A stretch of 64,000 nt of DNA from Tsukamurella conjunctivitidis (GTDB taxonomy: Bacteria > Actinomycetota > Actinomycetes > Mycobacteriales > Mycobacteriaceae): NCBI RefSeq assembly GCF_007858475.1, contig NZ_VIGX01000001.1:310001-374000 (forward strand), in the 5' to 3' direction. Below the pieces are notes generated by a model, which was not told the origin of the DNA, did not search any database, and saw only the letters and a program-made list of their open reading frames with translations. The first letter of the stretch is position 1. Each line of letters starts with the position of its first letter. A program made the position numbers and the translations under genes. Positions 1 to 64,000 of this stretch are shown in pieces.

Positions 1-2290
1 CCGTCGCCGCGACCAGCAGCACCGAGATCTCACCGAAGGTGTCCCAGGCACGGACGTCGACCAGGATCACGTTCACCGTGTTGTGGCCGTAGCCGAACTT
101 GTAGGCCTGCTCCGGCAGACGTTCCGCGACGGGCGCGGCCACCCTGGCGGCGCGCACGGCGATCGCCACCACGACCACCATCGCCGCGACCGCGATGCCG
201 AGCAGGGCACGGGCCACGCGCGTCGGGCGACTGCCGGTGATGGGCGCCTCGGCGGGCAGCTTGCGCAGCACCAGCACGAAGACCACCAGCGTCAGGGTCT
301 CCACGAGGAACTGGGTGAGCGCCAGGTCGGGGGCGCCGTAGATCGCGAAGATCACGCCCGTGCCGTACCCGGTGACGCCGACGACGAGCACCGTCGCCAG
401 GCGGTTGCGCAAGACGACAGCGGTGAGCGCCGCGGCGCACATCAGCACCGAGATCGCGAGGAACAGCGGCGAGGCCTCGACCCGCAGGTCGGGCCGTGCG
501 CGCGTGCCGAAGGCGAGGACCAGCACCGGCAGCAGCACCAGCGTGAGCAGGATCGTGCCCTGGGTGAGCGGCAGCGAACCGCGCTGGGTGCTCTGCGTCA
601 TGCGCAGCGACAGCACGTCGGCGCCGCGCAGCGTGGCGTCGTAGAGCCGGTCCGCGTTGCCGAGCAGCACGCTGTTGCGCCGGCGCAGCCGCGAGAACGG
701 GCTGTGCGGCTGCGCGATGACGATGCCCGTCGCGATGATCAGCGCGGTCAGCAGCAGGGGCAGCGTGAAGCCGTGCCACAGTGCGAGGTGGTACGGGTCC
801 TCCGCCGGCGGGAAGGACTGGTCCGGGTACTCGGCGAGCACGTGGTCGAGCCACGGCGAGAAGATCCCGTCGATCAGGCTGAGCCCGGCGAGCAGCGCGG
901 GACCGGCCAGGAAGAGGGGGCTGATCCCGTGCATGTTCTCGACCGCGCTGGTGGCTTTGATCTGCCCTTTGCGGCCGAAGGCGCCCCAGAGGAAGCGGAT
1001 GCTGTAGGCCATCGTCAACGCCGAACCGACGCACAGCCCCACGAGCAGCACCACCGGGAGCGGCGACGGCAGCGAGGCGTGCAGCATCGTCTCGAGTGCC
1101 GCCTCCTTGCCGACGAAGCCGTACAGCGGCGGGATGCCGGCCATCGACGCCGCGGCCAGCGCCGCGATCACCGCGAGCACGGGCTGCCGGTCGCCGAGGC
1201 GGGCCAGTCGCCGGATGTCACGTGTACCGGTGGCGTGGTCGATGATGCCGACCACCATGAACAGCGTCGCCTTGAACAGGGCGTGCGCGGTGAGCATCGT
1301 CATCCCCGCGAGCGCGACGTTGCGCTCGCCCGTGCCGACGAGCACCATCATCATGCCGAGCTGGCTGACGGTGCCGAAGGCCAGGATCAGCTTGAGGTCG
1401 AACTCCCGCAGGGCGCGCCAGCCGGCCAGGATCATCGTGAGGATGCCGAGGCCCAGCACGATCACCCGCCACGACGTGAGGTGCGCGAAGGCCGGCGCGA
1501 GCAGCGCGACCAGGAAGACACCGGCCTTGACCATCGCCGCCGCGTGCAGGTAGCCGGAGACGGGCGTCGGCGCGGCCATGGCGCCCGGCAGCCAGAAGTG
1601 GAAGGGCACGATCGCCGACTTGCTGATCGCGCCGATGAGGATGAGCACGACGCCCACCTCGACGCCGATGGAGATCGTCGACGGATCGCCGACCGCGCGG
1701 GCGATGACCTCGGAGAACAGGTAGGTGCCGTAGTGCTCGCCCAGCTCGATGATGCCGACCAGCATCGCGAGGCCGCCGAGCGTGGTGACCAGCAGCGCCT
1801 GCGTCGCGGCGCGACGGCTCGTGGCGCGCTCGGCGTAATAGCCGACGAGCAGGAAGCTCAGCACCGAGGTGAGCTCCCAGAAGACGTACATCACCAGCAT
1901 GTTGTCGCTGACCACGAGGCCGAACATGACGGCCATGAAGGCGACCAGCTCGGCCGCGAAGGTCGGGAGCTTGCGGGTGTTGGTGACGCCGGTGAAGTAG
2001 CCGGCGCAGTAGACCAGGATGACGGCGCCGACACCGAGCACCAGGACGGACATGATCGCGGCGAGCGGTGTGAGCCGCAGGTCGACGTTCATGTTCAGCG
2101 CCGGGATCCATTGCAGCGATTCCGTGCGGTCGGGCTCGCCGGAGACCGGCCAGACGGTGATGATCCAGACCAGCGCAGCGGCCGGGGCCAGCGCGAGCGC
2201 CAGGAATCCGCGCGCGCCGAAGCGTCCGACCACGATGGGTGCGGCTAAGGTCGCCAGTGACAAACAGACAAGGATGACAAGCAAGGGCAC
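1..2290 (-). CDS. mrpA: Na+/H+ antiporter subunit A (MrpA/MnhA type), C-terminal end cut by the window
   Basis: Reading from the minus strand gives a continuous polytopic membrane protein of about 763 residues that runs off the left edge without a stop. The N-terminus is hydrophobic, and the part near the edge reads VNVILVDVRAWDTFGEIS, the signature of the MrpB-like segment fused to MrpA in multisubunit cation/proton antiporters. MrpA resembles the NADH dehydrogenase NuoL/ND5 subunit and forms the main ion-translocating part of the Mrp complex in the membrane. I chose GTG at 2290 because AAGGA lies 4 nt upstream and the protein then starts directly in its first membrane helix. ATG at 2302, in frame, is the alternative. 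Further mrp subunits would be expected to the left. Confidence 0.87.
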   Translation of the reverse strand, partial: MPLLVILVCLSLATLAAPIVVGRFGARGFLALALAPAAALVWIITVWPVSGEPDRTESLQWIPALNMNVDLRLTPLAAIMSVLVLGVGAVILVYCAGYFTGVTNTRKLPTFAAELVAFMAVMFGLVVSDNMLVMYVFWELTSVLSFLLVGYYAERATSRRAATQALLVTTLGGLAMLVGIIELGEHYGTYLFSEVIARAVGDPSTISIGVEVGVVLILIGAISKSAIVPFHFWLPGAMAAPTPVSGYLHAAAMVKAGVFLVALLAPAFAHLTSWRVIVLGLGILTMILAGWRALREFDLKLILAFGTVSQLGMMMVLVGTGERNVALAGMTMLTAHALFKATLFMVVGIIDHATGTRDIRRLARLGDRQPVLAVIAALAAASMAGIPPLYGFVGKEAALETMLHASLPSPLPVVLLVGLCVGSALTMAYSIRFLWGAFGRKGQIKATSAVENMHGISPLFLAGPALLAGLSLIDGIFSPWLDHVLAEYPDQSFPPAEDPYHLALWHGFTLPLLLTALIIATGIVIAQPHSPFSRLRRRNSVLLGNADRLYDATLRGADVLSLRMTQSTQRGSLPLTQGTILLTLVLLPVLVLAFGTRARPDLRVEASPLFLAISVLMCAAALTAVVLRNRLATVLVVGVTGYGTGVIFAIYGAPDLALTQFLVETLTLVVFVLVLRKLPAEAPITGSRPTRVARALLGIAVAAMVVVVAIAVRAARVAAPVAERLPEQAYKFGYGHNTVNVILVDVRAWDTFGEISVLLVAAT

Positions 2291-2354
2291 TCCGTCCTTC
2301 ATGAGCGGGGTGTCGTTCTTGTCGAATTCTACCGGTAGGCATGTCGGGAGCTGC

Positions 2355-2804
2355 ATGGACCAGTCGACGGATCGTCCGACCACTTCGCGGGGGCGCTTCG
2401 CCCGGGGCGCGTTCGCCCTTCTTGCGGCGGGGGCGCTCGCCCTCGGCGCCGCGGGCTGCGACGACGGCGGCGCGGACACTCCGGCCGCGTCGGTCACCCT
2501 CCCCGCCACCTTCCCGAAGAACGAGGTGCCGATCGTCGACGGCAACCTCATCGACGCGGGGGAGCGCTCGCAGGGCGGCGTCACCGTCTTCAACGTGACC
2601 GTGCAGGCGGGCGACGGCGGATACGACACCGCGAAGAAGAAGCTGGCCGACGCCGGGTTCACCGCGCTGGGTGCGGGGGCCGGCGCCCCCGACAACGCCT
2701 CGCAGTCCGCACAGTTCTCCGGCAAGGGCTACGTCGTCACGGTGAGTTCCGTCCAGGCCGGCGCCGTCCCCAACGCCGTCTTCTACTCCGTCAGCAAGAT
2801 CTAG
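2355..2804 (+). CDS. Small putative lipoprotein of unknown function
   Basis: This 149-residue protein has an arginine-containing N-terminus, a hydrophobic stretch and a lipobox ending LGAAGC near residue 30, so it should be exported and lipid-anchored. The mature part contains no domain I recognise. The ATG at 2355 follows GGGAG at 2346-2350. Its stop overlaps the stop of the convergent AAA ATPase gene in a shared CTAG at 2801-2804. It is transcribed away from the Mrp antiporter gene, with only about 65 bp between the two starts. Function is unknown. Confidence 0.75.
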   Translation: MDQSTDRPTTSRGRFARGAFALLAAGALALGAAGCDDGGADTPAASVTLPATFPKNEVPIVDGNLIDAGERSQGGVTVFNVTVQAGDGGYDTAKKKLADAGFTALGAGAGAPDNASQSAQFSGKGYVVTVSSVQAGAVPNAVFYSVSKI

Positions 2805-5035
2805 GTCGCCCGACGGTCCGCGTAGGCCTGCAGATCCGCGACCTGCGCGGGATCCAGCGACGGCCGTACCGCCTTCCGCGCCGCCTCGACGTCCGCCGCG
2901 GTGACGGTCGCCGCGTCCAGGTCGCGCCGCATCGCGGTGAGCGCGGCCTCGCGCAGCAGCGCGCTGCAGTCCGCGGCGGAATAGCCGTCCAACTGCTCGG
3001 CCAGCGCCGGGAGGTCTACGTCGTCGGCCAGCGGGATCGACCGCGAGCTGGTCCGCAGGATCTCCGCGCGCGCCTCGGCGTCCGGCGGCGGCACGAAGAT
3101 CAGCCGCTCCAACCGGCCGGGCCGCAGCAGCGCGGGGTCCACGAGGTCGGGGCGGTTCGTCGCGCCCAGCACCACCACGTCGCGCAGGGGCTCGGCACCG
3201 TCGAGCTCGGTGAGCAGCGCGGCGACGACCTTGTCGCCCACCCCTGAGTCGCTCGACTGCCCGCGCCGCGGGGCCAGCGCGTCCACCTCGTCGAGGAAGA
3301 TCAGCGACGGTGCGCTGCCGCGGGCCCGGGCGAACAGGTCGCGGACGGCCTTCTCCGACTCGCCGACCCACTTGTTCATCAGCTCGGCGCCCTTGACCGC
3401 GTGCACCGACAGTTGGCCCGACGCGGCGAGCGCCCGCACGACGAAGGTCTTGCCGCAGCCGGGCGGGCCGTAGAGCAGCACGCCGCGCGGCGGCTCGACG
3501 CCCAGTCGCGCGAAGGTGTCGGGGTGGCGCAGCGGCCACAGCACCGTCTCGGTGAGGGCCTGCTTGGTCTCGACCATGTCACCCACGTCGTCGAGGGTGA
3601 CTGACCCGACGGAGACCTCCTCCGTGGCCGACCGCGACACCGGCCGGATCACGCCGAGCGCGCCGAGCAGGTCGGGCTGGGTGATGGCGATCCGCTCGTC
3701 GGTCCCGACGACCCGCGCCGCGGCCCGTAGCGCACCCTCGCGGCACAGCGCCGCGAGGTCGGCGGCCACGAAACCGGGCGCCCGCAGGGCGACCTCGTGC
3801 AGGTCCAGCTCCGAGGTCGGAGCCTCCCGCAGGAGCAGCTCCAGGAGCTGCTCGCGCTCCTTGGCATCCGGCAGGTCGACGGTGACCGTGCGCTCGGCCA
3901 GGTCGGGCTCGCGCAACCGCGAGTCGAGCTCGCCGGGCGCCGAGGTGGTCGCGAGCAGTGCGACCCGCGGCGTGGCGACGGCCCGCCGCAGCTCGTCGAG
4001 GATCATCGTCGACACCGGCTCGCGGGTGGCGGGCAGCAGCGCCTCCACATCGCGCACCAGCAGCGCCGCACCGGAACCATCGACGTGTTCCCGCACGCGG
4101 GCCACCGCATCGCGCACCCGCTCCAGCCGCGCCTGCGGCTCGAGCGCGCCGGTCAGGGCACCGTCGAGCTCGACGAGGGGCCGCGGAGCCACGACGGACC
4201 GCGCGACGGTGGCCTTGCCGCCGCCGGTCGGGCCGGTGATGAGCACGCCGAGGCGGGCGGGCGCGCCCAGCTTCTCGAGGAGCTCCGGCTCGTCGAGGGC
4301 CAACGAGAGCCACTCGGTGAGCCGCCGGACCGCACCGTCGGCGCCGACCAGGTCCCCGACGGGCCGCACGGCCGGGGTCTCCACGTCGGGCACCTCCTCC
4401 GTGAAGGTCACGACCGCGGCGCCGGACGCGGCGCCGGACGACGAGCCCACCGGAGCGGCGGCGGGCACGGCTGCGCCCTGATCGTCGGCCCAGAGCACCG
4501 CGGAGTTCGGCTGCACCGAGACCGGCCCCTGCGAGGGTTCGACCGCGACCACCGTGAGCAGCTCGTTCGTCCAGGTGATCCCGACGAGCCGCGACAGCTG
4601 CTGCACCGCCTCCGCGGTCGACGTGCCGGGACCGAGATCGCGCGGCAGCAGCGAGACGCTGTCGCCGGGCATCATCACCTTGCCGAGCAACGCCTGCCGC
4701 AGGGCGGCGCCGTCGAGCGCATTGCGGGTCAGCGCGCTGCCGCGCAACAGGACACGCTTGGCGCCGTAGACGGTGGCGGGCGCGATCACGACGGTCGCGT
4801 CCTCGCGGAGGCCGCAGTTGGCGATCGTCAGCTCGTCGAGGAGCGCGATCCCCGGGGCGGAACCGGCGGGCGCGGCGGCGACGACCGCGGCCGTGCGGCG
4901 CGCGCCGAGCAGTTCGACGCCGTCCCACTCGCGCAGGCCGAGCGCCGCGAGGGCCTCGGGGTGGATGCGGACGATGCCTCGCCGCGCCTCGAGGGCAGAG
5001 GTCTGCAGGCGGACGGTGAGCGAGAGGTTCGACAC
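2801..5035 (-). CDS. Two-domain AAA ATPase of the Cdc48/VAT type (Rv0435c-like)
   Basis: A 744-residue protein with an N-terminal Cdc48-like substrate domain and two AAA domains. The second (Walker A GPPGCGKT, Lys about 529; Walker B LIFLDE; aromatic pore loop KWVG; sensor NRPD) looks fully active. The first has Walker A GPTGGGKAT (Lys about 274), but its Walker B reads LLVRDV, so the catalytic Glu is missing and hydrolysis there is probably lost. Cdc48-type ATPases unfold or extract protein substrates in the cytoplasm. The order with pssA, psd and moeA matches M. tuberculosis Rv0435c-Rv0438c. GTG 5035 is chosen because TAGTGT lies exactly 7 nt upstream, as in leaderless genes. GTG 5059 and GTG 5044 are in-frame alternatives. 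Confidence 0.9.
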   Translation of the reverse strand: MSNLSLTVRLQTSALEARRGIVRIHPEALAALGLREWDGVELLGARRTAAVVAAAPAGSAPGIALLDELTIANCGLREDATVVIAPATVYGAKRVLLRGSALTRNALDGAALRQALLGKVMMPGDSVSLLPRDLGPGTSTAEAVQQLSRLVGITWTNELLTVVAVEPSQGPVSVQPNSAVLWADDQGAAVPAAAPVGSSSGAASGAAVVTFTEEVPDVETPAVRPVGDLVGADGAVRRLTEWLSLALDEPELLEKLGAPARLGVLITGPTGGGKATVARSVVAPRPLVELDGALTGALEPQARLERVRDAVARVREHVDGSGAALLVRDVEALLPATREPVSTMILDELRRAVATPRVALLATTSAPGELDSRLREPDLAERTVTVDLPDAKEREQLLELLLREAPTSELDLHEVALRAPGFVAADLAALCREGALRAAARVVGTDERIAITQPDLLGALGVIRPVSRSATEEVSVGSVTLDDVGDMVETKQALTETVLWPLRHPDTFARLGVEPPRGVLLYGPPGCGKTFVVRALAASGQLSVHAVKGAELMNKWVGESEKAVRDLFARARGSAPSLIFLDEVDALAPRRGQSSDSGVGDKVVAALLTELDGAEPLRDVVVLGATNRPDLVDPALLRPGRLERLIFVPPPDAEARAEILRTSSRSIPLADDVDLPALAEQLDGYSAADCSALLREAALTAMRRDLDAATVTAADVEAARKAVRPSLDPAQVADLQAYADRRAT

Positions 5036-5089
5036 CCGATCCACACTAGTTCGCTGCACCGCCCGGCGGCGGGGTGCGGCGGGAGCCGG

Positions 5090-5986
5090 TCAGTCCTCGC
5101 GGGTCGGCCGGCGCAGGCCGAGCCGGGCGGCGGTGCGACGACCGCCGCGGCCGGCGGTCGCGGCGCGACGGTGCGGCCGCACCGGCCGGCGCTGCTCGCG
5201 CCGCATCGCACGGCGCTCCGCGGGCTTGCGGTCCCAGGCCTCCGGCCGCGCGGTCACCCACCGCTTGGACCGCCAGGCGAAGGGGATGTGCAGCAGGTAG
5301 ATCGCGATCACCAGGAGCAGCGCGATGTACGGGTAGGTGAGGATCAGCGCCGCAAGGCCGGCCACCGCCACGAGTACGCCGGCCGCCTTCGCGGGCTGCA
5401 CCGTCATGGTCTTGAAGCTGGAGGTCGGGATGCGGGAGACGGTGAGCGCGGCGACGAACAGCGTCCACACCGCGACCATCGGCGTGCTCACCCACCAGCC
5501 GTCGCCCCACTCCTGCTGGGCGGCCAGCGGTGCCATCACCAGTAGCGCCCCGGCGGGCGCGGGGACGCCGACGAAGAAGTCCTTGGTGTACGCGGGGGCC
5601 GTCGGGTCGGCGGCGAGCGTGTTGAACCGGGCCAGCCGCAGCACCATCGCCACGACGTACAGCAGCGCCACGATCCATCCGGCGGGCGAGCCGGGGAAGC
5701 ACACGAAGTAGAGGATCAGTGCGGGGGTGACGCCGAAGTTGATGGCGTCGGCGAGCGAGTCGAGTTCGGCGCCGATCCGGGTGGAGGCGCCCAGCAGGCG
5801 CGCCACGCGGCCGTCGAGGCCGTCGAGGATCGCGGCGATGACGACCAGCATGATCGCCAGGTCGACCTTGCCGTCCGCGGCGAACCGCACGCCCGTCAGA
5901 CCCGCGCAGAGCGCGGCCACCGTCAGCATCGACGGCAGGATCATGACGCCGACGGGGCGGTGCTGGACGCCGGGGGACTCGGTCAC
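5090..5986 (-). CDS. pssA: CDP-diacylglycerol-serine O-phosphatidyltransferase
   Basis: PssA makes phosphatidylserine from CDP-diacylglycerol and serine at the membrane, feeding the decarboxylase encoded just upstream. The 298-residue protein has several hydrophobic helices and the CDP-alcohol phosphotransferase motif around DGLDGRVAR with the spaced aspartates ELDSLAD. An Arg-rich tail of about 60 residues follows the last helix. The GTG start at 5986 overlaps the psd stop (GTGA), so the two genes are translationally coupled. The order psd-pssA is the one seen in mycobacteria. Confidence 0.95.
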   Translation of the reverse strand: MTESPGVQHRPVGVMILPSMLTVAALCAGLTGVRFAADGKVDLAIMLVVIAAILDGLDGRVARLLGASTRIGAELDSLADAINFGVTPALILYFVCFPGSPAGWIVALLYVVAMVLRLARFNTLAADPTAPAYTKDFFVGVPAPAGALLVMAPLAAQQEWGDGWWVSTPMVAVWTLFVAALTVSRIPTSSFKTMTVQPAKAAGVLVAVAGLAALILTYPYIALLLVIAIYLLHIPFAWRSKRWVTARPEAWDRKPAERRAMRREQRRPVRPHRRAATAGRGGRRTAARLGLRRPTRED

Positions 5987-6705
5987 GGCAGGCGCGCGAT
6001 CACGGTCTCGGCGGCGACCGCGCGCTGTCCGCTGTAGACGGTCAGCTCGGTGCCGGCGGGGAAGTAGGTGTCGACCCGGGAGCCGAAGCGGATGATGCCG
6101 TACGTCTCGCCGAGCTCCAGGCTGTCGCCGGGCGCGCAGTCGGTGCGGATGCGCCGCGCCACGAGGCCGGCGATCTGCACGACGCCCACCGGCCCGTGCT
6201 CGGTCGCGAGGCGCACCGAGGTGCGCTCGTTCCGGTCGCTGGCGTCGGGGAGGTCGGCCGGAAGGAACTTGCCGTCGGTGTGCACCACGGAATCGACGAC
6301 CCCGGCGAGTGGCGCGCGCTGCACGTGCGCGTCGAAGACCGAGAGGAAGATCGACACCCGGGGCAGCGGCTGATCGCCCAGGCCGAGCTCGCGCGGCGGC
6401 ACGTGCTCGTCGACGAGGGTCACCTCGCCGTCGGCGGGGGCCACCGCGGCGCCCTCGGTGGTGGGCACCACGCGGGCGGGGTGCCGGAAGAAGCCGGCGC
6501 ACGCCGCCGCGGTGAGCAGGGCGGGCACCCGGATCCAGCTCCTGCGATAGCCCACCGCCGCGACCCCGAGGGAACCCGCGATGAACGGGGTCCCCGCGGG
6601 GTGCAGCGGCGGAACGGTGTGCCGGATCAGCTCGGCGATGTGCTCGATACCGGTGGAGTGCTCGGTCAGATGCCCGTCGACCGGCGTGCGAGGTCGGCGC
6701 GCCAC
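5983..6705 (-). CDS. psd: Phosphatidylserine decarboxylase proenzyme
   Basis: Psd converts phosphatidylserine to phosphatidylethanolamine. The 240-residue sequence fits the short archaeal-type (PSD-A) family: FFRHP near the start, the PADGEV motif, and a C-terminal FGS tripeptide (RFGSRVD) where self-cleavage would produce the alpha chain with an N-terminal pyruvoyl group on the Ser. The GTG start at 6705 has AAGGGA about 6 nt upstream. It lies directly before pssA, with a 4-nt GTGA overlap. Confidence 0.95.
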   Translation of the reverse strand: MARRPRTPVDGHLTEHSTGIEHIAELIRHTVPPLHPAGTPFIAGSLGVAAVGYRRSWIRVPALLTAAACAGFFRHPARVVPTTEGAAVAPADGEVTLVDEHVPPRELGLGDQPLPRVSIFLSVFDAHVQRAPLAGVVDSVVHTDGKFLPADLPDASDRNERTSVRLATEHGPVGVVQIAGLVARRIRTDCAPGDSLELGETYGIIRFGSRVDTYFPAGTELTVYSGQRAVAAETVIARLP

Positions 6706-6761
6706 CTAACGTCCCTTCGATGCAGTGCTCATGTCGGGGGACATTCTGTCACCCGACGGTG

Positions 6762-7073
6762 CTATCCCTTGCGTCCGGTGACCAGCTTCACGATGAACAG
6801 CAGGATGCACGCGCCCGCGACCGCTGTGAAGAAGGTGAACCAGTAGCCGCCGCCCTTCACGTCGATCCCCAGCTTGGTGAGGATGAAACCACCGGCGACG
6901 CCGCCGATGATGCCGACCACGACGTTGAGGATGAAGCCCATCTGCTTGTCGGTGCCCATGAACTTGCTGGCGATCCAGCCGGCGAGGCCGCCGATGACGA
7001 TCCATCCGATCCACCCGACCTTGTCGGGGGTGAAGGAAGCTGCGATGAGTGCGTCGGCGTACTGGGTGATCAT
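6762..7073 (-). CDS. GlsB/YeaQ/YmgE-family small membrane protein
   Basis: A 103-residue, Gly-rich protein with three predicted membrane helices and the family pattern GWIVIGGLAGWIASKFMG followed by NVVVGIIGG. Members are associated with envelope stress, but their molecular role is not established. I start at ATG 7073 because a perfect AGGAGG lies 6 nt upstream. A longer frame starting at 7097 would overlap the end of moeA. It sits 10 nt downstream of the moeA stop, on the same strand. Confidence 0.87.
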   Translation of the reverse strand: MITQYADALIAASFTPDKVGWIGWIVIGGLAGWIASKFMGTDKQMGFILNVVVGIIGGVAGGFILTKLGIDVKGGGYWFTFFTAVAGACILLFIVKLVTGRKG

Positions 7074-7083
7074 GTGGTGCCTC

Positions 7084-8298
7084 CTAGTGAGTGCCATCCA
7101 GGACGATCAAGTCCACCGGGGCGCCCGCGGCCAGATGCTCGACCTCGGCGGGCACGTCCAGCAGGCAATTCGCCTGTGACAGCCATCGTAGGTAGTGCGA
7201 ACCCGGACCGCCGAGAACCGAGACCGAATCGGTACCGTCGTCCTTCTCGGCGACGAGTCCGCGCAGGTACTGGCGCTTCCCCGGGATCGAGGCGACGGGC
7301 TCGGCGAGCCGTGCGGTGCGTCGCGGGCGGTCCGGCAGCCCCATCGCGGCGCGCAGCGCCGGCCGTAGGAACACCTCGAAGGAGACCAGGGCGCTCACCG
7401 GGTTGCCGGGGAAGGTCACGAACGGGACCCGCGCGCCGTCGTCGAATCCGACGGTGCCGCAGCCCTGCGGCATGCCCGGCTGCATCGCGACCTTGACGAA
7501 GTCGACACCGCGCGAGGCCAGGGCCTCCTTGACCACCTCGTAGGCGCCGGCGCTGACGCCGCCGCTGGTCACGACGAGGTCGACGCCGCCGGCGGCCACC
7601 CGCTCGGCGAGGCGGCCCAGCAGCGCGTCGGGGTGGTCGGCGACGAAGCGCAGCACCTCCGCGGTCGCCCCGGCCTCCCGGATCGCGCTCGCGAGCATCG
7701 GAGCGTTCGACTCGTAGATCTGCCCCGGTCGCAGCGGCGTACCGGGTTCCACCAGCTCGGAGCCGGTCGACAGCACGGCGACGTGCGGCGGCGCGAAGAC
7801 GGGCACCGCCGTCAGGCCCAGGGCCGCCGCCAGCCCGACGACGGCCGGGCCCACGGTCTCCCCGCCGCGCAGTGCGACCTCTCCGGTCTCGATGTCGCTG
7901 CCCGCGGCGCGGAAGAACCGGCCGGGCTCGGGCGCCTCGTCGATCCGGACCCGGTCGATACCGGCGTCGGTCCGCTCGACGGGGACGACGGCGTCGGCGC
8001 CGTCGGGCACGGGCGCGCCGGTCATGATGCGGCACGCGGAACCGGGCGGGAGCGGGGGCACGTCGGTCCGGCCGGCGGGCACGTCGAAGGCGACGGGCAG
8101 CACGGCGCCGGCCGCGGCGTCGGCGGCGTGCACCGCGTAGCCGTCCATCGCGGAGTTGGTGAACGGCGGGAGCGACAGCGGCGCGACCACATCGCGCGCG
8201 AGGGTGAGGCCGACGGCGCCCTCGGGCGGCAGGTCGACGACCCGCTGCCGCGGGACCAGCGCGGCGACGGCCGCGCGGTGCTCGTCGACGGATCTCAC
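7084..8298 (-). CDS. moeA: Molybdopterin molybdenumtransferase MoeA
   Basis: MoeA inserts molybdate into adenylylated molybdopterin to make molybdenum cofactor in the cytoplasm. The 404-residue length is normal. Family motifs are present: NSAMDGYA near residue 50, the MTGAPVPDGADAVVPVE segment, YESNAPML, TSGGVSAGAYE and FPGNPVSA. The GTG start overlaps the stop of the upstream peptidase gene (GTGA), so expression is probably coupled. The position between psd and groEL corresponds to moeA2 of M. tuberculosis. No other cofactor genes are in the window. Confidence 0.95.
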   Translation of the reverse strand: MRSVDEHRAAVAALVPRQRVVDLPPEGAVGLTLARDVVAPLSLPPFTNSAMDGYAVHAADAAAGAVLPVAFDVPAGRTDVPPLPPGSACRIMTGAPVPDGADAVVPVERTDAGIDRVRIDEAPEPGRFFRAAGSDIETGEVALRGGETVGPAVVGLAAALGLTAVPVFAPPHVAVLSTGSELVEPGTPLRPGQIYESNAPMLASAIREAGATAEVLRFVADHPDALLGRLAERVAAGGVDLVVTSGGVSAGAYEVVKEALASRGVDFVKVAMQPGMPQGCGTVGFDDGARVPFVTFPGNPVSALVSFEVFLRPALRAAMGLPDRPRRTARLAEPVASIPGKRQYLRGLVAEKDDGTDSVSVLGGPGSHYLRWLSQANCLLDVPAEVEHLAAGAPVDLIVLDGTH

Positions 8299-9668
8299 GC
8301 GGTGCCCAGCCGGCTGAGCAGCAGCGCCTCGGCGAGCGCGGTGCGCCGCAGCTCAGCGGGATCGACGGACTCGTTGGGCGCGTGGATCCGGCACTGCGGC
8401 TCCTCGACGCCGAGGAGCGCGATCTCGGCCTGCGGGGCGGCCCTGCGCAGCTGCGTGCAGAGCGGGATCGAGCCGCCCTGGCCGCTGAAGGCGACCTCCG
8501 CACCGTCGTAGGCCTCGACGAGCGCTTCCTGCAGCACCCGGTAGGCGGGGCCCGTGGTCTCGGCGGCGAAGGGCTCGCCCACGGATTCGACGACGGCGTC
8601 CACGTGCGCACCCCACGGGGCGTGGCTCCGCAGGTGCGCGACGAGGAGCTCGCCCGCCCGGTGCGGGTCGGTGCCGGGCGGAACCCGCAGATTCAGCAGA
8701 GCGGCGGCGCGGGGCTGGATCGCGGCGGCGGCGGTAGCGGTCGCGGGTGCGTCGAGGCCGATGACGGTGACCGCGGGCCGTGCCCACAGCTGGTCGGCGA
8801 TGGTGCCGGACCCGAGGATCGCGGTGTCGTCGTAGATCGCGGCGTCGGCGGCGAACTGGGCCGGATCGTAGGGCTCGCCGGCCCACCGCGCGGAGTTGTC
8901 GAGTCCGTCGATCGTGGTGTTGCCGAAGCCGTCGCGCAGGGTCGCGAGCAGCGCGATCAGGGCGGCGAGGGCGTCGGGGGCGGCGCCGCCGAAGGCACCG
9001 GAGTGGAGGTCGGAGGTGCCGGTGCCGAGCTCGACGCGCACGCTCGCGACGCCGCGCAGCGAGGTGGTCAGCGTCGGGCGGCCGACGGCGACGTTGCCGG
9101 TGTCGCCGATGACGATGAGGTCCGCCTGCGCCAGTTCCGGTCGCTCGGCGACGAGGTCGTCGAGGCCCGCGCCGCCGCCCTCCTCGGAGCCCTCGATGAT
9201 GATCCGCACGCCCACGGGGAAGGAGCCGTCCGCGCCGCGGACCGCCCGGAGCGCGGTGAGATGCGCGACGAGGTTGCCCTTGCAGTCGGCGGATCCGCGG
9301 CCGTACCAGCGCTCCGAGCCGTCGGCGCCGGGGCGGGTGGTGAGCGTGAACGGATCGGAGTCCCAGGCCTCGCGCGGGCCGGGCGGCTGCACGTCGTGGT
9401 GGCTGTAGAGCAGCACCGTCGGGGCGCCTTCGGGGGCGGGCGTGTGCCCGACGATCGCGATGGACCCGTCCGACGTGGTGACCTGCTCGATCCCCGCGAT
9501 CCCCGCGTCCGCGAAGGCCTTCGCCACCCACGCCGCCGAGGCCGTGTTGGGCTCGGCGCCGAACTCGGGGGAGTCGTGCACGGACGGGTGCGCCACCAGT
9601 TCCGCCAGGTCCGACCTGGCCCTGTCCATGAGGTTCTCGACGGTCTCCCGCAGGCTGCGCTCGGTCAT
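8295..9668 (-). CDS. M20-family metallopeptidase (dipeptidase)
   Basis: A 457-residue cytoplasmic zinc peptidase of the M20 family, likely cleaving dipeptides or similar amides. Metal and catalytic residues are visible: YSHHDVQ (His ligand and Asp), RGSADCKG (bridging Asp), EGSEEGGG (catalytic Glu and Glu ligand), IGDTGN (Asp ligand) and the distal His in RIHAPNES. The central dimerisation domain includes LHSGAFGG. The ATG at 9668 lies 6 nt after TAGGGT, consistent with leaderless transcription. It is the first gene of the minus-strand run ending with the AAA ATPase. Confidence 0.93.
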   Translation of the reverse strand: MTERSLRETVENLMDRARSDLAELVAHPSVHDSPEFGAEPNTASAAWVAKAFADAGIAGIEQVTTSDGSIAIVGHTPAPEGAPTVLLYSHHDVQPPGPREAWDSDPFTLTTRPGADGSERWYGRGSADCKGNLVAHLTALRAVRGADGSFPVGVRIIIEGSEEGGGAGLDDLVAERPELAQADLIVIGDTGNVAVGRPTLTTSLRGVASVRVELGTGTSDLHSGAFGGAAPDALAALIALLATLRDGFGNTTIDGLDNSARWAGEPYDPAQFAADAAIYDDTAILGSGTIADQLWARPAVTVIGLDAPATATAAAAIQPRAAALLNLRVPPGTDPHRAGELLVAHLRSHAPWGAHVDAVVESVGEPFAAETTGPAYRVLQEALVEAYDGAEVAFSGQGGSIPLCTQLRRAAPQAEIALLGVEEPQCRIHAPNESVDPAELRRTALAEALLLSRLGTA

Positions 9669-9712
9669 CGGCTCACCCTAGCGCGGCTTAAGTGTGCTGC
9701 GAGCGGGTCGTG

Positions 9713-9728
9713 GTTCACTTAGGTGAAC
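9713..9728. promoter_or_regulatory. Palindrome upstream of the lipoprotein operon, possible operator
   Basis: GTTCAC and GTGAAC flank a 4-nt centre (TTAG), just upstream of the strong GGAGGAGG ribosome-binding site of the first tandem lipoprotein gene. The position and symmetry suggest a regulator-binding site. Which protein binds is unknown. Confidence 0.35.
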
Positions 9729-9745
9729 TCTGGAGGAGGCAATCC

Positions 9746-10912
9746 ATGCTGCGTAGGTCGCTGAGCGTGGCGGGGGCCGCGCTGCTGCTCGCGGGCTGTT
9801 CGACGACGGTGCCGGGCTCGCCGGTCGCCGACCCGTCGGGCGTGCCCAAGCCGGACACGGGGTCCTACGCGACCGCCCCGCGCCAGATCGCACCGATGAC
9901 GGAGAAGGTGCAGATCGCCGCCGAGGGCTTCCGGATGATGGAGATCATCCCGCTCGCGACGGAGATCGACGGTGCCGTCCGCTACGGCAGGACGCCGGGC
10001 GTCGGGCGGATGTCGCCGGTCGTCAAGTCGGTGTACGGCGAAGGGGTCGGCGTCGCGCTCGCCGACCACGAGGTGGGGGTGTACACCTCGACCTCGGACC
10101 GGGCGCCCGGCTCCGACGCTGCGGGGCTGGGCAACAACCTGGTCCTGGGCCTGTTCCGGTTCAAGGACGAGGCCGCCGCGCGGGCCGCCGCCGCATCGCC
10201 CGCGGTCCTCGCGGAGGACAAGAGCAGCGGAAGCGCCGCGCCGACGCCGAAGCAGACCGTCGAGGTCCCGCGATACGCCGCGGCGAAGGCCTACTCGAAG
10301 ACCTACGGGGGGTCGAAGTCCATCGTCGGGGTCCTGGCGAGTGGACGATTCGTCCTCGCCGCGTACACGCGGGGACCCGTCGAGCAGATCGCGAAGTTCT
10401 TCGATCTGCAGCTCGCCGCCCTCAAGGGTTTCGTCCCGACGCCCGCCGACAAGTTCTCCACCCTCACGCGCGACCACGACGACCTGCTGCAGTACACGCT
10501 CGCCGAGGAGAGCCCCACGGTCTATCAGGCCACCTTCAAGGCCCGGGCCATCATCAACGCCCAAACCGACGTCGCCGCCGCGGTGAAGGACTTCGCCGAT
10601 GCCGGGGTGGACTACATCGCCAACGCCGGCAACACGGTCACCCGCGCCCGCGACGCGGCCGGAGCGACGCTGCTCGCGGGGCGTTTCATCGACCAGACCC
10701 GGAGCATGCACGCCGGCGCGACCGAGACGTCGGTCCGCGGGGTACCCGGCGGCCGTTGCCTGACGTACCCCACCTACACGAGCTCGAAGGACACCAGGAC
10801 CTACTGCGTGGTGCCCGTCGGCCGGTACCTGGCCGAGGTGACCGACGGCCAGGACGCGCGGGCCAAGCAGGCGATCGGCGCCTCGTACCTGATCCTGCAG
10901 CAGGCGAAATGA
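9746..10912 (+). CDS. Tandem lipoprotein 1 (DUF7373-like)
   Basis: A 388-residue protein with a signal peptide and lipobox LLLAGC, then the phrase PVADPSGVPKPDTGSY shared by all three tandem paralogues. It should be anchored outside the cytoplasmic membrane. The C-terminus has a Cys pair (CLTYPTY ... YCVV) that is conserved in all three and may form a disulfide. It resembles lipoproteins common in Nocardia and Tsukamurella that I associate with DUF7373, but no function is established. It is the most divergent of the three copies. The ATG at 9746 follows GGAGGAGG by 6 nt. The next gene overlaps its stop (ATGA). Confidence 0.8.
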   Translation: MLRRSLSVAGAALLLAGCSTTVPGSPVADPSGVPKPDTGSYATAPRQIAPMTEKVQIAAEGFRMMEIIPLATEIDGAVRYGRTPGVGRMSPVVKSVYGEGVGVALADHEVGVYTSTSDRAPGSDAAGLGNNLVLGLFRFKDEAAARAAAASPAVLAEDKSSGSAAPTPKQTVEVPRYAAAKAYSKTYGGSKSIVGVLASGRFVLAAYTRGPVEQIAKFFDLQLAALKGFVPTPADKFSTLTRDHDDLLQYTLAEESPTVYQATFKARAIINAQTDVAAAVKDFADAGVDYIANAGNTVTRARDAAGATLLAGRFIDQTRSMHAGATETSVRGVPGGRCLTYPTYTSSKDTRTYCVVPVGRYLAEVTDGQDARAKQAIGASYLILQQAK

Positions 10913-12096
10913 AAGCGGGGCCGAACCCTCTGGCGGCGCTCGCGGCGGCGTCCCTTCTTCTGGCGGGATGCTCGACGACGGTGGTCGGTACCCCCGTCGC
11001 CGATCCCGCCGCCGTACCGAAGCCCGAGACCGGCTCGTTCGGGACCACGGTGCGCACCCTCGGCCCGACGGCCCAGGCCGACGGGGAGGCTCTTGAGGGC
11101 TTCCGGATGGCGGAGACGATCCCGCGCATCGACGGGATCGATCCCGCGATGCACTACCGGGGGCAGGTGAAATCGACCGCGCGCGCCTCGATCCGGGAGG
11201 GCGTCGGCCTGGCCTTCGGCAAGGCCGCCGCGGACGTCATCGGCACGAAGCCCGAGGTCTGGGTCACGGTCGCGGCGACGTCGCTGGTGCAGGGGGCCAA
11301 GTACGACGCCAAGGCCCGCGAGAACCGTGCGCAGGTGGCGGTCATGCGGATGGCGAGCCCGGACGACGCCCGCGCCGTCGTGGGCCCGGGCCTGCGTGCC
11401 GTCGAGAGGGCAGTGACGGGCGAGGGCGTGGACAAGGTCGAGGCCCGGATCCCGGGGTACGACGCGGCCGTCGCCTACACCGAGAGTTACCCGTTCACAG
11501 GCGACTTCAGGAGTGCTTTCCTGGCGTACAAGCAGTACGTGATCGGCGTCCAGGGCACTTTCTCGGTCGACCAGATCCGGACGTACTTCGATCGACAGAC
11601 CACGGCGCTCGACGGGTTCCGTCCGACGCCCGTGGAGAAGGTGACCACGCTTCAGCGCGACGCCGAGGGCGTCGCACGACTGACGCTCGCACCGGCCCAG
11701 GGCGACGGCGGGTACGCCCTCCCCGCCCGGACCGCCCTGCTCGGCCAGACGGATGTCACACGGTCGGAGAAGACCTTCGCCGCTGCGGGCGTCGACGTGC
11801 TCGGGGTCGGCGGGAGCACCGTCTACCGGGCTCGCGACGCGGAGGGGGCGCAGCACGTCCTGGCCGAATTCCTCGACGAGAACAGCAAGGCGTTCACGGA
11901 GGTGGAGACGGAGAAGGTGACGGGAGCGCCGGGCGCGACCTGCCTGACCTATGCGCCGTACGAGGGCTCGAACTCCAGGGCCACCTGGTGCGCGATCGCC
12001 GTGGGGCGGTACATGACGGAGATATCCTCGTCGCAGCGTCGGCTGGCGGTGCAGGGGATCGGCGCGGCGTATCTGGTCCTGCGGGACGCGAAATGA
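10909..12096 (+). CDS. Tandem lipoprotein 2 (DUF7373-like)
   Basis: A 395-residue paralogue of its neighbours with lipobox LLLAGC, the shared segment PVADPAAVPKPETGSF, FDRQTTALDGF and the C-terminal CLTYAPYEGS ... WC pair. The start overlaps the previous stop (ATGA), so it is translationally coupled. It is clearly closer to lipoprotein 3 than to lipoprotein 1 by eye: long runs such as STVYRA, DLVSEK-like spacing aside, FLAYKQ and EVETEKV/EEEKV are aligned. This suggests stepwise tandem duplication. Extracytoplasmic function unknown. Confidence 0.8.
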   Translation: MKAGPNPLAALAAASLLLAGCSTTVVGTPVADPAAVPKPETGSFGTTVRTLGPTAQADGEALEGFRMAETIPRIDGIDPAMHYRGQVKSTARASIREGVGLAFGKAAADVIGTKPEVWVTVAATSLVQGAKYDAKARENRAQVAVMRMASPDDARAVVGPGLRAVERAVTGEGVDKVEARIPGYDAAVAYTESYPFTGDFRSAFLAYKQYVIGVQGTFSVDQIRTYFDRQTTALDGFRPTPVEKVTTLQRDAEGVARLTLAPAQGDGGYALPARTALLGQTDVTRSEKTFAAAGVDVLGVGGSTVYRARDAEGAQHVLAEFLDENSKAFTEVETEKVTGAPGATCLTYAPYEGSNSRATWCAIAVGRYMTEISSSQRRLAVQGIGAAYLVLRDAK

Positions 12097-12104
12097 GGAG
12101 AACG

Positions 12105-13286
12105 ATGAAGAAGTCTCTGGCGGCGCTCGCGGCCGCGTCCCTGTTCCTGGCGGGGTGTTCGTCGACGGTGGCGGGCACCCCCGTCGCGGACCCCTCCGGC
12201 GTGCCCAAACCCGAGACCGGCTCGTTCGCGACCACGGCGCGCACCATCGGGCCGACGTCCCAGAGCGACGGGGAGGCGCTGGAGGGCTATCGGATGTCGG
12301 AGGTCGTCCCGTACCTCTACGAGATCGACCAGACGATGCACTTCCGCGGCGACGTGAACACGGGCGCGCGGGAGTCGATCCAGCGCGGCGTGAAGAACCT
12401 GTTCGGGCAGGCCGCCGCCGACGCCGTGGGCGTCAAGCCCGAGGTCTGGGTCTCGGTCGGCGCGGGCGACACCGCGCAGGGGACGAAGTACGACGCGAAC
12501 AAGAAGCAGCGGGGCGAGACCGTCGCTCTGCTGCGGATGGCGAACGCCGGCGACGCGTCCGCGGTCGTCGGTGCGGGGCTCCTTGCGGCGGAGAAGGATT
12601 CGGCGGGCAAGGACGAACCGGCGAAGGTGGCGACGAGGGTCCCCGGCTACGACGCGGCGATCGCCTACACCCAGACCTACCCCTACGCGGGCACGGCGAC
12701 CGTCGCCTTCCTGGCGTACAAGCAGTTCGTGATCGGCGCCTTCGGCGACCTGTCCGTGGACCAGCTGCGCACCTTCTTCGACCGGCAGACCAAGGCGCTC
12801 GACGGTTTCCAACCGACGCCGCTCGACAAGGTGAGCACTCTGCAGCGCGACCCGGAGGGCGTCGCGAAGCTGACCTTGGCCCCGTCGCAGGGCGAGGGCG
12901 GGTTCGCGGTGCCCGCGCGGTCCGCCGTGTTGCGGCAGACCGACGTCGCCCGCTCCGCGAAGACCTTCGCCGACGCGGGCGTCGACGTGGTGGGCAGCGG
13001 TGCCAGCACCGTCTACCGGGCCAAGGACGAGAAGGGCGCGCAGCACGTCATCGACGAGTTCGCGGACGAGAACCGCAAGGCGTTCACCAAGGTCGAGGAG
13101 GAGAAGGTGAAGGGTGCGCCCGGCGCGCTGTGCCTGACCTACGCGACCTATGAGGGCTCGACGCGGAAGAACACCTGGTGCGTGGTCGCGGTCGGCAGGT
13201 ACGTGGCGGAGGTGGTCGTGGACCAGCGTCAGCAGGCGATCCAGGGGATCGGTGCCGCCTACCTGATCCTCAAGAACAACACCTGA
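12105..13286 (+). CDS. Tandem lipoprotein 3 (DUF7373-like)
   Basis: A 393-residue lipoprotein (MKKSLAALAAASLFLAGC lipobox) closely related to lipoprotein 2. It has the same PVADPSGVPKPETGSF segment, the FFDRQTKALDGF core and the C-terminal CLTYATYEGS ... WCVV Cys pair. ATG 12105 is preferred because GAGGAG lies 4-5 nt upstream. ATG 12093, overlapping the previous stop, is the alternative. It is the last gene of the three-gene operon, and a strong hairpin terminator follows 13 nt after the stop. Confidence 0.8.
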   Translation: MKKSLAALAAASLFLAGCSSTVAGTPVADPSGVPKPETGSFATTARTIGPTSQSDGEALEGYRMSEVVPYLYEIDQTMHFRGDVNTGARESIQRGVKNLFGQAAADAVGVKPEVWVSVGAGDTAQGTKYDANKKQRGETVALLRMANAGDASAVVGAGLLAAEKDSAGKDEPAKVATRVPGYDAAIAYTQTYPYAGTATVAFLAYKQFVIGAFGDLSVDQLRTFFDRQTKALDGFQPTPLDKVSTLQRDPEGVAKLTLAPSQGEGGFAVPARSAVLRQTDVARSAKTFADAGVDVVGSGASTVYRAKDEKGAQHVIDEFADENRKAFTKVEEEKVKGAPGALCLTYATYEGSTRKNTWCVVAVGRYVAEVVVDQRQQAIQGIGAAYLILKNNT

Positions 13287-13299
13287 TCCACGGAAACGA

Positions 13300-13330
13300 G
13301 AAGGGGCGCACCCGCCGGGTGCGCCCCTTC
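13300..13330. terminator. Bidirectional hairpin terminator between lipoprotein 3 and the SRPBCC gene
   Basis: A perfect 14-bp inverted repeat (GAAGGGGCGCACCC / GGGTGCGCCCCTTC) with a 3-nt loop. It lies between two convergent genes, 13 nt from one stop and 16 nt from the other, so it can serve both. The stem is GC-rich with AAGG/CCTT ends. Confidence 0.85.
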
Positions 13331-13346
13331 GTCGGTCTCGGGGAGG

Positions 13347-13808
13347 CTACTTCGCCTCGGACTCGGTCTTGATGTGCGAGAGGGTCTGCTTCATGCCGAC
13401 CAGCAGGCCGCGCTCGAAGTCCTCGTTACCGCCGAGAAGGGCTCCGACGAGGATGCTGCTCACGGCGGTGGTCTTCCCGCCCGCGGCCTCGCGGCGCTCG
13501 ACGACGGTGGTCTTGTCGCCGTCGGGCACCAGGGTGAAGCTCCAGATCGTGTGGTTCTCCGCCACCCGGAACGCGACGCGCTCGTTCGGCGTGAACTCGG
13601 TGACCTGGGTGTTGGTCGGCCAGACCTTCCACCCCTGACGGTTGATGTTCAGCATGCGGGTGCCCACCTTGAGCGGGCCGCCGAACACGAACACCTTCTT
13701 GCATTGCGGGCTGCGACGGCCCATCGCCTCGAGGTCGGACACGACCGACCAGACCTTCTCCACGGGCGCGTCGATCACGACGCTCGACTCCAGAACGGGG
13801 GTTGCCAT
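13347..13808 (-). CDS. SRPBCC-family (polyketide cyclase/START-like) protein
   Basis: A 153-residue protein with the SRPBCC helix-grip pattern: VVIDAPVEKVWSVVSD at the N-terminus, a central WKVWPTNTQVTEFTPNERVAFRV-like strand region and a long C-terminal helix. Such proteins bind hydrophobic ligands in a deep pocket. The ligand cannot be inferred here. The ATG at 13808 follows TAGGAT by 6 nt, which fits leaderless transcription. A 16-bp palindrome (13817-13832) covers that hexamer. The gene diverges from groEL. Confidence 0.8.
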   Translation of the reverse strand: MATPVLESSVVIDAPVEKVWSVVSDLEAMGRRSPQCKKVFVFGGPLKVGTRMLNINRQGWKVWPTNTQVTEFTPNERVAFRVAENHTIWSFTLVPDGDKTTVVERREAAGGKTTAVSSILVGALLGGNEDFERGLLVGMKQTLSHIKTESEAK

Positions 13809-13816
13809 GACCGGAT

Positions 13817-13832
13817 CCTACCCAGGGGTAGG
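13817..13832. promoter_or_regulatory. Palindrome over the SRPBCC-gene promoter
   Basis: CCTACCC and GGGTAGG are separated by 2 nt. On the minus strand the right arm contains the TAGGAT hexamer placed 6 nt before the ATG at 13808, so a bound regulator would block transcription. The regulator is unknown. Confidence 0.35.
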
Positions 13833-13861
13833 AAAGGTCCGTGCAGCCAGCGGCGAACGAC

Positions 13862-13888
13862 CTTGCACTCGACCCTGCCGAGTGCTAG
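13862..13888. promoter_or_regulatory. CIRCE operator 1 (HrcA site) overlapping the groEL promoter
   Basis: CTTGCACTC-N9-GAGTGCTAG matches the CIRCE consensus with one mismatch between the arms. A sigma-A-like promoter coincides with it: -35 TTGCAC at 13863-13868 and -10 TAGAAA at 13886-13891, with a 17-bp spacer. HrcA bound here would block initiation of groEL transcription. hrcA itself is not in the window. Confidence 0.85.
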
Positions 13889-13895
13889 AAACGAC

Positions 13896-15685
<1,790 letters not shown>

Positions 15686-15710
15686 GTCCAGCCACCCGGC
15701 TAGGAATTCC

Positions 15711-15745
15711 GGGCCCGGCATCGTCGTTTCGACGGTGCCGGGCCC
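15711..15745 (+). terminator. groEL terminator hairpin
   Basis: Arms of 16 bp (GGGCCCGGCATCGTCG / CGACGGTGCCGGGCCC) with a single T-G type mismatch and a 3-nt TTT loop, 26 nt after the groEL stop. Its inner arms are the same as those of the hairpin following the dihydrolipoamide dehydrogenase gene at 63506-63541. Confidence 0.85.
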
Positions 15746-15841
15746 GCCCCGTCTCCGAAAGTCGGGTTTTCCGATGCCTCGCGGCGAAATTCGTCCTTGC
15801 CGCGCCGCAGAACCCGATTCTCGGAACGTTGCGGGAGCACC

Positions 15842-16684
15842 CTAGACGTATCGCCGCTCCCCGCCGGAGTGCGCGGGGCGAGCGGAGTCGCCCGCTGCGG
15901 CGGAAGTCGTCTGCTGATACGCGACTACGAACTGTCCTGGGGCCGCGGCCACTTCGAGTGTGGTCCACTCCAGCTCCAGCACCCCGAGGTCCGGGTGCGC
16001 GATGGTCTTGGTGCCATTGGTCTTCGTCTGCACCTCGCCCTCGCCCCAGAGGCGGGCGAAGTGTGTACTGCGGACCGAGAGTTCGCCGACGAGGGCGATG
16101 AGGCGGGGATTCGACGGGTTCGGTCCGGACCATGCACGCAGATTGCCCACGCTCTCGCGGGCGACGGTGTCGTAGTCCAGGTACACCTCTGGCGCCCGCG
16201 GGTCGAGGAACAGCGAGCGCACCATGTTGTCGCCCACCTCGAGTCCGATGCCGCGATGCAGGTTCTCGCCGGCCGCGTTCGTGCCGATCAGGTCGAGCAG
16301 CGAATTGGTGACGATGGTGGGGTTCGGCCACGTATCGAGCAGGCGGCGGACCACATCGGACATCTCGTCGACGATCTCGCCGCCGCGTCCGTCGGGGAGA
16401 TCGGCGAGTTGCGCGAGGTGCGCCGCGCCGTCGGGATCGAGTCGCAGCACGTCCGCGAGTGCTGCCACCACTGCGGGCGATGGGCGGCGGTCCCGCCCGC
16501 GTTCGAGCCGGACGAGGTATTCGACGCTGATGCCAGCTTGCGCGGCGACCTCTTCGCGACGGAGTCCGGGTGTCCGCCGTACGCCCATCGTCCGCAGGCC
16601 GAGCGTCGCGGGGTCCACCCGTTCGCGACGCGCGCGGAGAAACTCACCGAGCAGATTGCCTTCCACCCGACCCACGGTACTCAT
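15842..16684 (-). CDS. XRE-family transcriptional regulator with MmyB-like ligand domain
   Basis: A 280-residue regulator. The N-terminal helix-turn-helix includes GLRREEVAAQAGISVEYLVRLERGRDR (residues roughly 40-70), typical of the MmyB-like XRE family. The rest is a PAS-like MmyB ligand-binding domain with the family phrases NLLDLIGTNAAG-like and the LAWSGPNPSNPRL region. It lies 83 bp from, and divergent to, an SDR gene that it probably regulates. The ligand is unknown. Confidence 0.85.
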   Translation of the reverse strand: MSTVGRVEGNLLGEFLRARRERVDPATLGLRTMGVRRTPGLRREEVAAQAGISVEYLVRLERGRDRRPSPAVVAALADVLRLDPDGAAHLAQLADLPDGRGGEIVDEMSDVVRRLLDTWPNPTIVTNSLLDLIGTNAAGENLHRGIGLEVGDNMVRSLFLDPRAPEVYLDYDTVARESVGNLRAWSGPNPSNPRLIALVGELSVRSTHFARLWGEGEVQTKTNGTKTIAHPDLGVLELEWTTLEVAAAPGQFVVAYQQTTSAAAGDSARPAHSGGERRYV

Positions 16685-16767
16685 ACGCCCTGGTCCAGCC
16701 AGATAGTGCGACTACCCCCAGTCGCGGGGCCTGTCACCCGGGCTCGCCGCCGGGCACCGTGATCGGC

Positions 16768-17505
16768 ATGACCTCGTTGACTGATCGCACAGCACTCATC
16801 ACCGGCGCCGGCAGTGGCATCGGTGCCGCCACCGCCGCATCCCTGACCGCCGCCGGCGCCAGGGCGGCGCTCATCGGCCGCCGCGCCGATCGCCTCGCCG
16901 CCGTCGCCACGGTGACGGGTGCGGCGCACGCGGTCGCCGACGTCACCGACCGCGCCTCTCTGACGTCCGCGATCGCCCATCTCCGCGAGGAGGTGGGCGC
17001 CTTCGACCTGGTGGTGGCCAACGCCGGCGCCATGCTCCCGGCTGCGTTCGATACCGCGGAGGTGGACGACTGGGATCGGATGGTCTCCACGAACATCTCC
17101 GGTCTCCTCGCGACCGCGCGTGCCACTATCGACGACCTCACGGCCGCCGCCGAGTCCGGGCCGGCGGATCTGATCCTGATCGGCTCCATCGGCGCCCACA
17201 TGGTCCTCCCCGGCTATTCGGTCTACAACGCTACCAAGGCGGCCGTCGCACACCTTGCTCGGCATCTCCGCGACGAGTTCGGGCCGCGCGGCGTCCGGGT
17301 GCGCCTCATCGAGCCCGGCATGGTCGAATCGGAACTCGCCGCCGGAGTCACGGACGCGGACGCTGCAGAGATCCTGCGGCGGTACGCCGTCGAGAACCCG
17401 CCGATCCCGGCCTCCGCGATCGGCGACGCGGTGGCGTGGAGCGCATCGCTCCCCGCAGACGTCAACCTCGCCTCGATGATCGTGCTCCCGACGGTGCAGG
17501 GCTGA
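16768..17505 (+). CDS. SDR-family NAD(P)-dependent oxidoreductase
   Basis: A 245-residue classical short-chain dehydrogenase. It has the cofactor motif TGAGSGIG near residue 12, NAGA in the middle, the active-site Ser in GSIGAH and the catalytic YNATK-type pair (Tyr in YSVYNATK with Lys). It catalyses NAD(P)-dependent oxidation or reduction of an unknown alcohol or carbonyl. The divergent MmyB-like regulator beside it suggests induction by a small molecule. GTG 16759 is an in-frame alternative start to ATG 16768. Confidence 0.87.
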   Translation: MTSLTDRTALITGAGSGIGAATAASLTAAGARAALIGRRADRLAAVATVTGAAHAVADVTDRASLTSAIAHLREEVGAFDLVVANAGAMLPAAFDTAEVDDWDRMVSTNISGLLATARATIDDLTAAAESGPADLILIGSIGAHMVLPGYSVYNATKAAVAHLARHLRDEFGPRGVRVRLIEPGMVESELAAGVTDADAAEILRRYAVENPPIPASAIGDAVAWSASLPADVNLASMIVLPTVQG

Positions 17506-17651
17506 CCTGCGGGACGACCGGGAGTCCGCGTTCGCCGCGTGGCCCAGCCGCGCCGCTGGCTGGCCCGCTGCTCCCCCGACCGGTGTACGGCGGCATTCAG
17601 CAGGTTGGCAGAATTGATGCTCTAGACGTCAGTGACAAGAAAGGCGACGAC

Positions 17652-19574
17652 GTGACCGCAGAGACCCTTCAGTTCCAGGCCGAGACCGATCAGCTGCTGT
17701 CGCTGATGATCCACTCGGTGTACTCGGAGAAGGACGTCTTCCTCCGCGAGCTGATCTCCAACGCCTCGGACGCGCTGGACAAGCTGCGGCTGGAGGCCTA
17801 CCAGGACAAGGATCTCGACGCGGACGCCTCCGATCTGCACATCGAGCTGCGCCCCGACGCCGAGGCCCGCACGCTGACCATCGCGGACAACGGCATCGGC
17901 ATGAGCCGCGCCGACGTCGTCGACCTCATCGGCACCCTGGCCAAGTCCGGCACCGGCGAGCTCAAGCGCAAGCTCGAGGCCGCGAAACAGGCCAAGGAGC
18001 AGGGCGCGTCGGCGGAGCTCATCGGCCAGTTCGGCATCGGCTTCTACTCGGCGTTCATGGTCGCCGACCGCGTCACCCTCGTCACCCGCAAGGCCGGCGA
18101 GGACACCGCCACGCGCTGGGAGTCCGAGGGCCACGGCACCTACACCGTCACCGACCTGACGGGTGACGAGGTGCCCGCGCAGCACGGCACGACGATCACC
18201 CTGCACCTGCGCGCCGCGGACGGCGACGACAGCCTCCACGACTACGCCTCCGAGCACGTGCTCCGCACAGTGGTCCGGCGCTACAGCGACTTCATCGCCT
18301 TCCCGATCCGCCTGATCCTCCCCGCCGCCGAGGCCGCGGACACCGACGGCGACGAGGCCGACGACGCCGCACCGTCCGGGCCGGAGACCCTCAACTCCAT
18401 GCAGGCGCTGTGGGCCCGCCCGAAGGACGAGGTCTCCGACGAGGAGTACGCCGACTTCTACCGGCACATCAGCCACGCCTTCGACGAGCCGCTCGAGACG
18501 ATCGCGGTCCGCGCCGAGGGCACCTTCGAGTACCAGGCGCTGCTCTTCATCCCGACGATGCCGCCCTTCGACATGTTCTACCGCAACACCAAGCCGGGCC
18601 CCGCGCTCTACGTCAAGCGGGTGTTCATCATGGATCACTGCGAGGCGCTGCTGCCCCCGTACCTGCGATTCATCACCGGCGTCGTGGACGCACAGGACCT
18701 CTCGCTCAACGTCTCCCGGGAGATCCTGCAGAACGACCGGCACCTCGTGATGATCCGCAAGCGCCTCGTCAAGCGTGTTCTGCAGACCGTCACCGCGATG
18801 CGCGAGAACGAGCGGGAGAAGTACGACACCTTCTGGACGGCCTTCGGTGCCGTCCTCAAGGAGGGGCTGCTCGACGACCAGGACAACCGCGAAACCCTGC
18901 TCAAGGCAGCGTCGTTCACGTCGACGTTCAGCGAGGAGGGCACCACGGGCCTGGCGGACTACGTCTCCCGCATGCCGGAGGGGCAGGACGTCATCTACTA
19001 CGCCGCAGGCGAGTCCCGCCGCCAGCTGGAGTCGTCCCCGCACCTGGAGGCCTTCGCCGCCAAGGGCTTCGAGGTGCTGCTCCTCACCGATCAGGTCGAC
19101 GAGCTGTGGACCACGGGCGCGGAGTTCGACGGTAAGCGGTTCGTCTCCGTCGCCAAGGGGGAGGCGGACCTCGGCGACGAGACGCCGGAGGCGGAGGGCT
19201 TCGAGCCGCTCACCGCGTGGCTGGCGAAGACGCTGGAGGACAAGGTCTCCGGCGTGCGGCTCACCTCGCGACTGACCACCTCGCCCGCGTGCCTCGTGGG
19301 CGGCGAGTTCGATCTGACGCCGCAGCTCGAGCAGATGTACCGGGCCAGCGGCCAGGAGGTGCCGCGCACTCGCCGCACGCTGGAGCTGAACCCGGACAAC
19401 GCGCTCGTGCTCGCGCTGCGTGAGAAGGTCGGCGACGGTGAGCCCGCGGACGACCTCCGCGACGCGGCGGAGATCCTCTACGGGACCGCCGTCCTCGCGG
19501 AGGGCGGCGCCGTCGCCGACCCGGCCGAGTTCGCCGCGGTGCTCGCGCGCCAGCTCGGCCGCTCCCTGGGCTGA
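17652..19574 (+). CDS. htpG: Molecular chaperone HtpG (Hsp90)
   Basis: A 640-residue bacterial Hsp90, an ATP-dependent dimeric chaperone. The N-terminal ATPase domain shows ELISNASDALDKLR, DNGIGM and GQFGIGFYSAF. The middle domain shows NVSREILQ (with the Arg that contacts ATP) and the C-terminal dimerisation region is full length. The GTG at 17652 places the start at the conserved FQAETDQLL segment, and an AAAGG-like site lies upstream. No CIRCE element is visible upstream, so its control differs from groEL. A 15-bp hairpin terminator follows. Confidence 0.97.
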   Translation: MTAETLQFQAETDQLLSLMIHSVYSEKDVFLRELISNASDALDKLRLEAYQDKDLDADASDLHIELRPDAEARTLTIADNGIGMSRADVVDLIGTLAKSGTGELKRKLEAAKQAKEQGASAELIGQFGIGFYSAFMVADRVTLVTRKAGEDTATRWESEGHGTYTVTDLTGDEVPAQHGTTITLHLRAADGDDSLHDYASEHVLRTVVRRYSDFIAFPIRLILPAAEAADTDGDEADDAAPSGPETLNSMQALWARPKDEVSDEEYADFYRHISHAFDEPLETIAVRAEGTFEYQALLFIPTMPPFDMFYRNTKPGPALYVKRVFIMDHCEALLPPYLRFITGVVDAQDLSLNVSREILQNDRHLVMIRKRLVKRVLQTVTAMRENEREKYDTFWTAFGAVLKEGLLDDQDNRETLLKAASFTSTFSEEGTTGLADYVSRMPEGQDVIYYAAGESRRQLESSPHLEAFAAKGFEVLLLTDQVDELWTTGAEFDGKRFVSVAKGEADLGDETPEAEGFEPLTAWLAKTLEDKVSGVRLTSRLTTSPACLVGGEFDLTPQLEQMYRASGQEVPRTRRTLELNPDNALVLALREKVGDGEPADDLRDAAEILYGTAVLAEGGAVADPAEFAAVLARQLGRSLG

Positions 19575-19582
19575 TCTGCACG

Positions 19583-19624
19583 GAACGTCGCCGCGCCACC
19601 TCCCCCTCGGGCGCGGCGACGTTC
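19583..19624 (+). terminator. htpG terminator hairpin
   Basis: A perfect 15-bp inverted repeat (GAACGTCGCCGCGCC / GGCGCGGCGACGTTC) with a 12-nt loop, starting 8 nt after the htpG stop. Confidence 0.8.
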
Positions 19625-19706
19625 AGCGCGCGGTAAGCGCTGCGAAAGAGGTTCGCGTCACCCTGTTCCCATCGCACCGAACGGTGCCGAGGGCGAAGGA
19701 GTGGAT

Positions 19707-20180
19707 GTGGCGTTGCCAGCAGTACCTGCGCAGGGATGGATCCGTTTGATCTGCGTGCCGGGCAGTTCGGCGAACGCGTTCATCAAGTACGAGAACGGCG
19801 TGAGCGTCAGCGCCTTCGTGGACAGCGTCGCCCGGATGTCTGACTGGGGAGAATCGATCCTCCCCGTCACGGCGGGCGATCACGTCCTCAGCGTGCAGCT
19901 CGGGACATACGCGGCGTTCACCGGCACGCCGGGCAGTGCGGTGGTCGGTGCGCGGTTCGGTACGGCGAGCATTCCGCTCCGCGTGACTGCGGGGCAGACG
20001 GTCACCGTCTTCTACGCCGCCCCGAACGGCACCGGGACGCCGGGCCGATTCAGCTTCACTCCGCCGCCCCCGCCGCCGGTCAACGGCCTCAAAGTCGCGC
20101 AGATCGTGATTCTGGCGGTCTGTGTGGGGCTGTTATTCCTCATCCTGGGCTTCTGCCTTCTCCTTCTCGTGGGTTCCTAG
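19707..20180 (+). CDS. Small protein with C-terminal membrane anchor, unknown function
   Basis: A 157-residue protein I do not recognise. The first 120 residues look beta-rich and resemble a carrier- or stress-type beta domain (repeated short V/T strands separated by Gly turns). A Pro-rich linker (six consecutive Pro-containing positions after FSF) then leads to a hydrophobic helix of about 25 residues at the C-terminus. There is no signal peptide, so the beta domain probably faces the cytoplasm. GTG 19707 is preferred over GTG 19701 because AAGGAG then lies 5 nt upstream. Confidence 0.6.
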   Translation: MALPAVPAQGWIRLICVPGSSANAFIKYENGVSVSAFVDSVARMSDWGESILPVTAGDHVLSVQLGTYAAFTGTPGSAVVGARFGTASIPLRVTAGQTVTVFYAAPNGTGTPGRFSFTPPPPPPVNGLKVAQIVILAVCVGLLFLILGFCLLLLVGS

Positions 20181-20219
20181 TCGGCCGGCTCGCCGCGGCA
20201 TCGGCGTACCGTCGGACAT

Positions 20220-20735
20220 ATGGACGGAACCGCTGCACGCGACCTGCTGATCGACTCGTTCGCCCGCATCCGCGAGCACGCGGAGGAGGTGACGGACGGT
20301 CTCGACCCGGACATCGCGAACCGTCGGATCGTCCCGGACGCCAACACGATCACCTGGCTGGTGTGGCACAGCGCGCGGGTCATCGACGCGCAGCTGGCCC
20401 CGATCGCCGGCGTCGAGGAGGTCTGGACGGCGAACGACTGGTACGGCCGTTTCGGCCTCGATCTGCCGCCGGAGTCCACGGGCTACGGTCACAGTCGCGC
20501 CGAGGCCGCGCAGGTGCACGGCAGCGACGCACTGCTCATCGGCTACTTCCGCGACGTCGACGCCATGGCGACCCGCTACCTCGCGAGCGTCACACCGGCG
20601 GAATTGACTCGCGTCATCGACGAAGCCTGGGATCCGCCGGTCACCGTCGCGGTCCGCCTGGTGAGCATCGTCGACGACTGCGCGCAGCACCTCGGTGCCG
20701 CCGCCTACCTCAAGGGCGCTCTGCTCCCGGACTAG
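20220..20735 (+). CDS. DinB-like / mycothiol-transferase-fold protein (DUF664)
   Basis: A 171-residue protein of the DinB-like four-helix fold used by mycothiol-dependent enzymes. It has TWLVWHSARVIDAQL, with a probable metal-binding His, and a second His in DDCAQHLGAAAYLKG, plus the NDWYGRFG phrase typical of DUF664-type members. The substrate is unknown. TACCGT lies 7 nt before the ATG, suggesting a leaderless message. The 3' end overlaps the convergent PucR gene by 26 bp. Confidence 0.8.
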   Translation: MDGTAARDLLIDSFARIREHAEEVTDGLDPDIANRRIVPDANTITWLVWHSARVIDAQLAPIAGVEEVWTANDWYGRFGLDLPPESTGYGHSRAEAAQVHGSDALLIGYFRDVDAMATRYLASVTPAELTRVIDEAWDPPVTVAVRLVSIVDDCAQHLGAAAYLKGALLPD

Positions 20736-21945
20736 GCCCGAACACCTGCACCGCGTGCAGGGCCAGCTCCACGTAGACGCGCCGTTCGTCGATCGGATGC
20801 CCCAGCAGTGATTCCGCTTGCCGCACGCGATACCGCACGGTGTTCGGGTGCAGCGTGAGTGCCTTCCCGGTGGCGCGGGCATCGCCGCCCGCTTCGAGGT
20901 AGGCGAGGAGTGTCTCCCGCAGCCGCGCCGCGCCGTCGCCGGGTTCGGCCAGCGCACCCAACTCGCGGTCGACGAGCGTCGCCACCCCCGCGGGACCTGC
21001 GTCGCCGCTGACCAGACACGCCAGCTCGACGTCCCGGTAAGCGACCCGCGGCCGGCCCGTCCGGAAGCCGACGGCCAGTGCGGCGGCGGCCTCGTCGTGG
21101 CTACGGCGGAAGCCCGCCGGACCCGGGTGGGGCGTACCGACGGCGCACCGCACACCGTCGGGCAGCGCGGGCAGCTCGACGAGGGGCGCGAGTTCCGCCC
21201 CCGCGCTCCAGCACCGCAGCGACCGCGCCCCGCTGCGCTGGGTCAACTGGTGCTCGCCGCCCACAGCCCGGTGCACGGCCTGCGCCGACCGCTCCAGGAG
21301 CCGGTGCACCTCGGCTTCCGGGACGTCCTCGTCCACCCAGACCGAGTACGCGACGTGCGGACGCGCGAGCGGATACCCGAGCGCCGCAGTCGCTTCCGCC
21401 ACGTCGACGGCCCGCCCGGCGAGGAGGGCGTCGATGGTGGCGGTCCGCCGCGCGAGCGCGCCCTGCTGCCACTGCTCCCGCTCCGCGGTGAAGGTCGAGA
21501 TCATCGCCTCGATCGAGATGTCGAGCCAGTGGGTCACCCGCGGCCAGAAGTACAACAGGACCTCGGCGCGCACCTCCAGATCGGTGATACCGCTGCCGAG
21601 TGCCGCGATGAGCACGTTCCAGGCCTCGTTCTGCCCCACGCGATACACCGCGATGAGGTCGGTCACGGGGAAGCCCCGTCGGGCCATCGTGCGGGCGAGG
21701 TCGTGCGTCTCGTCGGTCGGGGCGACGGTGAGCTGCTCCCGCAGCGCCGTGCCGAGCACCCCGCGCCAGTGCGCGCGCGTGCTGGCGTCCAGCTCGCCGC
21801 GGAGCACCGGTTCCGCCAGGTCCGGTAGGGCCGCGATGATCGCGGCGTCCACCTCGCGGACCATCCGGTCCAGTGCCTCCTCGTTCTCGGCGGCGCGCGC
21901 GAAATCGGTGAGCCATCGCAGCGCCGGGGGACTGAGGTCTGTCAT
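20710..21945 (-). CDS. PucR/CdaR-family transcriptional regulator
   Basis: A 411-residue regulator. An N-terminal sensor region of about 160 residues is followed by a GGDEF-like spacer and a C-terminal PucR helix-turn-helix containing ALTLHPNTVRYRVRQAESLLG. In this family, regulators often control adjacent catabolic genes. It is divergent from the aldehyde dehydrogenase and GMC oxidoreductase genes across a 126-bp gap, so those are the likely targets. ATG 21945 is chosen over an upstream TTG at 21969. The effector is unknown. Confidence 0.86.
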   Translation of the reverse strand: MTDLSPPALRWLTDFARAAENEEALDRMVREVDAAIIAALPDLAEPVLRGELDASTRAHWRGVLGTALREQLTVAPTDETHDLARTMARRGFPVTDLIAVYRVGQNEAWNVLIAALGSGITDLEVRAEVLLYFWPRVTHWLDISIEAMISTFTAEREQWQQGALARRTATIDALLAGRAVDVAEATAALGYPLARPHVAYSVWVDEDVPEAEVHRLLERSAQAVHRAVGGEHQLTQRSGARSLRCWSAGAELAPLVELPALPDGVRCAVGTPHPGPAGFRRSHDEAAAALAVGFRTGRPRVAYRDVELACLVSGDAGPAGVATLVDRELGALAEPGDGAARLRETLLAYLEAGGDARATGKALTLHPNTVRYRVRQAESLLGHPIDERRVYVELALHAVQVFGPSPGAERP

Positions 21946-22071
21946 CAGGCGATTTGTCCGCGGGAACAAAGGACGGCCGGAACCTTGCTCATGGCTCCAA
22001 GAATATGACCACCGTCACATCGGAGAGTCGTCGGTACGGACATCACATCCCCGCGAGTAGGAGAACCACCG

Positions 22072-23493
<1,422 letters not shown>

Positions 23494-23536
23494 GCGCGCG
23501 CCGACCCACGACCACTCATCCCGAAAGGACCCCATC

Positions 23537-25504
23537 ATGATCTTCGAATTCGATGCGCGCCAGCGCAAGACGCTCACCGCCGTGGTCGACACCTTCGTCG
23601 CCTCGGTGCCCCGCGAGGACGATCCGACCGGCTTCTGGGCCGTCAAGGGCAGCGACCTGATGGTCGACGCCGCGGTAGAGCAGTACCTGCTCTCGCACCT
23701 GCCCGAGGAGGGCCTCGCCGGCCTCGCGCAGCTGCTCGACACCGCGGCCCTCGTGGGCCTGAAGAACCAGCCGCAGGCCGTCCGCGAGGTGATCATCGCG
23801 AACCTCGGCGGCATCACCCCGGAGTCCGGCCTCGCCGTCGCGAGCCTGTGCCAGCTCTCGACGATGATCGCCTACGGCCTCATGGACGAGCAGGGTCGCA
23901 ACCCGCTGTGGGCCGGCATGGGCTACCCCGGCCCCGTCTCCAACCCGCCCGAGACGCCGAAGACGATCACCGCCATCACGGCGACGGTCGGCGAGACCCT
24001 CACCGCCGACGCGGTGATCGTCGGCTCGGGTTCCGGCGGCGGCGTCGCGGCCGCCGAGCTGGCCCGCGCCGGCAAGAACGTGATCGTGGTCGAGGGCGGT
24101 TCCTACCGCAACGAGTCCGACTTCGTGCAGAACGAGCTCTTCGCCTATCAGACGCTGTTCCTGCGCGGCGGCTTCTTCCCCTCCGCCGACGGCAACGTCA
24201 TGCTCGCCGCGGGCGCCACCGTCGGCGGCGGCAGCACCGTGAACTGGTCCAACTCGCTCAAGACCCCGGAGACCGTCCGCAAGGAGTGGGCGGGCGCCGG
24301 CCTCGACGACGCCCTCGGCCCCGAGTTCGACGAGCACCTGAACGCCGTCTTCGCCCGGCTCGGCTGCAACGAGGACGTCGCGCTGCAGAACCAGCCGCAC
24401 GAGCGGCTCTCGGAAGGCGCCGCGGGCCTGGGCTACTCGTACCGGAAGGTCGACCTCAACGTGGCCCCCGACCGGTTCGACCCGGTCCGCAGCGCGTACA
24501 GCGGCATGGGCGATCAGACCGGCGCCAAGCAGGGCACGATGCGCACCTACCTCCAGGACGCCTCCGACGCGGGCGCCCGCCTCCTGCCGAACACGCGGGT
24601 CTCGGTCGTCACCACCACCGGCCCCGACGGTGCCCGCGCCGCCACCGGCGTCGAGGGCACCTACACGGATCCGGTGACGGGACAGCAGATCCCGGTCCGC
24701 ATCGAGGCGCCCACCGTCGTGGTCTCCGCGGGGAGCCTGGAATCACCCGCGCTGCTGCTGCGCTCCGGTATCGGCGGGCCCGCCGTCGGGCAGAGCCTGA
24801 GGCTGCACCCCGCGACGCTCGTCAGCGGCGTCTACGACGAGCCGCAGGACCCCTGGTTCGGGCCGGCGATGGCGGGTGTGATGAACGAGTTCGCCGATGC
24901 CGATTCGGGTTACGGCTTCCTCATCGAGAGCGTGCAGCACCTGCCGGGCCTGTTCAACAGTGTGGTGCCCTGGCTCGGCGGAGCGGCGCACAAGGAGCTG
25001 ACGGTCCAGTACCGCAATCGCGCCGACTGGGTGGTGCTGGTCAAGGACCGCGGCACCGGCACCGTGACCATCGACGAGAGCGGCGAGGCGGTGCACGCCT
25101 ACCCGTTCGACGACGAGCTGGACCGCAAGCACTTCCGCGAGGGCATCGCCGCGTCCATCCGAATGCAGGAGGCCGCCGGTGCCCGGCTGATCTACGTGGC
25201 CGGGCAGCGGTTCGCGCCGTGGCAGCGCGGCGAGGACCTGGACGCCTTCATCGAGCAGGTCAATGCGATCCCGATCGGACCCGGCGGCACCCCGGTGTTC
25301 AGTGCCCATCAGATGTGCAGCGCCCCGCTGGGTGCGGATCCCGCGACCTCCGTGGCGAACCCGTCGGGCGAGCTGCACGACACGCGCGGTGTGTGGATCG
25401 CCGACGCCAGCGGCATGCCCACCTGCTCCGGCGTGAACCCGATGATCACCACGATGGCCCTGGCCCGCCGCACCGCCACCAACCTGCTGGCTGCGAACGC
25501 CTGA
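23537..25504 (+). CDS. GMC-family FAD-dependent oxidoreductase (long-chain alcohol oxidase-like)
   Basis: A 655-residue flavoprotein. After about 150 residues of helical N-terminal extension comes the Rossmann motif VIVGSGSGGGVAAAELA with EGG at the end of the second strand, then the GMC segment TVGGGSTVNWSN. The C-terminal catalytic region contains SAHQMCSAPLG and the NPMITTMALARR helix. The N-terminal helical domain and overall size fit the long-chain alcohol oxidase/dehydrogenase branch. It is probably coexpressed with the aldehyde dehydrogenase under the PucR regulator. Confidence 0.88.
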   Translation: MIFEFDARQRKTLTAVVDTFVASVPREDDPTGFWAVKGSDLMVDAAVEQYLLSHLPEEGLAGLAQLLDTAALVGLKNQPQAVREVIIANLGGITPESGLAVASLCQLSTMIAYGLMDEQGRNPLWAGMGYPGPVSNPPETPKTITAITATVGETLTADAVIVGSGSGGGVAAAELARAGKNVIVVEGGSYRNESDFVQNELFAYQTLFLRGGFFPSADGNVMLAAGATVGGGSTVNWSNSLKTPETVRKEWAGAGLDDALGPEFDEHLNAVFARLGCNEDVALQNQPHERLSEGAAGLGYSYRKVDLNVAPDRFDPVRSAYSGMGDQTGAKQGTMRTYLQDASDAGARLLPNTRVSVVTTTGPDGARAATGVEGTYTDPVTGQQIPVRIEAPTVVVSAGSLESPALLLRSGIGGPAVGQSLRLHPATLVSGVYDEPQDPWFGPAMAGVMNEFADADSGYGFLIESVQHLPGLFNSVVPWLGGAAHKELTVQYRNRADWVVLVKDRGTGTVTIDESGEAVHAYPFDDELDRKHFREGIAASIRMQEAAGARLIYVAGQRFAPWQRGEDLDAFIEQVNAIPIGPGGTPVFSAHQMCSAPLGADPATSVANPSGELHDTRGVWIADASGMPTCSGVNPMITTMALARRTATNLLAANA

Positions 25505-25563
25505 CCTGCGCCGCCGGGTTCTCGGCGGAACCCATTCCCGACGGAACTCGCGTCCCGCGACTC

Positions 25564-26223
25564 TCAATCGTTCCCGCGATCACCACCGTGATCGCGGGAA
25601 CGATTCGCTATCGCGGGAGACTGCCCCGCAGTGGTGAAGGCGTCGAAGGCGGCGAGCACTTCGGCACGCATCGCCGCCACGGCCGCGTCGCGGGCCGCCT
25701 CCGCCACCGCCACCGTCGCGACGTGCCCCGGGCACGGGTCGGCGAGCTCCTGACAGCGGGCACAGCTCCAGTACGGGGCGTGGACCGCCTCGGCCGCATT
25801 CTGCACCTGCTCCATCGCCGGGAGGATCGAGTACTCAGGCGGACCCTGCGGATGGCTGCGGAGATGGTTCAGCGCATACCGCTTCGCCTGCGCGTCCATC
25901 GTGGCGATCCTGGCGTGTTCGAGGCAGGACTCCTCGAGCCCTTCCTCACCGTCTCGGCTCGCCGCGACCAGGTCGGGGTCGGGATCACCGAGTCGAATGC
26001 GGTACGCGTCGTACGCCCACTGCGCGGCCTCGTCCTCCTCGCCGAGCATCAGCTGCTCGATGAGTTCCTCGTCGTTGCCGAGTACGAAGGCGGTCTGCGC
26101 CGGAGTGAGCGTTCCCGACGGGCGGTCCAGGTACAGCAGGGCCACCCCGCCGGGCCACAGGTCGGTGTCGCGAGCGGTGAGGGGGTCGTCGTCCGGGGTC
26201 TCGAACGCGGTGTCGTCGATCAT
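25564..26223 (-). CDS. Hypothetical protein with possible Cys/His metal site
   Basis: A 219-residue acidic protein I cannot assign. A C-x2-C-x6-C-x2-H arrangement (SCARCQELADPCPGH, around residue 160) could bind zinc. A helical Ala-rich region follows, and the C-terminal end (RSRDHGGDRGND) is encoded by the terminator hairpin. The ATG at 26223 follows TACCGT by 6 nt, so it may also have its own leaderless promoter. It is the last gene of the minus-strand group with the luciferase-like and DoxX-like genes. Confidence 0.65.
   Translation of the reverse strand: MIDDTAFETPDDDPLTARDTDLWPGGVALLYLDRPSGTLTPAQTAFVLGNDEELIEQLMLGEEDEAAQWAYDAYRIRLGDPDPDLVAASRDGEEGLEESCLEHARIATMDAQAKRYALNHLRSHPQGPPEYSILPAMEQVQNAAEAVHAPYWSCARCQELADPCPGHVATVAVAEAARDAAVAAMRAEVLAAFDAFTTAGQSPAIANRSRDHGGDRGND
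25566..25605 (+). terminator. Terminator hairpin embedded in the 3' coding end of the convergent gene
   Basis: A perfect 18-bp inverted repeat (AATCGTTCCCGCGATCAC and its complement) with a 4-nt loop. It starts 61 nt after the GMC stop and overlaps the last 13 codons of the convergent hypothetical gene, so it does double duty as coding sequence. Confidence 0.8.
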
Positions 26224-26252
26224 GGCGCGACGGTAGCCGCACCCACTGACAC

Positions 26253-27179
26253 CTACAGGCCGGCGACCTGCGGCAGCACCTCGGCGCCGATCCACTCCAC
26301 GTGGTCGAGGTCGCTCTGGTCGAGCACCTGCAGGTACACCCGCGAGGCACCGGCCTCGGCGAAGGTACCCAGCTTGTCGACGATCTCCGACGCGGAGCCG
26401 GTGAGCCCGTTCTCGCGCAGCTCGGGCAGCTCACGGCCGATCGTCGCGGCCCGACGCGCGACGGTGGCCTCGTCGGAACCGCCGCAGACGACCTGTGCGG
26501 CGGACTTGATGATCGACTGCGGATCCCGGCCCGCGGCGGTCGCCGCGGCGTCGACGCGCGCCCACACCGCGGCGGCCTCCTCGACCGGCACGAAGGGCGT
26601 GTTGTACTCGTCGGCGAACCGCGCGGCCAGGGCGGCGCTGCGCTTCTTGCCGGCCCCGCCCAGGACGATCGGCACGTGCGCCTGCGCCGGCTTGGGCAGT
26701 GCGGGGGAGTCGACCAGGGAGAAGTGCTCGCCGCGGAAGGTGTAGGGGCCCTGTGCCTCCCAGAGACCGGTGACGATCTCCAGGGTCTCCTCGAAACGCG
26801 CGAAGCGCTCCTTCACGTCGGGGAAGGGGATCGCGTAGGCGGCGTGCTCCTCCTCGAACCAGCCCGCACCGAGGCCCAGCTCCACGCGCCCGCCCGACAT
26901 CTCGTCGACCTGCGCGACGGAGATCGCCAGCGGCCCGGGGAACCGGAACGTGGCGGACGTGACCAGCGTGCCGAGCCGGATGGTGGAGGTCTCGCGGCCG
27001 ATCGCGCCGAGCGTGATCCACGAGTCGGTGGGGCCGGGCGCCCCGTCGACGTTCATCGCGACGTAGTGGTCCGACCGGAAGAAGGCGCCGAATCCGGCGG
27101 CCTCCGCGGTCCGCGCCACGGCGAGCTGGTCGGCGTAGGTGGCTCCCTGCTGGGGTTCGACGAAGATGCGTAGCTCCAT
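26253..27179 (-). CDS. LLM-class (luciferase-like, F420-dependent) oxidoreductase
   Basis: A 308-residue TIM-barrel protein of the luciferase-like family. Features are the N-terminal ELRIFVEPQ strand, FFRSDHY, a T-RLGTLVTS segment, the GLGAGWFEEEH motif and the PIVLGGAGKK strand. In actinobacteria such enzymes usually use F420H2 to reduce or oxidise small molecules. The substrate is unknown. ATG 27179 is used because the upstream extension would overlap the DoxX-like gene. It lies 17 nt downstream of that gene's stop. Confidence 0.85.
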   Translation of the reverse strand: MELRIFVEPQQGATYADQLAVARTAEAAGFGAFFRSDHYVAMNVDGAPGPTDSWITLGAIGRETSTIRLGTLVTSATFRFPGPLAISVAQVDEMSGGRVELGLGAGWFEEEHAAYAIPFPDVKERFARFEETLEIVTGLWEAQGPYTFRGEHFSLVDSPALPKPAQAHVPIVLGGAGKKRSAALAARFADEYNTPFVPVEEAAAVWARVDAAATAAGRDPQSIIKSAAQVVCGGSDEATVARRAATIGRELPELRENGLTGSASEIVDKLGTFAEAGASRVYLQVLDQSDLDHVEWIGAEVLPQVAGL

Positions 27180-27196
27180 GGAAGACCACTGTGCCA

Positions 27197-28480
27197 CTAC
27201 AGCCGTGGGCGTGTGCGATCGAAGGGGGCCTGCACGAAACGGATGTCGGAGCGGCGGTCCAGCTCGCGCCGCTCGTACTGCGCCTCGAGCCGCCTACCGT
27301 CGACGGTGCCCGCCACGCGCAGGCCGTCGGGCACCGTCGTGACCTGCAGCTCGACGGGCTCGGCCCCGGCGCCGGCGCGCACCGTGAACCGGTCCCCGTC
27401 CGCGCGCAGGCCCCAGGCGGTGACGGCACCGTCGGGCGCCTGCGTGACGAGGCTGTCCTGTGCGGAGCCCTGCGCCGGACGGTCCGCGGTGCCGCGGAGC
27501 GTGATCGCGATCGAGGTCCAGACGGGGCCGGTCTCGCCCGCCGCGAGGGCGGGCGCACCGTCGACGGTGAGCGTGACGGCCCGCCACACCCCGTCGCGCG
27601 GATCGCGCGGCGTGTTCATGGTGTCGACCCGCGCGAGGTTCCCGGCGACGGTCGCGGCGATGAGGACGGCGGCCAGCACGCCGGCCACGACAGTGCCCGT
27701 CCGCCGGGCGGGCGAGGCCGCGGCGGGGAGCACGGCGCGCAGCAGCTCCCGGCGGTGCGGGAAAACCAGGACCAGCGCGATCACCAGCAGCTCGGCGGCG
27801 AGCAGCTTGACCGGCACGTCGTAGAAGACGTTGAGCAGCACGATCTGCGTCAGCGCGACGATCGAGAGCAACGCCCCGGCGAGGCGGGTGCGGGGCACGA
27901 TCAGCAGCAGGCCGGCGGTGAGTTCGATCGCTCCCGTGACCACTGTGTAGGGCGTGGACGCGGCCATGTAGCCCCAGAGCAGGGAGAAGGGCTCGGTGTC
28001 GCCCACGGCCTGCAGCTGGTACGCGGGCAGGTTCATGTGGCCCATCTGCGCGGGGATCACCTTCGCCAGGCCGTAGAGCAGCATCGCGACGGCCAGCACG
28101 CCGGTCGCGATCGCGCGCAGAACGCGGGCGGCGCGGTCGACGCCCGCCGCGCCCCGGTCGCCGGAGCGCACCGCGACGACGCCCCACAGCAGGCCCGCGC
28201 CCACGCCGATCACGAGCGCGCCGGCGTGGAACTGCCACGCCCACTCCAGGTCGCTACCTGTCGCAACGTCGACGGGCGCGGGATCGGTGCCGGTGATCCA
28301 GGCTCCGACGGTGCCGACCGCCCGCCACAGCGGCGTGAAGACCGATGCCGCGGAGAGTGCGGCGAAGATCTGCGAGAGCAGCACGGCGGCGGTGAACAGG
28401 ATCAGGACCAGGCCGGCGACGGTGAGCGCGACGGTACGCGCGACGATGCGGGCGGAAGGGGGAATCTCTGCGCGGGTCAT
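27197..28480 (-). CDS. DoxX-like integral membrane protein with C-terminal extracytoplasmic domain
   Basis: A 427-residue protein. About ten hydrophobic helices make up the first 290 residues, including a DoxX-like part (ARVLRAIATGVLAVAMLLYG, AKVIPAQ, TGAIELTAGLLLIVP). A hydrophilic C-terminal domain of about 130 residues then ends with Arg-rich RPRL. The function is unknown. ATG 28480 follows TACGGT by 6 nt, and an IdeR-like box (28503-28521) lies just upstream of that hexamer, so iron control of this operon is possible. It diverges from a siderophore-binding lipoprotein gene. Confidence 0.75.
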   Translation of the reverse strand: MTRAEIPPSARIVARTVALTVAGLVLILFTAAVLLSQIFAALSAASVFTPLWRAVGTVGAWITGTDPAPVDVATGSDLEWAWQFHAGALVIGVGAGLLWGVVAVRSGDRGAAGVDRAARVLRAIATGVLAVAMLLYGLAKVIPAQMGHMNLPAYQLQAVGDTEPFSLLWGYMAASTPYTVVTGAIELTAGLLLIVPRTRLAGALLSIVALTQIVLLNVFYDVPVKLLAAELLVIALVLVFPHRRELLRAVLPAAASPARRTGTVVAGVLAAVLIAATVAGNLARVDTMNTPRDPRDGVWRAVTLTVDGAPALAAGETGPVWTSIAITLRGTADRPAQGSAQDSLVTQAPDGAVTAWGLRADGDRFTVRAGAGAEPVELQVTTVPDGLRVAGTVDGRRLEAQYERRELDRRSDIRFVQAPFDRTRPRL

Positions 28481-28502
28481 GCTCCCACCGTAACCGAGTG
28501 AC

Positions 28503-28521
28503 TTTGGCTACCCTAACCTCA
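28503..28521. promoter_or_regulatory. IdeR/DtxR-like iron box 1
   Basis: TTTGGCTACCCTAACCTCA matches 15 of 19 positions of the IdeR consensus (TWAGGTWAGSCTWACCTWA), and its right half is near perfect. It lies between the divergent DoxX-like and substrate-binding lipoprotein genes and can act on both. Confidence 0.65.
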
Positions 28522-28562
28522 CAAACGAGCGGGGTGGATGCCATGTGGGTGGGTTCATATGA

Positions 28563-28581
28563 TTTGATAAGCCTGTCCTAA
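28563..28581. promoter_or_regulatory. IdeR/DtxR-like iron box 2
   Basis: TTTGATAAGCCTGTCCTAA matches 15 of 19 positions of the IdeR consensus. It covers the end of a candidate -10 (TATGAT, 28558-28563) and the likely start of the lipoprotein transcript, a placement expected for repression by iron-loaded IdeR. Confidence 0.65.
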
Positions 28582-28604
28582 ATATACGGAGAAAGGGCTA
28601 CTCC

Positions 28605-29594
28605 ATGGCCAAGCATGTGCGATACCTCGTCGCCATCCTGTGTGCCGTCGGTCTGGTCGCCGGCTGCGGCGGAGGCGGCTCGTCCGACTCCACCGCGGAC
28701 GCGAACGCGACGCGCACCGTCAGCACCGTCAAGGGTGACGTGACGATCCCCGCGAAGCCGAAGCGGGTCGTGCTGCTGAACTACAACCTCGCGGGCTACC
28801 TCTACGACCTCGGCCTGCCCGTGGTCTCGATGGTCACCGAGTACACCGACCGCGATCCCGCGAAGGCGCAGCCCTTCGATGCGTGGAAGGACGACTTCAC
28901 CAAGGCGGGCACGAAATTCATGCACTGGCCCGCCGGGGGCTACAACATCGAGGCGATCGCCGCCGAGAAGCCGGATCTGATCGTCGGTGGCGGCCTGGGC
29001 TTCCCGTTCAAGCAGACCAACGACGCCTACGACCGGCTCAAGGAGATCGCACCGACCCTCGTGGTCGACAACAAGCTGGAGAGCTGGAACCAGCAGTTCG
29101 AGTTCCTGGCGAAGGCCTTCGACCAGCCGCAGGTGTACCAGGACGCCGTGAAGAAGTACGACGACCGCGTCGCGCAGGTGAAGGCGGCCATCACGCCGCC
29201 CCCGGGCCCCGTGGCCTTCCTTTCGATGACCGCCCAGGGCAAGGCCTACGGCCTGATCGAGAACCGCGGCGTGCCCGCGGAGTTCGCCAAGCTCGGCATC
29301 GAGCCGGCGCCGATCTTCGCGAGCGGCAAGTTCAAGCCGTACACCGCCGGTGGCGATTCCTACGAGATCACCCAGGAGGCGCTGCCGAGCACGGTGACGC
29401 AGCCCTCGGTCTTCATCGTCGGCTTCAGCGGCCAGACCTTCGACGCGAACTCGCTGCGCTCGCAGCCGGTCTACGCCTCGCTCCCGGCCTTCGCCGCGAA
29501 CCGGGCCTTCGACCTGCCCTACTGGGTGCAGCGCCCCGACTTCGACAAGGCCATGGCCACGCTCGACGTCGTCGAGAAGATGTTCAAGAAGTAA
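28605..29594 (+). CDS. Iron-siderophore ABC transporter substrate-binding lipoprotein
   Basis: A 329-residue lipoprotein with a signal peptide and lipobox LVAGC, then the FepB/CeuE-type two-lobe fold. The N-lobe has KPKRVVLLNYN and LGLPVV, a helical backbone links the lobes, and the C-lobe has VFIVGFSG. It would capture ferric siderophore outside the membrane. No permease or ATPase of the FecCD/FecE type lies in the window. GGAGAAAGG precedes the ATG, and two IdeR-like boxes lie upstream. A 16-bp hairpin terminator follows. Confidence 0.9.
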   Translation: MAKHVRYLVAILCAVGLVAGCGGGGSSDSTADANATRTVSTVKGDVTIPAKPKRVVLLNYNLAGYLYDLGLPVVSMVTEYTDRDPAKAQPFDAWKDDFTKAGTKFMHWPAGGYNIEAIAAEKPDLIVGGGLGFPFKQTNDAYDRLKEIAPTLVVDNKLESWNQQFEFLAKAFDQPQVYQDAVKKYDDRVAQVKAAITPPPGPVAFLSMTAQGKAYGLIENRGVPAEFAKLGIEPAPIFASGKFKPYTAGGDSYEITQEALPSTVTQPSVFIVGFSGQTFDANSLRSQPVYASLPAFAANRAFDLPYWVQRPDFDKAMATLDVVEKMFKK

Positions 29595-29607
29595 CCAGCT
29601 CCATCAC

Positions 29608-29649
29608 GCGAACAGCCGCGGCCCGGATCATCCGGCCGCGGCTGTTCGC
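29608..29649 (+). terminator. Hairpin terminator after the lipoprotein gene
   Basis: A perfect 16-bp inverted repeat (GCGAACAGCCGCGGCC / GGCCGCGGCTGTTCGC) with a 10-nt loop, between the convergent ends of the lipoprotein gene (stop at 29594) and the NRPS gene (stop at 29704). It may stop transcription from both sides. Confidence 0.85.
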
Positions 29650-29703
29650 CTTCTCCTGGGCATCTCCGGGGCGCGCGCTCTGTAGCCCGCGCCCCAGGAG
29701 GAT

Positions 29704-32700
29704 TCAGTCCGGGTGGACCTGCACCATGGCCTCCTGCGTCACCGTCGCGACCAACTCGCCGCCGGCGTAGAAGTGACCGGTGGACAGGCCGCGCCCACCG
29801 CGCGCGACGGGGGAATCCACAGCCAGCAGGTGGAACTCGTCGAACCGCGTGTGCCGATGGAACCACAGCGACTGGTTCAGCGTCGCCGCGCCCACCCGGT
29901 CGTAGCCCCAGGCGAGGCCGTGCCGCGCGATGATCGGATCCTGCACGGTCAGGTCGGACGCCCACGCCAGCGCGGCGTCGTGGAGCACCTGATCGGCGGG
30001 GAGCGATCCGTCGGTGCGCATCCACACCAGGTTCCGGCTCGTCGCACCCTCGGCCCCACGCTTCTCCCACACCGGGGCCGAGGCGAAGCGCATCTCGATC
30101 GGGTGCGAGGCGTCCACGAGGGCGCGCAGGCGCGACTCGTGGCCGGCGAACCGCTCCGCCATCGTCGGCAGGGCCAGTGGGTCGCCCGCCTCCGGTGCGG
30201 TGTCGTCGTGCTCCAGCGGGTTCGGTGCGTCGGCCTGATAGGCGAGCGTCATGACGGCGAGGATCCGTCCGTCCTGTTCGACGGTGACCTGACGGTTCGC
30301 CGCGGTCCGGCCGTCCCGCAGGCGCGTCACCCGGTAGGTGAGGTCCTGCGTCACGGCGCCGAGCTCGACGAAGTGCGTGTGCGCGGCGTGCAGCGGCAGG
30401 GATTCGCCGGTCTCGGGCAGCGTCGCGGCCGAGGCCACGATCGCCTGCGCCAGGATCTGGCCGCCGAAGGTGTGCACGCCGACCTTCGCCGGATGCCGGC
30501 CGGTGAAGACATCGGGAGCGTCGGTCCCGCCGAGCCGGAGAACGTCGAGGAACTGCTCGAAGTCGCTGCCCGACGGCCCCTCCGGGATCGCCGACGCAAC
30601 CGCCCGCGCGGCGATCCCGGCGATCGAACGACCCTCCAGGACGTCGCGGGCGCTGAGCTCGAAGCCCCGCCGGCGGGCGCGGGAGACCACCTGCAGCGAG
30701 ACCAGCGAGTCGCCGCCCAGCTCCGCGAAGTCGTCGGACAGGCGCACCTCGTCCGTGCCGAGCAGCTCGCGGAACACCGTGAGGAGCGCGTCCTCGGCCG
30801 GCGTCTCGGGCGCGCGATCCGGGCCGGCGTCGGCGCGGGCGGCGGGGGCGGGCAGCGCGTCCCGGTCCAGCTTCCCGGTGGGGCCCAGCGGAAGCCGGTC
30901 CAGGACGACGTACGCCGCGGGCACCATGTGCGCGGGCAGCTCCGCGCCGAGGGCGGTGCGGATCGCCTCGGGGTCGGGCTCGGCACCGTCGTTGCGCACC
31001 AGGTAGCCGACGAGCCGGTCGTCGCGCACGAGGACCGATGCGGCGCGGACGCCGGGCTGCCGCGCCAGCGCGGTCTCGATCTCGCCCAGCTCGATCCGCA
31101 GGCCGCGGATCTTCACCTGGTGATCGGCGCGGCCGTGGAAGGAGAGGTTCCCGTCCTCGCGCCACGCGACCAGGTCACCCGTGCGGTACATCCGGGAACC
31201 CGGCGCGCCGAAGGGATTCGCGACGAAGGTCGCGGCAGTGAGATCGGGGCGGTGCAGGTAGCCCTGCGCCAACGAATCGCCCGCCAGGTACAGCTCACCG
31301 AGCACGCCCGTCCCCACCGGGTTGAGGCCCTCGTCGAGCACGTAGCAGGGCAGATTCGGATCGGGCCGGCCGATCGGCAGCGGTCCCGGATCGTCGGGTA
31401 CGTAGTGCCAGGTGACGGCGTTGATCGTCGCCTCGGTCGGACCGTAGCAGTTGAACAGGGCACGGCGGCCCCGTCCCCAATGGTCGGCGAGCTCCGGGTC
31501 GAGGCGCTCGGCGCCCACCATGAAGATCACCGACGGGTCGACCTCGGCGTGATCGGGCATCGCCGCGAGGAACGACGGCAGCAGGTTGATCACCGAGACG
31601 CGCTGCTGCTCGATGTACTCCAGCAGCTCGTCGCCGGGCACGCGCACCGCGTCGGGGGCGATCACCGAGGTGGCGCCCGCCATCAGCGGCCCCAGCACCT
31701 GCAGCACCGAGATGTCGAAGCTGGGCGAGCCGGTCTGCAGCACGCGCTCGTCCGCGCGGAAGCCCAAGGCCTCCATCACGAAGGCCATGAGGTCGGGGAG
31801 GCCGCGGTGACTCACCGCGACGCCCTTCGGCCGGCCGGTGGTCCCGGAAGTGTAGATGATGTACGCCAGGGCGTCCGGCGTGAGCCCCTCCCGGGCGTGC
31901 GCCGGGTCGGTCGCCTCGCCGGTCGTGTCCCACGGGTCCACGGCGTGCACCGGCACCCCGTCGGGCACGGAGGCGGTGCTGGCCTCCGGCACCTCGCCGC
32001 AGGTCAGCACGGCCGACGGTGCCGCGTCCTCCAGGAGGAACTGCAAGCGCGCCGCGGGGTACGACGGGTCGAGCGGAAGGTAGACAGCCCCGGCCTTGAG
32101 CACGCCGAAGACCCCGACGTACCAGGGCAGCCCGCGCTCGGCGAAGACCGCGACGACGTCCTGCGGCCGCACGCCGCCGGCGAGCAGGCGGTGCGCGAGA
32201 CGGTTCGCGGCCTCGTCCAGTTCCCGGTAGGTCAGCTGCCGGTCCTCGCACACCACCGCCGGATGGTCGGGGTTCGCGGCGACGTGCCCGCCGAAGACCT
32301 CGAGCAGCGGCCCGTACCGGCCGCGCAGCGGTACGTCACCCAGCGCCAGCATCGCCGCTCGCTCCTCGGCGGGCAGCGTCCCGATCGCCCCGACCGGGGT
32401 GTCGGGCGCGGAGACGACGGCGCGCAGCACCTCGGTGAGCCACCGGCCGTACGCCCGCATCGTGTCCGCGGAGAGCACGTCGGCGCGGTAACCGAGGCCC
32501 AGCGTCAGGCGCTCGCCGGGCAGGACCACCACGGTGAGGGGGTAGTGAGTGGCGTCGGTGATGTCGACGCCGGTGAGGTCGAGACCGGGCTCGACGGGCT
32601 GCACCTGCCGGTCGGAGAGCGGGAAGTTCTCCGTGACCACCATGGTGTCGAAGAGCTCCCCGAGGCCCGCGGCGCGGGTGATCTCGACCAGGCCCAGGTG

Positions 32701-35700
32701 GTGGTGATCGGAGAGGGCCAGGGCACGGTGATGGACGTCGGCCAGCACCTCGCCGACCGGCTGCTCAGGGGTCGCCCGCACGCGGATCGCGATGGACTCG
32801 CCGAGCTGCCCGACCATGGTGCCCACCTCGGGCACCTCCACCGGACGGCCGGAGACGGGGCACCCGAAGACCACGTCGCGGCGGCCGGTCAGGCGGCCCA
32901 GCAGCAGGCCCCACGCGGTGTGCAGCACGCTCGTGAGCGTCACGCCGCGGCTGCGCGCGAGCTCGGTGAGTCCATCGGTCAGGCCCTCGTCGAGCTCGAC
33001 CAGGATCCGCTCGGGCGCCGCGTCCGCGGCGCCGGAACCGGTGGAGGCGAGGAGCGTCGGCGCCTCGAGCCCGGCGAGCTCCTCGGCCCAGGCGGAGCGG
33101 GCCGCGGGGACGTCCCGCTCCGCGCGCCAGCGGTAGTAGCCGTCGAGCGGTGCCGAGCCGGGCGCCGCTGGGCCGCCGCCCAACTCGGCGTAGATCGCGA
33201 GCAGGGTGCGGCCCGCGATCGGCATGGACCAGCCGTCGAGCAGCGAGTGGTGATTGGTCAGGGCCAGGCGATGGCTCCGCGGGCCCGTGCGGCACAGCAG
33301 GAACCGGATCAGCGGGGCCTTCGACGGATCGAAGCGGCGCGCCTGCTCAGCCGCGGCGATCGCGGCGAACTCCGCCGCCGGGTCGGGACGGTCGGAGAGG
33401 TCGACGAAGGTGAAATCGGGGGCGACGGTCTCCGGAACCACCTGCACCACATCGGAGGAGGTGGTGTAGCCGAGGCGGGTCCGCAAGGAGGGCACGCGGC
33501 GCAGCAGCTCCGCGGCGGCCGCCGCCATCCGGTCCGGGTCGACGGGGCCGTCGAGGTACGTCGCGGCCTGCACCACGTAGACGTCGGGCTCGCCGTCGGC
33601 GAGCACCTGCGAGTGGTACGCGAGGCCCACCTGGAGCGCGGTGGCGGGCAGCACGTCGGCGATCGGACCGTCCTGCTCCAGCAGGTCGATGTCCGCCTGG
33701 TCCAGCGTCACCAGGGGCAGGTCCGACGGGGTGAGACCGCCACCGTCGGGCCCGATGCGCTCCGCGTGCGCGGCGAGCGCCCCCAGTGCCTGCGACCAGC
33801 ACTCCTGCAGCTCGGCGACCGCGGCGGCGCCGAGGACCCCGCCCGCGGCCGTCCACTCGACGGTGAGCCCGTCGTCGCCGTCGAAGCAGTTGATGGCGAG
33901 CACCTGCTCGAGCGCCTTGCCCGCGGGATCGACGACGGAGAAGGGCGTCTCGCCCGGCAGCCGCCAGCCGCGGTCGGGCGCGGTGAAGCGGCCGAGGTAG
34001 TTGAAGACCACGTCCGGCGCGTCCCCGAGGGGCCCGGCTCCGGGGTCGAGGTGCCGGAGGACGCCGTAGCCGACGCCTTGGCCGGGCACGCCCCGGCGGG
34101 CCTCCTTGACGGCGCGGACGAGCCGGCCGGCGGCGCCGCCGCCGGCGAGGGCCTCGTCGAGGTCCGCGTCCCCCGCCGGGAGCGGCAGGCGGACCGGGTG
34201 TTCCACGGTGAACCAGCCGACGGTGCGCGCGAGATCGGCGGAGCGGAGCACCTGCTCGCGCCCGTGGCCCTCGACGGTGACCGTCGCGGCCGACGGTCCC
34301 GCGGTTCCCGCGCGTCGTCGGCGCAGGCGCAGCGCCAGCGCGAGCGCGGCGAGGAGCGTCTCCTCCGCGTTGGCGCGATACGCGCTCGCCAAGGTCGTCG
34401 TGACCGCCGCCGCGACGGGCGCCGCGGTGCGGGTGTGCGTGGTCACGGCAGTGCCGACCCGATCGACGGTGGGATCGATCAGACGGTCGCCGAGCCGCTC
34501 GGCATCGGCGAGCGCGGTCCGCCAGTGTTCGAGTTCGCCGCGGTACACACCGCTCTCGCCCTGTTCCGCCAGCGCGAGCGCGTGGGCGCGCCAGGGCGTG
34601 GCCTCGGCGCGGACGGCGGGGGTGCGGCCCTCCGCCGCGTCGCGGTGCGCCTGCGGCAGGTCGTCGAGCAGGACGCGCCAGGAGACCCCGTCGACCGCGA
34701 GGTGATGGATCACCAGGACCAGCCGGTCCGGGCCGCCCTCGCCGTGCACGATCCGGGAGCGCAGCACGACGCCGGTCGCGGGGTCGAGTTCGGCGGCCAG
34801 CTCGGCGGCCGCGGCGTCGACGGTGCCGGTGCTCTCGCCTACCTCGAGCGGCGGGGCCGCCTCGTCGATCGTGAGTGTCCGCGAGCCCGAGAGGCGCAGC
34901 CGCAGTGCGGGATGCGCCGCGACGACGGACTCGAGTGCGGTCCGCACAGAGGAGGGAGTCGCGCCGGCGGGCAGCTCGGGGGCGATCCACTGTGCGTAGC
35001 CCGCGAGGTCGCGCGGGTCGGGGTTGAGCTCCAGGAGCGCGGCCACGATCGGCGGCGCGGGGAACTCTCCCTCGGCCGGAACGACGGGGCCCGCCTCCTG
35101 CTCCTCGGTCTCCGTCGCAATGGCCGCGAGCGTCGCGAAACTGCTGCCGGAGAGGAAGTCCCGGGGCCGGATCTCCAGGCCCTGGGCCCGCAACTCGCTA
35201 CAGACGGTGATGGCGCTGATGCTGTCGCCGCCCAGGCTGAAGAAGTCGTCGTCGACGCTCACCTCGGCGACGGCGAAGGCGGCCGCGACCACCGCGCACA
35301 GGGTGCGTTCGCGGTCGGTGCGCGGGGCGCGACCGCCGGACGCGGCGGCGGGCGCCGGGAGGGCGGCGCGGTCGAGCTTGCCGTTGATCGTCACCGGCAG
35401 CTCGTCGAGCACCATCACCGCGGACGGCACCATGTGGTCGGGCACGGCGGCGGCCAGCGCCTCCCGCACGCCGTCGGCGGTCACGGCGCCGGTCACGTAG
35501 CCCACCAGGCGGTCCCGGCCGGCGTCGGTGCGGACCAGGGCCGCGGCGCTCGTGACGCCCGCGACGGCGGCCAACGCGGTCTCGACCTCCGCCAGCTCGA
35601 TCCGGTAGCCGCGGATCTTGACCTGGCCGTCGCCGCGGCCGAGGTACTCGTAGCCGCTGCCGTCGGTACCGCCGCCGTGCCAGCGCACGCGGTCGCCGGT

Positions 35701-38307
35701 GCGGTACATGCGGGAACCGGGCTCGCCGAAGGGATCCGCGACGAACCGCTCGGCGGTCGCGGCGGGCAGATTCAGGTAGCCGCGAGCCAGGTGCGGCCCG
35801 GCGAGGTACAGCTCGCCGATCTCGCCGTCCCGGACCGGTTGCAGCGCAGCGTCGAGCGCGTAGGCCGCGGTGCCGGGAACCGCTCGGCCGATGACGGGCG
35901 TCTCGCCGGTCACGATCGCGGCGGTGGCGTCCACCGCGGCCTCGGTGGGGCCGTAGACGTTCACCGCGGGCACGCCGGTGTCCGCGATCCGCCGCCACAG
36001 CGCGGGCCCGGTCGCCTCGCCGCCCAGGATGAGCAGCGCCGGACGGTGATCGCCGTCGAGCAGCCCGGCGTCGATCAGCGGGGCCGCCATCGACGGGGTC
36101 GTGTCCACCACGTCGATCCGGTCGGCGCGGTAGGCGGCCAGGAGCGCGTCCGCGTCCCGGGCCGTGTCGGTGTCGTAGAGGTGCAGTGCGTGGCCGCTCA
36201 GCAGCCACAGCAGCTGGTCGAGGGAGGCGTCGAAGGAGAAGGAGTAGGTGTGCGCGCATTGCAGGCGCCGACCTGGCTCGCCCGCGGTCGCGAGGTCCGC
36301 CAGTGTCGCGCGATGGTGCCGCAGCAGGCTGGTGAGGCCGCCGACGCGGGCCGCGACGCCCTTCGGACGACCGGTGGAGCCGGAGGTGTGGATGACGTAC
36401 GCGAGGTGGTCCGGGTGCCGCGGCGCGGCGAGCTCGGACTCGGCGAGCGGGTCGCCCGACAGGGCGTCGAGACGCGCGCGGACTCCCGCGTCGTCGAGCT
36501 GCAGCGACGGAGCACCCTCGGGCGCAACGGAACCGGACACGGTGAGGAGAAGCGCGGGCCGCGAATCCTCGACGAGTTCCGCGTGCCGCGCGGCGGGGTG
36601 CGCGGGGTCCAGGTACTGGTACGCGGCACCCGCGTCGAGCACCGCCAGCAGCGCGACGACCAGGTCGACGCTCCGCGGTAGCGCGAGTGCCACCACGTCC
36701 TCGGCGCCGATGCCCTCCGCGCGTAGCAGCCGCGCGGTGCGGTGCACGCGATCGGCCAGCTCCCCGAAGGTGAGCCGCTCGTCGCTGTGAACCAGGGCGA
36801 TCGCCGCGGGATCGCGTCGGGCCTGCGCGTCGAGCGCGTCCGGGACGACCTGGGCGGAATGCGGCGATTCCGGGGTGCGGGCCCGGTCGATGAGCGCGTC
36901 CCGCAGGTCGGCGGGAAGCAGCTCGACCTCGCCGAGCGCGGGTGCCTCGGTGGAGGTCAGCGCGGTGATGAGCGCAGTCACGGTGTCCAGGCGGCCCTGC
37001 ACCTGCTCGGCCGATGCGGACCGCGCGTCCACCTCGAAGCCCACGAGGAGCCCGCCACCGTGATGATTCGGCCCGCTCGCTCCGCTCCCGGCGCCGGCCG
37101 TGGGGATCACGCTGAGCCCGTAGTCCTCCGGCGGTCCGCCCGCCACATTGCGCATGGTGCCCGCGGAGCCCGCGAAGTCCAGCGTCAGGTCGAACGCCTT
37201 GAGGTTGATGCCGCGACCGTGCAGCAGCGCGCCCACGTTCGGGGCGCCCAGATCGCGGGGCAGGTCCTCGCCGCGGTAGCGCTGATGCTTCCGCATGCGG
37301 CGCATCGCCTCCGCCACCCGGGTGCTCAGGTCCGCCAGGCGATCCTCGGCCCGCACCGCGATGCGCAGTGGGAGCACGTTCACCGCCATGGCGGGGGTGC
37401 GCAGGGCGACACCGCCGCTGCGGCACATGAGCGGCATCGCGAAGACCACGTCGGACTCGCCGAGCGCGCGGTGCAGGAAGGCGGCGTAGCAGCCGATCAG
37501 CGCTTCGCCCCACGTGGTTCCGGACTCGTCCGCCACGCGGCGCAGGGCGTCGAAGACCTCGGGGGACAACTCGGTACGGGCCACGTGCACCGCGCCCGCC
37601 GGACCGTCGAAGCCGGGGCGCTCCGGCAGCTCCGGCAGGGGAGTCAGCTCGTCGCGCCAGTAGGCGCGGTCGGTCTCGTGCCGCTCGCTCTCCCGGTACT
37701 CGCGATCGGCCGCCACGAAATCGGCGAAGGAGCCGAACGGCGACTTCGGCGGCTCGGCGCCGGACAGCAGTGCCGTGTAGTGGGCCGCGACGCGCCGCGA
37801 GAGCATCGCGGCGGAGTAGCCGTCGAAGACCAGGTGGTGACCGAGCTGGGTGTACCAGACCTCGGTGTCCGACAGGCGCAGGATGCGGAAGGCGAAGAGG
37901 TCCCGGTCGGTCATCGCCGCGCAGTGCGCCGCCAGGCGGGCGCGTTCGGCGGTGATCGCCTCCTCCGCCGCCGCATGCGGATCGGCCTCGCCCCGCAGGT
38001 CGACGACGTCCGGCTCGAGCTCGGCGGCACCATCGATCCACTGCCGCGGCCCGTCCGGGGTCTCGACCACCCGCAGGCGCAGGCTGCCCGCCTCGGCGAC
38101 GGTGCGCGCGATCGCCGCACGCAGCGCGTCGACGTCGATCGGGCCGTCGCCCGCGATCTCCAGCACGTCGCCCACCACGTAGTAGGGCGAATCCGGTTCC
38201 AGCCGTTGGGCGTTCCAGATCCCGAGCTGAGCCGCCGTGAGCGGCAGCAGGTCAGGTGCGTCGGTGCCGGCCGGAGCAGGCGAAGGGGCGGCCTCTGCGA
38301 GGGTCAC
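29704..38307 (-). CDS. Two-module siderophore NRPS, C-A-T-E-C-A-T with C-terminal TesB-type thioesterase domain
   Basis: A 2,867-residue cytoplasmic megasynthase. Domains by residue: condensation (about 20-455; HHLVFDG at 157), adenylation A1 (475-980; [11 protein letters not shown] at 640), carrier (LGGDS, Ser 1029), epimerisation (1080-1530; HHLAVDG at 1201, then VFNYLGRF), condensation (1550-1970; HHSLLDG at 1686), adenylation A2 (1990-2480; [11 protein letters not shown] at 2152), carrier (LGGDS, Ser 2534), and from about 2580 an acyl-CoA thioesterase II double-hotdog domain (FGGQILAQA; Asp in WASDLT, Thr in AATLNQS, Gln in VTQEAM). The first C domain resembles the EntF starter type, so it should accept DHB from the free carrier. 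E sets D stereochemistry at residue 1. The TesB-type ending replaces the usual alpha/beta-hydrolase thioesterase. GTG 38307 has AGGAG 8 nt upstream. Confidence 0.93.
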
Positions 38308-38334
38308 GTCGGGGGCTCCTGGGCGGTGGTTCGG

Positions 38335-38535
38335 CTAGCGGGAAAGTTCGGCGCGCTGCGGACGGAGGTCCGTCCACACGGCCTCGATGTGGTCGCGGCA
38401 GTCCTCGCGGGAGGCGGGACCGAACTCGACGGTCCAGCCCGCGGGCACCTCGGCGAAGCGCGGCCACAGCGAGCGCTGTGCGAGGTCGTTGCGGAGCACG
38501 AGGAAGCCGGCGTCCGGCTCGTCGAACGGGTTCAT
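38335..38535 (-). CDS. MbtH-like protein
   Basis: A 66-residue MbtH-like protein, a small partner that binds NRPS adenylation domains and supports their activity and solubility. Signature residues are present: S-x-WP (RSLWPRF), P-x-GW (VPAGW), and C-x10-D-x-RP (EDCRDHIEAVWTDLRP). Its start overlaps the aryl-carrier stop (ATGA) and the NRPS starts 27 nt after its stop. The three genes form one translationally linked operon. Confidence 0.95.
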   Translation of the reverse strand: MNPFDEPDAGFLVLRNDLAQRSLWPRFAEVPAGWTVEFGPASREDCRDHIEAVWTDLRPQRAELSR

Positions 38536-38768
38536 CCGCCCACCACGAGCTGCTGCCAGTGCGCCAGTTCCGGCTGCTCCGCGAGGTCCGGGAACTCGAG
38601 GTCGGCGGCACCCGCGTCGCGCCAGCGCTGGATCAGCGTCATCACCCGCACCGAGTCGAGGCCCAGGTCGAAGAGGTTGTCGTCGTCCGCGATCGACTCT
38701 GCGGGCACCTGCAGCAGCTCGGCGACGTCGGCGCGCACGCGGTCTGCGGTCAGCGGTGAGGTGGACAT
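38532..38768 (-). CDS. Free-standing aryl carrier protein (ArCP)
   Basis: A 78-residue carrier protein with the phosphopantetheine attachment motif LGLDS (Ser 39). Its place at the head of the NRPS operon, together with the DHB enzymes nearby, indicates that it carries DHB loaded by the EntE-like ligase and delivers it to the first condensation domain. In EntB and DhbB this domain is fused to isochorismatase. Here the isochorismatase (46203-46826) is separate. No phosphopantetheinyl transferase lies in the window. An IdeR-like box is 42 bp upstream of the start. Confidence 0.88.
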   Translation of the reverse strand: MSTSPLTADRVRADVAELLQVPAESIADDDNLFDLGLDSVRVMTLIQRWRDAGAADLEFPDLAEQPELAHWQQLVVGG

Positions 38769-38809
38769 ATCGGAAACCGTCTCCTTGGGGTAATCTGCGG
38801 TGCGATCAG

Positions 38810-38828
38810 GTAGGTAAGCCTACACTTC
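38810..38828. promoter_or_regulatory. IdeR/DtxR-like iron box 3
   Basis: GTAGGTAAGCCTACACTTC matches 15 of 19 positions of the IdeR consensus, with an intact left half (AGGTAAGCCTA). It lies in the 77-bp gap between the divergent NRPS operon and the acyltransferase gene, so both should respond to iron. Confidence 0.7.
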
Positions 38829-38845
38829 GCTATTGGGGGTCACGC

Positions 38846-39472
38846 ATGCTGGACCACGCGACGGTCGGCCGGCGGCTCGAGGGCCGTGAGCACCCGCCGA
38901 TCGGCGACTTCCTCGCCGGGCTCGATCTGCCGGGCTTCGACCTGCGGGTCGTCGATCCGGACTCGTCCGACCTCGACGTCGTGCACGGGTGGATGAACAC
39001 CCCGGAGGTCGCCGCCGGATGGGGGCAGGCGTGGCCCCGCGAGCAATGGCGCCGCCACCTGATCGAGCAACTCGCGGGAACGTACTCGGTGCCCGTCCTC
39101 GTCGGCCGCGGCGGTGCGGACATCGCCTACGCCGAGCTCTACCGCGCCCACGCCGACGTGGTGGCCCGGTGCTACGACTCGGACCCGCACGACGTGGGCG
39201 TGCACCTCGCGATCGGCTCTCCGGCCCACCGGGGCGGCGGATGGGGCGCCCGCATCGGCGCCGCACTCATGACCGCCGGCTTCCGCGCGGACCCCGCGTG
39301 CCGACGGATGCTCACCGAACCCGACGTCCGGAACGCGGCCGCCGTCGGCGTGGGTGCGTCGCTGGGCATGACCCGCCTCGGTGTCGTCGAGTTGCCGCAC
39401 AAGACCGCCGTCCTGTTCGCCGCGGAGCGCGAGAAGTTCGCGCCGCGGCCCGACCTTCGGAGTGAATCATGA
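38846..39472 (+). CDS. Siderophore-type GNAT acyltransferase (IucB/MbtK-like)
   Basis: A 208-residue GNAT-fold enzyme of the Acetyltransf_8 family, recognised by VHGWMNTPEVAAGWG and the later HLAIGSPAHRGGGWG acyl-CoA-binding segment. Relatives IucB and MbtK transfer an acyl group to an N-hydroxy side-chain amine to make a hydroxamate. Here the presence of a formyltransferase for the same kind of job leaves its role open: it may act on a second hydroxyornithine or on another position. It lies beside IdeR-like box 3, and its stop overlaps the start of the siderophore-interacting protein gene (ATGA). Confidence 0.85.
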   Translation: MLDHATVGRRLEGREHPPIGDFLAGLDLPGFDLRVVDPDSSDLDVVHGWMNTPEVAAGWGQAWPREQWRRHLIEQLAGTYSVPVLVGRGGADIAYAELYRAHADVVARCYDSDPHDVGVHLAIGSPAHRGGGWGARIGAALMTAGFRADPACRRMLTEPDVRNAAAVGVGASLGMTRLGVVELPHKTAVLFAAEREKFAPRPDLRSES

Positions 39473-40365
39473 AGTGGAACGATTTCGTCCTCACCCTCAC
39501 CGCGACCTCGCAGGTCGCGGAGAACCTGCTGCGCCTCGAGTTCGAGGTGGGCGGCGGCACCGCCGGGGGCTACGTCCCCATCGCGCCCGGTGACGAGTCG
39601 ATCGCCTTCTACTTCTCGCCCGACGGCGAGGAACTCCACGCCAGGCCCTCGGACGATCCGGGCGCGCTCGGTGGGTGGGAGATCGCCGATCCGGAGCGCA
39701 GCCTCGGCCACCGCAACTACTCGGTGCGCGCCTACGACCCGGCGACCCGACGCATGCTCGTCGACGTGGCCGAGCACGGCCACGGGCCGGCCATCGACTG
39801 GTTCCGCGCCGCCCGCCCCGGCTGGCGGCTGCTCGCCGCCGGCCCGCGCTCCTGGTACGCGCCGTCCGCCGACGCCTCGCGCCACGTCCTCGCCGGCGAT
39901 CTCGCGGCCCTGCCCGCGCTCGCCCGCATCCTGGAGGAGACGCCGGAGGGCGTGGACGTGACGGTGATCGCGGAGGTCCTCGACCGCAGCGAGATCGCCT
40001 ATCTGCCCGAGCGGCCCGGCACGGAGGTGATCGAGGTCCTCGGCACGGGGAACGGTGCGGCGCCCAGCCGCCTGCCGGAGGTGCTGCGCACCGTCGACCT
40101 GCCGACCGACGGGTACCTGTGGCTCGCGGGGGAGGCGGCGGACACCCGCGCCGCGAAGAAGCACGTGCGTGGCCTCGGGTGGGCGCGCGACCGCGCCGAC
40201 GTGGTGGGCTACTGGCGGCACGACGCCGAGGCCTGGACCAAACGTTTCGAAGCCGCGGGCGAGGAGCGTCTGCGCGCGGTCTTCGCCGATGCCCTCGCCG
40301 CGGGCAAGTCCCGCGACGAGGCCACCGACCTCTACGAGCAGGCCCTCGAGGCTGCGGGCCTGTAG
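39469..40365 (+). CDS. Siderophore-interacting protein (FAD-dependent ferric-siderophore reductase)
   Basis: A 298-residue flavoprotein of the ViuB/SIP family. RNYSVRAYD is the FAD-binding motif, and AGDLAALPAL and WLAGEAADTRAAKKHVR form the NAD(P)H-binding part, ending with VVGYWR as in SIP proteins. It would reduce Fe3+ in the imported siderophore in the cytoplasm to release iron. In mycobacterial IrtA the same activity is fused to an ABC transporter. Here it is separate and coupled to the acyltransferase gene (ATGA). Confidence 0.93.
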   Translation: MKWNDFVLTLTATSQVAENLLRLEFEVGGGTAGGYVPIAPGDESIAFYFSPDGEELHARPSDDPGALGGWEIADPERSLGHRNYSVRAYDPATRRMLVDVAEHGHGPAIDWFRAARPGWRLLAAGPRSWYAPSADASRHVLAGDLAALPALARILEETPEGVDVTVIAEVLDRSEIAYLPERPGTEVIEVLGTGNGAAPSRLPEVLRTVDLPTDGYLWLAGEAADTRAAKKHVRGLGWARDRADVVGYWRHDAEAWTKRFEAAGEERLRAVFADALAAGKSRDEATDLYEQALEAAGL

Positions 40366-40371
40366 CGCGGT

Positions 40372-40403
40372 GGCGCCGCCGGGCCGTGCGGTCCGGCGGC
40401 GCC
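40372..40403. terminator. Bidirectional hairpin terminator
   Basis: An 11-bp perfect GC stem (GGCGCCGCCGG / CCGGCGGCGCC) with a 10-nt loop, between the convergent siderophore-interacting protein gene and the second lipoprotein gene. It probably ends transcripts from both directions. Confidence 0.7.
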
Positions 40404-40411
40404 GCGCGGGC

Positions 40412-41443
40412 TCAGCCCGCGTTCTTCGCGGCGGCCGAGAGCAGGGGCACGTATCGATCCAGCAGCCACGGCAGGTCGAGCACGTTGGGCGAGCTGACTG
40501 CGTAGACGAGCGGCGGATCGGTCAGCGGCACATAGGCCTTGCGCTGCACGGCCTTCAGGCTCGTGAACGACGGGTTGGCCTCCGTCGCCTCGCGCTTCGC
40601 GGCGTCGAGGTACCACGAGGTGAGCACGTCGGCGTTGTACTTCGGCACGTTCTCCCAGCTCACCGGCGCCGCGAACTTGCCGGGAGGGGTGGCCTCGCGC
40701 AGGGCCGCCAGCTCGGGCAGGACGGTGAAGCCGAAGCCCTGCAGGAGCTGCACCCGCGGATCGGTGTCGAAGTAGAAGTTGAGGCTCTCCGTCATGGTGC
40801 CGCTGGCGGCAGCGACGGTCTTGCCGGCGAACTCCGGGTGTGCGGCCTTGACCTCGGCGATCCGCTTGTCGGTCTCCGCGATCAGCGTCTTCGCCTCGGC
40901 CTCGCGGCCCAGGGCCTTCCCGACCAGCGTGGTCTGGTCCTGCCACGAGGTCTGCCAGTTGCGGCCCGGCTGCGCGACGGTGGGCGCGATCTTGCTCAAC
41001 TGTGCGTACTGGTCGGCGGTGAGGCCCGCCTGCACCGAGAGGATCACGTCGGGCTTGAGGGCGGCGATCTGCTCGAGCGGCAGCGACTGGCTCGACTCGG
41101 GCAGCAGGACCGGCTTGGCGTCGCCGAGCTTCTCCTGCACCCACGGCATGATGCCGCCGCCGTCCTTGCCGAGCTCCGACTTCATGTCGCGCATGCCCAC
41201 CGGAGTCACGCCCAGCGCGATCGCCGCCTCGGTGCTGCCCCAGCCCAGGGTGACCACGCGCTCGGGTCGCGCCGTGATCTCGGTCGTGCCGAGCGCGGAG
41301 GTGATCGACACGGGGAAGCCCGCGTCGTGCTGCGCGTGCTCGTTGTTCGACGAGCCCGACCCGCACGCTGCGGCGCCCGTGACCAGGGCGGCGGCGGTGG
41401 CGAGGGCAAGGGCGGTGCGAGTGATGCGGGAAGACCCGAACAC
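40412..41443 (-). CDS. Second iron-siderophore ABC transporter substrate-binding lipoprotein
   Basis: A 343-residue lipoprotein (signal peptide, lipobox TGAAAC) of the ferric-siderophore binding family, with a His-rich linker after the lipobox, then RPERVVTLGWGSTEAAIALG and the ALKPDVILSVQ strand. It has low similarity to the lipoprotein at 28605, so the two may bind different iron complexes (its own siderophore, a degradation product or a foreign one). GTG 41443 follows GAGGAG by 6 nt. It diverges from the monooxygenase operon around IdeR-like box 4. Confidence 0.88.
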   Translation of the reverse strand: MFGSSRITRTALALATAAALVTGAAACGSGSSNNEHAQHDAGFPVSITSALGTTEITARPERVVTLGWGSTEAAIALGVTPVGMRDMKSELGKDGGGIMPWVQEKLGDAKPVLLPESSQSLPLEQIAALKPDVILSVQAGLTADQYAQLSKIAPTVAQPGRNWQTSWQDQTTLVGKALGREAEAKTLIAETDKRIAEVKAAHPEFAGKTVAAASGTMTESLNFYFDTDPRVQLLQGFGFTVLPELAALREATPPGKFAAPVSWENVPKYNADVLTSWYLDAAKREATEANPSFTSLKAVQRKAYVPLTDPPLVYAVSSPNVLDLPWLLDRYVPLLSAAAKNAG

Positions 41444-41467
41444 GGTTTCTCCTCTTCGGTGAGCGGC

Positions 41468-41485
41468 CTGTGTCGATGGACACAG
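41468..41485. repeat. Small inverted repeat in the lipoprotein/monooxygenase intergenic region
   Basis: CTGTGTC and GACACAG flank GATG. A second 6-bp repeat (GTTCGC / GCGAAC, 41488-41506) follows directly. They could be an operator or leader hairpins for the minus-strand lipoprotein gene. Function unknown. Confidence 0.3.
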
Positions 41486-41517
41486 ACGTTCGCACGACTG
41501 GCGAACAGTCGCTTGTT

Positions 41518-41536
41518 TCAGGTATGCCTATCCTAT
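41518..41536. promoter_or_regulatory. IdeR/DtxR-like iron box 4
   Basis: TCAGGTATGCCTATCCTAT matches 15 of 19 positions of the IdeR consensus. It lies 25 bp upstream of the monooxygenase ATG and between two divergent units, placing the whole monooxygenase-DHB-transporter operon under probable iron control. Confidence 0.7.
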
Positions 41537-41560
41537 CCAGATTATCGACGAGGGAGATAC

Positions 41561-42853
41561 ATGGGACAGCAGCACGCGATCGCCGATGTGGTCGGGATCG
41601 GGGCCGGACCGTCGAATCTGGGGCTGGCCGCGGCCCTCGATGAGCGGAACCGGACGGGTCTGCCGCCGCTCTCGATGGCGATCCTCGAACGCAAGCCGTC
41701 GTTCGCCTGGCATCCGGGCATGCTCCTCGACGGCGCCACCATGCAGATCGCCTTCCTCAAGGACCTGGTGACGCTCCGCAACCCGCGCAGCCCGTTCACG
41801 TTCCTGAGCTACCTCGAGGCGCGCGGCAGGCTCGTCGACTTCATCAACCACCAGACCTTCTTCCCGACGCGCGTCGAGTTCACCGACTACCTCTCCTGGG
41901 TCGCCGAGAGCGTCTCCGCGCGGATCGACTACGGCACCACCGTCACGGCGATCGAGCGCGTGGACCCCGTCGTCGACGGTGCGCGGTGGCTCGTCCGGTA
42001 CACCGGGCCCGACGGGGACGGCACCCTGCGCGCCCGGTCCGTCGTCGTGGCGACCGGCCTGCGTGAGCGGCTGCCCGAGTGGGCCCACGCAGGTCCCCGC
42101 CTGTTCCACAATCACCGGCTGCTCGAGCACCTCGCGTCGGCGGACCTGGATCCCGCTGCACCGCACCGCTTCCTGGTCGTGGGCGGCGGGCAGAGTGCCG
42201 CCGAGGTCGCGCAGTACCTGCACCGCACCTACCCGAACGCGGTGGTGGAGAGCGTCTTCAACTCGTACGGCTTCCAACCCGCCGACGACAGTCCGTACGC
42301 CAACAAGGTCTTCGATCCGGATGCCGTCGACGACTTCTACGATGCTCCCGCCGAGGTGCGGAGCGAACTGATGACGCGGCACGCCACCACCAACTACGGC
42401 TGCGTCGACCTCGAGCTGATCAACGAGCTCTACGCCGTCGAGTACCAGGAGAAGGTCTCCGGCCATCGCCGCCTGCTGATGCGCCCCGCCACCGTCGTCA
42501 CCTCGGCAGTGGCGTCCGAGACGGGCGTGCGGGTCACCCTGCGCGACCGTATCGCCGATGCGACGAGCGGCCAGGACTACTCCGCCGTGGTGTGCGCCAC
42601 CGGCTTCCGTTCGATCGGCGTCACCGACGTGCTCTCCGGGTGGGACGTCGCGCCCGAAAGGCTGCGCGTCGGACGCGACTACGTACTGTCCCTCGATGAC
42701 GAGCGGCTCGACGGCCTGTACGTCCAGGGCGCCACCGAATCCACCCACGGCCTCGGCTCGACGCTGCTGTCGAACGTCGCCGTCCGCGCCGGCGAGATCC
42801 TCGACGGGATCGTCGCCGACACCACCTTGACCACCGTCGCGAAGGGAGCATGA
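41561..42853 (+). CDS. L-ornithine N5-monooxygenase (siderophore type)
   Basis: A 430-residue flavin monooxygenase that hydroxylates the side-chain amine of ornithine (or lysine), the first step to a hydroxamate. It carries the FAD motif GIGAGPSNLGLA at residues 12-23, LKDLVTLRNPRSPFTF, the NADPH motif GGGQSAAEVA and the ATGFR segment. The FNSYGFQPADDSPYANK region favours ornithine, as in PvdA/SidA. GAGGGAG precedes the ATG. Its stop overlaps the formyltransferase start (ATGA). Confidence 0.92.
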   Translation: MGQQHAIADVVGIGAGPSNLGLAAALDERNRTGLPPLSMAILERKPSFAWHPGMLLDGATMQIAFLKDLVTLRNPRSPFTFLSYLEARGRLVDFINHQTFFPTRVEFTDYLSWVAESVSARIDYGTTVTAIERVDPVVDGARWLVRYTGPDGDGTLRARSVVVATGLRERLPEWAHAGPRLFHNHRLLEHLASADLDPAAPHRFLVVGGGQSAAEVAQYLHRTYPNAVVESVFNSYGFQPADDSPYANKVFDPDAVDDFYDAPAEVRSELMTRHATTNYGCVDLELINELYAVEYQEKVSGHRRLLMRPATVVTSAVASETGVRVTLRDRIADATSGQDYSAVVCATGFRSIGVTDVLSGWDVAPERLRVGRDYVLSLDDERLDGLYVQGATESTHGLGSTLLSNVAVRAGEILDGIVADTTLTTVAKGA

Positions 42854-43788
42854 TGCGCGTCGTCACCTTCGGCTTCCAGACCTGGGGCCACCGCACACTG
42901 TCCGCCGTCCTCGATGCCGGCCACGAGGTCGCACTCGCTGTGACCCACCCCGTCTCGAACAATCCGTACGAGATGATGTGGAACGACTCCGTCGAGGAGC
43001 TCGCCGCGTCCCGCGGTGTGCCGGTGCATCTCGCGAAGAAGCCCGACGAGGCCCTCTTCGAGGCGGTTTCGGCTGCCGAGCCGGACATCATCGTCGCCAA
43101 CAACTGGCGCACCTGGTTGCCGAAGTCGATCTATTCGATGCCCCGCCTCGGCACCCTCAACATCCACGACTCGCTGCTCCCGAAGTACGCCGGGTTCTCG
43201 CCGCTGATCTGGGCGCTCATCAACGGTGAGACCCACGTGGGCGTCACCGCGCACCTGATGGACGAGGGGCTGGACACCGGCCCGATCATCGCGCAGGAGT
43301 CCGTCGCCGTCGGCCCGACCGACCGCACCGTCGACCTATTCCACCGCACCGTCGATCTGATCGGCCCGCTGGTGGCGCGCTCGCTCGGCGAGCTGGAAGC
43401 CGGTACGGCCCAGCCGATCCCGCAGGATCCCGCAGCCGCGACATACTTCCACAAGCGCTCCGACGCCGACAGTCGCATCGACTGGTCCTGGCCCGCCGAC
43501 GCGATCGAGCGGCTCATCCGCGCGCAGTCGGATCCGTACCCCAACGCACACACGATCTTCCGCGGCCAGCGCCTGGCGATCACCGCGGCTTCCGTCTCCA
43601 CCAAGCGCTACGGGGGCACGCCCGGTCGCGTCTGCGTTCCCGACGGTGACGGCATCGCCGTCGTCGCCGGCCCCGACGCGTGGCGCGCCGGGAACCCGGC
43701 GCTGATCGTCGAGACCGTCCGCACGGAGGACGGCGCCGAGCACCCCGCCGCGAAGATCTTGGGCGACTCCGGCGCCTACCTCGGCTGA
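42850..43788 (+). CDS. N5-hydroxyornithine formyltransferase (Fmt-like)
   Basis: A 312-residue relative of methionyl-tRNA formyltransferase that uses N10-formyl-tetrahydrofolate. The catalytic Asn-His-Asp set is visible in NIHDSLLPKYAG and EGLDTGPII. Its coupling to the ornithine monooxygenase (ATGA overlap) indicates that it formylates N5-hydroxyornithine to N5-formyl-N5-hydroxyornithine, as in coelichelin and rhodochelin biosynthesis. ATG 42853 is an alternative start. The C-terminal half keeps the Fmt-like barrel. Confidence 0.9.
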   Translation: MMRVVTFGFQTWGHRTLSAVLDAGHEVALAVTHPVSNNPYEMMWNDSVEELAASRGVPVHLAKKPDEALFEAVSAAEPDIIVANNWRTWLPKSIYSMPRLGTLNIHDSLLPKYAGFSPLIWALINGETHVGVTAHLMDEGLDTGPIIAQESVAVGPTDRTVDLFHRTVDLIGPLVARSLGELEAGTAQPIPQDPAAATYFHKRSDADSRIDWSWPADAIERLIRAQSDPYPNAHTIFRGQRLAITAASVSTKRYGGTPGRVCVPDGDGIAVVAGPDAWRAGNPALIVETVRTEDGAEHPAAKILGDSGAYLG

Positions 43789-43804
43789 ACCGGGGATTCG
43801 GGAC

Positions 43805-44554
43805 ATGCACGCATTCATCACCGGCGCCGCCTCCGGGATCGGCGCCGCGACGGCCCTGCGGCTCGCGCGCCGCGGGCCCGTCGCACTCGCCGACCGCGAC
43901 GCGGACGGCCTGGTCGCCACCGCGCGGGCCGTCACCGCCGCGGGCGGCACGGTCACCTCGCACGTCGTCGACGTGACCGACGCCGGCGCCGTCGAGGCCG
44001 CCCTCGACGCCGCGGAGACGGCGGGCGGGCCGGTCGATGCGCTCGCGCACTGCGCGGGCGTCCTGGTGGCCGGGCCGATCCTCGAGACCGCCTCGGCGGA
44101 CTGGGCCGCGGCGCTGGCCGTGAACCTGACGGGCACGGTGAACGTGCTCACCGCCGCCGCCCGCCGCATGGCGGACCGGAGCGCGGGCGCTGCGGTGGTC
44201 GTCGGCTCCAACGCGGGCAACGGCCCACGGGTGGGCCTGGGCGCCTACGGGGCGTCGAAAGCCGCCGCGCACAACGCGACCCTGACGCTCGCCCTGGAAC
44301 TGGCCGGCAGCGGCGTGCGGATCAACGTGGTCGCCCCCGGTTCCACCGCCACCCCCATGCAGACGGCCTTCGGCGGCGCGGCCGCCGCCGAGGCGGCGAT
44401 CGCGGGCGATCTGTCGCGGCACCGGCTCGCGATCCCGTTGGGGCGCATCGCCGATCCCGAGGACATCGCCGGGGCGATCGACTACCTGCTCTCGCCCGAC
44501 GCGCGGCACGTGACCGCGCAGGTACTCACCGTCGACGGAGGCGCCACCGTATGA
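43805..44554 (+). CDS. entA: 2,3-dihydro-2,3-dihydroxybenzoate dehydrogenase (EntA type)
   Basis: A 249-residue short-chain dehydrogenase that oxidises 2,3-dihydro-DHB to DHB with NAD+. It has TGAASGIG, the active Ser in GSNAGN, YGASKAA, and the EntA-like [11 protein letters not shown] phrase, which separates it from ordinary SDRs. It lies 16 nt after the formyltransferase and directly before the DHB ligase (ATGA overlap). The symbol follows the E. coli pathway and is assigned by similarity and context. Confidence 0.9.
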
Positions 44555-46206
44555 CCAGCACGCAGACCGGATTCCTTCCCCGGTTCTTTCCGCCCGAGTT
44601 CGCCGCGCGGTACCGCGCGGCGGGTTACTGGACTTCAGAGACCTTCGCGGACTTCCTGCCCGACGCGGCGGCCCGCTTCGGCGACGCCGAGGCGCTCGTC
44701 GCCGAGGACCGCGCCGGCGCGGTCGTCCGGCTGAGCTACCGCGGTCTCGACGCCGCAGCCGCGGACGTGGCCGCCGGGCTCCGCGCCCGCGGCATCGCCG
44801 AGGGCGATCGCGTCGTGCTGCAGCTGCCGAACACCGCCGACTTCGTCACCGTGCTGTTCGGGCTGTTCCGGATCGGCGCGGTGCCCGTCTTCGCGCTGCC
44901 CGCGCACCGGCGCAGCGAGCTCGTGCACTTCGTGAAGACGTCCGGGGCGAAAGCCCTGATCACGGCGGCGACCATCAGCCGCTTCGACCACCGCGGCCTC
45001 GCCGCCGAGGTCGCCGCGGAGACCGGCGTCGAGGCGCTCGTCGTCGACGACGATCCGTTCGGCGTCGGCGAAGACGACGCCGCGAACGGGACGCCCGTCA
45101 CCGTCGACCCGGAATCCCTGGCCTTCCTGCAGCTCTCCGGCGGCACCACGGGTGTGCCGAAGCTGATCCCGCGGACGCACGCGGACTACCTGTACTCGGT
45201 GCGCGAGTCCGCGAAGATCTGCGGCCTCGGACCCGGCACGCGCTTCCTGGTGGTCCTGCCCGTGGCGCACAACTTCCCGATGAGCAGCCCCGGCATCCTC
45301 GGGGTGCTGTGGGCGGGCGGCACCGTCGTGCTCGGGACGGACCCCGCACCGTCGAAGGCCTTTCCCCTGATCGAGGCCGAGCGGGTGACCATGACCTCGC
45401 TCGTGCCGCCGCTCGCGATGCTCTGGCTGCAGGCGGTGCCGGGCACGACCGCCGACCTGTCCAGCCTGGACGTCCTGCAGGTGGGCGGCGCCAAGTTCCC
45501 GCCCGAGGCCGCGCGCCGCGTGACGCCCGAACTCGGCTGCCGCCTGCAGCAGGTCTTCGGGATGGCCGAGGGCCTGGTCAACTACACGCGCGACGACGAC
45601 CCCGAGGAGCTCGTGCTCGGCACGCAGGGCCGCGCGATCTCGCCCGACGACGAGGTGCGCGTCCTCGACGAGGACGGCACGCCCGTCGCGCCCGGTGAGC
45701 CGGGGCTGCTGTGGACCCGCGGGCCGTACACCATTCGCGGCTACCTGGGCGGCGTGGACGCCGAGTCCTTCGACGCGGAGGGCTTCTACCGTACCGGCGA
45801 CATCGTGCGGCGGCTGCCGAGCGGCCACCTGGTGGTCGAGGGCCGCGCCAAGGACCAGATCAACCGCGGCGGCGAGAAGATCGCCGCCGAGGAGGTGGAG
45901 AACCACCTCATCGCCCACCCGCTCGTCCTCGACGCGGCCGTCGTGGCCGTGGCCGACGACTTCCTGGGGGAGCGGACCTGCGCCGTCGTCCTCACGGGCG
46001 AGGGCGAGCGGCCCACCGTGCCCGAGCTGAAGAAGTTCGTCCGCTCGCGCGGGGTGGCCGAGTACAAGGTGCCCGACAGGGTGGAGTTCGTCGACGAATT
46101 CCCCACGACGGGCGTCGGCAAGATCAGTCGCCGCGAACTGCGGCGCGCGCTGGCGGATCGCCTCCGGCACGAGGACGAGGCGCGCACGAACGAGGAGAAG
46201 CTGTGA
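44551..46206 (+). CDS. entE: 2,3-dihydroxybenzoate-AMP ligase (EntE/DhbE type)
   Basis: A 551-residue acyl-adenylating enzyme that activates DHB with ATP and loads it on the aryl carrier protein. The GFLPRFFPPEFAARYRAAGYW-like start, the LSGGTTGVPKLIPRTH phosphate loop, FGMAEGLVNYTR and the C-terminal NRGGEKIAAEEVE and GKISRRELR segments are those of EntE/DhbE. The start overlaps entA (ATGA) and its stop overlaps the isochorismatase gene (GTGA). Confidence 0.95.
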   Translation: MTSTQTGFLPRFFPPEFAARYRAAGYWTSETFADFLPDAAARFGDAEALVAEDRAGAVVRLSYRGLDAAAADVAAGLRARGIAEGDRVVLQLPNTADFVTVLFGLFRIGAVPVFALPAHRRSELVHFVKTSGAKALITAATISRFDHRGLAAEVAAETGVEALVVDDDPFGVGEDDAANGTPVTVDPESLAFLQLSGGTTGVPKLIPRTHADYLYSVRESAKICGLGPGTRFLVVLPVAHNFPMSSPGILGVLWAGGTVVLGTDPAPSKAFPLIEAERVTMTSLVPPLAMLWLQAVPGTTADLSSLDVLQVGGAKFPPEAARRVTPELGCRLQQVFGMAEGLVNYTRDDDPEELVLGTQGRAISPDDEVRVLDEDGTPVAPGEPGLLWTRGPYTIRGYLGGVDAESFDAEGFYRTGDIVRRLPSGHLVVEGRAKDQINRGGEKIAAEEVENHLIAHPLVLDAAVVAVADDFLGERTCAVVLTGEGERPTVPELKKFVRSRGVAEYKVPDRVEFVDEFPTTGVGKISRRELRRALADRLRHEDEARTNEEKL

Positions 46207-46826
46207 GCCTGCCGAAGACGGTCGTCTACGACCTGCCCGAGATCGAGTGCGTCGACACCGTCGACTGGACGGTCGAGCCGTCGCGCTCGGTGCTCCTGAT
46301 CCACGACATGCAGGAGCACTTCGTGGGGCCTTTCGAGCGCGACGCGGAGCCGCTGCGCACCGTCGTGCCGAACATCGTGGCGCTGCGCGCCGAGGCCCGC
46401 GCCGCCGGCGTCCCCGTCGTCTACACGGCGCAGCCGGGCGATCAGGACCCGGAGGAGCGGGCCCTGCTCACAGATTTCTGGGGGCCGGGCCTGAAGACGG
46501 CGAACCAGGACATCATCGGCGAGCTGACCCCCGCCGACGACGACATCCTGCTCACCAAGTGGCGCTACAGCGCCTTCGCCAAGTCGGACCTCGCCGAGCG
46601 GATGCGGGCCTGGGGCCGCGATCAGCTCGTGATCGTGGGCATCTACGCGCACATCGGGATCATGACCACGGCGCTCGACGCCTTCATGCGCGACGTGCAG
46701 CCCTACGTGGTGCGCGACGCCGTCGCCGACTTCTCCGCCGAGGATCACGCGGGCGCTCTCACCTACGTGTCGGGCCGATGCGGCAGAGTGGAGACCACAG
46801 CCAAGGTTCTGGAGGCATTGCGATGA
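46203..46826 (+). CDS. entB: Isochorismatase (EntB N-terminal domain type)
   Basis: A 207-residue hydrolase that converts isochorismate to 2,3-dihydro-DHB and pyruvate. LLIHDMQEHFV, KWRYSAFAKSDL and GIYAHIGIMTTALDAFMRD are family motifs. The protein ends after the catalytic domain: the carrier domain that is fused in EntB/DhbB is encoded separately at 38532-38768. GTG 46203 overlaps the ligase stop and the next gene overlaps its own stop. Confidence 0.93.
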   Translation: MSLPKTVVYDLPEIECVDTVDWTVEPSRSVLLIHDMQEHFVGPFERDAEPLRTVVPNIVALRAEARAAGVPVVYTAQPGDQDPEERALLTDFWGPGLKTANQDIIGELTPADDDILLTKWRYSAFAKSDLAERMRAWGRDQLVIVGIYAHIGIMTTALDAFMRDVQPYVVRDAVADFSAEDHAGALTYVSGRCGRVETTAKVLEALR

Positions 46827-47902
46827 ATCAGGAGAGCGACCATCAGCACTTCCTGCTGACCGCGGCCGGACAGCGCCTGGCGGCGCGCGGCACCGCCGCG
46901 ACCTTCACCGATCCGCACGCCGCGGCGGCCGCGCTGCGCGCCGGTACCGCGCCCGCCGTGGTGGGTGCGCTGCCCTTCGACCTGGCCGATCCCGCCGCGT
47001 TGACGGTGCCCGAGCACTTCGGTGACGTGGCCGATGCCCGGGCCGCCGGCACCGACGCCGAGCTGCCGACGCTGACCCAGACCGCGCAGCACCCCGCGCC
47101 GGCCGAGCACGTCGACCGGGTGCGCCGCGCCATCGCGCTCATCGACGACTCCGAGCTGCTTAAGGTCGTGCTGGCGCGCGCCGTCGACTTCGAGGCCGAC
47201 GCGCCGCTCGACCCGATCGCCGTGGCCGCCGCGCTGGAGCAGCGCGACCTCGAGGGCAACGCCTTCGCCGTGGATCTCGGCGCCGCGGGGGAGGACTACC
47301 GCGGCCGCTGGCTGGTCGGTTCGAGCCCCGAGATCCTCGTCGGCCGCATGGGCGGCACCGTCTTCTGTCATCCCTTCGCGGGCACCGCGACCTCGCCCGA
47401 CGGGCTGCTGGACTCGCCGAAGGACCGCGAGGAGCACGCCTACGTCGTCGACGAGATCGCGTCCGCGCTCGCGCCGCTGTGCGCGGAACTCGACGTGCCC
47501 GCCGCACCGTCGGTCACCCGGGCCGGGCCCGTGTGGCACCTCGGCACGAAGATCGAGGGCCGCCTGGCCGATCCGTCGACCACCGCGCTCGACCTCGCCC
47601 TGGCGCTGCACCCGACGCCCGCGGTCTGCGGCTTCCCGCGGCGCACCGCCGCGGGCGCCATCGCCGACATCGAGGGCGAGCGGGGCTTCTACGCCGGGGC
47701 CGTCGGCTGGACGACCGCGAACGGCGACGGGAACTGGCGCGTCAGCATCCGGTGCGCCGAGCTCGACGGTGCGCGGCTGCGCGCCTACGCGGGCGGCGGC
47801 ATCGTCGGCGCCTCGGACCCGCAGGCCGAGCTGGCGGAGACCCGCAACAAGCTGCGCACCGTGCTGGGCCCGTTCCGGCTCACCGAGACCGCGCGGAGCT
47901 GA
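46823..47902 (+). CDS. entC: Isochorismate synthase (EntC/DhbC type)
   Basis: A 359-residue chorismate-using enzyme that makes isochorismate, the entry to DHB. ELLKVVLARA (catalytic Lys), VGSSPEILVGR, HPFAGTATSP, LHPTPAVCGFPR and the C-terminal GGGIVGASDPQAELAETRNK are diagnostic. It is coupled to the isochorismatase gene (ATGA), and the ABC transporter genes start 2 nt after its stop. Confidence 0.95.
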   Translation: MNQESDHQHFLLTAAGQRLAARGTAATFTDPHAAAAALRAGTAPAVVGALPFDLADPAALTVPEHFGDVADARAAGTDAELPTLTQTAQHPAPAEHVDRVRRAIALIDDSELLKVVLARAVDFEADAPLDPIAVAAALEQRDLEGNAFAVDLGAAGEDYRGRWLVGSSPEILVGRMGGTVFCHPFAGTATSPDGLLDSPKDREEHAYVVDEIASALAPLCAELDVPAAPSVTRAGPVWHLGTKIEGRLADPSTTALDLALALHPTPAVCGFPRRTAAGAIADIEGERGFYAGAVGWTTANGDGNWRVSIRCAELDGARLRAYAGGGIVGASDPQAELAETRNKLRTVLGPFRLTETARS

Positions 47903-47904
47903 GG

Positions 47905-49614
47905 GTGGCGGACTGGACCGGCAGCCGGCTGCCGGTGTTCTTCGAGGCGCCCGAACAGCAGCCCGACCACCGGCCGATCGCGGTCGACGAGACGACCACG
48001 CCGCGGCAGCTGGTGCTGCGCACGATGTTCGGCAACCCGTCGCGCACGCTGCCCGCGGGCCTGCTCATCATCGGCCACCAGGTCGGCGAGGCGCTCGTGC
48101 CGGTGGTGATGGGCCTCGCGATCGACCGGGCCGTCCAGACCGGCGATTGGGCGGCCACGATCCGCTGGGTGCTGGTGCTGGCGGTGCTGTTCGCCTTCCT
48201 CTCGTTCAGCTTCCGGTTCGGCTCGCGTATCGGCTTCCTCGGCATGAACACGGTGCAGCACCGGCTGCGCACCCAGGTGACCGACCGGATCCTCGATCCG
48301 CGCGGGCTCGGCGGCGGTCATCCGCCCGGGATGCTGCTCTCCATCGCCACCTCCGACGTGCAGCGGCTCGCGATGTCGGTCGCGCTCGGGCTCTACCCCG
48401 TGGGTGAGCTCGCGGCTATCGTCTTCTGCGGTGTGGTGCTGCTGTCCATCTCCTGGCAGCTGGGCCTGCTGGTCCTGCTCGGTGCGCCCGCGATGCTGTG
48501 GTGCCTCGACAAGGCGGGCGGGGCGCTGCGCGCCCGCAGCGAGGCCGAACAGCGCGCCGCCGGCGAGGCCGCCGGGGCCGCGGCCGATCTCGTCGCCGGC
48601 TTCCGCGTGGTCAAGGGCATGCACGCCGAGGCCGAGGCGGACCGTCGCTACCGGTCCGCGAGCGCCCGCGCCCTCGCCGCCGTCATCAAGGCGCGTCGCT
48701 CCGAGGGCGTCTACGTGGGCGCGATGGAGGCCGTCGCCGCCGTCTTCGTCGTGCTCGTGGGCGTGCTGGCCGGCGTGAAGACGGTGCACGGCGACCTCAC
48801 CGTCGGGCAGCTCATCACCGTCGTGGGCCTGACCCAGGTCGTCATGGCGCCGCTGCAGGCGATGGGCACCAACTTCGGCAAGTTCTGGGTCGCAGGGAAC
48901 GCCTCTGCCACGCGCGTGCTCATGGTGCTGCAGGCGCCCTTCGCGCGCGACGAGGGCGCGCTGCACGCGCACGACGGGGACGAGGTGCCCGTGCGCGTCA
49001 CCGGGATCCCCGCGGGCGACGGCGTCGTCGACCTGGAGTTCCCGTCCACCGGCGTCACCGCCGTCGTCTGCGGGGCCGAGACCACCGCCGCCGCGACCGC
49101 GCTGCTGGCCAGGACCGGTGCGCCCCGGGACGGTGCGTCGGTCACCGTCGGCGGCACCGATCTGTACGAGCTCACCCAGCCCGCCGCGCTGCGGACGGTC
49201 CGCGTCGCGCCGCACGCCACCACGCTGTTCGAGGGCACCGTCGAGGAGAACGTCGCCGCGGGCGGAGCGCCCGACCGCGTCGCCGCCGCGCTCCTCGCCG
49301 CCGCCTGCGACGACGTCCTCGACGTCCTGCCCGACGGGCTGCAGACCTCCGTCGGCGAGGCCGGGCGGCTGCTCTCCGGCGGCCAGCGGCAGCGCGTCGC
49401 GCTCGCCCGCGCGCTCGCCACCGACACCCGCACGCTCGTGCTCGTCGACCCCACCAGCGCGGTCGACTCCGTCACCGAGGCCGCGATCGCCGACCGGCTG
49501 GGCGCGGCCCGCGAGGGCCTCGCCACCGTCGTCTTCACCGCGTCCCCCACCCTCATCGCCGCGGCCGACACGGTGCTCACCGTGACCCCCACCGGAGCGG
49601 AGGTCCGCGCATGA
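47905..49614 (+). CDS. ABC transporter subunit A (exporter fold) with degenerate Walker motifs
   Basis: A 569-residue fused membrane/ATPase subunit. A six-helix domain is followed by an ATPase domain that keeps the signature LLSGGQRQRVALARAL but has lost Walker A (CGAETTAAATA, no Gly-Lys-Ser/Thr), the Walker B Asp-Glu pair (LVLVDPTSAVD) and the H-loop His (TASPTL). It must work with subunit B, which has the missing parts. The GTG at 47905 is 2 nt after the isochorismate synthase stop, so it belongs to the siderophore operon. It may export the siderophore or import the ferric form as IrtAB and YbtPQ do. Confidence 0.88.
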   Translation: MADWTGSRLPVFFEAPEQQPDHRPIAVDETTTPRQLVLRTMFGNPSRTLPAGLLIIGHQVGEALVPVVMGLAIDRAVQTGDWAATIRWVLVLAVLFAFLSFSFRFGSRIGFLGMNTVQHRLRTQVTDRILDPRGLGGGHPPGMLLSIATSDVQRLAMSVALGLYPVGELAAIVFCGVVLLSISWQLGLLVLLGAPAMLWCLDKAGGALRARSEAEQRAAGEAAGAAADLVAGFRVVKGMHAEAEADRRYRSASARALAAVIKARRSEGVYVGAMEAVAAVFVVLVGVLAGVKTVHGDLTVGQLITVVGLTQVVMAPLQAMGTNFGKFWVAGNASATRVLMVLQAPFARDEGALHAHDGDEVPVRVTGIPAGDGVVDLEFPSTGVTAVVCGAETTAAATALLARTGAPRDGASVTVGGTDLYELTQPAALRTVRVAPHATTLFEGTVEENVAAGGAPDRVAAALLAAACDDVLDVLPDGLQTSVGEAGRLLSGGQRQRVALARALATDTRTLVLVDPTSAVDSVTEAAIADRLGAAREGLATVVFTASPTLIAAADTVLTVTPTGAEVRA

Positions 49615-51404
49615 CCGCCCCCACCACGACCACGGGAACGCTGCCCATCGCCGACGGCGGCAAGCTGCCGATCGCGACAGGTGCCGCCACCTTCCGGTAC
49701 GCCCGCGGGCTGCTCGCGGGCAAGCGCGGCGCGCTCGCCGTGGTCTTCGCGGTGCTGCTCGTGGGCGCCGCGCTCGGCCTCGCCGTGCCCTGGGGCTTCG
49801 GCGCCATGGTCGACGTGGCGATCGAGAACCGCGGCTACCGCGACGTGCTGCGCATCGGCGGGCTCATGGCCGCCGCGGCGATCGCCTCCGCGGCCTTCAC
49901 CGGCCTCGGCATCGCGCTCACCGCGCAGCTCTTCGAGACCGCCCTCGCGCGCCTGCGCGAATCGATGGTCGGCGCCGCGCTCCGCCTCTCCCAGGCACGG
50001 GTCGAGGAGGCCGGTTCCGGCGACCTCGTCTCCCGCGCCACCGACGACGTCGGCGTGGTCAGCCAGGCCATCTCCCGCGGCGTGCCCGCCCTCGCCCGAT
50101 CGGGATTCGCCGTCGCGGTGACCATCGCGGGCTTCGCGGCGCTGGACTGGCGGTTCCTGCTGGTCGTGGTCGTGGTGCTGCCCGTCTACGTGCTCGGCGC
50201 GCGGATGTACGTCCGCGCCGCGCCGCCCGTCTACCGCGCCGAGCGGGTCGCCATGGCCGATCGGGCGCACCACATGCTCGGCTCCATCCGGGGACTGCCC
50301 ACCGTGCACGCCTACGACCTGATGGACCGTGCCAGCCTGCGCGTCAGCGACGGATCCTGGCGCGTGGTCCGGTGGACGATGCGCGCCCGTATCGTGCAGA
50401 ACCGGCTCTTCGGCCGCGTCAACCTGGCCGAGTTCGTCGGCATGGCCGCGATCCTCGTGCTCGGCTTCGCCCTGGTCGACGGGGACCTCGTCACCGTCGG
50501 CGCCGTCACCACCGCGATGCTGCTCTTCCTGCGCCTGTTCGGGCCGATCGGCGCGCTGCTCATGGTGATGGACGACATCCAGTCGGCCGGCGCCTCGCTG
50601 GCCCGCATCGTCGGCGTCATCACGCTCGCCGACGACGACGCGACCGACGCACCGTCGGGCGAGGTGCCGGTGCTCGACGGGCCGCCCGCGGTCGAGGTCG
50701 GCGCCGTCGCCTTCGGCTACGGCACCGGGCGCCGCGTGCTCGACGGCGTCAGCGTCCGCATCGCGCCGGGAGAGACGGTCGCCGTGGTCGGCACCTCCGG
50801 CGCGGGCAAGACCACCCTCGCCGCGCTCATCGCCGGCGTGCACAGGCCCGACGCGGGCGTCGTCCGGATCGGCGGTGTGGACCTCGCGACGCTGCCGGAC
50901 GCCGCGGCGCCGGTCCTGCTCACCCAGGACGTGCACGTCTTCGCGGGCACCCTCGCCGAGGACCTGCGGATGGCGGCACCGTCGGCCTCCGACGAGGAGC
51001 TGCGTGCGGCGCTGGAGCGGGTGGGCGCGGGCGAGTGGGTGGCGCTCCTCGACGACGGATTGGAGACCGTCGTCGGCGCCGGCGGCCACGCGCTCACGCC
51101 GCAGCGCGAGCAGCAGCTCGCGCTGGCCCGCCTGGTGCTGCTCGACCCGCCCGTCGCGATCCTCGACGAGGCCACCGCCGACGCCGACAGCGCCGACGCC
51201 GACGTGCTGGAGGAGGCCGCGCAGGCCGCGCTCGCCGGACGCACCGCGCTCGTCGTGGCGCACCGGCTCAGCCAGGCCGCCCGCGCCGACCGGATCCTCG
51301 TCATGGAGCGCGGCGCCATCGTCGAACAGGGCACGCACGACGAGTTGCGTTCGGCCGGCGGGCGCTACGCCGCACTGTGGTCCGCGTGGAGCCGGCACCG
51401 GTGA
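49611..51404 (+). CDS. ABC transporter subunit B (exporter fold) with degenerate signature motif
   Basis: A 597-residue partner of subunit A, overlapping it by ATGA. Walker A GTSGAGKTT, Walker B VAILDEATA and the H-loop VVAHRLS are intact. The signature is not: ALTPQREQQLALARL takes the place of LSGGQ. Combined with subunit A this gives one complete ATP site and one dead site. The six-helix N-terminal domain has the usual exporter layout. Context links it to siderophore traffic. Confidence 0.88.
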   Translation: MTAPTTTTGTLPIADGGKLPIATGAATFRYARGLLAGKRGALAVVFAVLLVGAALGLAVPWGFGAMVDVAIENRGYRDVLRIGGLMAAAAIASAAFTGLGIALTAQLFETALARLRESMVGAALRLSQARVEEAGSGDLVSRATDDVGVVSQAISRGVPALARSGFAVAVTIAGFAALDWRFLLVVVVVLPVYVLGARMYVRAAPPVYRAERVAMADRAHHMLGSIRGLPTVHAYDLMDRASLRVSDGSWRVVRWTMRARIVQNRLFGRVNLAEFVGMAAILVLGFALVDGDLVTVGAVTTAMLLFLRLFGPIGALLMVMDDIQSAGASLARIVGVITLADDDATDAPSGEVPVLDGPPAVEVGAVAFGYGTGRRVLDGVSVRIAPGETVAVVGTSGAGKTTLAALIAGVHRPDAGVVRIGGVDLATLPDAAAPVLLTQDVHVFAGTLAEDLRMAAPSASDEELRAALERVGAGEWVALLDDGLETVVGAGGHALTPQREQQLALARLVLLDPPVAILDEATADADSADADVLEEAAQAALAGRTALVVAHRLSQAARADRILVMERGAIVEQGTHDELRSAGGRYAALWSAWSRHR

Positions 51405-51877
51405 GCGTGGAGTACGCGATCGGCCCCCTCCGCCCCGGTGACGGAGAGGCGATCGCGGCCTGGCGGTACGAACCGCCCTGGGATGTCTACGACCTCGCGC
51501 CCGACGAGGCCCCGACCGCGGACGAGGGCTACCTCGGCGTCTACGACGGCGACGTCCTGCTCGGCTTCTTCTGCACCGGGGAGGAGGCCCGCGTCCCCGG
51601 CCTCGCCGCGGTCGACGGAGTCGTCGACCTCGGGGTCGGCATGGCTCCGGATCGCACCGGGGCCGGGCGCGGCGCGGGTTTCGCGCGCGCCGTCATCGCC
51701 CACCTGCGCGCCGACGGTGCCACCCGCGTGCGCGTGGTGGTCCAGGCGTGGAACGCCCGCAGTCTCCGGCTGTCGACAGGGCTCGGCCTGGAGCGGACCG
51801 GCGTCGTCGTCGTGGAGCAGGGCGGCGCGGAGGTCGAGTACGCGGTGCTCGAGGGCGATCTGCGCGACCTTCCGTAG
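51401..51877 (+). CDS. GNAT-family N-acetyltransferase
   Basis: A 158-residue GNAT protein. YLGVYDGDVLLGFFCTG and the acetyl-CoA loop APDRTGAGRGAGFARAV are the clearest parts, followed by VRVVVQAWNARSLRL. The target is unknown. GTG 51401 overlaps the ABC subunit B stop (GTGA), so it is the last gene of the siderophore operon, though it may not act on the siderophore. Confidence 0.8.
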   Translation: MSVEYAIGPLRPGDGEAIAAWRYEPPWDVYDLAPDEAPTADEGYLGVYDGDVLLGFFCTGEEARVPGLAAVDGVVDLGVGMAPDRTGAGRGAGFARAVIAHLRADGATRVRVVVQAWNARSLRLSTGLGLERTGVVVVEQGGAEVEYAVLEGDLRDLP

Positions 51878-51880
51878 CTC

Positions 51881-51904
51881 CGCCCGGGTGAACTCGTCCG
51901 GGCG
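51881..51904. terminator. Short hairpin between the GNAT and TetR genes
   Basis: A 7-bp perfect stem (CGCCCGG / CCGGGCG) with a 10-nt loop, 4 nt after the GNAT stop and adjacent to the convergent TetR stop. It may end the siderophore operon transcript. The stem is short. Confidence 0.5.
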
Positions 51905-52555
51905 TCAGGCGCCGTGGAAGGCGCGGTAGACCGCTGATCCGTAGAACGCGCCGATCCGCTCGGAATCGCCGCGCCACTGCGGCCCGGCGTCGTCCGGCCG
52001 ACCGTCGAGCATGGACCGCACCGCGGCCTCGCACGCCGAGACGAAGAGCTCCATCAGCATGGGCAGCTTCTCGTCGAGGTCCTGCATGTCCCACCAGCGG
52101 ATGAGCGCGGGGCGGATCCACTCCTCGGCCTGCTTCGCCAGCGTCGCGCGGGCGCCGCGCACCCGGTGCACGACCTCCGGGTCGGTGACGCCCGAGAACA
52201 GCAGCTGCCAGGTGTCGGCGCGTTCGTTGACCGCGTCGAGGAGGCCGCGCATGCCGATGATGAAGGCGGTCTCGGGGTCCTCGCCGTGCGCGCTGTGCAG
52301 CGAGGTGAGGACGTAGGTCATCATCGTCTCGGTCTCCCGGTCGAGCAGCGCGGTGATGAGCGCGACGCGGTCCGGGAAGCACGAGTAGATGACGGGGCGC
52401 GTGACCTGCAGGCGATCGGCGACGGTGCCGATGGTCACGGCCGCCAGGCCGTCGCGCGCCGCGATCTCCAGCGCGGCGTCGAGGACCTGGGGGCGGCGGC
52501 GCTCGGGCCCGAGGTGTTCGGCACGACGGCGTCCGCGGTTCGCGGTGGTAGGCAT
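51905..52555 (-). CDS. TetR-family transcriptional regulator
   Basis: A 216-residue repressor. Its N-terminal HTH contains AALEIAARDGLAAVTIGTVADRLQVTRPVIYSCF (residues about 30-65), and the C-terminal ligand domain is helical with Trp-rich WIRPALIRWWDM. ATG 52555 follows TAAAAT by 7 nt, so the message is probably leaderless. ATG 52564 is an alternative. An 11-bp palindrome (52567-52577) just upstream suggests self-repression. It diverges from the polyphosphate kinase gene. Target genes unknown. Confidence 0.87.
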   Translation of the reverse strand: MPTTANRGRRRAEHLGPERRRPQVLDAALEIAARDGLAAVTIGTVADRLQVTRPVIYSCFPDRVALITALLDRETETMMTYVLTSLHSAHGEDPETAFIIGMRGLLDAVNERADTWQLLFSGVTDPEVVHRVRGARATLAKQAEEWIRPALIRWWDMQDLDEKLPMLMELFVSACEAAVRSMLDGRPDDAGPQWRGDSERIGAFYGSAVYRAFHGA

Positions 52556-52566
52556 TCCACACATTT

Positions 52567-52577
52567 TACGCAGTGCG
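52567..52577. promoter_or_regulatory. Palindrome next to the TetR-gene promoter
   Basis: ACGCAGTGCGT is a perfect 11-bp palindrome just upstream of the TAAAAT hexamer of the TetR gene. It is a likely autoregulatory operator that could also affect the divergent polyphosphate kinase gene. Confidence 0.4.
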
Positions 52578-52673
52578 TGCGACCCGCAGGCCGTCCCGGC
52601 GCTGCGGAGGCCCGCACCGCCCGTTCACGCGACGTTCACCATCCGGTCCGAGCCGGCCCGTAGCCTTCGCCCC

Positions 52674-53615
52674 GTGATGGATCTCGATCTGCCCGTGGGC
52701 ATCGACTTGAGCGCGGTCAGCGGCCGCGAGGCGCTGCAGAGGATCGTCGACCTCCGAGCGACCGAGGGCTTCTCGGTGAACGACGACGATGACGACGATC
52801 CGGTGCTGCTCACCCCCGAGCGGCACGTCGTCGACACCTGGCGCGAGGGCTACCCGTACTCGGAGCGGCTCGCGCGGTCCGAGTACGAGCGGGACAAGCG
52901 GCTGCTGCAGATCGAGCTGCTCAAGCTGCAGCGCTGGGTCAAGGACACCGGGCAGCGGCTGGTCATCGTCTTCGAGGGCCGCGACGCCGCGGGCAAGGGC
53001 GGCACGATCAAGCGGTTCATGGAGCACCTCAACCCGCGTGGCGCGCGCGTGGTGGCGCTGGTCAAGCCCACCGAGCGCGAGGCCGGCGAGTGGTACTTTC
53101 AGCGCTACATCGATCACTTCCCGACCAAGGGCGAGATCGTCCTGTTCGACCGCTCCTGGTACAACCGCGGCGGCGTCGAGCGGGTCATGGGATTCTGCTC
53201 CGACGAGCAGCACGAGCGCTGGACCCACCAGGTGCCGCTGTTCGAGAAGATGCTGGTCGAGGACGGCATCGACGTCACCAAGTTCTGGTTCTCGGTGACC
53301 CAGCTCGAGCAGCGCACCCGCTTCGCGATCCGCCAGATCGATCCCGTCCGGCAGTGGAAGCTCTCGCCGATGGACCTCGCCTCGCTCGACAAGTGGGACG
53401 GCTACACCGCGGCGAAGGAGGAGATGTTCAACGCGACGGACACCGACTACGCGCCCTGGACCGTCGTGAAGAGCAACGACAAGAAGCGCGCCCGGCTCAA
53501 CGCCATGCGCTACATCCTCGACAAGTTCGACTACGACAACAAGGACATGGACGTCCTCGCGAACGGGCCCGACCCGCTCATCGTCGGCCGCGGCCGCGAC
53601 CTCATCAGCGACTGA
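52674..53615 (+). CDS. ppk2: Polyphosphate kinase 2 (PPK2 family)
   Basis: A 313-residue PPK2-type kinase that transfers phosphate between polyphosphate and nucleotides. The Walker A-like GRDAAGKGGTIK, the lid-related NPRGARVVAL, the Walker B FDRSWYNR and the QWKLSPMD region are all in place, and the acidic N-terminus contains a run of six Asp. GTG 52674 follows TAGCCT by 7 nt and fits a leaderless start. ATG 52677, one codon later, is the alternative. Confidence 0.93.
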   Translation: MMDLDLPVGIDLSAVSGREALQRIVDLRATEGFSVNDDDDDDPVLLTPERHVVDTWREGYPYSERLARSEYERDKRLLQIELLKLQRWVKDTGQRLVIVFEGRDAAGKGGTIKRFMEHLNPRGARVVALVKPTEREAGEWYFQRYIDHFPTKGEIVLFDRSWYNRGGVERVMGFCSDEQHERWTHQVPLFEKMLVEDGIDVTKFWFSVTQLEQRTRFAIRQIDPVRQWKLSPMDLASLDKWDGYTAAKEEMFNATDTDYAPWTVVKSNDKKRARLNAMRYILDKFDYDNKDMDVLANGPDPLIVGRGRDLISD

Positions 53616-53667
53616 TCGGGAGCGGAGCGGAGCGGGTGCGCGGGGACCGTCGAGTACCGTTGTCGCC

Positions 53668-54534
53668 GTGCGTTCTCTGACGGCTTTCCTCCTCGTTCTC
53701 GTGGCGATCGCGGCCACGTTCGTGGCGGTCCCCGCCGCCTGGGCGAAGTCCACGGTGCTCGACCGCGCCGAGTTCACGACGCTCATGGAGCCTCTGGGTC
53801 GTGACCCCGCCGTGCAGGACGCGATGGCGCAGGAGATCGCCCAGCAGGTGCAGCGGCTGCTCACCGAGCAGGGCGACGCCCGTCCGCCGCTCGATGCGAT
53901 CACGCCCTACGTCTCGACCTACGTGCACGGCCCGCAGTTCCCGGCGGCGTTCACCGAGGCCGTCGGCCAGGTGCACACCTGGTTGCTGGTCCGGCCCACC
54001 GCCGAGCAGCGGCTGCGCGGCGCCACCACCGCCGAGATCGACCTCGCGCCGATGATCCGGGACGTCGCCGCCGCGAACAACGTGAAGGTGTCCGTCCCGG
54101 AGCGGGTCACCATCGACCTGTCCGGGACCGGCGCGAACCGCGACCTGTTCCGGGCCGGACGGTACGCGTCCGTCGCCGACACGATCCGGTCGGCGGCGTG
54201 GATCGCGCCGCTGACGGCGCTCGCCGCGGCGCTCCTCGCACTGCTCGCCGCCCACCGCCGTGGGTTCATGCTCTTCTACCTGGGGCTCGGCGTGGCCGTC
54301 GCCGCCGGCGTCACCTGGATGCTGTGCGTGGCCGCACCGTCGTACGTCTCGAGCCGCAGCGGCACCGGCGGGCTGAGCCCCGTGGTCGACGCGGCGCTCG
54401 AGCAGGTGACGAAGAGCCTGACGCCGTGGATCATGACCGAGGCCGCGATCGGTGGCGCGCTCGCGCTATTGGGGCTGATCTTCGGCGGGCTGGGGGCGGT
54501 CGCCGCCCGGCGCGCGGAACGGCGCGCCTGGTGA
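53668..54534 (+). CDS. Membrane protein of unknown function
   Basis: A 288-residue protein with an N-terminal signal anchor, a mainly helical extracytoplasmic domain of about 150 residues and three C-terminal membrane helices, ending in an Arg-rich tail. I do not recognise the family. TACCGT lies 7 nt before the GTG at 53668 (leaderless pattern). Its stop overlaps the next gene (GTGA), linking it to the hydrolase. Confidence 0.72.
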   Translation: MRSLTAFLLVLVAIAATFVAVPAAWAKSTVLDRAEFTTLMEPLGRDPAVQDAMAQEIAQQVQRLLTEQGDARPPLDAITPYVSTYVHGPQFPAAFTEAVGQVHTWLLVRPTAEQRLRGATTAEIDLAPMIRDVAAANNVKVSVPERVTIDLSGTGANRDLFRAGRYASVADTIRSAAWIAPLTALAAALLALLAAHRRGFMLFYLGLGVAVAAGVTWMLCVAAPSYVSSRSGTGGLSPVVDAALEQVTKSLTPWIMTEAAIGGALALLGLIFGGLGAVAARRAERRAW

Positions 54535-55370
54535 CCTCCACCGCCCGGCCCACCGTCGCGACCCTGACCTACAAGGACGGCACCACCAATCCCGTGCGGA
54601 TCTTCCGCGGCCCCGACCCGACGGCGCCCGTGCTGATGATCTGGCCCGGCGTGAACGTGCCCGCCGGCTACTTCGACGATTTCGGGCGAGGGCTCATCGA
54701 CGCGGGCTTCAACGCCGTCGTCGCCGAGCATCGGGGGCAGGGGGATTCGCGGCCGCGCGGCGCCGCCGGTACCCACGGGTTCCAGGACGTGGTGGTCGAG
54801 GACTACCCCGCGGTCTCGGCGCTGGCCCGGCAGAAGTTCCCCGGCGCGCCCCGGATCCTGCTGGGGCACAGCCTCGGCGGACTGATGGGCGCGATGTATG
54901 CGGCGCGGGCCCGGCGGAACCTCGCCGGGGTGATTCTGATCGCCTGCGGCACGGGCTATTACAAGCTCGACGGGCTGTCGGGCGCGGCCCGTCGGATCGG
55001 GACGTCCGTCGCCGCACGTGCCGCAGCCCGACGGGGTCACTGGTCCGGCCCGGACGGACTGGGCGAGGTGCCGAAGGGCATCGTTCGCGACTTCGACCAT
55101 CTGGTGCAGACGGGCGACTTCAACGTCGACGGGGCGGATGTGGACTACGAGGCGCGCCTGGCGGGTACCCGCACGCCGGTGCTGACGGTGGCGATCGCGG
55201 GTGACGAGCTCGTCTCGGAGAAGCAGTCGCGGTTCGTGGGGGAGAAGTTCCCGTCGGCCGATCACCGTCGGATCGAGGAGCCGCTGGGGCACAACCAGTG
55301 GATCCTGTCGCCGGGGGCGGTGATCCCCGCGTTGTCGGGGTGGATAGCGCAGTCCGTGCCGCGCGGCTGA
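54531..55370 (+). CDS. Alpha/beta hydrolase
   Basis: A 279-residue hydrolase-fold protein. The nucleophile elbow is GHSLGG and the oxyanion segment WPGVNVPAGYFDDFG. The Asp is probably in AGDELV and the His is in LGHNQW. The substrate is unknown: esters, acyl-glycerols or peptides are possible. The GTG at 54531 overlaps the membrane-protein stop. Confidence 0.85.
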   Translation: MTSTARPTVATLTYKDGTTNPVRIFRGPDPTAPVLMIWPGVNVPAGYFDDFGRGLIDAGFNAVVAEHRGQGDSRPRGAAGTHGFQDVVVEDYPAVSALARQKFPGAPRILLGHSLGGLMGAMYAARARRNLAGVILIACGTGYYKLDGLSGAARRIGTSVAARAAARRGHWSGPDGLGEVPKGIVRDFDHLVQTGDFNVDGADVDYEARLAGTRTPVLTVAIAGDELVSEKQSRFVGEKFPSADHRRIEEPLGHNQWILSPGAVIPALSGWIAQSVPRG

Positions 55371-55516
55371 GGGCGGTCGTCGCCGGGTGGGGTAGTCGGT
55401 CGCGACAGTGATGCGTGCGGCGCATCGCTTCCTCGTCGGCGTGACCGGCGCAGTCGTCATCGACAGTCGGGTACCCGTGTTCGTCCCCTGCGCGACGCCG
55501 ATCCGCAGGCCGGGGG
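55371..55516. other. Short intergenic stretch between convergent genes
   Basis: 146 bp between the hydrolase and L,D-transpeptidase genes. I see no gene, RNA or strong hairpin in it. Confidence 0.5.
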
Positions 55517-56209
55517 CTAGCCCGCGAGGCCGGTGACCAGGACCGGATTGTGCGCGGGTGCCAGCCACTTCAGCAGCGTGACCATGCCCTCGCGGCTGAT
55601 CGCGACGCAGCCGAGCGTCGGCTGGCCGTCGGTGACGTGCAGGAACATCGCGCCACCCTTGCCCGGCGTGTGGCTCGGGTTGTTGTCGAAATGCACGGCG
55701 TAGTCGTAGACGGGGCCCGCGTCGTAGAGGTTCTCGCTCTCCGGGCCCGGGCTGGCGGCCTGCGTCACCATCCGGTCGTAGGTCGGCGAGGCGACGTTGC
55801 CGTCCCACCAGTGTTGATTCGTCACCTTCGTGTACGGCAGCGTGGTCCCGGGGTTGTCCTGCCGGCCGAACGCCAGATCGAGGTTGAAGACGCCGAACGG
55901 GGTGCGGGGCACGCCGTCCTTGCCCTCGCCGATGCCCTGCTGCCCGACCTTGCCCGGGACCGGGCCGTAGACCTTCGTCCAGCCCTGCGCGAGCAGCGCC
56001 CACGCGGAAACCTGCACGTCGGTGGAGGAGAACGACGGTGCCGCCACGGTGATGATCTCCCGCGCCGCCGGCGCGGCCGCGATCGCGGCGTCGAGGAGCG
56101 CCTTGTCGGCATCGGCCGCGGCGGCGTACGGCACCGCCAGCGATGAGGCGACCGCGGCGGCGGGCAACGCAGCAAGTCCCACAAGCACCTGGCGCCTCTT
56201 CAACAACAT
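55517..56209 (-). CDS. Exported L,D-transpeptidase-family protein (YkuD fold)
   Basis: A 230-residue protein with an N-terminal signal (KRR then a hydrophobic stretch, Tat-like) and a YkuD-type catalytic domain. The HFDNN segment, the conserved HVTDG His and the Cys in LGCVAI are those of the L,D-transpeptidase active site. Such enzymes cross-link peptidoglycan or attach proteins to it. Compared with mycobacterial Ldt proteins it lacks an Ig-like domain, so it may be a smaller cell-wall-remodelling variant. ATG 56209 lies 5 nt after TACTGT. Confidence 0.83.
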   Translation of the reverse strand: MLLKRRQVLVGLAALPAAAVASSLAVPYAAAADADKALLDAAIAAAPAAREIITVAAPSFSSTDVQVSAWALLAQGWTKVYGPVPGKVGQQGIGEGKDGVPRTPFGVFNLDLAFGRQDNPGTTLPYTKVTNQHWWDGNVASPTYDRMVTQAASPGPESENLYDAGPVYDYAVHFDNNPSHTPGKGGAMFLHVTDGQPTLGCVAISREGMVTLLKWLAPAHNPVLVTGLAG

Positions 56210-56237
56210 GCGTCACAGTATGGCACGAGCTGGGGTT

Positions 56238-57080
56238 TCACGTGAAGCTGACGCCGCCGCGGCGGACCACCTCGTCGAACTGCTGCTGCGCCTCGTCGTC
56301 GAGGGGCAGGTAGACGGTGAGGAAGGCACCGTCGAACCGGTCGAGGAGGTAGCGCGCGCTACTGAACCGGATCCACCCGACCGGCGGGCAGCGGAAGCGG
56401 TGCTCGGCGGGGGACAGGCCGACCTCCTGCGATGCCCACGCGGCCGCGATCACCGGACTGCTGCCCGTGATCTCGGCGATGAAGCGCTCCCAGTCCGGGT
56501 CGCCGACGTGCCCGCCGTAGGCGTGGCGGACCTGCGTGACCATCGCCGCGAGGTACTCCGGATCGGCGACGGGGTGCCGGGTGTCCGCGGCGCGGCCCAT
56601 CTTGTAGAGCGCGTTGCGATCCAGGCCGGTGTTGTTCGCGATCCCCTGGAACAACAGGTGGAAGCCGGCGCTCCCCGCGATCAGGTCGTAGCGCTCGCTG
56701 AAGACGGCGGCGGGCGTGGTGCCGAAGCGGTCGAGGACGCGGCGGGTGACGGTGTCGATCTCCGCGGCGGCGGGCGCGCTGTTCGTGCGCCGGGCCGCGG
56801 GCACGCCGGCCACGAGGTAGAGGTAGTCGTGCTCGTCGCCGGTGAGGCGGAACAGCCGGGCGAGCGCGTCGAGGACCTGCGTCGAGACGGAGATCCGTCG
56901 CCCCTGCTCGAGCCAGGTGTACCAGGTCAGGCCCACACCGGCGAGGGCCGCGACCTCCTCACGGCGCAGGCCGGGAACCCGGCGCGGCCCGGTGCGGGGA
57001 AGCCCGACGTCCTCCGGCGTCAGCGCGTCGCGCCGGGCACGCAGGAAGGCGCCCAACTCGCTGCTCCGTTCGCCGTTCAC
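56238..57080 (-). CDS. XRE-family transcriptional regulator with MmyB-like ligand domain
   Basis: A 280-residue regulator of the same family as the one at 15842-16684. The HTH contains GLRREEVAALAGVGLTWYTWLEQGR, and the C-terminal MmyB-like domain is full length. GTG 57080 is used because GGAG lies just upstream and longer frames would cross the divergent MFS promoter. It is divergent from an MFS exporter gene, its likely target. Confidence 0.85.
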   Translation of the reverse strand: MNGERSSELGAFLRARRDALTPEDVGLPRTGPRRVPGLRREEVAALAGVGLTWYTWLEQGRRISVSTQVLDALARLFRLTGDEHDYLYLVAGVPAARRTNSAPAAAEIDTVTRRVLDRFGTTPAAVFSERYDLIAGSAGFHLLFQGIANNTGLDRNALYKMGRAADTRHPVADPEYLAAMVTQVRHAYGGHVGDPDWERFIAEITGSSPVIAAAWASQEVGLSPAEHRFRCPPVGWIRFSSARYLLDRFDGAFLTVYLPLDDEAQQQFDEVVRRGGVSFT

Positions 57081-57203
57081 TCCGACAGCATTCCCCGGAT
57101 CGGCGCGATTGTCATGGCGCGCGCTCGCGCGTGGGTGGTGGTGGCGGTACCAGGATGATCCGCCTCCTAGTGCCGTCCCGGCGCGGTGCGGAGAGTGGTC
57201 ATC

Positions 57204-58622
57204 GTGAATCGCACCGTCGCCCACCCAACCGCCGTCGCTCCCGGAACTCCGCGGAGTGGCATGACGAAGCTCCTTGCGTTGCTGGGCTTCTCCATGATGC
57301 CGATGATCGACGCGACGATCGTCAACGTGGCTGCGCCGTCCATCGCGCGGGACCTCCCCGCGACGCCGACACAGTTGCAGTTCGTCGTGGGCGGCTACCT
57401 GCTCGCCTACGGATCGCTCATCATCACCGGCTCGCGGCTGGGTGCTCGGTACGGCCACGTCCGGACTCTGGGGTGGGCGACCGCCGCGTTCGTGCTCGCG
57501 TCCGTCGTGTGCGGACTCGCACCGAACGCGGTCGTTCTCATCGCCGCGCGGATCGCGCAGGGTGTGACCGCGGCCGCGATCATGCCGCAGGTGATGAGCC
57601 TGATCCAGCGCGACTACGCCGGTCCCGCATTGGCGCGCGCACTGTCGATGTTCAGTCTCACGACCGCCGCGGGCTTCATCCTCGGGCAGGTCGGCGGCGG
57701 CCTGCTCGTGGCGCTCGACGTCGCGGGCCTCGGCTGGCGGCTCGTCTTCCTGGTGAATCTGCCCATCGGAGCGGCCCTCCTGATCGCCCTGCGGCGGTAC
57801 TTCGCCGCGGACGACGGGGATCCGCAGACGCGGATGGACCTCGGAGGAGTCGTCGTCGGCGCCGCGGCGCTGCTCCTCCTCATCGCGCCGCTGACCTTCG
57901 GTCGCGACGTCGGCTGGGCGCCGTGGGTGATCGGGCTCCTCGTGCTCGCCGTTCCCGCTCTCGGCGCCTTCGCCTGGGTGGAACGAGCGGTGGCGCGCCG
58001 CGGTGGCAACCCGCTGGTCCCGTCGGACCTGGTGCGCTCGCCGGGATTTCTGGCCGCGATCGGCGTGGTCCTACTGGTCTTCGCGAACTACGCCGGATTC
58101 CTCTTCGCCACCACGCTGTTCCTCCAGAACGAACACGGCTACGGACCGCTGGGTTCGGGGCTGTGGTTCCTGGTCTTCACGCCGGGCTTCCTGGCGGTCA
58201 CCGTCGGATGGAAGCGGCTCCCGCCCCGGCTGCTCGGCCCGCTCGTCGCCGTCGGTGCCGCCCTGGTCGTCGCCGGCGACCTGCTGCTGTGGTGGGCTGC
58301 GCAATCACCTTCGGTGGGAGTGGTGTTCGCGCTCGCCCTGCTGATCCTGGGGGCGGGCACCGGCGCGATGTTCGGTCCCATCCTCACGCTCGCGCTGCGC
58401 TCGGTCGCGCCCGCCCTGGCCCCAGCGGCGAGCGGGGTCGTCACGACGATGTTCCAGGTCGGCAGCGCCGTGGGGGTTGCGGTGATCGGGTCGCTGTACT
58501 TCGCGGCAGGTGGCCTGGCGACGGCCGCCCTGTGGTGCGCGGTCCTCGCCGGAATCGCCGGCGTCCTGGTCGTCGTCACGACGATGCGTAGCCGGTCCGA
58601 CGCCGGAGACGGCTCGCGATAG
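57204..58622 (+). CDS. MFS transporter (DHA2-like drug exporter)
   Basis: A 472-residue transporter with about 14 hydrophobic helices. The MIDATIVNVAAPSIA helix-1 motif is typical of the 14-helix DHA2 exporters, with RLGARYG following helix 2. It would export small hydrophobic compounds by proton antiport. GTG 57204 has GGAGAG 8 nt upstream. GTG 57186 and GTG 57195 are in-frame alternatives. The divergent MmyB-like regulator probably controls it. Confidence 0.87.
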   Translation: MNRTVAHPTAVAPGTPRSGMTKLLALLGFSMMPMIDATIVNVAAPSIARDLPATPTQLQFVVGGYLLAYGSLIITGSRLGARYGHVRTLGWATAAFVLASVVCGLAPNAVVLIAARIAQGVTAAAIMPQVMSLIQRDYAGPALARALSMFSLTTAAGFILGQVGGGLLVALDVAGLGWRLVFLVNLPIGAALLIALRRYFAADDGDPQTRMDLGGVVVGAAALLLLIAPLTFGRDVGWAPWVIGLLVLAVPALGAFAWVERAVARRGGNPLVPSDLVRSPGFLAAIGVVLLVFANYAGFLFATTLFLQNEHGYGPLGSGLWFLVFTPGFLAVTVGWKRLPPRLLGPLVAVGAALVVAGDLLLWWAAQSPSVGVVFALALLILGAGTGAMFGPILTLALRSVAPALAPAASGVVTTMFQVGSAVGVAVIGSLYFAAGGLATAALWCAVLAGIAGVLVVVTTMRSRSDAGDGSR

Positions 58623-58675
58623 CAGGCGGCGCGCCGCGACTGCGGCGGGTATCCGCCTTCCGTACCTTCGAGGGC

Positions 58676-59113
58676 GTGGACACGTCGAGGGATCTCTGGC
58701 TGGTGGTGGCGCGCGCGAGCGTCGGGGTGATGTTCTTCATCAGCGGGTGGGGCAAGGCCGCGAACCCGAAGAAGTTCGCGGCGGACTTCGCGGCGTGGGG
58801 CATCCCGGAACCCGATCTCGCGTCCACCGCCACGGCGTGGGCGGAGCTGATCCTCGGCGCGCTCCTGGTGCTGGGGCTGCTCACCCGCCTCGCCGCCGCC
58901 GGTCTCGCGGTGACCATGGTCGGGGCGATCTACTACTCGGTGTGGCCCGCGGCGACGGAAGCGTCCACCACGGCGACCGGCTTCCTCAGCCAATTCTTCT
59001 ACAGCCCCGAGTGGTTACTGCTCCTGGTGCTGCTCGCCCTCGCGGGAGCCGGCCCGGGCCGGTTCGCCCTCGACGAGCCGTTCGGCGTGGAGGCCCGCCT
59101 GCAGCGCCGCTGA
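58676..59113 (+). CDS. DoxX-family membrane protein
   Basis: A 145-residue four-helix DoxX protein: VARASVGVMFFISGWGKAANPKKFA, GALLVLGLLTRLAAAGLA and a C-terminal LLVLLALAGAGPGRFALD segment. Mycobacterial DoxX members interact with redox proteins. The partner here is unknown. GTG 58676 follows TACCTT by 7 nt and has no ribosome-binding site, which fits leaderless translation. Confidence 0.88.
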   Translation: MDTSRDLWLVVARASVGVMFFISGWGKAANPKKFAADFAAWGIPEPDLASTATAWAELILGALLVLGLLTRLAAAGLAVTMVGAIYYSVWPAATEASTTATGFLSQFFYSPEWLLLLVLLALAGAGPGRFALDEPFGVEARLQRR

Positions 59114-59144
59114 TCAGCCCGACGGTGCCCGCGGGGGCAGAGAG

Positions 59145-59459
59145 CTACCGCTCGGACTCCCGCAGGTGCTGCTCGACGCGTTCGAGTTTGGCGGTGAGCT
59201 GGCCGGTATGGCCAGGCCTGATGTCGCACTTGACCACGAGGGAGACGCGCGGTGCGGACTCGGCGAGGCGATCGACGCACGCCTTGATCACCGCCATCAC
59301 CTCGTCCCACTCGCCCTCGATCGTGGTGAACATCGACGTCGTCTCGTTGGGCAGACCGGATGCGCGGACGATGGCGACGGCCTCCGCGACCGCCGCTGCG
59401 ACGCCTCCGTCGGCGCTCTGGTCGCCGCCCATGGGGCTGATCGAGAATGCTGCGAGCAT
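59145..59459 (-). CDS. Thiamine-binding-family (MTH1187/YkoF-like) protein
   Basis: A 104-residue protein of the MTH1187 family (DUF77), with AAFSISPMG at the start, a TTIEGEWDEVMAVIKAC helix and VSLVVKCDIRPG. Some members bind thiamine. This one lies apart from thiamine genes, so its ligand is uncertain. ATG 59459 is preferred to ATG 59462 because AAGGAG is then 4 nt upstream. Confidence 0.8.
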   Translation of the reverse strand: MLAAFSISPMGGDQSADGGVAAAVAEAVAIVRASGLPNETTSMFTTIEGEWDEVMAVIKACVDRLAESAPRVSLVVKCDIRPGHTGQLTAKLERVEQHLRESER

Positions 59460-59469
59460 CATGCTCCTT

Positions 59470-60024
59470 TCAGGCCCTGCTCGGACCGGATGTGATCGAT
59501 GTGATGACGCGGAGGAAGGCCGCGCCGTAGGTGAACGTGCAGGCGGCGAGCGCCGTCGCGGCGAGGGCGTGCCCGCCGTCCCGCCCGACGGTGCCGGTCG
59601 CCATCAGTGCGATCGCCGCGGCAGCACCCGCACCGCCGACCGTGCCGGTGGCGATGTGCAGGGTGGAACCCGGCTGATCGATCAGGAAGACGAAGAAGTG
59701 CAGCGCCACCACCAACGCGATCGCGGGCATGACGTACTCCTGGTGCCCGGACCGGCTGAGCACGATGATCGCGACGAGTGCGCCCGCGACCTCCACCGCG
59801 ACGGCGACCCGGAACACGGTGCGGGACCTGCGTTCGCGCGGCGCCGGCTCCGACGGCGCCGGGGATCCCCGGCGGGCGGTCAGAAGTGCCCCGACGACGA
59901 TCGCCGCGCCCAGCGCCGCGCCGATCAGAGCGGCCACCGGATACGGGCGAAGGCCCATCGCGGACCACAGCACCGTCATCAAGCCCATGAAGACCGCGAG
60001 CGACCGGGCGGTGCGGACCGGCAT
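59470..60024 (-). CDS. Small polytopic membrane protein, unknown function
   Basis: A 184-residue protein with four or five hydrophobic helices and a basic hydrophilic stretch near residue 60 (PRERRSR). No family is recognised. ATG 60024 shares one base with the prolyl oligopeptidase stop (TGATG), so it is translationally coupled to that gene. Confidence 0.65.
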
Positions 60025-62078
60025 CAGGACTCCGCGGGTCCCAGCTCGCGCCACAGGAATTCGTAGGCCAGAGCGGATTTGAAGGCGGCCTGCTTGTTGT
60101 CCGCCGCGCCGCCGTGGCCGCCCTCGATGTTCTCGTAGTAGTCCACGTCGATGCCGCGGGCCTGCAGCGCGGCGACGAACTTGCGGGCGTGGCCGGGGTG
60201 CACGCGGTCGTCGCGGGTCGACGTGGTGACCAGGAGTGCGGGCAGGTCTCCCGGGCCGTCCGGCAGGTTCTGGTACGGCGAGTACTCGCTGATGTACGCC
60301 CACTGCGCGGGATCGTCCGGATCGCCGTACTCCGCCATCCACGAGGCCCCGGCGAGGAGCTGGTGGTAACGCCGCATGTCGAGCAGTGGCACCTGACAGA
60401 CGATGGCGCCGAACAGCTCCGGGTAACGCGTGTACATCACGCCCATGAGCAGCCCGCCGTTCGACCCGCCCTGCGCGCCCAGCTGCGCCCGCGTCGTGAT
60501 GCCGCGAGCCACCAGATCCTTCGCGACCGCGGCGAAGTCCTCGTATGCGCGCAGGCGATTCTCCTTGAGAGCGGCGGTGTGCCAATCGGGTCCGTACTCG
60601 CCGCCACCGCGGATGTTCGCCAGCACGTACACGCCGCCGCGCGCGATCCACGAAGCCCCGGACACCGCGGTGTAGTCCGGGGTCAGCGAGACCTCGAAGC
60701 CGCCGTAGCCGTAGAGCAGGGTCGGCTGCGGCCCATCCGCGGGCCTACGCACCACGAAGTAGGGGATCCGCGTGCCGTCGTCGCTCGTGGCGAAGAACTG
60801 CTCGGCCGTGACGCCCGTGGCGTCGTAGAACGCGGGCGCCGACTTCAGCGGCTCCACCGCGCCGCCTGCCGTCCCGTGCAGCAGCGTGGGCGGCAGCGTG
60901 AAACCGCTGGCGGTGGCGAAGATCTCGTCGCCCTCGCGAGGATCGGTGTAGTAGACGCCGATCTCGGCCAGCTCCGGGAAGCCGCGCGTCTGCCGCTTCT
61001 CCCACGTGCCGGGCTCGAGGGTGTGCAGCTCCGAGCGGACGTCCCGCATCGTCGACAACAGCAGGTACGACTTGGTCCACGCGTACCCCGCCAGGGCCGT
61101 GTGTGCGTCGGGGGTGAAGACGGTGCTGTGCTCGCGCGAGCCCGCCCGATAGGCGTCGAAGTCGAAGGCCACCAAGGCGCCCGGGGGGACCGTCACAGTG
61201 TCGGATTCGCGGCCCGCCGCGGTGGGCAGCTCCCATGCGGACTTCGGCCGCACCAGCAGCCGCGACTCGTGCACGTCCGCGTCGGAATCGGTCGGGACGT
61301 CGATCCGCTCCAGCGTCAGCGTCTCCGGCTCGAGCAGGTAGATCTCGCTGTTGTAGAAGTCGATGGCGCGCGTGACGAAGTGCCGCTCGTACCCGGGGGT
61401 GTCGTCGTAGCCGGCGCCGATGGAGACGTCCGAGTGGTGGCCCTCGTAGACCAGGTCGGCGTGGCCGAGTGGGGTGTCGCGGCGCCACCGCTTCACCACG
61501 CGGGGATAGCCCGAGTCGGTGAGCGAGCCCGGCCCGAAGTCGGTGCCCACGTACACGGTGTCCTTGTCGATCCAGGAGATCCGGCTCTTCGCCTCCGGGA
61601 GGGAGAAGCCACCGTCGACGAACTCGCGGCGGGAGATGGAGAACTCCCGCACCACCGTCGCGTCGGCGCCGCCACGGGAGAGGGAGACGAGGGCGCGGTC
61701 GTACCGCGCACCGTCGGGCGACTCGGCGCGGAGGACGGCGGCCCCGCCCCACACCCAGTTCTCGCCCTCGGCCTCGCGGAGGGCGTCGACGTCGATGACG
61801 ACGTCCCACTCGGGGCTGTCGGTGCGGAAGGACTCGAGGGTGGTGCGGCGCCACAGCCCGTACGGGTGTTCGGCGTCGCGCCAGAAGTTCCACAGGTACT
61901 CGCCGCGCCGCACGGGGTAGGGGATGCGCTGGTCGGTGTCCAGAATGGCGAGCACGCCCGACTGGATCTCCTCGAACCGCGGCCCGGTCAGGCGCGCGGT
62001 GCTCGCGGCATTGCGTTCCCGCGCCCAATCGAGCGCAGTGGCGGATTCCACTTCTTCGAGCCATGCGTACTGGTCCAT
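60024..62078 (-). CDS. Prolyl oligopeptidase-family serine peptidase (S9)
   Basis: A 684-residue enzyme with an N-terminal beta-propeller and a C-terminal alpha/beta-hydrolase domain. The catalytic residues are visible: Ser in GGSNGGLL, Asp in [10 protein letters not shown] and His in EGGHGG. It should cleave short peptides after proline. ATG 62078 follows TAGTGT by 7 nt, with only 30 bp to the divergent lpd start. The pairing is like M. tuberculosis Rv0457c and lpdC. Confidence 0.93.
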
Positions 62079-62108
62079 GGACTCCACACTAGGGCTAGGC
62101 TGAAAGCC

Positions 62109-63491
62109 GTGGCTGATCACTTTGACACTGTTGTACTCGGCGCCGGCCCAGGAGGCTACGTCGCCGCTATTCGCGCCGCCCAACTCGGGCAGAAGGTCGC
62201 GGTCATCGAGGAGAAGTACTGGGGCGGTGTGTGCCTGAACGTGGGCTGCATCCCGTCGAAGGCGCTCCTGAAGAACGCCGAGCTGGCGCACACCTTCACG
62301 CACAAGGCCCAGCTGTTCGGCATCTCCGGCGACGTCTCGTTCGACTTCGGCGCCGCCTTCGACCGCAGCCGCAAGGTGTCGGAGGGGATCGTCAAGGGCG
62401 TTCACTTCCTGATGAAGAAGAACAAGATCACCGAGATCAACGGCTACGGCACCTTCGTCGACGCCCACACCATCCAGGTGGGCGATCAGACGGTGACGGG
62501 CGACAACATCATCATCGACACGGGTTCGACGGTGCGCCTGCTCCCGGGCGTCACGCTGTCCGACAACGTGGTCACCTACGAGGAGCAGATCCTCACCCGC
62601 GACCTCCCCGAGTCGATCGCCATCGTCGGCGCCGGCGCGATCGGCATGGAGTTCGCCTACGTCCTGAAGAACTACGGCGTGGACGTCACCATCATCGAGT
62701 TCCTCGACCGCGCGCTGCCCAATGAGGACGCCGACGTCTCCAAGGAGATCGCCAAGCAGTACAAGAAGCTGGGCGTGAACATCCTGACCTCCACCAAGGT
62801 CGAGTCGGTCGACGATCAGGGCTCGCAGGTCGTCGTGAAGTACACCGGCCCCAAGGGGCCGGGCGAGATCACCGTCTCCAAGGTGCTCATGAGCATCGGC
62901 TTCGCGCCCCGCGTCGAGGGCTTCGGCCTCGAGAAGACCGGTGTCGCCCTCACCGAGCGCGGCGCCATCGCCATCGACGACTACATGCGCACCAACGTCC
63001 CGGGCGTCTACGCCATCGGCGATGTCACCGCGAAGCTGCAGTTGGCGCACGTCGCCGAGGCGCAGGGCGTCGTCGCCGCCGAGACCATCGCCGGCGCGGA
63101 GACCCAGGCACTGGGCGACTACCGCATGATGCCGCGCGCCACCTTCTGCCAGCCGCAGGTCGCCTCGTTCGGCCTCACCGAACAGCAGGCGAAGGACGAG
63201 GGCTACGACGTCAAGACCGCGACCTTCCCGTACACGGCGAACGGCAAGGCTCAGGGCCTCGGCGACGCCGTCGGCTTCGTCAAGCTGGTCTCCGACGCCA
63301 AGTACGGCGAGCTGCTCGGCGGTCACCTCATCGGCCCCGACGTCTCCGAGCTGCTGCCCGAGCTGACCCTCGCTCAGAAGTGGGACCTCACCGTCAACGA
63401 GCTCGCGCGCAACGTGCACACGCACCCGACTCTGTCCGAGGCGCTGCAGGAGTCGATCCACGGCCTCGCCGGCCACATGATCAACCTGTAG
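62109..63491 (+). CDS. lpd: Dihydrolipoamide dehydrogenase
   Basis: A 460-residue flavoprotein that reoxidises dihydrolipoamide in the 2-oxo acid dehydrogenase complexes, passing electrons to NAD+. The FAD motif [11 protein letters not shown], redox pair [16 protein letters not shown] motif [10 protein letters not shown] and the C-terminal [10 protein letters not shown] with catalytic His-Glu are all intact. The GTG at 62109 follows TAGGCT by 7 nt (leaderless pattern). It corresponds to lpdC (Rv0462). Confidence 0.97.
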
Positions 63492-63505
63492 GAATCGTTC
63501 GCCCC

Positions 63506-63541
63506 GCGGCCCGGCATCGTCCTGCGACGGTGCCGGGCCGC
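63506..63541 (+). terminator. lpd terminator hairpin
   Basis: Arms of 16 bp (GCGGCCCGGCATCGTC / GACGGTGCCGGGCCGC) with one mismatch and a 4-nt loop, 14 nt after the lpd stop. The inner arms match those of the groEL terminator. Confidence 0.85.
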
Positions 63542-63567
63542 GTCGTTTCCCCCGAAGGAGACCGACC

Positions 63568-64000
63568 ATGTTCCGTGCCACCCCCGGCCCGCTGCCCGAG
63601 GCCGACGAGATCGCCGGCGTGGCGCTTCCGCCCGGGCGCATCGCGCTGGACGATCACGCGGTCGCGCGCGCCTGGGTCAGCACCGAGATTCTCCCCGCGG
63701 ACCGGCTCGGGGAACTGGTCCGTGCCCTCGCCGCGGCCTTCCCGCAGACCGGGCTGTGGCCGGTCCGGGTCCCGAAGCAGTACATGGGATCCGACCCCGA
63801 CGTTCCGTGGCGCTCGGGTCGCATCGAGCCGCCGGTCACCGCGATCCCCGACGCGCTCGGCATCGTGCTCCGCAACGCGGCTGAGGACGCGGCGGAGTTC
63901 GACGAGGACGATGACGACCCCAGCTTCCCGCCGCCGGTGGAGGACCTCGCGCCCGCGCAACCCGGGCCGGACCCGCAGCCCGGCGAGCTCGACGCCCCCG
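63568..64000 (+). CDS. DUF4253-like protein, 3' end cut by the window
   Basis: The first 144 codons of a gene that runs off the right edge. AAGGAG lies 8 nt before the ATG. The phrase LPPGR near residue 22 and the TGLWPV segment are those I associate with DUF4253 proteins, whose function is unknown. An acidic stretch (EFDEDDDD) and a Pro-rich region follow. The C-terminal domain that would confirm the family lies outside. Confidence 0.65.
   Translation, partial: MFRATPGPLPEADEIAGVALPPGRIALDDHAVARAWVSTEILPADRLGELVRALAAAFPQTGLWPVRVPKQYMGSDPDVPWRSGRIEPPVTAIPDALGIVLRNAAEDAAEFDEDDDDPSFPPPVEDLAPAQPGPDPQPGELDAP

Follow-up and report, generated by a model that had tools for sequence, protein, structure and literature searches.

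The release domain of a nonribosomal peptide synthetase (NRPS) decides whether its product is linear, cyclic, or oligomeric, and release is known to proceed via alpha/beta thioesterases (TEs), reductases, terminal condensation domains, or trans-acting enzymes. How an NRPS frees its product when it ends in none of these domains is the question raised by a siderophore locus in Tsukamurella conjunctivitidis, located in the 64,000-nucleotide stretch of DNA analyzed here (contig NZ_VIGX01000001.1, positions 310,001 to 374,000; hereafter the window). The NRPS of this locus carries a TesB tail, kin of a common enzyme of fatty-acid metabolism, which suggests a different way of freeing the finished peptide.

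The NRPS is encoded on the reverse strand (29704..38307) as a single open frame of 2867 amino acids with a GTG start, and its domain order, C-A-T-E-C-A-T-TesB, was assigned with Pfam and TIGR01720. Pfam placed three Condensation-type, two AMP-binding, and two PP-binding stretches on it, then both TesB halves. The middle Condensation stretch (approximately residues 1110-1545; 33673..35010 on the reverse strand, limits approximate) follows the first module and is an epimerization domain, with a TIGR01720 score of 94.3 bits against a cut-off of 74.2; its best PDB matches were chains of PvdL, bacitracin synthase 3, gramicidin S synthase 1, and tyrocidine synthetase A, some of which we take to be epimerization-domain structures. 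The first C domain had its top scores against the MxcG and EntF models.

The TesB tail (approximately residues 2580-2867; 29704..30570, reverse strand) was assigned by Pfam, PDB sequence matches, and triad alignment. Its 4HBT_3 half (PF13622, 30247-30486, reverse strand; residues 2608-2687) matched with an E value of 5.2e-13 and 49.5 bits against a cut-off of 24.3, and its Acyl_CoA_thio half (PF02551, 29731-30108, reverse strand; residues 2734-2859) with an E value of 2e-25 and 89.6 bits against a cut-off of 21, while 4HBT_3C (PF20789) matched residues 2731-2862 (E 7.4e-18). The best PDB sequence matches along the tail were the TesB entries 4qfw (E 1.4e-34), 4r4u (1.6e-34), and 1c8u (2e-32). 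The TIGR00189 equivalog model scored 184.9 bits, under its cut-off of 292.85, so that the tail is related to this family but not a member by that cut-off. Asp2785 (codon 29953-29955), Thr2809 (29881-29883), and Gln2858 (29734-29736), all on the reverse strand, align with the Asp/Thr/Gln that we take to be the TesB catalytic triad.

These results bear out the anatomy given in the original prediction and support its interpretation in part. One open frame does run from Ser2534 of the second carrier domain (codon 30706..30708, reverse strand, by sequence reading) into a TesB part starting at nucleotide 30570, the proposed TesB-like sequence of about 288 residues was borne out by both hotdog halves and the PDB matches, and the expected Asp, Thr, and Gln are in place. 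Their loss on alignment, named in advance as grounds for abandoning the idea, did not occur across the 11 fused copies recovered from Tsukamurella genomes (Asp in 11/11; Thr in 10/11, with Ser in genome G125; Gln in 11/11). The claim that the NRPS has no terminal reductase, C domain, or alpha/beta TE was upheld by the Pfam search, which after the second carrier detected neither a PF00975 TE nor a reductase or a C domain. The claim that no GxSxG thioesterase is present stood in that PF00975 had no match in the window (11 matches genome-wide), but not to the letter, as a literal GLSTG string lies at residues 2840-2844 of the tail. The serine of this string is threonine in two of the 11 fused copies; four of five standalone TesBs of Tsukamurella carry GMSNG at the site, and the pattern had no match in the fifth. 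Given that the serine is not conserved, we do not read the string as a nucleophile elbow.

The genes around the NRPS point to an iron-scavenging pathway. Also on the reverse strand are an MbtH-like protein (38335..38535, PF03621) and a stand-alone carrier protein (38532..38768, PF00550), probably an aryl carrier, judging from the locus. The forward strand encodes a GNAT acetyltransferase (38846..39472, PF13523, with a start codon of our choosing), a siderophore-interacting protein (39469..40365, PF04954), an ornithine/lysine N-monooxygenase (41561..42853, PF13434, extent by homology), a formyltransferase (42850..43788, PF00551), and genes for 2,3-dihydroxybenzoate (DHB) supply: a 2,3-dihydro-DHB dehydrogenase-like SDR of the EntA/DhbA type (43805..44554; TIGR04316 scored highest among the NCBIfam models, with 231 bits against a cut-off of 300), an EntE-type DHB-AMP ligase-like protein (44551..46206; TIGR02275 scored highest, with 673 bits against a cut-off of 723.55), an isochorismatase (46203..46826, extent by homology; PF00857 at 46287-46802), and a DhbC-type isochorismate synthase-like protein (46823..47902, start approximate; PF00425, with DhbC as the top-scoring model, short of its cut-off). 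The set is followed by two genes for ABC transporters that have membrane and ATPase domains (47872..51404, forward strand, starts approximate; PF00664, PF00005), and iron-siderophore substrate-binding proteins (PF01497) are encoded at 40412..41443 (reverse strand) and 28605..29594 (forward strand). A 427-amino-acid protein at 27197-28480 (reverse strand) had no Pfam match; most relatives keep it next to the cluster.

A partial DtxR/IdeR-type box lies between the divergent genes (38811..38822, forward strand); first noticed by eye, it gave one pattern match against 0.01 expected. It recurs at the same place in 11 relatives, of which eight have it exactly, two differ at a single base, and one differs at two bases. 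The full 19-mer iron-box consensus had no match at up to three mismatches. The carrier, the MbtH-like protein, the siderophore-interacting protein, and the first substrate-binding protein were present in nine of nine stretches compared (L065-L073), the monooxygenase and formyltransferase in all five of these that reach that far and in 6/6 further stretches, and an EntE relative in 11/11 genomes with the fusion. The GNAT gene was next to the siderophore-interacting protein only in the window, G201, G100, and G030 among the stretches compared, and was absent from the T. tyrosinosolvens locus. DHB genes (equivalogs below cut-off), a stand-alone carrier, and C-A-T modules together mark a catecholate siderophore NRPS, and the PF13434 N-monooxygenase and PF00551 formyltransferase mark hydroxamate tailoring. 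By its gene content, the locus is a siderophore cluster of the catecholate-hydroxamate kind, and it lacks an alpha/beta TE.

Adenylation domain codes were read at nine positions by assumed motif places, and the mapping of code to substrate is likewise assumed; the tenth position (Lys) was added by script, not read. The A1 code was DADD[I/L]G[V/L]VD in 12/12 sequences read, and given that it is acidic, A1 likely activates a basic residue. For A2 (30832-32310 in the window, and relatives), we read DILNFVCIN in eight sequences and DVWNFVAVN in three, the domain being absent in G148. These nine positions give no confident A2 substrate, and solved A-domain relatives offered no usable specificity clue, but with two code types among the fused NRPSs, species groups may differ in the residue added last.

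We propose that assembly would begin with the first C domain receiving DHB from the stand-alone carrier. The first residue, probably basic, would be epimerized to the D form, and C2 and A2 would add a second residue, possibly N-hydroxylated, formylated ornithine supplied by the neighboring enzymes. The TesB domain, as a re-specialized copy of acyl-CoA thioesterase II, would then take the pantetheine-bound peptide from T2 and hydrolyze it directly. TesB enzymes activate water, a role that would fall here to Asp2785, Thr2809, and Gln2858. Without a nucleophilic serine, no acyl-enzyme would form, and EntF-style storage, oligomerization, and lactonization should be impossible; given that no serine ester could form, EntF-style chain stockpiling would be closed, and a linear monomer is the expected product. 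We infer the release role, hydrolysis, substrate, and product of the TesB domain from sequence, and consider it probable that the domain is the release domain, freeing a linear monomeric acid by hydrolysis of the peptidyl thioester, in line with the linear acid suggested in the original prediction.

A complete double hotdog directly after the last carrier supports release, as do the lack of a TE in the window and the presence, in two sister species, of a canonical TE-ended NRPS at the same locus. The retained triad, the purifying selection on the fused domains, their single origin from tesB, and their six group-specific positions, described below, count in its favor too. In genomes G053 and G158, which are without the TesB NRPS, this locus is occupied by another NRPS, about 2280 residues long, with GWSLGG in its tail (locus stretches of TE-ended NRPSs: L136/L137 for G053, L134/L135 for G158, L126 at 3282-10169, and L129 at 3434-10066). 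The locus is recognizable in both by a luciferase-like flanking gene, the siderophore-interacting protein, the monooxygenase, the formyltransferase, and the DHB set. Genomes G125 and G148 hold both NRPSs, the second of which carries a Pfam Thioesterase domain in each. Those of G053 and G158 are 76-84% identical to the NRPS beside the TesB NRPS in G125, and the second NRPS of G148 is 86% identical to the TE-ended NRPS of G125. With the G125 TE as tblastn query, matches were confined to the stretches of G125, G148, G053, and G158; the window had none, nor did the stretches from genomes with the TesB NRPS only, some of which span only part of the cluster.

In G158, an intact stand-alone carrier gene (L134 and L135 joined, 22690-23010) adjoins the luciferase-like gene that is normally beyond the NRPS block; this looks like a deletion of the block, with MbtH, the NRPS, and more gone. 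Given that the TE-ended NRPS of G053 and G158 resembles those beside the TesB NRPS in G125 and G148, the locus has held two NRPSs, one TE-ended and one TesB-ended, differently kept and lost. In G148, the same TesB NRPS is recognizable (83% identity over residues 1-2029; L065, 6577-12867, adjoining the TE-ended NRPS), but A2 and nearly all of the TesB domain are gone with the frame intact, roughly the last 15-19 residues of TesB remaining. The gene is therefore dispensable in G148, where the TE-ended NRPS is also present, and this counts against the release reading. Lying beside the TE-ended NRPS, it resembles a decaying duplicate function. A further NRPS on contig 54 of G000 (L132, 3284-amino-acid frame) ends, by eye, in a thioester reductase-like domain. 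Tsukamurella offers a natural comparison: some species have the TesB-ended NRPS, others have a TE-ended one at this locus, and yet others have both.

Several observations count against release by the TesB domain and bear on its rivals. A stand-alone PF00975 protein (242-amino-acid frame) is encoded elsewhere in the genome and could act in trans. This would suit a TesB domain that serves as an in-cis editor with an EntH or type II TE function, clearing misloaded or stalled acyl groups from the carriers while the product exits by attack of the hydroxamate nitrogen, through a TE in trans, or by slow hydrolysis. Such a role has precedent in enterobactin synthesis, where the hotdog protein EntH serves as an editor, and TesB acts on acyl-CoA. 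However, the TesB domain is terminal, right after the last carrier, no other release candidate was recognized in the window, and the tail is kin to the broad-range TesB, not to EntH; we therefore regard editing as unlikely.

The pocket of the domain and the chemistry of the expected product bear on a second rival, in which something other than water (an amine, a hydroxyl, CoA, or a second chain) accepts the chain from the TesB domain, yielding a conjugate or dimer. Positions 2612, 2649, 2730, 2743, 2782, and 2789 are fixed in the 11 fused domains, and none of the 25 standalone sequences compared, all from the same taxonomic family, shares the fixed residue at any of them; position 2782 precedes Asp2785 by three residues, and position 2789 follows it by four. 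Given that the triad is kept and six positions are group-specific, the catalytic mechanism was apparently kept and the pocket changed, and a changed pocket would suit a new acceptor. Moreover, a DHB-dipeptide with one hydroxamate would have few iron donors, leaving room for another chain fate, so transfer to another acceptor or to a partner chain stays a rival. Nonetheless, the retained triad is hydrolytic and we know of no transferase in the TesB family, and we hold transfer to be quite improbable.

Substitution rates speak to whether the domain works at all. The fused domains had a median dN/dS of 0.239 (maximum 0.377; NG86, 45 pairs from 10 of the 11 domains) and the Tsukamurella standalone TesBs a median of 0.130 (maximum 0.297; NG86, 10 pairs), indicating that the fused domain is under purifying selection, weaker than that on the standalone copy. 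This faster evolution, together with the change of Thr to Ser in G125, counts against the release reading and could suit a catalytically dead domain with a role in assembly or dimerization, as hotdog proteins oligomerize. Yet Asp and Gln are present in 11/11 copies, as is Thr or Ser at position 2809, and purifying selection persists, making a dead domain very unlikely.

Although the genome of the window is in 343 contigs, the chance that the fusion is an assembly error or a frameshift joining two genes is practically nil and this explanation was rejected, given that independent assemblies share the in-frame join (nine further genomes, 69-91% identity over carrier and TesB; 92% over TesB in G188), and that it is one annotated CDS in T. 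tyrosinosolvens NCTC13231.

The fusion described in the original prediction was confirmed in 11 of the 16 Tsukamurella genomes examined, with a decayed remnant in a twelfth (G148), and this recurrence rules out the frameshift artefact that the prediction had named as a refutation. It lies in a whole single frame in nine (G000, G188, G030, G100, G086, G168, G113, G137, and G070); G125 and G201 have upstream breaks in the frame, but TesB is continuous there with residues 366-2864 and 1248-2867, respectively. It was absent from G053, G158, G178, and G198, the last of which is 93% complete in 890 contigs. The T. tyrosinosolvens CDS (WP_068741418.1) is named only "non-ribosomal peptide synthetase", and since it matches G168 without a difference over its last 372 residues, the two may be the same species. 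A T. tyrosinosolvens record labelled "plasmid 26" (NZ_LR134468.1, L133) carries groL and htpG and is probably a mislabelled contig of the chromosome.

Wider searches used overlapping sets of genomes sampled from larger groups, with profile searches within Actinomycetota, and scored a few best candidates per genome (up to 12 in the family search; five or six in the class, order, phylum, and C2-A2-T2 searches). A named-genome collection gave 12 loci, of which the eight close matches were all from Tsukamurella and the other four were distant TesB-like genes; T. spumae is one species that carries the fusion. Across 201 genomes of the family (15 Tsukamurella), TesB lay in a frame longer than 2800 amino acids in 10, all Tsukamurella, and the longest other TesB frame among the matches listed had 682 amino acids. 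Among the matches listed, the carrier aligned in none of 394 genomes of the class except the two Tsukamurella drawn, three fused copies were found in 397 genomes of the order (four Tsukamurella), and of 296 Actinomycetota genomes only the window's own showed the fusion. Plasmid records from all hosts gave 164 matches, and among the 25 listed, one, from T. tyrosinosolvens, covered at least 80% of carrier and TesB. A TE-bearing ortholog of this NRPS in another genus was not found in 121 genomes, with at most 44% identity to C2-A2-T2 outside Tsukamurella among the matches listed. The fusion is genus-wide and, within those limits, was unseen outside Tsukamurella. The remaining ground for refutation, that it is common and characterized, was answered in part: it is common across this genus, and no description of a TesB-ended NRPS or of a Tsukamurella siderophore NRPS was found in the literature searched, mostly outside subscription journals.

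Other candidate TesB fusions appeared in class-search frames of 800-1071 amino acids. Those of G440, G554, and G400 were rejected, as codon composition indicated an out-of-frame upstream part and TesB as a unit of its own. In G223 (L095), codon composition did not separate the upstream part from TesB, and the upstream residues showed no carrier or adenylation motif by eye. The fusion check took in these four and left out G455, G547, G487, G342, and G253, of similar frame size. A few standalone TesB rows from the class search aligned from model position 48-52, in frames of 327-493 amino acids.

The origin of the tail, by duplication of a primary-metabolism gene that was then fused to an assembly line, is unusually clear. 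A tree built from 41 TesB sequences placed all 11 fused domains in one group (100/100) and five Tsukamurella standalone TesBs in another (99/95), with the two joined (100/100) apart from 19 TesBs of other genera of the family. This was unchanged in a 39-row tree with the two longest outgroup rows removed, and the alternative that the fused domains fall outside all standalone TesBs was rejected (AU p 0.0014, for a group named after the first tree was seen). A standalone TesB, 53-55% identical, is kept in 10/10 fused genomes of the family search, and that of the window's genome is 53% identical to the fused domain. Given the tree grouping and the retained standalone copy, the phylogeny indicates that Tsukamurella's own tesB was duplicated and one copy fused to the NRPS, in a single origin. 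On balance, we lean slightly towards an NRPS termination class in which a captured housekeeping acyl-CoA thioesterase II, a double hotdog with its pocket re-tuned for a peptidyl carrier, would enforce a linear monomeric siderophore via no covalent acyl-enzyme. If true, the fused double hotdog would be another fold for NRPS release, with a non-covalent mechanism, and the tail a compact part for engineering linear products.

Set against known systems, the tail resembles TesB/acyl-CoA thioesterase II in its whole double hotdog and its Asp/Thr/Gln triad (PF02551, PF13622; PDB 1c8u, 4qfw, 4r4u), but differs in being fused to an NRPS, in its sub-cut-off TIGR00189 score, and in the six group-specific changes. 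The NRPS resembles catecholate NRPSs of the EntF/DhbF/MxcG type in its first C domain and in the stand-alone carrier, MbtH, and DHB genes alongside, whereas it has two modules with an epimerization domain and a TesB ending in place of an alpha/beta TE or a reductase, the latter being the ending of MxcG. The TesB domain takes the same place as NRPS type I thioesterases (PF00975), at the end of the assembly line, but has another fold, no PF00975 match, and no Ser-His-Asp. EntH is likewise a hotdog thioesterase working with a DHB NRPS, but it is a single hotdog acting in trans as an editor.

The heterobactin and rhodochelin pathways of Rhodococcus, a Mycobacteriales relative, yield siderophores with hydroxamate chemistry according to passages of PMC5550956, and a reference title within that paper describes heterobactins as mixed catecholate-hydroxamate. 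No NRPS outside Tsukamurella was more than 44% identical to C2-A2-T2 (121 genomes, among the matches listed). TE15 enzymes are separate, single-hotdog proteins of polyketide pathways. In enediyne polyketide synthesis, these hotdog enzymes were shown to terminate chains (passages of PMC4147253). Compared by description, TE15 and the Tsukamurella tail are both hotdogs, but TE15 is not fused to an NRPS. Hotdog chain terminators were thus already known, and what is new here is an NRPS with a putative release domain of another fold.
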